DNA of 36,492 bases, from assembly GCA_030428965.1 (NCBI GenBank), contig JAUIEE010000003.1:1-36492 (forward strand). Direction: 5' to 3'. The stretch comes from a bacterium (GTDB lineage Bacteria; Planctomycetota; UBA1135; GCA-002686595). The first letter of the stretch is position 1, and every line of letters begins with the position of its first letter. This document shows, one piece after another, positions 1 to 36,492 of the stretch. The position numbers and the translations under genes are program-made. The notes under the pieces are model-generated. The model did no database searches. It was not told the origin of the DNA and saw only the letters and a list, made by a program, of their open reading frames with translations.

Positions 1-2304
1 CGTGCTCGTCTGGCCGAGGTCCGCGGGGTCCACCCGGTAGCCCAGGGCTCGGTTGTGGACGACGACGGGCTGGTTCTCGGGATCCTGCAGGACGTTCGAG
101 TCGAAGCGACTCGGCATGTCGAACAGACCCGAGTTCGAGTGGATGACGACGCCGGCGTAGGTGTACTCGTCGGGCAGACGCAGGGAGTGGGCGAGCTTGA
201 TCTCGAACTCCTCGTAGAACTCGGCGCTGACCTGTCCCGCCACCGGGGACCACTGGATGCCCTCGATGTCGATGTTGAACTTGCTCTCGTCCGTCGCGAG
301 CCAACCCGCGTCGCAGTAGCGCCACACCGTCTGCAGCTTGCTGCCCAGGGGCGATAGGGGCACGCTGGTCACCGGCACCGTGTTGAAGGGCAGGCTCTGC
401 ATCAGGGCCGGCACCGGGTTGGACTGGTCGATGGGATAGCCCACCCGCGAGGTCCGCCGGGGTTGAATCACGCCCGCGTCCAGGTCCAGGGTCACCTGTC
501 CGCGCCACTCCACGCGACCTTCGCCCGCGTTGCCCTCCTGGTACTCATCCAGGTCGGAGAAGCGCAGCACGACGCTGGCGTTCATCTCCGGGGGCGCCGT
601 CGGGTCGATCGAGAACTCCACCTCGGGGAGCGGGTTCACGATCGGGTTGCCCGCCAGGTCGGTCACTTCCTGATCCAGCGAGCCCACGGCCACGTGGTAG
701 AGCTCGCCGGCACTGGTCGTGTCCCCCTCGTGGGCGAAGGGCAAGAGCGGCTGGAAGTTGAAGACGCGCAGGTCGCCGTCGCGGTCCACGTTTCCCACCA
801 CGGTGTTGACCGCGGAGGGGTCGTCCGCCTGGGGTCCGCGGAAGACGCTGAAGGTCGAGAAGGGACCCAGGGAGCTCGGGTCCATCGGCTCCGTGAAGTT
901 CAGGACCACGCGCGCGTCCGGGTCGACCCCGGTGGCCGGCAGCTCGGCGGCGGGCGGTGAGAAGCTGAGCCAGCAGGCCGCGGGCGCGGTGCCGGAAGGA
1001 TCGTAGGTGTTCTGGAAGCTGCTCGTTCCGAGGAGGATGTTCGGGTTCGAGATGCCCGTATCCGAGACGTAGCGCAGCTTGAGGTCGCGCACCACGTCAT
1101 TCACGGGCACCGAGCCCAGCCGGGTCACCTCGAGGAAGCCTTCGGGCGTGGAGATCACGTCGCCCACCTCGGGTCGGCCCTGGCAGATCGAGCTGAAGCT
1201 CAGGTCGGCGATGAAGTCGAAGCCCGGCGTGCCCGCAGGGTCGTCGACCACGGCGTCGATGGTCACCGGCCAGTCCCCCAGGATCTCGGGGGCGACGTCG
1301 TCGGTCAGGAAGCCGTTGGCCGCATCCTGGGCGTTTCCGGTGCGCAGGGCGCGCACGACCTCGATGGTCTCGGTGGTGAAGTCGACCGGACCGTTGCCGC
1401 TCGTCGCAACCCCCTTGCCGCCCAGGCTCCTGAGGATGGAGAACTGGCCTTCCCCCACGCTGGTGCTCGAAGGGATGCGGATCGAGAGGTTGGGTTGTGC
1501 GGTGGTCGTCAGGCTGGCCGGCAGGCCCAGGAGGTTGGTCTGCAGGGGCGTCGGCGTCTCCTCGGTCTCGGACACGGTCATGTCGATCAAGACGCGCGTC
1601 GCGTGGAAGCCATCGTCGATGTTCGCGCCGTAGTTCCGGTCGAAGACCATGCGAGCCGGGAAGAACTGGCTCGGCGGATAGCCCGTGAGCACCTTGATGT
1701 TGTTGCTCAGGTTGACCTCCGACAGCGGATCGTCCCGGAGCGCGTCGTTGAAGCGCACCACGAGCACGCTGTTGCGGGCCACGAAGGAGAACGGCGGGGC
1801 GGACGTCCCGTTGTCGTTCTTGGGGGCGATGCGCGAGAAGTCGGAGGCGGCCCGCAACAGGAGATCCTCGAAGGTGCCGTTGCCGGCGTCGGGCTCTCCG
1901 TCCGTGCGCCGGATGATCAGCCTCTGGCGCTGGGTGATGGCGTTCGTCTCGAGGATGTAGTCGGACAGGTCCGTGTTGACCTTCTCGTTGATCGCGAAGT
2001 CGGTGAAGAGCGGCTCGGCGTTGACGTCGCCGTTGAGGTCGACGTCGTGGACGTCCACCAGGCGTCCCCAGTACATCTCCTCGATGACGAGGCGGCTCAC
2101 GTCACCGCTTCCGTTGGGGTCGACGAAGAAGGTCGATCCGTCGGGCCTGGAGACCCGCGCTCCGATCGTGCCGGCTTGGACCCCCCCGGAGCCCTGGCCC
2201 AGGTTGCAGCCAGTGGACAGCCCCAGCACGAGGCCGGCCAGGCCGAGTCCGCGCAGGGCGGAACGCCAGGAAAAGGGGGAGGAGATGGGCTGATGCGTGC
2301 TCAT
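1..2304 (-). CDS. Giant Ig-like lipoprotein, paralogue A (3' end outside window)
   Basis: Unrecognised large surface lipoprotein; 768 codons are visible and the frame is still open at base 1, so the C-terminus lies outside. The ATG at 2304-2302 is chosen because it gives a lipoprotein signal: arginine-containing start, hydrophobic stretch, then lipobox LSTGC with Cys33 as the modified residue. Asn follows the Cys, so there is no inner-membrane-retention Asp. Two Ig-like (Big_5/SbsA-type) segments are visible, one around VVRFNDAL and one around LNFTEPMDP. Blocks such as WGRLVDVHDVD, NAITQRQRLII, GNGPVDFTT, WRYCDAGWLATDES and VVHNRALGY recur in the genes at 2452-5564 and 9167-12337, showing that the three are paralogues. 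No catalytic motif is seen. A structural or adhesive outer-surface role is inference only. Confidence 0.85.
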   Translation of the reverse strand, partial: MSTHQPISSPFSWRSALRGLGLAGLVLGLSTGCNLGQGSGGVQAGTIGARVSRPDGSTFFVDPNGSGDVSRLVIEEMYWGRLVDVHDVDLNGDVNAEPLFTDFAINEKVNTDLSDYILETNAITQRQRLIIRRTDGEPDAGNGTFEDLLLRAASDFSRIAPKNDNGTSAPPFSFVARNSVLVVRFNDALRDDPLSEVNLSNNIKVLTGYPPSQFFPARMVFDRNYGANIDDGFHATRVLIDMTVSETEETPTPLQTNLLGLPASLTTTAQPNLSIRIPSSTSVGEGQFSILRSLGGKGVATSGNGPVDFTTETIEVVRALRTGNAQDAANGFLTDDVAPEILGDWPVTIDAVVDDPAGTPGFDFIADLSFSSICQGRPEVGDVISTPEGFLEVTRLGSVPVNDVVRDLKLRYVSDTGISNPNILLGTSSFQNTYDPSGTAPAACWLSFSPPAAELPATGVDPDARVVLNFTEPMDPSSLGPFSTFSVFRGPQADDPSAVNTVVGNVDRDGDLRVFNFQPLLPFAHEGDTTSAGELYHVAVGSLDQEVTDLAGNPIVNPLPEVEFSIDPTAPPEMNASVVLRFSDLDEYQEGNAGEGRVEWRGQVTLDLDAGVIQPRRTSRVGYPIDQSNPVPALMQSLPFNTVPVTSVPLSPLGSKLQTVWRYCDAGWLATDESKFNIDIEGIQWSPVAGQVSAEFYEEFEIKLAHSLRLPDEYTYAGVVIHSNSGLFDMPSRFDSNVLQDPENQPVVVHNRALGYRVDPADLGQTST

Positions 2305-2335
2305 GGCTCTCTAAAGATCGGTACGATCGGTGGAG

Positions 2336-2341
2336 GGTATA
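2336..2341 (-). promoter_or_regulatory. Candidate -10 element upstream of paralogue A
   Basis: The minus strand reads TATACC here, an AT-rich hexamer that stands out in this GC-rich region, about 32 nt upstream of the ATG at 2304. No good -35 hexamer lies 16-18 bp further upstream. This is a weak candidate for a sigma-70-type promoter serving the last gene of the array separately. Confidence 0.3.
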
Positions 2342-2451
2342 GTGGAATCCTAGCGCCCTGGGCCGGGGGGGTCACGCCGAAGCCGGCAGGGGGGCCCTGG
2401 GAGGCCTGGCAGGGGGGGTCGGGAAGAGGTTTCCGGAAGGGGACCTACCCA

Positions 2452-5400
2452 TCACAGCCCCTCGCGATACGCGATTCCCAGGCCGGACAGGGTCAGGCTC
2501 GAACCGGTGTGGACGTTGTTGACGAAGCTGAGTCGCAGCTGGAGGAACGGGGCTCCGTCGAGCTCGTCGACCTCCGTGGACCAGGTGGGGCGATCCTGGA
2601 AGAAGTCGGGGCGAGCTCCCGCGACGTTGCCGTAGGGATCCATCTCCCCGGCATCGAAGAAGCCGGGGGAGGCCACGGGGAACCCCCGTGCTCCCCGGTA
2701 GTCCACCTCGATGCGCGTTCCGGGGGGCCACGCCTCCGGCGGCGGCTCGAACAGAGCCTCCTCGTAGTCCGGCGCGGCGAAGTCCGCTTGGAACCAGATC
2801 GAATGGGCACGGCTGACGCGCACCACCGTGTCGACCGCACCCATGTACAAGGAATTGTCGGCCTGGCGCCGGGTCGGTCGCCCCGGAGGATTCGAGCGCG
2901 GGTTGAAACCCCCGCTCGGCTGCAGCTCCAGGTCCGGATCCTTGGGGACGCGGTTCGAGGCGTCGTCGATGCCGCCGGTGGAGTAGGCGCGGAAGTTCGG
3001 CGTCGCCCTCGAGTTCAAGGCCAGGGAGATGTCCAGGGCGTTCAGCCCCACCCCCTCGTCCGAGGGATAGCAGCGAAACTCCACCAGGAGCGGGAGCCCG
3101 TAGGAGGGCACCTTGCCCGGCTGGGCCAGGGATCCCGCCGCGATGCCCCCGTAGAGGGAGATGGGCGGTTCGACCTCCACGTAGAGGGGCAGGCCGCCGG
3201 AGAACTCCCCGCCCTGGGCCAGGATCGTCGTGTCGCGCCAGGTGTAGGAGCGGTAGGCCGCCCCGGAGCGGTTGAAGGGATACGGCATCAACGGCACCCC
3301 GCCCGGACTGATCTGCAGGTCGGCCGGATCGACGACGTAGCCGAGGCTGGCCGGGTGGACGACCTGTTGCTCGCCAAGGGGGTCGTCCAGGATGTTGCGC
3401 GTGTAGAAGTTGGGCTTGGTGTAGAGCCCCGAACCGGACAGCCCCACCAGGTTCCCGACGAACTCGTCGGGGTTCTGAAGCGAGTGGGCCATTCGGATCT
3501 CGAAGCGTTCGAAGTAGTCGGGGATCGCCTGGCCCCCCACCGGCGCCCAGTACATGCCCTCGATGTCGAGGTTGTAGGAGGACTCGTCGGTGACGAGCCA
3601 GCCGAAGTCGCAGTAGCGCCAGACCATCTGGAGCTTGCTGCCCAGAGGTGACAGGGGGCTCTGAACTCCAAGCGAGAAGGGAAACATGATGCCCGGCACG
3701 GGGTTCTGTCGATCGACGGCGGCCAGCGCGCGCCCCGGGGGCCGCGGTCGCAGCACCCCGTCGGCCACGTCGAGGAAGACCTGGCCGCGCAGGTCGGCGC
3801 TACCGGTCCCGAACTCGGAGGGCTCCTCGAAGCGCAGCACGAAGCCACCGACCGGGTTCGCCGGTGCGCTGGCCTCGAGTCGAAACTCCACCACGGGAGG
3901 CAGATCCGCGGGAGCGTTGCCCGAGAGGTCGGTCAGCCCCCGATCGCCCCCCCCGACGAGCTGCACGTGGTAGAGCTCCGCTTCGTCCCGGTGGGCGAAC
4001 CCGAGCCGGGGCACGAAGGTGAACTCGCGCAGGTCTTCGGACGTCTCGATGGTCCCCACCACCGTGTCCCGCGCGAGCTGCGGCGCGCTGCCCCCTCCCT
4101 TCTCCACCGTCAGGCTCTCGAAGGCCGCGACCCGGGACGGATCCATGGGTTCGTTGAAGCGTACGCTGATCCTGGCCTGGGGATCGACCCCAGAGCCGTC
4201 CCCGTGGTCGGGGCCGGATCGAAACGGAACCAGCAGGCCCCGGGCACCTGGGACTGGGGCCCGTAGAGCGTGAAGAAGCTTCCGAACCCCTGGGCGGAGG
4301 CCGGGGAGGCCAGCGGGTCGGAGGAGAGGGATCGCAGGCGCACCCCCCGCAGGAGGCTGCGTCCCGCGCTCTCGGGCGTGGGGGGCCCGCTGGACTGCTG
4401 CACCTCGAACAGGCGGTCGCCCACGCCGATCACATCGCCAACCCGTGCCGCCTGGGCGCAGGACCGCTGGAAAGCGAGGTCGCACAGGAAGTCGAAGCCA
4501 CTCTCCCCGAAGGGATCCGGGTCGAGGACACGAACCTCGATCGGGAAGTCCCCCACCACCTCGGGCGCGGCGAGATCGATCAGGAAGCCGTTGCCCACGT
4601 CGCCCGCGTTGCCCGCCCGCATGGCGCGCACCACGTCGACGGTCGGCACCCCCAGATCGACCGGACCGTTCGAACTGGAGCTGAGCCCCTTGCCCGTGAC
4701 GCTCCGCAGGAGGTGAAACACGCCCGCCGACGGATCCGTTCGGGTCGCCAAGCGCAACGCGACGTTCGGGGCTTCCACCCCGACCTGGCTTGCGGGAAGG
4801 CCGAGGGCATTGAGCGGCAGGGGCGAGAGGCCGTCCGCGGCCTCGACCTCGGAGATCGTCAGGTCGACGAGGACGCGGGTCGGGTGGAACTCATCGCCCA
4901 GGAGGCCGCCGTGATTGGGATCGAAGAGAACGCGCGCCGTGAAGGGGGTCTGGGGTGCGTAGCCCGTCAGCACCCGCACCGCCTGCTCCAGGCCCCGTCG
5001 CCCCTGCTCTCCGTCGTCCAGGAGGTCGTTGAAACGCAGGACCAGGGTCGCGTTGCGCGGCAGGTAGCTGAATGGGCCCGGGGTCGAAGGTCGGTCCGAC
5101 TTGGGCAGCACGCCGATCAGGCGCTGCGAGACGGCCGCCAGGAGCTCTTCGAAGGTGCCGCGGCCATCGTCCGGAGCGCCCCGGGTGCGCCGGATGACCA
5201 GACGGCTGCGGCGCGTGATCGGGTGCACGTCGAACTGGTAGTCACCCCCGCCGGGGACCGACTCCTGAATCACGAAGTCGCGCAGCACGGGCTGGGGCCG
5301 CAGGGCACCGGATGGATCGACGTCGTGGACGTCCACGAGCTGTCCCCAGGAGACGCTCGAAAGGCCGAGGCGAGATCCCGTTCCGCCGCGGTGAGGATCG

Positions 5401-5564
5401 GCCAGGTAGAAGCCGCCGCCCGCAGGCTTGGCCTGAAGGGACCCGACCTGGAAATCGGCGGCCGCAGCTCCGCCTCCGCCTCCACAGGCCCCCAAGGCCC
5501 AGGCGAGCCCGAGGGCAACCGAGGCTCGCCACCGAGGGGAGCTTGGCCGAGAAGGGGACACCAT
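2452..5564 (-). pseudogene. Giant Ig-like lipoprotein, paralogue B, interrupted by a frameshift
   Basis: Second member of the large lipoprotein family. The start is set at the ATG 5564-5562, which gives a short signal ending in lipobox ALGAC (Cys27) and a glycine-rich linker; the frame is open further upstream but that part looks non-coding. The reading frame from 5564 stops at 4110, while the rest of the family homology (from VDPQARISVRFNEPMDP onward) continues in another frame down to the TGA at 2454-2452. The switch falls in a CCCC run at 4188-4191 (GGGG on the coding strand). One extra G there would restore a protein of about 1037 residues, matching the 1056 residues of paralogue C. Both halves align with A and C throughout. 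It may be a recent pseudogene, a programmed frameshift or a sequencing error; the sequence alone cannot decide. Confidence 0.8.
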
Positions 5565-5753
5565 GGGAGTCCAGCTTAAGGCACGTCCGAGGACCTGTCG
5601 TCGGCCCGAGGCCGGGCAACGGAAACGCGGAACGAGAAAGACTGGGTACGGGGACCTGGACTCCCCAGGACGGGATGCACACGCGCAACCGTCCGCAGCC
5701 AGGCCAGGGGGTACCGACGTGTACATCTACCTGTCCGGGCCAAGCCGGGGTGA

Positions 5754-5779
5754 GCGCTCCTCTCCGGGGAAAGGAGCGC
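5754..5779 (-). terminator. Hairpin after the glycine-rich lipoprotein gene
   Basis: Arms GCGCTCCT (5754-5761) and AGGAGCGC (5772-5779) form a perfect 8-bp stem with a 10-nt loop, starting 10 nt past the stop codon at 5790. No T-run follows in the direction of transcription, so it may be a weak or factor-assisted terminator or an RNA-stability element. Confidence 0.4.
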
Positions 5780-5789
5780 CCCCGCGGGC

Positions 5790-8700
5790 TCAGAACGAGA
5801 AGGGGACGCGCAGGAAGTCCAGGGTGGTCGCCTCCGTCTGGGCCGAGAGCGACGTACCGAGGTTGAATTCGACCTCGAAGCGGAAGAACTTCACCGCCCC
5901 TGCGGGCTGGGCGTTGAACTCGGAGATGTCCGCCGTGGCCGGGACCAGGATGTTGGCCTCGTTCGGCTGCCCCTGGGCGTTCGCCCCCGTGGCCTCGAAC
6001 AGGATGCGCACGAAGCCGCCGGTCGGGATGCTGTCCAGGGCCCCACCGGTGACCACGCGGAAGTAGCGCGGGATGATGGAGTACAGAACCGTCTCGCCGC
6101 CGACACCACCGATGAAGTCGTTGAGCGTGCCGCCGAACGGGTCCACGCTGACGGCCAGAAGGTCGTCTACTTCGTCGTAGGAGCCGCCCGTGATCACGTA
6201 GTCCTGGCTATCGCCCCCCGACATCGTCTCGAGGCGCAGGGTGTAGTTGCGCAGGAGCGCCGGGGTGCGCAGGTACACGTCGTTGGAGAGGCGTCCGGCT
6301 CCCGGGTCTCCCGGGTCGGTGATCAGAGGATCCAGAGACGTCCCCTCGATCAACAGACGGGTGGCATCTCCCACGGAGACGCTGACCGTCATCGTGCCGA
6401 CCTCTTCCGGTCCGAGGATCGGGGCCAGCTCGATCGCATCACCACCGGCATCGACCAGAATCTTGCCCGCATCGGGACCTGCCATCGTGTCGGTTCCTGC
6501 AAAGGCGAAGTTCACCAGCTCCGTCGAGCCGTCCGGGGCCTGATCGGCACCGCCGAGCGAGATCCAGCGCGAACGCGCCTTGGAGGAGGTGCTGAAGAGC
6601 GGGACCATGGGGAGCGCCGGCGGCCCGGTGATCGCTCCCACAGGATCGACGTCGGTTTCAATGTCCATGGGGACGCGGATGCTGGCCGTATCCATGGAAT
6701 CGATCGGGGCCAGCGGATCGGGCACGTGCAGCTGAATGATGCCCGGGCCTCCGATGCCGCCGATGCTGGCCAGGTTTGCGTTGTCGATGGGGTCCGCGGG
6801 AGCACGAGGATCCCCGAGGCCCCCGTTGCCGCCGCGGGCGTCGAGGTAGATGTGGTTGGCATCGGCCTCGGTGATGGTGCCGCCGTCGGTGAAGTCGATC
6901 TGCTGGGCCGACTCCAGGACGATGTGGCCGCCCGAGCCTCCCCCACCGTTACCTCCGATGGAGTTCGTGAAGAAGACGTGCTCGCCGTTCGCGCCGGTGC
7001 CTCCCCTGGCGGCGATGCGCCCCATGGGTCCGAAGGTGATCGGGCCGAGGCTGCGGATGTTCACACCGCCGCCACCGCCGCCACCGCCGCCGCCCTTCTC
7101 GTCCGAGGCGGGGCCCCAGGCAGGCGGGGGAAAGAGCTGCGTGAGGGCATCCCCGCCGCCGCCGCCGCCGGAACCAGCCAGGATGCGGTCCAGCTCGCCG
7201 CGCACGATGATGGGCGGATCCGGGTCGTTCGTGACCGCCTGGATGCCGAAGAAGTCGTTGCCACCTTCCGCCGCCCGGACCCCCGGGCGCATGTCCGTGA
7301 ACGGAAGCGGTCCCTTGCTGCCGCCTTCGGCCGGGACGTTGAGGGACTGGAACGCTCCGGTGCCGTTGCGCGCCCCGTTGCCGTCCTCACCGGCGAAGAC
7401 CCGCTCGATGTCCATGCCGTCGGGGGAGAGCCGTACCTGGTCCGGCCCGAAGCGGCCGCCGCCGCCGCCGCCGGGGCGACGCATGCCGCCATCGACCGTG
7501 TCGTTCGGGTAGTAGTTCGATTCACCGCCCTCGCCGCCGAGCCCGGTGACCTGAAAGGCACCGAAACCGGTGTCGCCACGCGGCGTCGAGTTCGTCAGCA
7601 CGCTGCTCGCGTCGCCGCCGTCTCCGCCTCCGCAGGCCCCCGCACCTCCGACCTCGAGGATGTTGCCCGAATCCAGCGACCCCACGTCCTTGGCGGCGAA
7701 GCCGCTGACATCCAGGAGGCCGCGGATCTCCACGCTGCGGGAAGCGTTGATCGTCAGGATGTTCGGCCCCTCGGCCTTGAACACGCCGCCTTCCTCGATG
7801 ATGAAGTCGCGCACGTTCAAGATGCCGTTGACCGCGTTCTGCTGGCGCACCCCGAAGCCGCCGGGGCCACCGGAGACGATCGTGCTGAGGGTATCGAAGG
7901 CCAGGAACTGGCCGTCCCGGATCACGACGTCGAAGTCTCCGTTCGGTCCGCCGTCCCCTTCGAACTGGAAACCGGCCGCCAGGCGACCTCCGCCCCAGTC
8001 CGCCTGGGCCGTAGGGAAGAGCGCGTCGGGGTCCTGGAAGGACTCCGGGTCATCGCCCCCCACCGAGAAACTCTCGAGCAGCTCGTCGGCCAGGGAGTCC
8101 GGGGGGGTGAGATCGGCAAAGACCTGGGTGCTCGTCGGCACCATGGCGAACCCCTCGATCGGAGCCAGCACGGCATCCTGCTGGGCCAGGTCCTCGAAGC
8201 TGTTGTCGACCACCGCCCTCAGGGAGCTGGCCGGGGGCAAGACGCCCAGGGCTTCGAGCCGAACCGTGGCGCCCGTTTCCGTGCAGTTGCGCACGAGCGA
8301 GACGCGCGTCTCGACCGGTCGCCACACGCCGTTTCCGTCCTGGAACTCCAGCCTCAGTCGATCCTGGCTGATGTTCGACGCGGCGGGACTCACCGGCTGG
8401 TTGAACTCGACCACGATGGCGACGCGGCTGTTCGTATCGCTGTAGAGGTTGAGGGGAGCTGCGAAGGTGGGATCCTCCAGGGAGCTGCCCCCCGAATCGA
8501 GCTCGAAGTAGATGCGGTTCGAGTCGTCCCCGCCCAGCTCGATGTAGGTCGCGGAGAGCTCGCTGGAACCGACCTCGCGAATGACCGGTACCGGAGGACC
8601 GCTGACCGTGTCCAGGAAGGCCGAGGCCGGATCGATCGACACGGGCGTCACGATGGTCCGAACCTGGGACACGTCGAGCGGCTCACCGCGCATGGAGCGG

Positions 8701-9140
8701 ATGGTGTTCAGGGCTCCCGAGTTTTGCCCGAGGATGCGCACCTGGTACTGGACCGAACCCGGCTGGAGACCGGCGTCGGACAGGTCCTCACGGGTCGGGC
8801 AGGTGGGCTGAAAAACGATCGTGCGTCGATCGATCTCCGGGATCCCGTCGTTGTTGAGGTCAACCGACTTGTAGGAGAACGTCCCCGAGGCCGTGGCGCC
8901 GCTCGCGGTGCGGATGCTGATCGTGTTCAGGCTGACCGAGCTGAAGTCCACCTCCTCGCTGAAGGAGAACTCCATGGTCCGGTTCACGCGCCACACGGTC
9001 CCGTTGTTCACGGTCGTGGTCGTCAGCTGAAAGCCACTGACGCCGCTCCCTCCGGTGGTCGAGGAGGAAGAGTTGCGGGTGCAGCCAACCAGGGCCACAC
9101 CTGCGCAAGCGACGAGGGGAAGTAGGAATCGACGGGTCAT
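5790..9140 (-). CDS. Giant glycine-rich lipoprotein D with N-terminal Ig-like domain
   Basis: Unrecognised 1116-residue lipoprotein. The ATG at 9140 begins a clear lipoprotein signal with lipobox ALVGC (Cys20), followed by a Ser/Thr/Gly linker. Residues about 30-150 resemble a Big_5-type Ig-like domain (MEFSFSEEVDFSSVSLNTI). The middle has short strands such as LTINASRSVEIRGLLDVSG separated by glycine-rich turns (GGAGACGGGDGGD and long Gly runs), suggesting a repetitive beta-solenoid. The C-terminus (FRFEVEFNLGTSLSA...FLRVPFSF) resembles the ends of paralogues B and C. The gene starts 26 bp after the stop of paralogue C, so the two are probably co-transcribed. No enzyme motif is seen. A role as a surface-anchored or matrix protein is inference. 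Confidence 0.85.
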   Translation of the reverse strand: MTRRFLLPLVACAGVALVGCTRNSSSSTTGGSGVSGFQLTTTTVNNGTVWRVNRTMEFSFSEEVDFSSVSLNTISIRTASGATASGTFSYKSVDLNNDGIPEIDRRTIVFQPTCPTREDLSDAGLQPGSVQYQVRILGQNSGALNTIRSMRGEPLDVSQVRTIVTPVSIDPASAFLDTVSGPPVPVIREVGSSELSATYIELGGDDSNRIYFELDSGGSSLEDPTFAAPLNLYSDTNSRVAIVVEFNQPVSPAASNISQDRLRLEFQDGNGVWRPVETRVSLVRNCTETGATVRLEALGVLPPASSLRAVVDNSFEDLAQQDAVLAPIEGFAMVPTSTQVFADLTPPDSLADELLESFSVGGDDPESFQDPDALFPTAQADWGGGRLAAGFQFEGDGGPNGDFDVVIRDGQFLAFDTLSTIVSGGPGGFGVRQQNAVNGILNVRDFIIEEGGVFKAEGPNILTINASRSVEIRGLLDVSGFAAKDVGSLDSGNILEVGGAGACGGGDGGDASSVLTNSTPRGDTGFGAFQVTGLGGEGGESNYYPNDTVDGGMRRPGGGGGGRFGPDQVRLSPDGMDIERVFAGEDGNGARNGTGAFQSLNVPAEGGSKGPLPFTDMRPGVRAAEGGNDFFGIQAVTNDPDPPIIVRGELDRILAGSGGGGGGDALTQLFPPPAWGPASDEKGGGGGGGGGGVNIRSLGPITFGPMGRIAARGGTGANGEHVFFTNSIGGNGGGGSGGHIVLESAQQIDFTDGGTITEADANHIYLDARGGNGGLGDPRAPADPIDNANLASIGGIGGPGIIQLHVPDPLAPIDSMDTASIRVPMDIETDVDPVGAITGPPALPMVPLFSTSSKARSRWISLGGADQAPDGSTELVNFAFAGTDTMAGPDAGKILVDAGGDAIELAPILGPEEVGTMTVSVSVGDATRLLIEGTSLDPLITDPGDPGAGRLSNDVYLRTPALLRNYTLRLETMSGGDSQDYVITGGSYDEVDDLLAVSVDPFGGTLNDFIGGVGGETVLYSIIPRYFRVVTGGALDSIPTGGFVRILFEATGANAQGQPNEANILVPATADISEFNAQPAGAVKFFRFEVEFNLGTSLSAQTEATTLDFLRVPFSF

Positions 9141-9166
9141 GATTTGGGAGGGTGGGCAGGGGAGCT

Positions 9167-12100
9167 CTAGAGGGACTGGAAGGGGATCCCGATCGCGGAG
9201 AGCTCGGGGTTGAGCCCGGTGTCGAGGTTGTTGACGAAGGTCACGCGCACCTGAATGTAGGGCGCACCGGAGACGTCTTCGATGTCGTCGGTCCAGGTCC
9301 GAACGTCGTTGAGGAAGGTGATGCTGTTGGACTCGTCCCAGGGGTTGCCGTAGGGGTCGATGCCACTCGCGTCGAAGGGCTCCTCCGCGCCCAGAACGAT
9401 CGCGGAGGCCCCGCGGTAATCCAACACCAGCTGAGTGCCGTTGGGCTGCTCGCTAGCGTCCGGCTCGACCACAGGCTCCTTGTACTCGGGATTCGCGGAC
9501 TGGGTGTTCAGGAAGATCGTGTGCACCCGGCTCACGCGGGTCACGATGTCGATCTGCCCGATGTAGAAGGTGTTGTCGAGCTTGCGCCGCGTGGGCCGGC
9601 CCGGCGGATTCGATCCCGGGTTGAAGCCACCGCGCGGTCTGCGGTGGAAGTCGTCGTCGGGATTGACGAAGACCTGGTTGAAGTTCTCGTCCAGGCCCCC
9701 CTGGGAGAAGGCCCGGAAGTTCGGCTCGGCCGAGGAGTTGATCGCCAGGGAGACGTCGAAACCGTTGAGGCCGACGCCCTCGTCCGAGGGATAGCAGCGC
9801 ACTTCCATCAGGAGCGGCAAGCCGATGGTCGGCACGCGGTTGCGGCCGTAGAGCTCTCCGGCCATCAAGCCGGTATCCGGACCCCCATACAGGTTCAGGG
9901 GGGCCAGGACCTCGACCTCGAGGGGGATTCCCGCACCGAACATCGCGCCGGTCCCCGTGGCCGAGGTATCCCGCCAGGTGTAGGTCATGTACGGCCCACC
10001 CGAGCGGTTGAACGGGTAGGGCATCATCTGGGTTCCCGTGGGGGACACGAAGATGTCACCGGGACGGATCGTGTAGCCGAGGGCGCGGTTGTGGACCACC
10101 TTCGGCCCGGCCACAGGGTCGTCCAGGGGGAAGGTGTCGAAGTTCGCCCGGTTGTCCTCGAGACCGGAGGTGCGGTGCAAGGGCAGCTGGTACATATCGA
10201 CGTACTCGTCCGGCAGCCAGCGGCTGTGGGCCAGCATGATCTCGAACTCTTCGTAGCTGTCGGCCGACACGCGCCCCTGGAAGGGCGCCCAGTTCAGGCC
10301 TTCGACGTCCACGTTGTACTTGGACTCGTCGGTGACCAGCCAGCCCATGTCGCAGTAGCGCCACAGGGTCGTCATGCGCGCGCCGAGGGGCGTCAGCGGA
10401 GTCTGGATGGGCAGGGCGAAAGGGAACATCTTGCCCGGCACCGGGTTCGTCCGGTCGTGGGGCACCTGTTCGTGCGTCACGGGGCGCGGGCGGATCAGCC
10501 CCCGATCGAAGTCGTAGAAGAACTGACCGCGGATATCGAGGTTGCCCTGGAGCTGGTCAGGGTCGTCGACGTCGAACTCGTTGATATCGTCGAAGCGCAA
10601 GACGATGCCGCCCCCGCGCGCCTCAGGGGCGCTGGGATCGAGCTGGAACTCGACGAAGGGGATCGAATCGCGCAGCTCGTTGCCGGCCAGGTCCGTGGGG
10701 CCGCGTTCCCCGTCGACCAGTCGGATGTTGAAGGTCTCCGCCTGGTTGGACTGGTGCTCGAACTCGAGCGAGGGGCGGTAGGAGTAGTTCTTGAGGTTGG
10801 CGGAACGCTGCACCTTGGAGACGACGATGTTCGTCGCGTCGGCTTCGTCGAAGCGGCTGCCCTTGACGACGAGGAACGAGTCGAAGGGGCGAACCGAGAG
10901 CGGGTCCATCGGCTCGTTGAAGCGCACCACGATCTGCGAGTCGGGATCGACCGCCGTGGACGGGGGATTGGCGGGCTCGGGCAAGAACGTGAACCAGCAG
11001 GCGGCGTCCACGGCCAGACCGGGATCGTAGGTCGTCTGGAAGGTTCCGTTCCCCAGCAGCGTGCTGGCCACGACCGTGTCTTCTCCCAGGACCCGGACCC
11101 GCACGTCGGAGACTTGACCGGAACCGTTCGGCGCCCCCGCGATCCGGGTCACCTCCAGCAACTCGTCGGCCATCTCTAGGATGTCCCCTTGCCGGGGCTG
11201 CTCGCGACAGACGTTGTTGAAGCGTATCCCGACGATGAAATCGAAACCCGCTGTACCCGACGGGTCCGGTACGGCCGAGGTCAGAGCGATGGGCCATCCG
11301 CTCACGACCTGGGGAGCCTCGAGGTCGAGCAGGAAGCCGTTGTTCGCATCGGTGGGATTGCCCGAGCGCATGCCGCGCACGATCGGGACCGTGGGGCTGG
11401 TGAAGTCCACGGGACCATTGCCCTGGGTCGCCAGCGGCTTGCCGCCGATGTTCTTCAGGAGGGAGAACTGGCCCGTGCCCGCATCGATGCGGGTGGGGAT
11501 TCGGATCGAGACGTTCGGCTGGCCGGTGGAGGTCAGGCTCGCGGGAAGCCCCAGGGAGTTGACGCCCACGGGGATGATCAGGTCCGGCAACTCGGCGTCG
11601 GAGACCGTGAGGTCCACGATGACGCGCGTCGAGTGGAACGCTCCGTCCACCAGGGTGCCGTGGTTGGGGTCGAAGAAGATGCGCGAGCTGAACGCATTCG
11701 TCGGCGGGTAGCCGGTGAGGACGCGCACGCTGTCGGCCAGGCTGGTGGCCTCGGACGGCCGATCGTCGAGGGCGTCGTTGAAGCGCAGCACGACGGCACA
11801 GTTGCGCGAGAGATACGAGACCGGCTGGGTGGCCGTCGGAGCGTCCGAGGAAGGAGAAATGGGCGGCAGGTTGGCAGCCGCCGCGCTCAGGAGCGAGGCG
11901 AAGGTCGACCCGCCGGTCGGCGTCGCCGGAGGTGTCGCCGGCTGCTGGATGATCAAGCGGGTCCGCTGCGTGATCGCGTTGGTCTCTAGAACGTAGTCCG
12001 CCCCGTCGGACTGCAGGTTCTCGGAGATCACGAAGTCGCGGAAGACCGGCACCGTCCCAGGCTCCCCGGTGGCCGGGTCGATGTCGTAGACGTCCACGAG

Positions 12101-12337
12101 CCGCCCCCAGAACATCTGGGACAGACGCAGACGGGAGACCGCCCCTCCCTCGTTGGGATCGACGAAGAAGGATCCTCCGCCGGGCTTGGCCAAGAGCTCA
12201 CCGACGGGACCGATCTGGGTGCCGCCTCCACCGCCACTCCCTCCACAAGCCGCCAGGCCCAGGAAAAGACTCGAGACGAGGGCGAACAGCCCGAATCGGG
12301 CGGAACGCGGAGCGCTGGGATTCGAAGTGAACTGCAT
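9167..12337 (-). CDS. Giant Ig-like lipoprotein, paralogue C (intact)
   Basis: Complete member of the three-gene family, 1056 residues, and the best reference copy. The ATG at 12337 is chosen because it starts directly before the signal peptide and lipobox GLAAC (Cys31), then a Gly-rich linker; the frame extends upstream to 12562 but without signal-like sequence. Ig-like (Big_5-type) modules are seen around VVLRFNDALDD and IVVRFNEPMDP. Further conserved blocks are WGRLVDVYDID, FFDPNHGTLVDG, WRYCDMGWLVTDES, MPYPFNRSGGPY, CYPSDEGVGLN and NPPGRPTRR. The protein ends in YIQVRVTFVNNLDTG followed by GIPFQSL. The conserved Trp, Cys and Tyr blocks suggest a fixed fold in the C-terminal half. It is the first gene of the lipoprotein block and is probably co-transcribed with the next gene, 26 bp downstream. 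Function unknown. Confidence 0.88.
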   Translation of the reverse strand: MQFTSNPSAPRSARFGLFALVSSLFLGLAACGGSGGGGGTQIGPVGELLAKPGGGSFFVDPNEGGAVSRLRLSQMFWGRLVDVYDIDPATGEPGTVPVFRDFVISENLQSDGADYVLETNAITQRTRLIIQQPATPPATPTGGSTFASLLSAAAANLPPISPSSDAPTATQPVSYLSRNCAVVLRFNDALDDRPSEATSLADSVRVLTGYPPTNAFSSRIFFDPNHGTLVDGAFHSTRVIVDLTVSDAELPDLIIPVGVNSLGLPASLTSTGQPNVSIRIPTRIDAGTGQFSLLKNIGGKPLATQGNGPVDFTSPTVPIVRGMRSGNPTDANNGFLLDLEAPQVVSGWPIALTSAVPDPSGTAGFDFIVGIRFNNVCREQPRQGDILEMADELLEVTRIAGAPNGSGQVSDVRVRVLGEDTVVASTLLGNGTFQTTYDPGLAVDAACWFTFLPEPANPPSTAVDPDSQIVVRFNEPMDPLSVRPFDSFLVVKGSRFDEADATNIVVSKVQRSANLKNYSYRPSLEFEHQSNQAETFNIRLVDGERGPTDLAGNELRDSIPFVEFQLDPSAPEARGGGIVLRFDDINEFDVDDPDQLQGNLDIRGQFFYDFDRGLIRPRPVTHEQVPHDRTNPVPGKMFPFALPIQTPLTPLGARMTTLWRYCDMGWLVTDESKYNVDVEGLNWAPFQGRVSADSYEEFEIMLAHSRWLPDEYVDMYQLPLHRTSGLEDNRANFDTFPLDDPVAGPKVVHNRALGYTIRPGDIFVSPTGTQMMPYPFNRSGGPYMTYTWRDTSATGTGAMFGAGIPLEVEVLAPLNLYGGPDTGLMAGELYGRNRVPTIGLPLLMEVRCYPSDEGVGLNGFDVSLAINSSAEPNFRAFSQGGLDENFNQVFVNPDDDFHRRPRGGFNPGSNPPGRPTRRKLDNTFYIGQIDIVTRVSRVHTIFLNTQSANPEYKEPVVEPDASEQPNGTQLVLDYRGASAIVLGAEEPFDASGIDPYGNPWDESNSITFLNDVRTWTDDIEDVSGAPYIQVRVTFVNNLDTGLNPELSAIGIPFQSL

Positions 12338-12781
12338 CGCGGAATCCGGGGTTGGCAACGACGGGTGGAGAGAAGGTCTCCGGCGGTTCGGGGGGCCGGC
12401 AACCTTCGCTCCGGGGGGCAGGAATCCTGCATACGGCCGAGCGACCCCTCGGGGACCCGAAAGCACCGGCGAGTCGGGCAACTCGTGGGCATCGCCTTGG
12501 GGACGGAGAGGACGCGAGGGCGCTGGCTCGAAGGATTTTCTCATGGCTTCAAGGACAGTCAAGCGCGCCGAGCTGCCGTCTCGGGGCCGACTCCCCAGGG
12601 AATCTAGGGGGGGCTACCTACAAATCCCATGCCGGTTTCGGCTCCTACGGCTGCTTGGCCCTCAGCCCCCACTTCCCGGGCCCTCCAGAGGCTCTTCCGG
12701 GACGGAAATCGGCGTTCCTGCCCCCGGGAAGAGCGGTTCTAGCTCCGAACGGGGCCCCAGGGGACGTGCGTTTTCGCTCGT
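12338..12781. other. 444-bp intergenic region between pyrB and the lipoprotein block
   Basis: No gene is supported here. The minus-strand frame of paralogue C stays open to 12562 but lacks coding character beyond the signal peptide. The one notable element is a sigma-70-like promoter at 12535-12562. No strong hairpin with a T-run follows the pyrB stop. Confidence 0.6.
12535..12562 (-). promoter_or_regulatory. Candidate sigma-70 promoter for the lipoprotein block
   Basis: The minus strand carries TTGACT (12562-12557), a 16-bp spacer and GAAAAT (12540-12535). Such AT-rich hexamers are rare in this region. The predicted start would leave about 190 nt of leader before the ATG at 12337. Confidence 0.42.
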
Positions 12782-14113
12782 TTAGCGCGTCGCGGCCGAG
12801 AAGCCCAGGGCCGTCGCTTCCGCCTCGTCGCGAAAGAAAATCAGGTGATCGGGCCGGATCCTTCGGGCCGAAGCCGAATCCCGGTCGTGGAAATGCCGGG
12901 TCGTCGAGCAGCCCACGAGCCCGATCGGCATCTCCTGGGAGCAGTAGCCGCAGACCGCCCGCAGCGGGTCGCGGGAGGTCAGGCGAAAGGCCAGCTGCAG
13001 GTGGCGCTCCTCGGTGTTCGACACGCAGGTCGGGTTGGGGCACGGGTTGGTGCCGGCCGCCACGGGCCACAGCCGGGCACCGGCGGCAGGCGGCGAGGAC
13101 TTCAGCTCGATCTTGCCCAGGAGGAAGCCCAGGATCGCCATGCGGATGGGAACGCCTCGGGCCGCCTGCTTGAAGTAGATGCTGCGGGGATCGTCGTCGA
13201 GCTCCGAGCTGATCTCGTCGCGGCGCGGCAGAGGGTGCATCACGACCGCCTCCCGCAGGGAGCCGGCCGACAGCGAATTCTGGCCCAGTTTCATGTAGGA
13301 CCGTGACAGATCGTCGTCCTTCCCATGGCGCTCCGTCTGGGGCCGCGTCATGTAGACCGCATCCACCCGCCCCACCCGCAAGCCGCGTGAATCGGTGAAC
13401 AGGGACAGCTGGTGCGGCTTCTGGGGCGTCATGTAGACGACGTCGCTCTCCTCGGCCAGGTCCCCCAGCTCGGAGGCATCCGCGCGCACGGGCTCGGCCC
13501 CGTACTCCTCCCGCAGGCGCCGCACGACGTAGGGCGGCAGCTCGAAGCCACGGTGCGGCACGCAGACGATGTTCGCACCGAAGCGAGCCAGGGCGTAGAC
13601 GAAGGAGTGGATCGTCCGGCTGTAGAGCAGGTCTCCGGCCAGGACCACGTCCAGACCCTCGATGTGGCCCTTCTCGATCCAGAGCGTGTACAGGTCGCAC
13701 AGGGTCTGGGTCGGGTGTTCGTGGCTGCCATCCCCGGCGTTGATCACCGGGACGTTGGAGTACTGGGCGGCCAGACGCGCCGCCCCCTCGCTCGAATGGC
13801 GCAGCACGATCAGGTCGGAGTAGGACCCGCTCACGACGCGCACGGTGTCCGCGAGGGACTCGCCCTTGACCGCGCTCGAGCTGCGCATCTCCGCGGCGGT
13901 GAGCACCCCGCCCCCCAGGCGCTGCATGGCGGACTCGAAGGACAGGCGGGTCCGGGTCGAGGGCTCGTAGAAGAGGCTGGCGGAGATCAGTCCGCGGCAG
14001 AGGTCGGCGTGGGCGCGCAGATCGACCGCGAAGGCCTTGGCCTGCTCGAAGAGCTCCTGGATCTCGGCGACGCTCAGGTCGTCGACGGAAACGAGGTGTC
14101 GAATGCCCTTCAC
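12782..14113 (-). CDS. pyrB: Aspartate carbamoyltransferase with fused PyrI-type zinc domain
   Basis: Catalyses carbamoyl phosphate plus aspartate to carbamoyl-aspartate, the committed step of pyrimidine synthesis. Catalytic-chain motifs are present: STRTR (carbamoyl-phosphate loop), KGESLADT (80s loop), HPTQTLCD, GDLLYSRTIHS, YMTRPQ and HPLPRRDE. The GTG at 14113 gives 443 residues and places the start just before the family domain, with AGG nine bases upstream; a TTG at 14191 would add 26 residues and is possible. After the normal end (about residue 335) a segment with four cysteines (358, 363, 388, 391; spacing 5-25-3) matches the zinc domain of the regulatory subunit PyrI, beginning CPNPTC and ending CGYC. 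The N-terminal nucleotide-binding domain of PyrI is absent. About 50 further residues follow that I do not recognise. It is the last gene after coaX and the MnmE-like gene. Confidence 0.93.
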   Translation of the reverse strand: MKGIRHLVSVDDLSVAEIQELFEQAKAFAVDLRAHADLCRGLISASLFYEPSTRTRLSFESAMQRLGGGVLTAAEMRSSSAVKGESLADTVRVVSGSYSDLIVLRHSSEGAARLAAQYSNVPVINAGDGSHEHPTQTLCDLYTLWIEKGHIEGLDVVLAGDLLYSRTIHSFVYALARFGANIVCVPHRGFELPPYVVRRLREEYGAEPVRADASELGDLAEESDVVYMTPQKPHQLSLFTDSRGLRVGRVDAVYMTRPQTERHGKDDDLSRSYMKLGQNSLSAGSLREAVVMHPLPRRDEISSELDDDPRSIYFKQAARGVPIRMAILGFLLGKIELKSSPPAAGARLWPVAAGTNPCPNPTCVSNTEERHLQLAFRLTSRDPLRAVCGYCSQEMPIGLVGCSTTRHFHDRDSASARRIRPDHLIFFRDEAEATALGFSAATR

Positions 14114-14215
14114 GGCCGCCGACCTGGGTCCAGGCCGGGGAGCGGACTCCTCCGATCCACCTTCGATGCGTTCCTCATCCAGTCTTGCCAAAAGTACGGG
14201 ATGACCCGGTTGGGA

Positions 14216-15289
14216 TCAATGTGACAGGAGCTCGTTTCGCAGCCTTCCCAGGGAACCCTGGTCCGGCGCGGCGGCGATCTGCTCGAGAAGCGCGACCTGG
14301 ACCGGCTCGAAGGGCACGGCGGCCCCCGGCTGCCACGGTCGCTCCGGCAGCGCCAGGACCTCCAGCACCTGTTCCAGGACGAGGGCACGCGCCCCTTCAG
14401 GGTCGGTCCAAGCCGAAAGCGCCTTTCCGCCGGGCTTCCGACCGAGGAGATCGGCCCGGCTCACGACGGTCCGCAGGTTGGCCCGGCCAACGCCCTCCGG
14501 CACCGGCGGACACGCGGGTGCCGGCGACAGCCACAGCAGCACGTCGGCCCTCTCCCGGAGCTCGCGACCCCGTTCGACACCGAGCTGCTCCAACTCCCCT
14601 GCAGGCCCCTCGGGCGCTCTCCTCCCGCCCCGCTCCCCGGCCGTGTCGACCAGCTCCACGGCCCAGGCTCCGATCTGGGCCCAGGCCCGCACCGGGTCGC
14701 GGGTCGTGCCGGCCTCCGCGCTCACCACCACGCGCTCGTGCCCCAGCAGGACGTTGAGCAGGGTGGACTTGCCGGCGTTGGCCGGCCCGGCCAGGCACAC
14801 GAGCGGCGGATCGATCAGGAACCGTGCGGCCCGGGCCCGCTGAAGCAGACACGCGGCGACCTGTGCCCGGGCCCCGGGGGCCAGCGCCTCCAGGGCTTCG
14901 AGCTCGCGCCGCAAGGCCCCTTCCGACTGGTCCAGCAGCATGCGGGCCGCGGATTCCGAACGGGCCCGGGAGGCGAGCACGAGGGCACGCTCTTCCAGGG
15001 AAGGCCTCTCTTCGGACCGCTGGGCGGGCACCAGCTCGAGCACGCTCTCGACCACGGCCGGACTCCCGTGCAGGTGCAGCTCGAGATGCTCCTCACCCAG
15101 CCGCACGCACAGGCTCTCGTCGAGCAGTTCCCCCTCGCGGTAGAGGCGCAGGAGCCGCGCCTCCCCCACTTCCGGCAAACGCCCCGCGCTGAGCCCGCGC
15201 ACGAAGGCCGGGGCCGAAGGGCCGCGGAGCTCCACGACCGCCACTCCCCCGCGACCGGGGGGGGTCAGGGTGCGTGCGATCAGCCCCAC
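14216..15289 (-). CDS. Short MnmE/TrmE-like GTPase lacking the C-terminal Cys motif
   Basis: Relative of MnmE, the GTPase that with MnmG modifies the wobble uridine of tRNAs. The GTG at 15289 is chosen because the protein then begins with the TrmE N-terminal motif (GLIARTLTPPGRGG); it overlaps the end of coaX by 10 bp. Residues 1-90 resemble the tetrahydrofolate-binding domain. The G domain has G1 GPANAGKS (168-175), TTRD (195-198) and DTAG (215-218), but G4 is SRAD (277-280) instead of NKxD. The protein is 357 residues, about 100 shorter than usual MnmE. It stops without the C-terminal FCIGK-type cysteine motif needed for modification, and the helical domain is shortened. It could be a degenerate or repurposed paralogue, or a lineage-specific minimal MnmE. 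Confidence 0.8.
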   Translation of the reverse strand: MGLIARTLTPPGRGGVAVVELRGPSAPAFVRGLSAGRLPEVGEARLLRLYREGELLDESLCVRLGEEHLELHLHGSPAVVESVLELVPAQRSEERPSLEERALVLASRARSESAARMLLDQSEGALRRELEALEALAPGARAQVAACLLQRARAARFLIDPPLVCLAGPANAGKSTLLNVLLGHERVVVSAEAGTTRDPVRAWAQIGAWAVELVDTAGERGGRRAPEGPAGELEQLGVERGRELRERADVLLWLSPAPACPPVPEGVGRANLRTVVSRADLLGRKPGGKALSAWTDPEGARALVLEQVLEVLALPERPWQPGAAVPFEPVQVALLEQIAAAPDQGSLGRLRNELLSH

Positions 15290-16077
15290 GGGGCCGGCGA
15301 TCCCACGGCTTCCAGGCCAGCGATGAACAGCCCGCGGTGCACCAGCTCCGCCTCTTCGCGCAACGGCCGATCCGTGAAGGCATGGGGCTCGAGCAGGAAG
15401 CGACGGGCACCTCCCGTCAAGACCACCGGGGCCTCTTCCAGACCGGCCTGCCGCGCCACGCCCTCCACCAGGGATCGGGCGGCTCCGCGCAGCCCCTCCC
15501 CGATCCCGGATCGAATCGCCTGTTCGGTGTCCCGCCCCAGGGGGGGAGGGCCGGCGATCGGTTCGACGAGGGGCAGACGCGCGGCTCCTTCCGCCAGGGA
15601 CCGGGCCTGGAGCTCGGGTCCCGGTGCGATGGCGCCCCCCAGGAAGGAACCCCGTTCCCCTGGACGGTGCAGCACCGCGTCCACGGTCAGGGCCGTTCCG
15701 AGATCCACCACGATGGCCGAGGATCCCAGCAGCTCGAGGGCTCCCCGGGCTCCGTAGAGTCGGTCCAGCCCCACCTGGGAGGGAACCCGACAGAGGTTCT
15801 CCAGGCCCGGATCCGGAGCCTCGCACAGGGTGCGCACCAGGGAGCGCACCACGCCGATCACCCGCTCCGCCAGCTGGGGACTCGCCACGCTGGAAACGAA
15901 GGCCCACTCGATCGCGCCGTTTCCCGCCAGCCAGCTCCCTACCCGCTCCGGCAGACGTGCCAGCCCCTCGAAGTCCCCCCGGGCCTGGCACCTACCCCCT
16001 TCCCAGACCCGCACCTTGCAGCGCGTGTTGCCCAGGTCGACGGTGAGCCCTCGGAGCGCGGATCGCTCTCCCGCCAT
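15280..16077 (-). CDS. coaX: Type III pantothenate kinase
   Basis: Phosphorylates pantothenate, the first step of coenzyme A synthesis, in the cytoplasm. The 265-residue length is normal for CoaX. Seen motifs of the ASKHA fold are DLGNTRCK (phosphate 1, residues 14-21), VGLDRLYGA, VVDLGTALTVD (phosphate 2) and GGAIAPG. The ATG at 16077 lies 19 bp after the stop of the GspC-like gene, and its stop overlaps the following GTPase gene, so it is inside one transcription unit. Unlike many bacteria, no birA lies beside it. No missing key residue was seen. Confidence 0.92.
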   Translation of the reverse strand: MAGERSALRGLTVDLGNTRCKVRVWEGGRCQARGDFEGLARLPERVGSWLAGNGAIEWAFVSSVASPQLAERVIGVVRSLVRTLCEAPDPGLENLCRVPSQVGLDRLYGARGALELLGSSAIVVDLGTALTVDAVLHRPGERGSFLGGAIAPGPELQARSLAEGAARLPLVEPIAGPPPLGRDTEQAIRSGIGEGLRGAARSLVEGVARQAGLEEAPVVLTGGARRFLLEPHAFTDRPLREEAELVHRGLFIAGLEAVGSPAPWG

Positions 16078-16096
16078 GGCGGCCCTCCCGGAAACC

Positions 16097-17125
16097 TCAG
16101 TCCTGGGGCGAGCGGAACAAACGGGTGAACTCGCGGCCCTTGTTCTCGATCACGACCACCCATTCGTCGGTCGTGTCCGCCGCCTTCTTCACGTAGGCGA
16201 TGGCACCGTTGACGCTGGTCACCTTCTCGCCGTTGATGCTCTTGATCACGTCGCCGCTCTGCAGGCCGTGGGCCTCGGGCAGGGAGCCGCCGGCCACGTA
16301 GGTCACGGCGATCCCGGTCACCTGTCCGGTGCGCGGGTCGCGGTGCTTCTTGTAGCGCACGTCCTGGGAGAGGATGCGCGAGTAGTCCTGCTCGAGGGTC
16401 TGGACCGTTTCGGTCCCCACCTGCCAGACGTTCTTGCCGACCAGCTGCGTCTGGGCAGGCCGCCAGGTGGAAGCGCCCGCGCTCCTCTGAATCAGCTGCT
16501 GGCGTTCGGGAATGATCGCCCCATCGGTGCCGACCTTGACGATCTGGGCCCGGCCGCTCGGAAACTCGACCGGGGCGAGGATCTCGGGCTCGCGGTCGTC
16601 CCCTTCGAACACGAAGTGCACCCCTCGGCTCGAGATGCGGTCCACGCGGGCGTAGGCGTGGGGCTCGGGCAGGGTCTCCCCCACCCGCAGGATGTTGTCC
16701 TCGGGATCCTTGCGCTGCAGGGTCCGCTGCAAGAGCACGTTGTCGGTGTACTTGACGTAGGCCAGGCTGCCGGCCGAGTCGTCCGTGTCCACCCGCACCA
16801 CGAGCACCTTGAGGAGCTCGGCGACCTTCTTCTTGGGGGTCTCGACGACCTTGGGCTCTTCCTTCACCTCCCGGATCTTGGGAGCCTCTTTCCCCGTCCA
16901 GTCCATGTTGTGGAACACGGCCTGGACGAGCTTGTAGTCGACCACGTTGTCCTTGGGCGGCTCGGGGGTCTCGATGCTGTCGAGCACCTCCCGCTGGGCC
17001 TCGTTGCTGACCCCCAGCTCCAGCTCGCCGCGGTTCTTCAGGAACTCGGCCACGAACCAGGCCAGGTAGCCGCCCAGGGCCAGGGAGCCCACCCAGGTCA
17101 GGAGCTTGATGCGTTGAATGTTCAT
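16097..17125 (-). CDS. GspC-like inner-membrane protein with PDZ domain
   Basis: Probable envelope assembly protein resembling GspC of type II secretion. The ATG at 17125 is favoured over the upstream in-frame ATG at 17143 because GGGGAGG lies nine bases before it; this gives 342 residues. A single membrane helix spans about residues 8-27. A charged Lys/Glu/Pro linker follows, then a beta-rich region (about 105-185) that resembles a GspC homology region, and a C-terminal PDZ domain (about 255-335) with GLQSGDVIKSINGEKV. It lies 95 bp after a PilT-type ATPase gene and just before coaX. In known systems the homology region contacts the secretin; contact with the secretin encoded at 23529 is inference. 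It could alternatively be a generic PDZ protein. Confidence 0.75.
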   Translation of the reverse strand: MNIQRIKLLTWVGSLALGGYLAWFVAEFLKNRGELELGVSNEAQREVLDSIETPEPPKDNVVDYKLVQAVFHNMDWTGKEAPKIREVKEEPKVVETPKKKVAELLKVLVVRVDTDDSAGSLAYVKYTDNVLLQRTLQRKDPEDNILRVGETLPEPHAYARVDRISSRGVHFVFEGDDREPEILAPVEFPSGRAQIVKVGTDGAIIPERQQLIQRSAGASTWRPAQTQLVGKNVWQVGTETVQTLEQDYSRILSQDVRYKKHRDPRTGQVTGIAVTYVAGGSLPEAHGLQSGDVIKSINGEKVTSVNGAIAYVKKAADTTDEWVVVIENKGREFTRLFRSPQD

Positions 17126-17220
17126 AGGGCGTCGCCTCCCCATGCTACCCGGGCCGGGCCCGGGAGCCCAAAGCCGAGGTCTGGGGCGAAGCTATCCCCT
17201 GGGACGCCCGGCCTCTGGAA

Positions 17221-18714
17221 CTATTCCCCGCCGGCCAGGCGAAGTCGTCCGCCCCCGCTGCCCGGCTCGGCCAAACCGGTCTTGCCGTCGCCCAGACGGG
17301 CGCTCTTGAAGCCCCGCAGGGCCAGGAGGAGCTCCTCGGGGCGGTCGCTGGCGGAGAGCGCCACCTCGAGCTCGATCAGGTCCTGCTGGACCAGGCGCCG
17401 CAGGGAGTTGTTGAAGGACACGAGCCCCTCGTCGGTCCCGACGTCGATGATGCGGGAGAGCTCCCCGACCTTGCCCTCGTAGAGCAGCTCTCGCACCCGG
17501 GGGGTGCTCAGGAGCAGCTCGACCGCGGGCACCATGCCCTGGCCCGACTTGCGCGGCAGGAGGCGCAGGGACATGACCCCGGCCAGGTTCTCCGCCAGAC
17601 GCTGGCGCACCTGCTGGTGCCGCTCGGCCCGGAAGAAGGACAGGATGCGGTCCACGGTCTGGGGGGCATTGACCGTGTGGAGGGTGCTCATGACCAGGTG
17701 GCCGGTCTCGGTCGCGTCCAGGGCAGCGCCCACCGTTTCGGCGTCGCGCATCTCCCCGATGAGCAGCACGTCCGGGCTCTGGCGCAGGGCGTGGCGCAGC
17801 CCGTCGGTGAAGTTGTCGCAGTCGGTCCCGATCTCGCGCTGGCTGATCACGCAGCGCACTTCCTGGAACAGGATCTCGACCGGATCCTCGAGCGTGACCA
17901 CGTGCCGCTCGGCGTGGGTGTTCATGTGCTGGATCAGGGCCGCCAGCGCCGTGGACTTTCCGGATCCGGCCACACCGGTCACGAGCATCAGCCCGCGCTT
18001 GCGCAGGGCGAGTCGCTCCAGCTGGGTGGTGGGAAGGTTCAGGGCCGACAGCATGGGCGCGTCGCCCGAGACCCGCCGCAGGACCACGGCGGGCTCGCCC
18101 ATCTGCTTGTAGGCGTTGAGGCGGAAGCGACCGAGGCCGTCCAGCCGCAGGGCCGTATCCACCGACCCCTTCGCGGCCCAGACCTTCATGCGGTCCTCCC
18201 CGACGATGCCGTCGAGCACCTCGAGCAGCGGGCCGGCGCCGGGAACGCGACCGGGCAAGAAGTGGATGCGCCCGTCGATGCGACAGGACGGCTTGCCGCC
18301 GGCCCTCAGGATCAGGTCGCTGGCCTTGAGTCGCACCATTTCCGCGAGCCATGCCTCGAGCTTGTGGCGCGGTGAGCTGGAAGCCCCGGCGGATTCCCGG
18401 TGGCCCGGGTCGGGACCGGTGGGGAGCTGGGGCCCGGGGGTCGGAGGCGGCGGCGCCTGGTGCAGGGATGCCGGAGCGACGGGCGCTTCGGAGGGCGCCG
18501 GGGCCATCGGTCCGGGCGAGAGCGGGCCCGAGGGCGGCAGGGCCCCCTGCAGAGGAGACGGCGGTGGCTGAGGCGTCGGAGCAGGCGGGTTCCCGGGCAG
18601 GGCGCTCTCGACGCCGGGCAGATCGTCCAGGGAGAAGCTCTCTTGGAGCGATCCGTCTCCGAACCCCATGGGGTCGAGGGGGTCGGGCTGGGACATGGGA
18701 TCGGATTGGTGCAC
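17221..18714 (-). CDS. pilT: PilT/PilU-family type IV pilus retraction ATPase
   Basis: Hexameric motor ATPase of the PilT/PilU group, expected to drive pilus retraction at the inner membrane. Motifs: Walker A GVAGSGKST (247-255; the usual GPTGSGKST has Pro-Thr where this has Val-Ala), Asp box EDPVEI, Walker B LLIGEMRDAET and His box GHLVMSTLHT. The GTG at 18714 has GAGG six bases upstream and gives 497 residues; an ATG at 18696 lacks a ribosome site. Residues 1-115 are a Pro/Ala-rich, probably disordered extension absent from ordinary PilT (about 345-380 residues). The C-terminal region (SFNNSLRRLVQ, SASDRPEEL) is typical of the family. It is encoded away from pilMNO, with the GspC-like gene next. 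Confidence 0.92.
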   Translation of the reverse strand: MHQSDPMSQPDPLDPMGFGDGSLQESFSLDDLPGVESALPGNPPAPTPQPPPSPLQGALPPSGPLSPGPMAPAPSEAPVAPASLHQAPPPPTPGPQLPTGPDPGHRESAGASSSPRHKLEAWLAEMVRLKASDLILRAGGKPSCRIDGRIHFLPGRVPGAGPLLEVLDGIVGEDRMKVWAAKGSVDTALRLDGLGRFRLNAYKQMGEPAVVLRRVSGDAPMLSALNLPTTQLERLALRKRGLMLVTGVAGSGKSTALAALIQHMNTHAERHVVTLEDPVEILFQEVRCVISQREIGTDCDNFTDGLRHALRQSPDVLLIGEMRDAETVGAALDATETGHLVMSTLHTVNAPQTVDRILSFFRAERHQQVRQRLAENLAGVMSLRLLPRKSGQGMVPAVELLLSTPRVRELLYEGKVGELSRIIDVGTDEGLVSFNNSLRRLVQQDLIELEVALSASDRPEELLLALRGFKSARLGDGKTGLAEPGSGGGRLRLAGGE

Positions 18715-18798
18715 GGGGAACCTCGGTTGAACACCCTTCTCGTGGGGCCTGACGTTAGAGATCGGTGCCCGGATGAAGCGGGCTTGAGCGCGGGCTCG

Positions 18799-18838
18799 AT
18801 CTCTTCGCGGCCCCGCCCCCTCCCATACGGGAAGAGAT
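18799..18838. repeat. Inverted repeat between obg and pilT
   Basis: ATCTCTTC (18799-18806) and GAAGAGAT (18831-18838) are exact inverted copies around a 24-nt loop that holds a small inner hairpin (TCCC-ATAC-GGGA). It lies 85-125 bp upstream of the pilT start in a 185-bp gap. It could be a leader structure, an operator or part of an obg terminator; there is no T-run. Confidence 0.35.
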
Positions 18839-18899
18839 TTCCCACGGCGAGCGCCGGCACGATCCCCGGGGCCCTTGGCAGGGCACGGGCCGCCGGGAG

Positions 18900-19892
18900 C
18901 TAGTCTTCGGCGTGCACCACGGTGTACGCCGCTCGCAGGAGCTCCCCCAGGCCCAGGCGCTGGAGACTCGAGATGCGGTGCACCGTCTGCCCCAGGCCCT
19001 GCTCGAGCTCCCGGGCACGCTCCTCGTCCTCGGGACCTTCGACCTTGGTGGCCACGAACAGGCGCGGGCGTCGATAGAGCTCGGGGGAGTAGTCCGCCAG
19101 CTCGGCCTCCAGGACTCCCAGCGCCTCGGCCGCCGGCAGGTCCGCCGAGGCGGAGCAGTCGACCAGATGCAGCAGCACCTTGCAGCGCTCCACGTGGCGC
19201 AGGAAACGATGGCCGAGACCCGCCCCGGAGGAGGCCCCCTGGATCAAGCCGGGCAGATCGGCCACGACCAACGTCTCCAGGTGCCCCACCTGGGCGATGC
19301 CGACCTGGGGGTGCAGGGTCGTGAAGGGGTAGTCCGCCACCTTGGGCGTGGCCCCGCTCACGGCGGCCAGGAAGGTCGACTTGCCCGCGTTGGGAAGCCC
19401 GATCAGACCGACCTCGGCGAAGAGCTTGAGCTCGAGGCGCAGGGCTCGAAACTCCCCCGGCCGACCCGAGTCGGCCCGGCGGGGCACCTGCCGCACGGGG
19501 GTCGCGAAGCTCGCGTTGCCCCGTCCCCCATGGCCCCCCGCCGCGACCACGAAGGACATCCCCGGCTCGCTCAGGTCCCGCAGCAGGTGGCCGCGTTCGC
19601 GGTCGTGGACCAGGGTGCCCACGGGAAGCTCGATCACCAGGTCCTCGCCGCTGGCCCCCGTCCGCTTGCGGGGTCCACCCGGTCGGCCGTTGGGAGCCCG
19701 GTAGGTCGGCTTGCGGCCGACGCTCAGGAGGGAGTGGACGCGCTCGCTGGCAACAAAGACGACGTCAGCGCCCTTGCCCCCGTCGCCCCCGTCGGGCCCC
19801 CCCTTGGGGACGTACTTCTCGCGCCGGAAGGAACTGAGCCCGTCCCCTCCCTTGCCCGCCTGGACGGTCAGCTCGCACTCGTCGCGAAACAC
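18900..19892 (-). CDS. obg: Obg family ribosome-associated GTPase
   Basis: GTPase acting in late 50S subunit assembly. The GTG at 19892 is chosen because the protein then begins directly with the Obg fold (FRDECELTVQAGKGGDG) and GGAG lies ten bases upstream; length is 330 residues, normal for the short form without a C-terminal OCT domain. The glycine-rich Obg domain covers about 1-158 (GGPDGGDGGKG, GGHGGRGNASF). The G domain has G1 GLPNAGKS (165-172), switch I YPFTT and G3 DLPGLIQGAS. G4 reads TKVE (280-283) where NKxD is usual. It follows rpmA by 41 bp in the classic rplU-rpmA-obg order. Confidence 0.95.
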   Translation of the reverse strand: MFRDECELTVQAGKGGDGLSSFRREKYVPKGGPDGGDGGKGADVVFVASERVHSLLSVGRKPTYRAPNGRPGGPRKRTGASGEDLVIELPVGTLVHDRERGHLLRDLSEPGMSFVVAAGGHGGRGNASFATPVRQVPRRADSGRPGEFRALRLELKLFAEVGLIGLPNAGKSTFLAAVSGATPKVADYPFTTLHPQVGIAQVGHLETLVVADLPGLIQGASSGAGLGHRFLRHVERCKVLLHLVDCSASADLPAAEALGVLEAELADYSPELYRRPRLFVATKVEGPEDEERARELEQGLGQTVHRISSLQRLGLGELLRAAYTVVHAED

Positions 19893-19933
19893 GGGGGCAG
19901 GCTCCGGGGTGGACCGGGGCCGGTCGAGGCGAC

Positions 19934-20182
19934 CTAGGCCTCGAGCGGATCGACGTGCACCCGCCGGTTCTCCTGGAAGCGTACGCGACCGGGAACCTTG
20001 GCGAAGAGGGTGTAGTCGTTGCCCATGCCGACGTTGTGCCCCGGACGGAAGCGCGTTCCGCACTGGCGAACGAGGATCGTGCCCGGGGTGACCGACTGGC
20101 CCCCGAAGCGCTTCACGCCCCGGAACTGGGGGTTGGAATCACGGCCGTTGCGGCTCGAGCCCTGTCCCTTCTTGTGTGCCAT
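19934..20182 (-). CDS. rpmA: Ribosomal protein L27
   Basis: Structural protein of the 50S subunit whose N-terminal tail reaches the peptidyl transferase centre. The 82-residue product starts [16 protein letters not shown] and contains FGGQSV and [15 protein letters not shown], the family signature. The start agrees with non-cleaved L27; there is no Firmicutes-type N-terminal extension. It begins 12 bp after rplU stops, so the two are co-transcribed. Confidence 0.98.
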
Positions 20183-20194
20183 CGGATCGTTCTC

Positions 20195-20509
20195 CTATCC
20201 GTCGATCGCGGTGATCTTGACGCGCGTGTAGCCCTGGCGGTGACCGCGCTTGACGCGCACGTTCTTGCGGCGCTTGAAGCGGAAGACCACTTCCTTCTTG
20301 CCCTTGACGTGCCCGAGGACTTGCGCGGTGACGCTGGCTCCCTCGACGGTCGGCTTGCCGACGCGCACGTTGCCTTCGTTAGAGACCAGCAGCACCTGGT
20401 CGAAGGTCACCTGATCTCCGGTGGAGAGCTCCGAGTGCAGGTCGCAGTCGAGGACGTCCCCGACGCGAACACCGGCCTGGCGGCTCTTGTCTGAAATTAC
20501 GGCATACAC
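20195..20509 (-). CDS. rplU: Ribosomal protein L21
   Basis: 50S subunit protein binding 23S rRNA, 104 residues. The GTG at 20509 is selected because L21 proteins begin YAVI at residue 2, and a GGGGGA stretch lies eight bases upstream. Family motifs seen: QAGVRVGDVLD, VLLVSNEGNVRVGKP and KRRKNVRVKRGHRQGYTRVKI. It is the first gene of rplU-rpmA-obg, has its own candidate promoter and follows the RNase E/G gene by 101 bp. Confidence 0.96.
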   Translation of the reverse strand: MYAVISDKSRQAGVRVGDVLDCDLHSELSTGDQVTFDQVLLVSNEGNVRVGKPTVEGASVTAQVLGHVKGKKEVVFRFKRRKNVRVKRGHRQGYTRVKITAIDG

Positions 20510-20558
20510 GTTCGAAATCCCCCGTCGAAGACGGTTCCTGGAGCGATTAGGGCGGAGA

Positions 20559-20587
20559 AGTCTAGCGGTGCCCCGGGAGCCCATCAA
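20559..20587 (-). promoter_or_regulatory. Candidate sigma-70 promoter for rplU-rpmA-obg
   Basis: The minus strand has TTGATG (20587-20582), exactly 17 bp, then TAGACT (20564-20559), each matching four of six consensus bases. Transcription would start near 20552, leaving a leader of about 43 nt before the rplU GTG. The -35 element overlaps the hairpin at 20571-20600. Confidence 0.5.
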
Positions 20588-20600
20588 GGGTTCACCGGGG
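20571..20600 (-). terminator. Hairpin between RNase E/G and rplU genes
   Basis: CCCCGG (20571-20576) pairs with CCGGGG (20595-20600), with an inner stem around the loop (five of six pairs, one bulge). It begins 10 nt past the stop of the RNase gene. There is no T-run after it, so it may be a weak terminator or a readthrough structure; its DNA also carries part of the rplU promoter. Confidence 0.42.
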
Positions 20601-20610
20601 CCCCTGGGCC

Positions 20611-23043
20611 CTATCTTTTGCGCCGCCCCCCGGGACGGACCTCACGGCCGTCGGCCCGCAGGTAGTGCAGGACGCTGTCCTCCACCTGGTCGGGGACCGA
20701 CAGGAGGGTCAGCTTGCGGCCGCTGGACTCCTCCAGGGCCTGGAGCTCGCCGGACAGGTTCTTCTGGAGGTACTCGATCACCTCCGGGTGGGCGCGCACC
20801 TCGACCTCGGTGAAGCCCTTCAGGGAGAGAGCGGTGCCGAGCCGGCGCAGGATGGCCTGGGCCCGGGAGGAGGACGTCCGCTGGCGGCCGGAGCCCCGGC
20901 AGCGCCGGCAGGAGTCGTAGACCAGCTTGCTGAGCCCGGGGCCCAGGCGCTGGCGCGTGAGCTCCAGGAGCCCGAACTGGGAGATGCGCCCCAGCTTGCT
21001 GCGGGCCCGGTCCCGGCGGACGGCGTCCCGCGTGGCCTTCTCGACCTGGCGCCGGTTCGCGGTCTTCATCATGTCGATGTAGTCCAGCACGATGATCCCC
21101 CCCAGATCGCGCAGGCGAATCTGACGTGCGATCTCCGGCGCGGCTTCCAGGTTCGTCTTCAGGGCGATGTCCTCGAAGTCGGCCCCCTCTTCCCGCGTGC
21201 GGCCCGAGTTGACGTCGATGGCCACCAGGGCCTCGGTCTGGTCGATCACGATCGAGCCGCCCGAGGGCAACTCGACGCGCCGGGAGAAGATCTTCTCGAA
21301 GTCCTGTTCGACCCCCTGGGAGTGCAAGAGCGGCCGGGACCCCTTGTGCATCTTCACCCGATCGAGGTGCTCCGGCATGAGGCGCTTGGTGAACTCGACC
21401 ATGCGGTCGTACTCGCCGGGGTCGTCGACCAGGACGGCCTCGGTCTCGGACGTGAAGAGGTCCCGCATGGTGCGGATGGCGACGTCCGACTCCTGGTAGA
21501 GCGGCGCGGGGTTGCGGCCACTCTTGAGTCGACGCGAGAACTCCTCCCAGGCGAGCAGCAGGTAGTCGAGGTCGCGCTTGATCTCCGCCTTGGTCTTGCC
21601 GACCCCCGCGGTACGCACGATGACCCCCATCCCCTCGGGGATCTTGAGCGCGGAGAGGATGCGCTTGAGGCGCCGCCGCTCCTTCTCGTCCTCGATCTTG
21701 CGGCTGACGCCGGTCCGCTGGAGGGACGGCATCAAGACCAGGTAGCGGCCGGGAATCGACACGTAGGTGGTCAGGGTGGGCCCCTTGTCCCCGATGGCGT
21801 CCTTGGTGATCTGGACCGCCACCATCTGCCCCTTCTTGACCAGCTTCTCGATGGGGAGAATCTTGCGCGACTTGCGGTTGCGCCGGACGGAGCGGGTCTT
21901 CCTGGGCTCGGGCTTGGCCTCCTTCTCGGGCTCGTCCTCGTTCTCCGGATCCGCATCGGGATCCGCATCCGAATCGAAGGCCTCCGACTCGACCGGGGTC
22001 TGCAGGAGCTTGTCGAGGCTCCAGTCGTCCTCGGCGTAGCAGGGCATCAGATCCGAGGCGTGCAGGAAGCCGTTGCGTCCCTGGCCGAAGTCCACGAAGG
22101 CGGCTCCGATGGCCGGCTCGAGGTTGACGACGCGCCCGCGGTAGATGTCGCTCACGAAGGACACCTGCTTCTTCACGGTCATCTGCAGGTCGACGATCTT
22201 GCCGTCTTCGACCACCGCCACGCGGGTCTCCTCGGGGTCGGCGGCATTCACCAGGATGATGCGATGCTTGGGCGGCGTCTCTTGCGCCGGCTCGTCCTCG
22301 TCGTCGGCGCGACTGCGCCGGGAACCGGACCGCTTGGAGGTCTTCTTGCTCGCCTTGGAGGACTTCTTCTTGCGCGAGGTGCGCTTGGCGCGGCCGTTCT
22401 TGGCCGGTCCCTCTTCGTCGGAGATCAGCACCGCTTCCTCGGGCAGTTCGACCAGCTCGGGAAGCTCGTCCTCCTCACCGGGAATGGCCTCGATCTCCAC
22501 CGCGGTCGGCTGCTTGCGGCGGCCGCCGCGTTTGCCCCGGCGCGAGGAGCGCTTCTTGGGCTTGGCCTGAGCGGCTTCGGTCTTCTCCTCGTCCTGGGTC
22601 TTGTTCGCGCTCGTCTTGCTGCGCTTGCGCGATCCCGATCGCCGCGAGCGCCGGGAGCGGCTGCGGGAAGAGCCGCCCTCGCCGGAGTCCGAGGAGCTCT
22701 CCTCCCTCTTGGGCTGGGAGGGAGCTTCCTCCCTCTTCTCCTCCGACTTGTCGTCCGAGGGCTTCGAGGAAGATCCCCTGCGACGCCCGCCCCGGCTTCC
22801 CCGACGGCGGCGTCGGGTGCGGGAGGAGTCGGAAGAAGAGGTGGCTGAGCCACCCGCCGCCTGGCGAGGGGCTGCGGAAGGGGGCCCGTCGATTCCGGCG
22901 CCGAAGCCAGAGGCTTCGGACCGAGGGGCCGAGGAGGCCAGGGGCCTCTGTTCGATTCGTCGTGCTCCGAGGTTGGGGCCCGGGATCCCCGCGGGGTTCG
23001 GGCTCGGGGGGATCGGAGTCCCCGGGAGCGAGTGTTCTCTCAT
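20611..23043 (-). CDS. rne: Ribonuclease E/G with long disordered N-terminal arm
   Basis: Endoribonuclease for mRNA decay and rRNA processing. The ATG at 23043 gives 810 residues; the frame is open up to 23247, but that part lacks coding character. Residues 1-260 are low complexity: Ser/Arg-rich (RTRRRRRGSRGGRRRG), acidic and Lys-rich stretches, as in RNA- or membrane-binding arms, here at the N-terminus rather than the C-terminus as in E. coli. The S1 domain begins near 261 and contains an acidic Asp/Glu insertion (DSDADPDADPENEDEPE). Catalytic metal-binding aspartates are visible in AIDVNSGR (D610) and IIVLDYIDMM (D654). The zinc-link cysteines are in CRRC (712, 715). It lies directly upstream of rplU, a common neighbourhood. 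Confidence 0.94.
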   Translation of the reverse strand: MREHSLPGTPIPPSPNPAGIPGPNLGARRIEQRPLASSAPRSEASGFGAGIDGPPSAAPRQAAGGSATSSSDSSRTRRRRRGSRGGRRRGSSSKPSDDKSEEKREEAPSQPKREESSSDSGEGGSSRSRSRRSRRSGSRKRSKTSANKTQDEEKTEAAQAKPKKRSSRRGKRGGRRKQPTAVEIEAIPGEEDELPELVELPEEAVLISDEEGPAKNGRAKRTSRKKKSSKASKKTSKRSGSRRSRADDEDEPAQETPPKHRIILVNAADPEETRVAVVEDGKIVDLQMTVKKQVSFVSDIYRGRVVNLEPAIGAAFVDFGQGRNGFLHASDLMPCYAEDDWSLDKLLQTPVESEAFDSDADPDADPENEDEPEKEAKPEPRKTRSVRRNRKSRKILPIEKLVKKGQMVAVQITKDAIGDKGPTLTTYVSIPGRYLVLMPSLQRTGVSRKIEDEKERRRLKRILSALKIPEGMGVIVRTAGVGKTKAEIKRDLDYLLLAWEEFSRRLKSGRNPAPLYQESDVAIRTMRDLFTSETEAVLVDDPGEYDRMVEFTKRLMPEHLDRVKMHKGSRPLLHSQGVEQDFEKIFSRRVELPSGGSIVIDQTEALVAIDVNSGRTREEGADFEDIALKTNLEAAPEIARQIRLRDLGGIIVLDYIDMMKTANRRQVEKATRDAVRRDRARSKLGRISQFGLLELTRQRLGPGLSKLVYDSCRRCRGSGRQRTSSSRAQAILRRLGTALSLKGFTEVEVRAHPEVIEYLQKNLSGELQALEESSGRKLTLLSVPDQVEDSVLHYLRADGREVRPGGRRKR

Positions 23044-23337
23044 CGAGATTCTTCTTGTTGGCAAAGACCCGAATCGGCGGCCTGACCGTGGGCCGGCGCC
23101 AGAATCCGGTTCGACTGCAGTCGGCGCCTGCCGGGCCCTCGGGGCCACGGGCACTCGCGCGCGGGACTGCCTGTACGGTTGAAAAAAGAGCGATCCTAGG
23201 TCCGTGCCGCCCTGGGCGGTCTCCGGGCCTCTGCGTGGCCGACGCATCCGCCGGGATCGGCAGGTCGCAGCGAGTGCCTCCTACCGGCCCGACCTCCGCG
23301 GGGCCTGGCTCGTCTCAAGGACATACGATGTCGTCCG

Positions 23338-23354
23338 AGCGAAATCCATGCCAA
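23338..23354 (-). promoter_or_regulatory. Sigma-54-like -24/-12 site upstream of the RNase E/G gene
   Basis: The minus strand reads TTGGCATGGATTTCGCT. Compared with the sigma-54 consensus (TGGCACG, four bases, TTGC) it keeps GG and GC at the right spacing, with mismatches at two positions. It would start transcription about 285 nt upstream of the ATG at 23043. rpoN is in this window, but such a match can occur by chance. Confidence 0.27.
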
Positions 23355-23460
23355 TTCCCGCGAAGAGCGAAGATCAGCCGGAAACATGTTCCTCCATCCC
23401 GGGGCGGCTGTCGATTCTCCAGCCGGAATTTCTCGGCCTCTCCCCCGGGGAGGCGGCCGG

Positions 23461-23484
23461 CGAGGGGCCCGTTCAGGCCCCTCG
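23461..23484 (-). terminator. Second hairpin after the secretin gene
   Basis: Nine-base arms CGAGGGGCC (23461-23469) and GGCCCCTCG (23476-23484) with a 6-nt loop. It stands 9 bp beyond the larger palindrome at 23494-23515, so the two form a tandem block at the end of the pilus operon. No T-run follows. Confidence 0.5.
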
Positions 23485-23493
23485 CCCGTGGCC

Positions 23494-23515
23494 GGGCCTC
23501 CCCGCGGGGAGGCCC
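23494..23515 (-). terminator. Perfect 22-bp palindrome after the secretin gene
   Basis: A perfect inverted repeat with arms GGGCCTCCCCG and CGGGGAGGCCC meets in the middle, 13 nt past the secretin stop codon (23529). As RNA it would form a very stable hairpin. It probably ends or protects the pilMNO-secretin transcript. Confidence 0.55.
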
Positions 23516-23528
23516 AGGACGCGCGTGA

Positions 23529-25487
23529 CTACTCGGAGTCGGCGTCGGGGTCGGGGTCGGGGTCGGCGGCTTCTGCGCCGCCGCCTTCCTCGAAGCCCGG
23601 CTGACGCACGAAGGTCGACCACTGGTAGTCGTCCCCGGCGCTCTGGAGCGGGCGCTCGGCGGCCGGCACCTGGGTCTTCATGCCGAAGGTGCCGTCCCCC
23701 TCCAGGAGCTTCTCGATGCCGTCACCGTACTCCTCGCGGCGACGCTCCATCTCCCGCTGGAGAATGCGCTGGGTGTCCGCGCTGGAACGCACCACGGTCG
23801 GGGTGACGAAGACCATCAGGCTGCGCCGATCGACCGTGGACTGCTCGTTCTGGAAGAACCAGCCGAGCACGGGGATACGCGAGAGGTAGGGAACGCGACT
23901 CTCGGTCACGATCTCGCTGTCGGTGGTCAGACCGCCGATCACCGCCGTCTGCCCGCTCTCGAGCAGCATGCTGGTCACGATGGTCGAGGAACGCTTGCGG
24001 GGCAGGGCGATGGTGCCCTCGAGGCCCGAGGCGCCGACGGTGAAGATATCGAATCCGGGCGGCGCAATGGTGCCGTCGCCGGTACCGGAGAGGCTCGTCT
24101 CCTTCGGGATGATGTCCATCGTCACCCGGTTCGTGCCCGGGACGACGTGGGGCACCATCAGGAGCTGGAAGCCGACCTCCACCGGCGAGCTGCTGGCCTC
24201 CTGCACGGAGAGCTGCAGACCACCGGCCTGGCCTTGCTCACTCTTGGCCTCGGCGTAGCGGATCGTCTCCCCCACGAAGATCGTGGCTTCGCGACCGTCG
24301 AGGGCCACGAGCTTGGGAGCCTGGATGACCTCGGTCGAGGTGTCCCGCTGCAGCATGCGCAGGGTGGCGCTGACCTGGGTGAAGGACAGGGCCCCGAAGA
24401 TCGTGTCGGGCACGAGGGCGTCCCCGAAGTTGTCCACGTCGTTGGCAAAGGGCCCCTCACCGGTGGGGTTGGCGATCAGGAGGTCCTCGAAACCACCGCT
24501 GCCCAGGTTGAAGGGGAAGGTGATCGGCACCTGTCCACCGCTCAGGCCGATCTGGGGACCGAGGTCTCCGTAATCGACGCCGAGGCTGAAGAGGTCCTCG
24601 TTGGAGGAGCTGACGAACTTGACGTCGCAGAAGACCTGAGCCGGCTCGACGTCGAAGCGGTCCAGCATCTCACGGATCTGGGCGTGCACCTGGGCGGTGT
24701 CGCGCACGATGATCACGTTCTGCTCCTCGATGTAGTCCAGGTCGCCGCCGGGGCTGAGGGCCTTCTTGAGGGCGGCGATCACGGGGAAGCGAATGGCCGG
24801 ATCGACCCGTCCACCGGCACCACCGCCACCGGCCTGCTGCTGCACCTGGGTCGTACGCTGCAAGAACTCCGACGTGATGATCGGGACGTAGTTGCCGGGC
24901 GGACGGATGTAGCGCAGCTGGTAGCTGGTCGTCTCCATCTGGGCCTGGAGGCTCAGGGGATCGACGACGCGCAGGATGCCGCGGTCCTCCTCGACGATCA
25001 CGAAGCCCAGGGTCTTGACGGCCACGTCCAGGGCATCGCGCCACGGGACGTTGGTGAGCCGCAGACTCAGGGTGCCCGAGACCTCCGGAGCGATCACGAT
25101 GTTGGCACCGCTCAGCTTCGCGATGGTGTCGATGACCTGGGTCAGCTCGGCGTTGTCGAAGGAGAAGTCGACCCGCGGGGGACGGTCGACGGCCAGGACA
25201 CCGGCAGAGCGCTCCTCGACGACGCAGCCCGCCATCTCGGCGGCCAGGTCGAGGGCCTCGCGCCAGGGAACGTCGGTCAGGTCGATCGAGAGCGGGGTGT
25301 CCGCTCCGGCGACCACGACGATGTTCTGGCCCGACTGCTCTCGCAGATACTGAACGACCTCGGAAAGGGACCTACCCTCGACTCTCAGGGAGACTCTGGC
25401 ATCGGGGACGGGGACCTGTGCGCCGGCGGTCGTGACGATGCATGTCGACGCAAGGAGTGCGCCTAGGATTCGCGTCACGTTCTTCAT
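23529..25487 (-). CDS. pilQ: PilQ-type secretin (outer-membrane pilus pore)
   Basis: Forms the outer-membrane ring through which the pilus passes. The 652-residue protein starts with a signal peptide (MKNVTRILGALLAS...AGA, cleavage near 23). Two STN/N0-type domains follow (about 30-100 and 106-180), each with a VPWR(E/D)ALD motif; the second matches the PilQ pattern FSFDNAELTQVIDTIA. An N1-like domain (about 190-280) ends in IIVRDTAQVHAQI. The secretin domain carries LESGQTAVIGGLT and the signature VPYLSRIPVLGWFFQ. The last 12 residues are an acidic DPDPD-type tail. The ATG overlaps the pilO stop (ATGA), so it is translationally coupled as the fourth gene of pilMNOQ. No AMIN domain was seen. 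Confidence 0.93.
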   Translation of the reverse strand: MKNVTRILGALLASTCIVTTAGAQVPVPDARVSLRVEGRSLSEVVQYLREQSGQNIVVVAGADTPLSIDLTDVPWREALDLAAEMAGCVVEERSAGVLAVDRPPRVDFSFDNAELTQVIDTIAKLSGANIVIAPEVSGTLSLRLTNVPWRDALDVAVKTLGFVIVEEDRGILRVVDPLSLQAQMETTSYQLRYIRPPGNYVPIITSEFLQRTTQVQQQAGGGGAGGRVDPAIRFPVIAALKKALSPGGDLDYIEEQNVIIVRDTAQVHAQIREMLDRFDVEPAQVFCDVKFVSSSNEDLFSLGVDYGDLGPQIGLSGGQVPITFPFNLGSGGFEDLLIANPTGEGPFANDVDNFGDALVPDTIFGALSFTQVSATLRMLQRDTSTEVIQAPKLVALDGREATIFVGETIRYAEAKSEQGQAGGLQLSVQEASSSPVEVGFQLLMVPHVVPGTNRVTMDIIPKETSLSGTGDGTIAPPGFDIFTVGASGLEGTIALPRKRSSTIVTSMLLESGQTAVIGGLTTDSEIVTESRVPYLSRIPVLGWFFQNEQSTVDRRSLMVFVTPTVVRSSADTQRILQREMERRREEYGDGIEKLLEGDGTFGMKTQVPAAERPLQSAGDDYQWSTFVRQPGFEEGGGAEAADPDPDPDADSE

Positions 25488-26947
25488 TTTCGCGCGGAGT
25501 GTTGGAGACTTTTTTGCTTGGCGGGGGAGTAAGTGCTGTTCAGCCCGCCCTCGATGGGACGAGCCAGGAGGAGCCCACGGAAATCGAATTCGATCTGGTC
25601 GTTGCGGATGTTCCGCACGATCAGCTCGTCGCCGATGAGCTCTCCTTCTGAAACGGGGAACCCGTTGATCAAGGCAACGGGGCGGCGGTCCTCGTAGATT
25701 GCGATACCACCAATGCTCAGCTCGATCTCCTCGAAGGAGAGGACGGTCTTGGCGAGCACTTCGAGCTCGCGCAGGGCCTGAACGAGCGGTCGCTTGAACT
25801 CGTCTCGCTCCGCGATGGCAAGTCGCGGTTCGAGGGCCTTGTAGGCATCGAGAGCAAGCTCGTATTCATGGAAGTCGATGTGCCGCGCCATGCTCTGGGC
25901 CGCCTCGCGAAGGGCAGCCACGCTGGGCCCAGGCCGACTTCCGTCACCATCGGTCATCTTCGAGCGCAGGTCGTCGGCGACGGCGAGCACGTACTTGTCG
26001 AAGCGACGGCTGGCGGGGATGAAGGAGAGCTGTCCGGACGACTCGACGCGACGCGCCTCCTCGTCCAGGATGGCCAGCGCCTCCTCCAGGGCGGCGCGCG
26101 CCTTCATTTCGGCGATCAGGTTCTCGGCCTGCCCCACCTGCTCCCAGAGCTCGGCTGCGGCCTCGGCCTTCTCGACCATCTCGTCGACGATGGCGATCTG
26201 CTGCTCGATCGAGATGAAGTCGCCCTCGGGGTTGCGGGGCACCCTCGGATCGACCCAGGGGTCCCTTCGGCCGCGAGCGCCACGGTACTGGTAGCTCGGA
26301 ACCTGAAGCTCGGCCGTGCGCTTGGAGATCTCGCTGATCAGGAGGTCACGCTTGCGCTCGTACTGATCGATCTTGACCGTCTCGCTGCCGGCCTTGGGGG
26401 CGTACACGTACGTCTCCAGGTCCAGCGTGATGCGGTGGCGAGGGATCTCGGTCGGATTCTTCTGGCGCCGGGCAGCCGACAGCTTGAATGCGGTGATGGC
26501 CATGAAGCGCGAGTGGCTCTCCACCCGGTCCATGAAGGAGAGCAGCTGGAAGATGTCGGCTTCCATGTTCAGGGTGTAGCCGACGCGCTGGAACTCCTTG
26601 TTGTCCTTGTCCGCCCGGGAAGCCTTCTGCAGCTTCATGCCGGAGATCGAGACGTTCGACTCTTCCTCGAACTGCTGCAGGGTGCGAACGAAGTTGTTCA
26701 CGTCCTCCTGGTCCGAGAGGATTTCCTTGATCGTGGTGTCGGTCTCACGCTGGATGATGACCTCTTTGACGAGGTCCGGCGTGGTCTTGATCAGCTCACG
26801 GGCGTCGGCGATCTGGCCGCGCACGCGCTCTGCCTCGGCCCGACGCTCCTTGATCGTCTCCTTCTGGAAGTAGATCAGGGCGCCGATTCCGCCGGCGATC
26901 AGGACGCTGAGCGCGCCGAGAATGATCCATTTCTTCTTCTCGTTCAC
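25484..26947 (-). CDS. pilO: PilO-like pilus assembly protein, possibly fused to a PilP-like domain
   Basis: Inner-membrane alignment protein of the type IV pilus. It has 487 residues where PilO usually has about 200. The GTG at 26947 overlaps the pilN stop by four bases (GTGA). A membrane helix lies at 7-27, then a coiled coil to about 95, then a PilO-like ferredoxin fold (NVSISGMKL, QLLSFMDRVESHSRFMAI; about 98-185). After RDPW (228-231), a motif also found in PilP, comes a long helical, Ala/Glu-rich section (245-400) and a small beta-rich end (405-458, ALINGFPVSEGELIG) that resembles the PilP/GspC homology region. As no separate pilP gene precedes the secretin, a PilO-PilP fusion is a reasonable inference, not proof. 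Confidence 0.82.
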   Translation of the reverse strand: MNEKKKWIILGALSVLIAGGIGALIYFQKETIKERRAEAERVRGQIADARELIKTTPDLVKEVIIQRETDTTIKEILSDQEDVNNFVRTLQQFEEESNVSISGMKLQKASRADKDNKEFQRVGYTLNMEADIFQLLSFMDRVESHSRFMAITAFKLSAARRQKNPTEIPRHRITLDLETYVYAPKAGSETVKIDQYERKRDLLISEISKRTAELQVPSYQYRGARGRRDPWVDPRVPRNPEGDFISIEQQIAIVDEMVEKAEAAAELWEQVGQAENLIAEMKARAALEEALAILDEEARRVESSGQLSFIPASRRFDKYVLAVADDLRSKMTDGDGSRPGPSVAALREAAQSMARHIDFHEYELALDAYKALEPRLAIAERDEFKRPLVQALRELEVLAKTVLSFEEIELSIGGIAIYEDRRPVALINGFPVSEGELIGDELIVRNIRNDQIEFDFRGLLLARPIEGGLNSTYSPAKQKSLQHSARK

Positions 26948-27585
26948 GGCTGCTCCCTCCTTCTCTCCTCAGGGGCCTTCAGCCCGAGCTCGAGCGGGAA
27001 ACTCCACACGGCCGAGGGGACGAGCTCCTCGTCGTAGTTGCTCTGGGAGCCTTCGGGGCGCCCGGGCTTCATGAAGTCGTAGATGAAGTTGGACTCCTCG
27101 ACGTCCTCGAGGAAGTTGGCCACGTGGGCGAAGTTGTCCGATCCGGAGAAGCCCTTGGCTTCCAGACGGCCGAACTCGTTGTTGCGCTTGTTCTCGCGCT
27201 GGTCCACGTTGAGGGAATCGAACCAAACGAGGTACTTCTCGCCATCGCCGCCGATGTTGACGATGTCGACGAGCTCGTCGGTCTTGCGGGTCCACGAGAC
27301 GCGGCTGTTGGTCACGGTCGCCAACATCTCTTCACGAGCGTTGAAGACGGCGGACTCCTTCTCCAAGTCGTGGTGATACTTCACCTGACCCTCCAGGCCC
27401 TGGAAGGTGTCCTGCAGGACGGAGAGTTCGGACTTCACCTCGGCGGCGACGCCGAAGGCCGTCCAGCACCACCAGGCCACGAGGCTCGTGTTGATGGCCA
27501 CCGACGCGACGGTCGCGACCATGAACTTGAACGGCGTTCGCTGCTTCTGCCGGTATTCCTCCGGCAACAGGTCTATGAGAATCAT
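26944..27585 (-). CDS. pilN: PilN-like pilus assembly protein
   Basis: Inner-membrane partner of PilM and PilO, 213 residues. It begins MILIDLLPEEYR, the PilN N-terminal motif (I-N-L-L-P type) that in characterised systems inserts into a groove of PilM. One membrane helix lies at about 22-47, then a coiled coil and a periplasmic domain with a conserved end (FANFLED-like segment VANFLEDVEESNFI). The ATG overlaps the pilM stop (ATGA), and its own stop overlaps the pilO start. Asp replaces the usual Asn at position 5 of the motif. Confidence 0.9.
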   Translation of the reverse strand: MILIDLLPEEYRQKQRTPFKFMVATVASVAINTSLVAWWCWTAFGVAAEVKSELSVLQDTFQGLEGQVKYHHDLEKESAVFNAREEMLATVTNSRVSWTRKTDELVDIVNIGGDGEKYLVWFDSLNVDQRENKRNNEFGRLEAKGFSGSDNFAHVANFLEDVEESNFIYDFMKPGRPEGSQSNYDEELVPSAVWSFPLELGLKAPEERRREQP

Positions 27586-28505
27586 GCTGCGCGCACCCTC
27601 GATGCGAGACCGATGGCCACCGCGAGTGACGGTGCACAGGCCTCCAGTTCTTCGACGTCGACACGGTCCGCGGCCACCCTGAGACCCTCGAGGGGATTCC
27701 AGGTCCGGGCGGTTCGACCGATCGCTTGCTCAATGAAAGACACGGCTCCGGGGGCCATGGAGCCTCCCCCGGAGAGAAGGACCTCGTCCACGCGCAGGCC
27801 CTCCCTGTTCTCGACGTAGTCCAGCGAGAGGGAGATCTCGCTGACGAGGTCCTCCAGCACGGGGGTGATGGCCCGCCCGACCTCGGCCTCGCGGCCCTCG
27901 GCCTCGCGCTTGATCGTCTCGGCCTCGATGTCCACCAGGGCGATGGCGCGCTCCTCCTCCTCGAGCTCCGCGTCGTCCAGACCGCACAGCTCCCAAGCAT
28001 TCGCCAGGGCGAAGACGTCCACGTCCACGGCCATCGGGTTCAGCCCGTGGCGGTTGATCTCGTTGACCTGCTCCTGGACGGCGGAGGTGCGGCAGGCGGC
28101 CAGGACGACCGACATCTGCTCGCCGTTGCTGCCGTCGTCGGAAGCGTTGGGGGGCTCCCGCCGCAGGGGTTGGCAGTCGAGCACGACCTCGTCGGCGTCG
28201 AACGGCAGGTACTTGTCCGACTCGAAACGAATGGCCTGTCTCAGCTCCGAATCGGACATCTTGACCATGGTGATGTAGCGCACGACCACGGACTGTCCGG
28301 ATACCGAAGTGACGACGTTCTTGTTCTTGAAGTGACCGTTCTGGAAGACCTGGGTGATCGCTTCGGCGCGATCCCCGCCGGGAGTGATCTCCGAGCGGGC
28401 GAAACCCGTAATGACCGGCTCAGAACCGTCCAGGGTGATCTCCACGGCCTTGACGACCTGGCCACCCAAGTCGAGACCGATGATGCTTTTGTTCTTGCGG
28501 AACAC
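27582..28505 (-). CDS. pilM: PilM-like pilus assembly ATPase-fold protein, apparently internally shortened
   Basis: Cytoplasmic actin-like protein that binds the PilN N-terminus. The GTG at 28505 has GAGG five bases upstream and gives 307 residues; PilM is usually near 350. The start FRKNKSIIGLDLGGQVVKAVEI is the phosphate-1 segment, and SDKYLPFD and YVENREGL regions are typical. In most PilM proteins LVDIG is followed by about 45 residues, including a conserved Gly-Gly, before EAE. Here LVDI (190-193) is joined directly to EAETIKR, in frame, so the second phosphate region seems lost. LSGGGSMAPG near 253 is intact. It is the first gene of the pilus operon. Confidence 0.88.
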   Translation of the reverse strand: MFRKNKSIIGLDLGGQVVKAVEITLDGSEPVITGFARSEITPGGDRAEAITQVFQNGHFKNKNVVTSVSGQSVVVRYITMVKMSDSELRQAIRFESDKYLPFDADEVVLDCQPLRREPPNASDDGSNGEQMSVVLAACRTSAVQEQVNEINRHGLNPMAVDVDVFALANAWELCGLDDAELEEEERAIALVDIEAETIKREAEGREAEVGRAITPVLEDLVSEISLSLDYVENREGLRVDEVLLSGGGSMAPGAVSFIEQAIGRTARTWNPLEGLRVAADRVDVEELEACAPSLAVAIGLASRVRAA

Positions 28506-28529
28506 GTGTGCCTCGCGGGGAATGCGTAG

Positions 28530-28548
28530 GAGGAGGTGGGGCCTCCTC
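28530..28548 (-). promoter_or_regulatory. Hairpin in the pilM leader containing a Shine-Dalgarno-like sequence
   Basis: The minus strand reads GAGGAGG, CCCCA loop, CCTCCTC: a 7-bp stem 25-43 nt upstream of the pilM GTG. One arm is a strong ribosome-site-like sequence locked in the stem, while the probable working GAGG lies nearer the start. A control role is speculative. Confidence 0.35.
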
Positions 28549-28652
28549 GGGTACGATCGTTCGCAAGGCCTTTCGGCGAGGACCCGCCAGGAGCTGGAGG
28601 GTTTTGAGCCCCCCGGAGCCAAGAAAAGAGGCCCGTAGCCACTCGCCGGGCC

Positions 28653-28669
28653 GCGGAAAGACTTTCCGC
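28653..28669. repeat. 17-bp perfect palindrome between the HPr gene and pilM
   Basis: GCGGAAAGACTTTCCGC: eight-base arms around one central base, 58 bp past the HPr stop and about 150 bp upstream of pilM. It could be a transcription-factor operator for the pilus operon or a short terminator hairpin. Confidence 0.35.
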
Positions 28670-28726
28670 CCTGGCCGATCGCGCCGCAGTCACGGGCTCG
28701 CCGCCCGTCGGTGCCCTGGACCCGCC

Positions 28727-29011
28727 TCAGCTCAGGGGGTCGATTTCCTCTCCGAATCCTTCGGCGAAGAGGCGCTCGAGGGCCTCGACCAGGCTCTCCG
28801 CATCCGCGCCCCAGGCGCGCAGCTCGAGCTCGACCCCCGACGCCGCGCTGAGGGTCATGAGCTCGAGGATGCTCTTCCCGTTGACCTCCCGCTCGCCGGA
28901 GCGCACCCGGAACTCGCTACCGTACTCGAGCGCCGTCGACACGATGGAGTGGCAGGGCCTGGCGTGGAGGCCTTGGCGGTTGACGATGCGAACCGTTTTG
29001 CGAACTTCCAA
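28727..29011 (-). CDS. ptsH: HPr-family phosphocarrier protein
   Basis: Phosphocarrier of the phosphotransferase system, 94 residues. The active histidine is in GLHARP (His16) and the regulatory-serine site is present in VNGKSI (Ser47). The TTG at 29011 is the only suitable start near the usual HPr N-terminus; no strong ribosome site precedes it. It follows the EIIA gene by 32 bp. No sugar permease or enzyme I is nearby, so a regulatory (nitrogen-type) PTS role is more likely than sugar uptake. Ser47 would need an HPr kinase, which is not in this window. Confidence 0.88.
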   Translation of the reverse strand: MEVRKTVRIVNRQGLHARPCHSIVSTALEYGSEFRVRSGEREVNGKSILELMTLSAASGVELELRAWGADAESLVEALERLFAEGFGEEIDPLS

Positions 29012-29043
29012 GCGAAGCCCCCGGTTGGGAAGACGCCCTGAGC

Positions 29044-29538
29044 TCAGGCTCCGGCCATCTCCTTCAGGAGATCGACCAGCTCGGTGCGATTCGACGCGGC
29101 GCGGGCAAAGTTCCGGAAGTCTCCGTCCCGGCCCAGCTGGGAGATCCAGCGCATCATGTCCAGGTGGCGGTCCGGGTCGAACTTCTCGCTCGGGCGAGCA
29201 GGTCGAAGGACCGTGAAGAACAGGTGGACCAAGGAGCCGTCCAGGGAGCTCCACTCGACCCCATCGTTGTGCACCGAGAGACTCACGACCACCTTCTCGA
29301 GGCCGCTCAGCTTGATGTGTGGGATGGCGACGTTCTGCCCCACACCGGTCGATGCGAGGCGCTCCCGCTCGATCATGGCCTCCTGGGCGGCACTCGCCAG
29401 TTTGGAGGGCAGTTGCTTGGCTTTGACCAGGTTGGAAGTCAGTTCTTCGAAGACCTCTTCCTGGGTCGTCCCCCCTAGCTTGACGCTGCACGCAGAGGGT
29501 TTGAAAAGCTTCCAGTAGTCCATTTGCTGGGTTTGCAT
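29044..29538 (-). CDS. ptsN: PTS EIIA (fructose/nitrogen type) regulatory protein
   Basis: EIIA domain protein of 164 residues, the family that includes PtsN (EIIA-Ntr). The phosphorylatable histidine is in GQNVAIPHIK (His74), preceded by the usual REAxxSTGVG-like motif (RERLASTGVG). The ATG at 29538 is used; an in-frame ATG at 29523 is also possible, and neither has a clear ribosome site. Its neighbours (hpf, rpoN one gene further, HPr gene downstream) are the classic EIIA-Ntr context. It probably passes phosphate state to regulatory targets; which ones cannot be seen here. Confidence 0.92.
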   Translation of the reverse strand: MQTQQMDYWKLFKPSACSVKLGGTTQEEVFEELTSNLVKAKQLPSKLASAAQEAMIERERLASTGVGQNVAIPHIKLSGLEKVVVSLSVHNDGVEWSSLDGSLVHLFFTVLRPARPSEKFDPDRHLDMMRWISQLGRDGDFRNFARAASNRTELVDLLKEMAGA

Positions 29539-29578
29539 CGGCGCACGCCGGGGTCGAACTCGGGGGGGTGGATTCCCG

Positions 29579-29607
29579 AGCCTAGCACAATCGGGCCCCT
29601 GGATGAA
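29579..29607 (-). promoter_or_regulatory. Weak candidate promoter for ptsN-HPr
   Basis: On the minus strand TTCATC (29607-29602), 17 bp, TAGGCT (29584-29579), with TGC just before the -10 making an extended -10. Each hexamer matches only three consensus bases. It sits about 40 bp upstream of the ptsN ATG. Confidence 0.28.
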
Positions 29608-29671
29608 CGGCCGGGCGGGCGAGGGAGACCGGCCGAACTCGTCTTCCGGCGGCCTCCCCCGCTCCGGGCCC

Positions 29672-29977
29672 CTAAGCCCGCAGCTTGCGTCGGGCCTTCA
29701 GCTTCTCCTTGTGGCGCCGGAGGACTCGCCCCATGCGCTCCACGGCATCCTCCAGGGCCATGTGAATCGACTCCTTGCGGGCATCGACGACCAGGACGAC
29801 ACCACGCCCGACGTTGGCGATGAGCTCGGCTCGATGGTCGTCGTGCTGTCTCTCCAGAACTGCCCTGATCGAGACGGTCCCGTCGTAGAACTTGACCAGC
29901 TGCTGCAGCTTGGTGGCGACGTGGTCTCGGATCCGAGTGGGGTACTCATTGTGGAGAATGGCCACTTGGGTCTTCAT
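29672..29977 (-). CDS. hpf: Ribosome hibernation promoting factor (short form)
   Basis: Binds the 30S subunit and inactivates ribosomes in slow growth. The 101-residue product has the HPF/YfiA fold: start VAILHNEYPTRIRDHV, and DDHRAELIANVGRGVVLVVDARKESIHMALEDAVERM. It lacks the C-terminal dimerisation domain of long HPF, so it is the short type, usually paired with another factor for 100S dimers. The ATG at 29977 has an excellent ribosome site (AAGGAGG, six bases upstream), the best in this window. Located between truA and ptsN, close to rpoN, as in many proteobacteria. Confidence 0.9.
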   Translation of the reverse strand: MKTQVAILHNEYPTRIRDHVATKLQQLVKFYDGTVSIRAVLERQHDDHRAELIANVGRGVVLVVDARKESIHMALEDAVERMGRVLRRHKEKLKARRKLRA

Positions 29978-30328
29978 GCACTTCCTCCTTGGCGTCGATC
30001 AGCGGTGATTGGACTTCGGCCGGTACGAACGCCTGCGACTTCGTCGGAAGTTCGCGCTCCCCCAGGCCCCGGGATCCCCATCGACAGACGGGGTCCCCGA
30101 AACCAAGCGAAGACGACTTTCGTTGTGGGCCGTGGGACCCACGCGGGCCTACCCCGCATCGAGGCCGAAGATCCCGTCGGCGCGGCGTCCGCCCGACGTC
30201 GGTCTGCCCCAGCAGAGGGCACGCTTCGACCAACCGCAAAGTCCATGGGGTGTAAGACTCACCTTCGCTCCAGCCCCCCGTTCGGTCAAGGTCACTTCCG
30301 GGATCCCGATCCCCACCCCGGCCTGGGG
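29978..30328. other. 351-bp gap between truA and hpf
   Basis: Apart from the hpf ribosome site at its left end I see no supported gene or convincing promoter. Several short palindromes (such as CGGGATCCCG near 30299-30308) occur, as expected in GC-rich sequence. Open frames here lack a start signal and family resemblance. Confidence 0.5.
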
Positions 30329-31114
30329 TCACCCGAAGAAGCCTGCCCGGCGCACGCCGGTCCCCTGGAAGCAAGGCTCGGGATAGAGGACCCGGCGCAG
30401 GTAGAGCCCCGCAGCCGGGGCCGTCGGACCGGCCAGGGAGCGGCGACGGGCCGCGAGCACGTCCTGGACCGCGTCGGGCTCCATGCGGCCTCGCCCCACC
30501 TCCAGCAGGGTCCCGGCCAACGTACGCACCATGTTGTAGAGGAAGCCGTCCCCTTGGAGCACGAGGGCGAACGCGTCCCGCCGTGCGACCACATGAATCG
30601 CCTGCAGCGTACGCACGTTGGACTTGCGCGGCGAACCTGCGTTGGCGAACGAGCTGAAATCGTGGGTTCCCAGGAGCCAGCCTGCCCCCTGGCGCACTCG
30701 GTCCAGGTCCAGGCGGTCGGGCACCCAGTGCATGTAGGCCTCCCCCATCGGAGGCCGAAAGCGCGTGGTCCGAACCAGGTACGCGTAGCGCTTTCCCCGC
30801 GCGCTGTGCTGGGCGTGGAAGTCCTCGGGACAGGTCTCGGCCTCCAGCACCACGACTCCGGGAGGAAGGTGGGCGTTGAGGGCGAAGGGCAGCCGATCGT
30901 CCCTCAGGCGCGTCTCGCTGTGGAAGCTGGCCACCTGGCCCATCGCGTGGACGCCGGTATCGGTTCGGCCGGAACCGAAGACGACCACCCGGTGCCCGGA
31001 AAGGACTTCCAGGGCTTCCTCGAGCACCTCCTGGACGGACAGGAAGCCGGCTTGGCGCTGCCATCCGAAGAACTGCGAGCCGTCGTAGGCGATTCGAACG
31101 CGGATGTTCCTCAT
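30329..31114 (-). CDS. truA: tRNA pseudouridine(38-40) synthase
   Basis: Makes pseudouridine at positions 38-40 in the anticodon arm of many tRNAs. The 261-residue length is normal. The catalytic aspartate is in GRTDTGVHA (Asp52). Further family blocks: IAYDGSQFFGWQRQ at the start, SARGKRYAYLVR, HDFSSFANAG and GFLYNMVRTLAGTLLEVG. The ATG at 31114 lies 37 bp after the rpoN stop without a clear ribosome site. Its place between rpoN and hpf separates two genes that often sit together. Confidence 0.97.
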   Translation of the reverse strand: MRNIRVRIAYDGSQFFGWQRQAGFLSVQEVLEEALEVLSGHRVVVFGSGRTDTGVHAMGQVASFHSETRLRDDRLPFALNAHLPPGVVVLEAETCPEDFHAQHSARGKRYAYLVRTTRFRPPMGEAYMHWVPDRLDLDRVRQGAGWLLGTHDFSSFANAGSPRKSNVRTLQAIHVVARRDAFALVLQGDGFLYNMVRTLAGTLLEVGRGRMEPDAVQDVLAARRRSLAGPTAPAAGLYLRRVLYPEPCFQGTGVRRAGFFG

Positions 31115-31151
31115 GGGGCGGGAGGGCCGCGGGCCCTACCGGCCGAGGGAC

Positions 31152-32492
31152 TCAGTACTTGCGGCGGCGGTAGGAGCTCGGGATGCCCAGCTCCTTACGG
31201 TACTTCGCCACGGTGCGACGGGCGAGCTTGACCCCCTGCGCCCCGAGGGCCTCGACCACTTCGTCGTCGGACAGGGGGGCCCGAGGGTCTTCCTCCGCGA
31301 ACACGCGCCGCACCACCTCGCGTACGTCTTCCCGGGCCGTTCCCTCGTCTCCACCGGCCGCGGCCTGGAAGAAGTGACGCAGGGGGAAGGTGCCCCAGGG
31401 TGTCTCGGCGAACTTGCCCGAGACCGCACGGCTGACGGTGCTGACGTGCAGGTCGAGCTCCTCGGCCACCGCCGTCATGCGCAGGGGCGAGAGGTGGCCC
31501 GGGCCCTCGTCCAGGAAGGGGCGCTGGTGGTTGAAGACGTAGACCGCGATGCGTTGCAGGGTGCGCCGCCGCTGCTCGACCGCGTCCATGACCCAGCGCG
31601 CCTGCTCCAGCTTCTCCCGCAGGTAGCGACGAACGTCCGCCGCCTGCTCGCGGTCCCTGGCCAGCTGCGCCACCCCCTCGTCGATCGAGAGCGCCGGCAG
31701 GCCCGACTGATCGATCAGGATCTCGTACCCCTCGTCCTTGGGACGCACGAGCACCTCGGGACGAATGGGGGGCTGGGACTCTCCCCCGAGCCGACGCCCG
31801 GGTGAGGGATCGAGCTCCCGCAGGCGGCCCAGGAGCCGGTTGAGCTCGTCGATCTCGAGGCCCATGGAGCGGGCCACCGCGGGCAGCTTGTTCTTCGCCA
31901 CGTCCTCGAGGAACTCCTCGAGCAGGCGGCACAGCTCGCCGTAGTCGGGGTCGTCCGGACTCAGCTGCAAGAGCAGGGTCTCCACCAGGTCCCGGCCCCC
32001 GATGCCCCGGGGCTCGACCGCCTGGACCACGGCGATCGCCCGTCCCAGGGCCCCGGCGTCTTCCCCGAGACCGGCCTCCCCCGCCATTTCCAGGAGCCGC
32101 TCGTCGGAGACGGCCAGGCAGCCGGCCGCGTCGAGGGAGCCGGCCACCAGGCGCACCCAGGGTTCGAGCTCCTGCTCGATGTCGCCCCAGGGCAGCTGCC
32201 CCAGGACCGCCTCTTCCAGCCCCGGGGCCGAGTCGGGCTGATTCTCGAGCCAGGCTCCGTGACTCTCGCTCTCCTCCCAACTCCCCCGTCTGGGGCGCGG
32301 CCCCTCGAGCTGGGACGGACCGGGGACCTCCAGGGTCAGGGTCACGTTCTCCTGGATGGCGTGGTGCAGGTAGGCCTCCAGCTCGAGGCTGGGCAGCTGG
32401 AGGACTTCGATCGACTGCAGCATGCGGGGCAGGAGCTGCATCTCCTGCTGCATGCCCTGCCGGATCTGCTGGGAGATTCCGAGGCGGGCCAT
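31152..32492 (-). CDS. rpoN: RNA polymerase sigma-54 factor
   Basis: Alternative sigma factor that needs enhancer-binding AAA+ activators and reads -24/-12 promoters. The 446-residue protein has region I (QQEMQLLPRMLQSIEVLQLP, Gln/Leu-rich), a core-binding region, a helix-turn-helix section (SPLRMTAVAEELDLHVSTVSRAVSGK) and the RpoN box ARRTVAKYRKEL (424-435). All parts needed for function are visible. It lies between recR and truA, with hpf and ptsN after, matching the common rpoN-hpf-ptsN neighbourhood. No enhancer-binding protein gene is in this window. Confidence 0.97.
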   Translation of the reverse strand: MARLGISQQIRQGMQQEMQLLPRMLQSIEVLQLPSLELEAYLHHAIQENVTLTLEVPGPSQLEGPRPRRGSWEESESHGAWLENQPDSAPGLEEAVLGQLPWGDIEQELEPWVRLVAGSLDAAGCLAVSDERLLEMAGEAGLGEDAGALGRAIAVVQAVEPRGIGGRDLVETLLLQLSPDDPDYGELCRLLEEFLEDVAKNKLPAVARSMGLEIDELNRLLGRLRELDPSPGRRLGGESQPPIRPEVLVRPKDEGYEILIDQSGLPALSIDEGVAQLARDREQAADVRRYLREKLEQARWVMDAVEQRRRTLQRIAVYVFNHQRPFLDEGPGHLSPLRMTAVAEELDLHVSTVSRAVSGKFAETPWGTFPLRHFFQAAAGGDEGTAREDVREVVRRVFAEEDPRAPLSDDEVVEALGAQGVKLARRTVAKYRKELGIPSSYRRRKY

Positions 32493-32555
32493 GGACAGCG
32501 AGCCCTATCGGACCGTCCTGGCCAGGGGTTGACCCCAAACCGCCCCCGCCGGCGT

Positions 32556-33179
32556 CTAGATGGGGTTCGCGCCGCGGCCTTCCCGGAGGAGGACCCGCCC
32601 CTCGAGGGCATCGTCCAGGACTCCCCGGTGCAGAAACTCGAGGGCACTGCCGGCCGGCAGCCCGCGGGCCAAGCGGGTGACCTTGACCCCCGCGCCGCGC
32701 CGATCGAGCTCGCGCAGCACCAGGAGAGCGGTGGCTTCCCCCTCGGCATCCGGGTCGGTCCCCAGGATCACCTCCTGGAGCTCACCGCCCGTGGCGCGCC
32801 GCAAGAGACCCTCGAGCTGAAGGTGGTGCTCCTCGGTTCCGTCGGCCGGATTCAGCGCCCCCATCAGGACGTGGTAGACCCCGTGGAAGGCGCCGGAACG
32901 CTCGACCGCCTCGACGTCCCTCGGCTCTTCCACGACGAGAACGCTCGCCCGGTTGCGCTTGGGGTCGGAGCAGATGCGGCAGGGGTCCGCGTCGGCGATG
33001 TTGAAGCACACGCCGCAGCGCCGGGTCTTCTGGACGGCCTCCTCGATCGCGACCCCGAGCTGCCTGGCACGGGAGTCCCTCAGGATGTGAAAGGAGAGTC
33101 GTTCGGCCGTCCGCCGCCCCACCCCGGGAAAGCGTTCGAAGAGCGCGATCAGGCGCTCGAGGGGTTCGGGATAGGCCAT
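32556..33179 (-). CDS. recR: Recombination protein RecR
   Basis: With RecO and RecF it loads RecA at gaps. The 207-residue length is near normal. The N-terminal helix-hairpin-helix covers FPGVGRRTAERLSF; the zinc finger has Cys55, 58, 67 and 70 (CGVC, CRIC); the Toprim domain starts at VLVVEEPRDVEA and includes GTDPDAEGEATA. The C-terminal segment with the Walker-B-like part is present. It follows ybaB by 21 bp in the conserved dnaX-ybaB-recR order. Confidence 0.97.
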   Translation of the reverse strand: MAYPEPLERLIALFERFPGVGRRTAERLSFHILRDSRARQLGVAIEEAVQKTRRCGVCFNIADADPCRICSDPKRNRASVLVVEEPRDVEAVERSGAFHGVYHVLMGALNPADGTEEHHLQLEGLLRRATGGELQEVILGTDPDAEGEATALLVLRELDRRGAGVKVTRLARGLPAGSALEFLHRGVLDDALEGRVLLREGRGANPI

Positions 33180-33200
33180 CGGTGGAAGCGCTCCTCTTCC

Positions 33201-33524
33201 TCAGAAGAGGCCGGGCAGCTGAATTCCACCTGTGACCTTGGCCATCGCTTCCTTCTCGGTCTCCTGGGCGCGCCGCAGTGCGTCCTGGACGGCGGTCTGC
33301 ACGAGATCTTCCAGGAGCTTGGGATCCGCGCCGGACAGCACCTCGGGAGCCACCTCGACCTTCTGGACCTGCTGGCGATCGGCGCTGACGTGGACCCGCA
33401 GCGCGCCCCCGCCGGCGGTTCCCTCGACGACCTCGTTGCGCAGGTCCGTCTTGACCCGATCGATTTGCCGCTGCATCTCCTGGGCCTGCTTGAGCAGGTT
33501 GCCCATGTCGCCCAGTCCGCTCAT
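33201..33524 (-). CDS. ybaB: YbaB/EbfC family nucleoid-associated protein
   Basis: Small DNA-binding protein, 107 residues, that forms tweezer-like dimers. It starts MSGLGDMGNLLKQAQEMQRQ, with the family pattern of a helix followed by a three-stranded sheet (GGGALRVHVSADRQQVQKVEV) and a C-terminal helix, ending GGIQLPGLF. The ATG overlaps the dnaX stop (ATGA), and GAGG lies nearby upstream. Coupled position between dnaX and recR is conserved in bacteria. Confidence 0.95.
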   Translation of the reverse strand: MSGLGDMGNLLKQAQEMQRQIDRVKTDLRNEVVEGTAGGGALRVHVSADRQQVQKVEVAPEVLSGADPKLLEDLVQTAVQDALRRAQETEKEAMAKVTGGIQLPGLF

Positions 33525-35143
33525 TGGGGTTCCTCGACTACGCCGCCAAAGAGGTCCGCCACCTCCTGGGTGAATCCGTCGGCGCGAGGCGCGGACTTCC
33601 TCGCGGGGGGTGCCTCGCCCTTCTCCGGCGGGGGCACCGAGCCCTCCAGCCTAACCTCCAGCTCCCGGCCCACGAGCTGGGAAAAGGCCCGTCGGATCGC
33701 CGCCTGGTTGCGGCGATCGGCCAGGAGCTTGTGTTCCTTTTCCTCCACGGGCCGGACCGCCAGCACGTCCCCGTCGAGCTGTCCCCGGTTGCGCAGGCAC
33801 TCGGCCAGGGACCCGTGGGTTCCCTCCAGCTGGGCCAGGAGTTTCTGCCACAGCTCGGGTCCCGCAGGCAGGTCGGAGGACGGCGCCGGGCGAGCGGGCT
33901 CGCTGCGGGCTGCGGCGCGGGGCTCGGGCGTCGGCTCGGGGGCCGGGGAGCTGCGTCGCGAGCCGGCCGGCGCGACGGGGGCTGCCTCCTGGGCCGCGCC
34001 CGGTCCGAGGCGACCCTCGAGCTCCTCCAGACGACGGGTGAGCTCGCCCAAGAGGAGCGTGGTCGGCTCGCGGCACAAGTCGAGCAGAGTGACCTCCAGC
34101 ACGACTCGCTCCTGCCCCGGGAACAGCCTCATGCGCTCCCTGGAACGCAGCAGCTCCTGGAGCCAAAGCTCGATGCGTTCGGCCCCCAGACGCTTGGCGA
34201 ACTCCAGGGCGACTCGCTTCTCCTCGGGCGAACCGGGCACGAGGGGCGTCTTCTCGCCGCAGTGCAGCAGCACGGTCCCGTGCCGGACCCGTTCGAGCAG
34301 CCCCGAAACGACCTCGGCCTCGCTGCCCCCGAGATCCGCCAGGCCTTCGAGCATGGTGGCCGTCTCCCCGGCTTCGACCGCGCTCAAGAGAGCGTCGAGG
34401 CCCCGGACGCCGCCGTCACCGGCCAGGCGTTCGAGGTCCTGGAGCGTCGGCTCGTTGCCGGCCAGGGCCAGGAGCTTGTCCGCCGAGGAGAGCGCATCGC
34501 GCATACCGCCGCGGGCCGAGCGAGCGAGCTCCTCGACCACCCCCTCCCCGGGCTCGACGCCCTCCTGTCGAAACACCTCCGCCAGTCGGGCGGAGATCTT
34601 CTCCTCGGGGAGGGGCTCCAGGCGCAGCACCTGGCAGCGGGAGAGGATCGTGTCGAGCACCTTGTGGGGCTCGGTGGTCGCGAACAGGAAGACCACGTGG
34701 GGCGGGGGTTCCTCCAGGGTCTTGAGGAGGGCGTTGAAAGCCCCCTTCGAGAGCATGTGGACCTCGTCGATGATGTAGACCTTGTGGCGCGCGCGCATGG
34801 GCGCGTAGGTCGCTTCGTCCCGCAGCTCACGGATCGTGTCCACGCCGGTGTGGGAGGCCGCATCGAGCTCGATGATGTCGACCTCGGTCCCCTTCTCGGC
34901 GGCCTGGCACCGATCGCACGCTCCACAGGGATCGGGGGTCGGGCCCTCGGCGCAGTTGAGGCACTTGGCCAGGATGCGCGCCAGGGTGGTCTTGCCGGTT
35001 CCGCGCGGCCCGGAGAAGAGGTAAGCGTGGCCGATGCGCCCCTCGGCCAGGGCTCCGCGCAAGAGGCGGGTCACGACCTCCTGACCGATCACTTCATCGA
35101 AGGAGCGCGGCCGGTACTTGCGGGCCAGAACCAGATACGACAT
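33521..35143 (-). CDS. dnaX: DNA polymerase III subunits gamma/tau
   Basis: Clamp-loader ATPase of the replicase, 540 residues from the ATG at 35143, which is chosen because DnaX proteins begin MSYxVLARKYRP; the frame is open further upstream to 35212. Walker A is GPRGTGKT (45-52), zinc cysteines lie at 61, 64, 73, 76 and 79, Walker B is DEVH (126-129), and sensor 1 is FLFATTEPHK. The C-terminal third is Pro/Ala/Arg-rich (GPGAAQEAAPVAPAG...) followed by a tau-like domain. No obvious slippery run that would give a gamma form was noticed. A -10-like element lies upstream at 35304-35309. Confidence 0.96.
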   Translation of the reverse strand: MSYLVLARKYRPRSFDEVIGQEVVTRLLRGALAEGRIGHAYLFSGPRGTGKTTLARILAKCLNCAEGPTPDPCGACDRCQAAEKGTEVDIIELDAASHTGVDTIRELRDEATYAPMRARHKVYIIDEVHMLSKGAFNALLKTLEEPPPHVVFLFATTEPHKVLDTILSRCQVLRLEPLPEEKISARLAEVFRQEGVEPGEGVVEELARSARGGMRDALSSADKLLALAGNEPTLQDLERLAGDGGVRGLDALLSAVEAGETATMLEGLADLGGSEAEVVSGLLERVRHGTVLLHCGEKTPLVPGSPEEKRVALEFAKRLGAERIELWLQELLRSRERMRLFPGQERVVLEVTLLDLCREPTTLLLGELTRRLEELEGRLGPGAAQEAAPVAPAGSRRSSPAPEPTPEPRAAARSEPARPAPSSDLPAGPELWQKLLAQLEGTHGSLAECLRNRGQLDGDVLAVRPVEEKEHKLLADRRNQAAIRRAFSQLVGRELEVRLEGSVPPPEKGEAPPARKSAPRADGFTQEVADLFGGVVEEPQ

Positions 35144-35282
35144 GGGGCTTGGGCGATGGTGGTGAGAGTCGAGTGAAGCGAACGCGCCAGTGGGCCCGGG
35201 CCGGACGCACATGAACCCGTGTCCTTAGGGCTGCTCCGTTCCCGGCCTGACCCGGTTCGAACCCGGCCCATTGCACCGGACC

Positions 35283-35300
35283 GAGCCCACTGCCGGGCTC
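35283..35300 (-). repeat. Inverted repeat after tRNA-Ser(GGA)
   Basis: GAGCCC (35283-35288) and GGGCTC (35295-35300) form a 6-bp stem with a 6-nt loop downstream of the tRNA and next to the TAGAAT element. It may be a terminator without T-run. Confidence 0.3.
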
Positions 35301-35303
35301 GCC

Positions 35304-35309
35304 ATTCTA
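35304..35309 (-). promoter_or_regulatory. Candidate -10 element for dnaX
   Basis: The minus strand reads TAGAAT, matching five of six consensus bases, 37 bp past tRNA-Ser(GGA) and about 160 bp upstream of the dnaX ATG. No good -35 hexamer is seen. Confidence 0.35.
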
Positions 35310-35345
35310 TCTCACCGCCCGCATCCTGGGAGAGGTTCGGGAAGG

Positions 35346-35436
<91 letters not shown>

Positions 35437-35452
35437 TTGTTCGTACGGCAGG

Positions 35453-35541
<89 letters not shown>

Positions 35542-35570
35542 GTGCTCTGCCGTTGCCCAGCTCGTCACGT

Positions 35571-35586
35571 GGCTTCGTGAGAAGCC
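35571..35586 (-). terminator. Small hairpin after tadA
   Basis: GGCTTC (35571-35576), GTGA loop, GAAGCC (35581-35586), located between the tadA stop and tRNA-Ser(CGA). No T-run. It may be a processing or weak termination site. Confidence 0.3.
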
Positions 35587-35604
35587 CCGGAGCCGCCGGG
35601 CGAC

Positions 35605-36275
<671 letters not shown>

Positions 36276-36292
36276 ACGCAAATCGGGGGGAG

Positions 36293-36321
36293 GTTGTAGC
36301 CCCGGGCCCCTGGGCTGTCAA
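36293..36321 (-). promoter_or_regulatory. Sigma-70 promoter of tRNA-Arg(ACG)
   Basis: The minus strand has a perfect TTGACA (36321-36316), exactly 17 bp, then TACAAC (36298-36293). The start point would fall about 10 nt upstream of the tRNA 5' end. This is the best promoter in the window and may also serve tadA and the serine tRNAs. Confidence 0.78.
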
Positions 36322-36386
36322 GCAAGCCCCATCCTGGAGGGCTCCTTCGCGGTGGAATCGCTCGCCGGCTCCGCTAGGCTAGCGCC

Positions 36387-36492
36387 ATGACCAACCACCC
36401 GGCACCCCAGCACCTGATCCGGCTCTCCGACTTGGGGGACGAGCTCCTGGAGGACATCCTGGAGCTCTCGGCCCGAATGAAGCGTCGCACCG
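36387..36492 (+). CDS. argF: Probable ornithine carbamoyltransferase, N-terminal fragment
   Basis: Only 35 codons lie in the window, and this is the only plus-strand gene. The start MTNHPAPQHLIRLSDLGDELLEDILELSARMKRR fits the N-terminus of ornithine carbamoyltransferase (xHFLxLxDLxxxELxxLLxxAxxLK), the arginine-synthesis enzyme making citrulline. An AGG lies eight bases before the ATG at 36387. The catalytic STRT motif would be outside, so aspartate carbamoyltransferase or another relative is not fully excluded. It is divergent from tRNA-Arg, with about 110 bp between them. Confidence 0.62.
   Translation, partial: MTNHPAPQHLIRLSDLGDELLEDILELSARMKRRT

Follow-up and report, generated by a model that had tools for sequence, protein, structure and literature searches.

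A family of giant lipoproteins in a conserved type IV pilus gene cluster of Planctomycetota: a candidate core component of the cell envelope

The main question raised by this locus is what a set of very large, related lipoproteins with no recognized function does in a planctomycete, and whether they are a variable surface or matrix component, as the original prediction had it. The window (the whole stretch of 36,492 nucleotides that was analyzed) corresponds to contig C77 in a metagenome-assembled genome from the Planctomycetota, which is 84.5% complete and comprises 643 contigs. The lipoprotein genes on its minus strand are transcribed in the order paralogue C (12337-9167), a Gly-rich lipoprotein (9140-5790), paralogue B (5564-2452), and paralogue A (2304-1). 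Paralogue C is an intact protein of 1056 aa with lipobox Cys31, a Big_5 Ig-like module at about residues 460-520, and an uncharacterized C-terminal half (residues 572-1056). With C as the query, A covers residues 5-763 with 46% identity (E 5e-218), and the two pieces of B, which are in different frames, match residues 6-458 (N-terminal part, 4203-5564; 49% identity, E 8e-172) and residues 453-1054 (C-terminal part, 2452-4218; 45% identity, E 3e-112). The proposal of three paralogues is borne out in that the homology is far beyond chance and C is intact, but A is truncated by the contig end and B is frame-broken. Similarly, the copies are side by side, as expected of a tandem array, but C is separated from B by the Gly-rich lipoprotein, which has a Big_5 module and an LVGC lipobox and is the constant downstream partner of the giant lipoprotein family. 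The open reading frames of the N-terminal (to 4110) and C-terminal (2452-4485) parts of B overlap in different frames, with a break near 4200. There are short C/G runs (CCCC, GGGG) at 4140-4320, and the break is either an assembly error or a true frameshift in this single assembly.

A search of the genome with C gave five matching stretches, which amount to three paralogues in all. The fifth stretch lies right at the end of contig C209 (23002-23859; L007:3002-3859) and encodes 285 aa, in frame and open to the contig edge, with 43% identity to C residues 786-1051. Contigs C77 and C209 have no sequence overlap. Because A ends at C residue 763, this piece takes up at residue 786, and the genes behind it (a Big_5 lipoprotein, pilD, ompA-like, fusA-like, pilT, pilB, pilC, and a prepilin) are those found downstream in relatives, the sequences indicate that it is very probably the C-terminus of A. 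Further copies had been suspected to the left of base 1; the genome has only these three, and what lies beyond A is the Big_5 lipoprotein, pilD, and more pilus genes. Conserved blocks WGRLVDV, FNDAL, and WRYCDxGWLxTDES are present in A, B, and C (with variants WGQLVDV and FNDLL in B), and PYPFNRSG, PSDEGVGLN, and PPGRPTRR are found in B and C. B and C have all six of the predicted blocks; the last three are absent from A in the window, and could not be there because A runs off base 1. The corresponding blocks in the C209 piece are PSNSAIGLN and PPGLATPS.

That these proteins are lipoproteins is supported across the family. The lipobox Cys is present in 99% of aligned rows, is preceded by A, G, or S in 75 of 76, and is usually followed by G, S, or N at +2; in one distant member (L113), no lipobox Cys was seen close to the predicted signal peptide. 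Judged by the rule known from E. coli, the lipobox and +2 residues of this family suggest that the proteins are sorted to the outer membrane. Two other cysteines, Cys 377 and Cys 447, are conserved in 99-100% of aligned rows and may form a disulfide.

There is one Big_5 (PF13205) module per protein, at about residues 457-564 in A, which accounts for roughly one tenth of the sequence. The giant lipoproteins are like other Big_5 proteins in this module and differ from them elsewhere. Relative to the Pfam gathering score of 23.6, A (26.5 bits) and the C-terminal part of B (23.8) are above and C (16.7) is below. A second Ig-like region (residues 178-306) can be aligned to the Big_5 portion of the Gly-rich protein. 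Over the remaining sequence, which includes the C-terminal half and a large part of the N-terminal half, Pfam gave no match beyond Big_5, and NCBIfam, PHROGs, and PDB sequences gave nothing useful. No full-length match to a known enzyme or transporter family, which would have spoken against the earlier view, was found by profile or fold search.

We modeled C with AlphaFold2, using an alignment of 78 members of the family. The model is all-beta, with an Ig-like and jelly-roll-like body, a mean pLDDT of 92.6 and pTM of 0.86 (94.6 and 0.93 for the C-terminal half alone). Foldseek found no global match in the PDB for the C-terminal half, and for C it found local beta-sandwich likeness only (S-layer SbsC, cadherin, CopC), with a query-normalized TM of about 0.2 or less. 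Phage baseplate, Eph, and PNGase jelly-roll proteins were rejected as relatives of the C-terminal half (best PDB TM ≤0.19), as were viral proteins (best viral-library match 0.30). The S-layer proteins SbsC and Sap, which are among the best PDB fold matches, are likewise rod-like strings of beta domains, but their TM is about 0.1, there is no sequence likeness, and the giant lipoproteins have a lipid anchor and no S-layer anchoring region. A confident model with no PDB counterpart, together with the lack of a full-length match in Pfam, NCBIfam, PHROGs, or PDB, agrees with the prediction of a specific uncharacterized C-terminal domain. Its described richness in aromatic residues and Cys holds for W (1.4%, compared to 0.5% in the N-terminal half) and Y (3.7%, compared to 1.2%), but not for Cys (0.4% compared to 0.7%).

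These local fold similarities, some of them Ig-like and others jelly-roll/lectin-like, could indicate glycan-binding lipoproteins that capture polysaccharides, SusD-like in role, with different copies specific for different glycans. Tandem duplication and the 40-70% identity between copies would also fit such a role. We consider it quite improbable, given that all of the local fold matches are weak, the giant lipoproteins matched no carbohydrate-binding family, and no TonB receptor or carbohydrate-active gene was recognized at the conserved site described below.

The family is nearly universal in the class to which this genome belongs. All 61 genomes in a first search for relatives had a match (the window's own genome included), as did 151 of 154 genomes in the whole class and all 53 of those of high quality (≥90% complete, ≤5% contaminated). 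The three without a match are 65-84% complete. Those relatives that have a name either belong to the Planctomycetota or are unclassified metagenome-assembled genomes; in addition there are the isolates Pla86 and Poly30 (the latter is Saltatorellus ferox), both of which fall in the window's own family. Using a broader profile on a phylum sample of 343 genomes, we detected diverged relatives in many further families. In the open literature, excluding subscription journals and preprints, we found no description of the giant lipoproteins or of the planctomycete cluster.

The genomic context, which was absent from the original prediction, is a type IV pilus gene cluster in which the copies lie together with Gly-rich and Big_5 lipoproteins. 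The order of the site is rne-obg-pilT-PDZ protein-coaX-pyrB-[lipoprotein(s)-Gly-rich lipoprotein-Big_5 lipoprotein]-pilD-ompA-fusA-pilT-pilB-pilC-pilA. Tens of loci within the class retain it, and so do, within the stretches examined, families f2, f4, f5, f6, f7, f8, and f47 (the last outside the class), with alterations in f5 and f47. Distant planctomycete families have the same super-cluster, with shorter lipoprotein relatives (about 700-900 aa) in the same slot. The window has, on the minus strand, an aspartate carbamoyltransferase-like gene (pyrB, named from sequence; 12782-14191), which is the usual upstream neighbor (40 of 76 loci), a membrane-anchored PDZ protein of GspC-like architecture (16097-17143), a PilT-like ATPase (T2SSE; 17221-18714), a secretin of the PilQ/GspD type (23529-25487), a PilO/GspM-type protein (T2SSM_b; 25484-26947), a PilN-like protein assigned by position and size, with no Pfam hit (26944-27585), and PilM (27582-28622).

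The PDZ protein is the most constant neighbor across the phylum. Its PDZ domain was found in 25 of 25 members scanned, and there is a hydrophobic segment near the N-terminus in the members that were read; the likeness to GspC is one of architecture and position only, with no Pfam family besides PDZ. Among 43 sampled genomes outside the class for which both a lipoprotein-like and a PDZ-protein match were listed, some of the former resting on one module alone, the two are ≤10 kb apart in 29, where 0.2 would be expected. The PDZ protein occurs at the site across the phylum and is duplicated in some genomes (L083:3943-4971, 5013-6011). The Gly-rich partner accompanies the family even at a second, dispersed site in Poly30 (L095/L132). 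Gly-rich Big_5 lipoproteins have long GGGG segments; one is inside the array and two are further along the C209 cluster (L006:3749-6733, 6780-9905).

Because the family is near-universal in the class and has a fixed place in the pilus cluster, it appears to be a core part of the envelope rather than a variable surface decoration, and it is almost certainly important to the envelope. The explanation that we favor, tentatively and at a little under an even chance, is that these are large lipoproteins of the outer-membrane type that make up one orthologous family and act as a scaffold or coat tied to the neighboring machine through the PDZ protein. Once lipidated and sorted to the outer membrane, each giant lipoprotein would form a rigid rod, and with the Gly-rich and Big_5 lipoproteins as partners such rods would build an outer-membrane or cell-surface scaffold or an adhesive coat. 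The type IV filament or type II secretion-like machine encoded around the site would assemble, export, or position this structure, with the PDZ protein as the likely contact between the machine and the giant lipoproteins. PulA and SslE are surface lipoproteins that are type II secretion substrates. The giant lipoproteins resemble them in size, in lipidation, and in having genes for a GspC-like PDZ protein and a prepilin peptidase close by, but no sequence relation was found, and export of the giant lipoproteins by the neighboring machine is inferred.

Gene order alone does not prove a link to the pilus, because the block also contains rne, obg, coaX, pyrB, and fusA. The giant lipoproteins could instead be a general coat or scaffold with no functional tie to the pilus, their site simply reflecting a barely rearranged block of the chromosome. 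Conservation of those housekeeping genes in the same order is consistent with this, as are dispersed copies located away from pilus genes. So is the DISCRIMINATING case, family f5 (26 genomes, many of 1.8-3 Mb), in which the site reads obg-PDZ-coaX-pyrB-lipoprotein-lipoprotein-Gly-rich-Big_5-pilD-ompA-fusA-tatD, with a gene with a pilin-like N-terminus before tatD in some. PilM, PilN, PilO, PilQ, both PilT, PilB, and PilC are missing from this site and the remaining genes are in order. Canonical PilM is missing genome-wide in f5: matches have E values of 1e-3 to 1e-12 (one partial match, 5e-20), compared to typically <1e-40 elsewhere. The f47 site likewise has no pilus genes. The small f5 genomes keep the giant lipoprotein in duplicate, and we rejected the idea that it is an obligate component of the type IV pilus, since the lipoproteins stayed when the site lost its pilus genes.

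The same families also provide evidence against an independent coat. Besides housekeeping genes, the PDZ protein and pilD stay with the lipoproteins in both f5 and f47 (in f5 also ompA and the gene with the pilin-like N-terminus). Secretins and T2SSE ATPases persist elsewhere in f5 genomes, so that a partner machine may remain. In addition, there are about ten type IV filament genes in the same block. Overall, we regard a coat independent of the pilus as somewhat unlikely.

Loss of the pilus engine from the f5 site also bears on the possibility that the giant lipoproteins functionally replace PilY1, acting at the cell surface or pilus tip as an adhesin and as a factor that primes the type IV pilus. 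Their genes are embedded in the pilus cluster, and a search of 154 class genomes gave no match to PilY1 (PF05567), nor was there any Pfam match to it in A, B, or C; the control genomes were silent too, so that absence of PilY1 from the class is suggested but not proven. Retention of the lipoproteins where PilM, PilT, PilB, and PilC were lost from the site, and a lipid anchor that is ill-suited to a protein of the pilus tip, make this replacement very improbable. Known accessory proteins of the type IV pilus are also encoded in pilus clusters, and those of the pilotin/Tgl type are lipoproteins as well. Pilotins have 100-250 residues; the giant lipoproteins differ from them in having 1000 residues and in being retained at the site after loss of the engine genes.

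The family that lost the engine from the site separates the pilus part from a second function of the same cluster. We think it possible, though rather unlikely, that the Planctomycetota have an undescribed outer-membrane module of the type IV filament machine, composed of the GspC-like PDZ protein in the inner membrane, one to several giant lipoproteins, and their two partners, which the machine would display or hold attached; it would be ancestral to the phylum and kept even without the engine. A protein of about 1000 residues that is present in practically every member of a deep bacterial class, at a position common across the phylum, is thus missing from the family databases, and the structure of its C-terminal half resembles none that has been solved. 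The Saltatorellus clade has been described as shape-shifting (PMC11481906, PMC11032199). If the module exists, shape change and crawling in that clade could depend on it as an outer coat or adhesive system. Because cultured shape-shifting isolates (Poly30, Pla86) are in the class, the role of the giant lipoproteins is directly testable.

The number of copies per genome ranges from 1 to about 9. This is unlike a fixed part of a machine and counts against the machine-linked scaffold that we favor. In the tree, many extra copies group by genome (the three of Pla86, the three of CPC51, and others), which indicates that tandem and dispersed copies are largely due to repeated lineage-specific duplications; B and C pair with 89% local support. 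The C/Gly-rich/B/A layout recurs in a relative, OFTM43 (L027), whose copies are not one-to-one with the window's. For the most part, dispersed copies lack pilus genes in their vicinity, and the largest clusters of their shared neighbors are shadow ORFs over the lipoprotein genes themselves and are uninformative.

Such repeated duplication, up to about nine copies, would be expected if this were a variable family of the surface or matrix, expanding so as to alter how the cell appears from outside. However, one copy is universal and syntenic, and identity in 88-residue windows is fairly even in both within-genome and between-species pairs, with no hypervariable block and with the C-terminal half on average the better conserved part. 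There was no pattern of antigenic variation between copies or close relatives, and a variable surface antigen family was rejected. We therefore abandoned the "variable" part of the prediction, and consider a variable surface or matrix family highly improbable. In the favored scaffold, the extra copies would vary dosage or binding specificity.

Several other features were observed in and around the cluster. The pilus super-cluster regularly includes an elongation factor G-like gene (L006:17084-19087). In Thermotoga, the PyrI zinc domain is fused to PyrB. The pyrB-like ORF of the window has 469 codons and a C-terminal extension with two Cys pairs (CPNPTC...CGYC), reminiscent of such a fused domain. 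Two adjoining tRNA-Ser genes (GGA, CGA) are located at 35346-35541 of the window.
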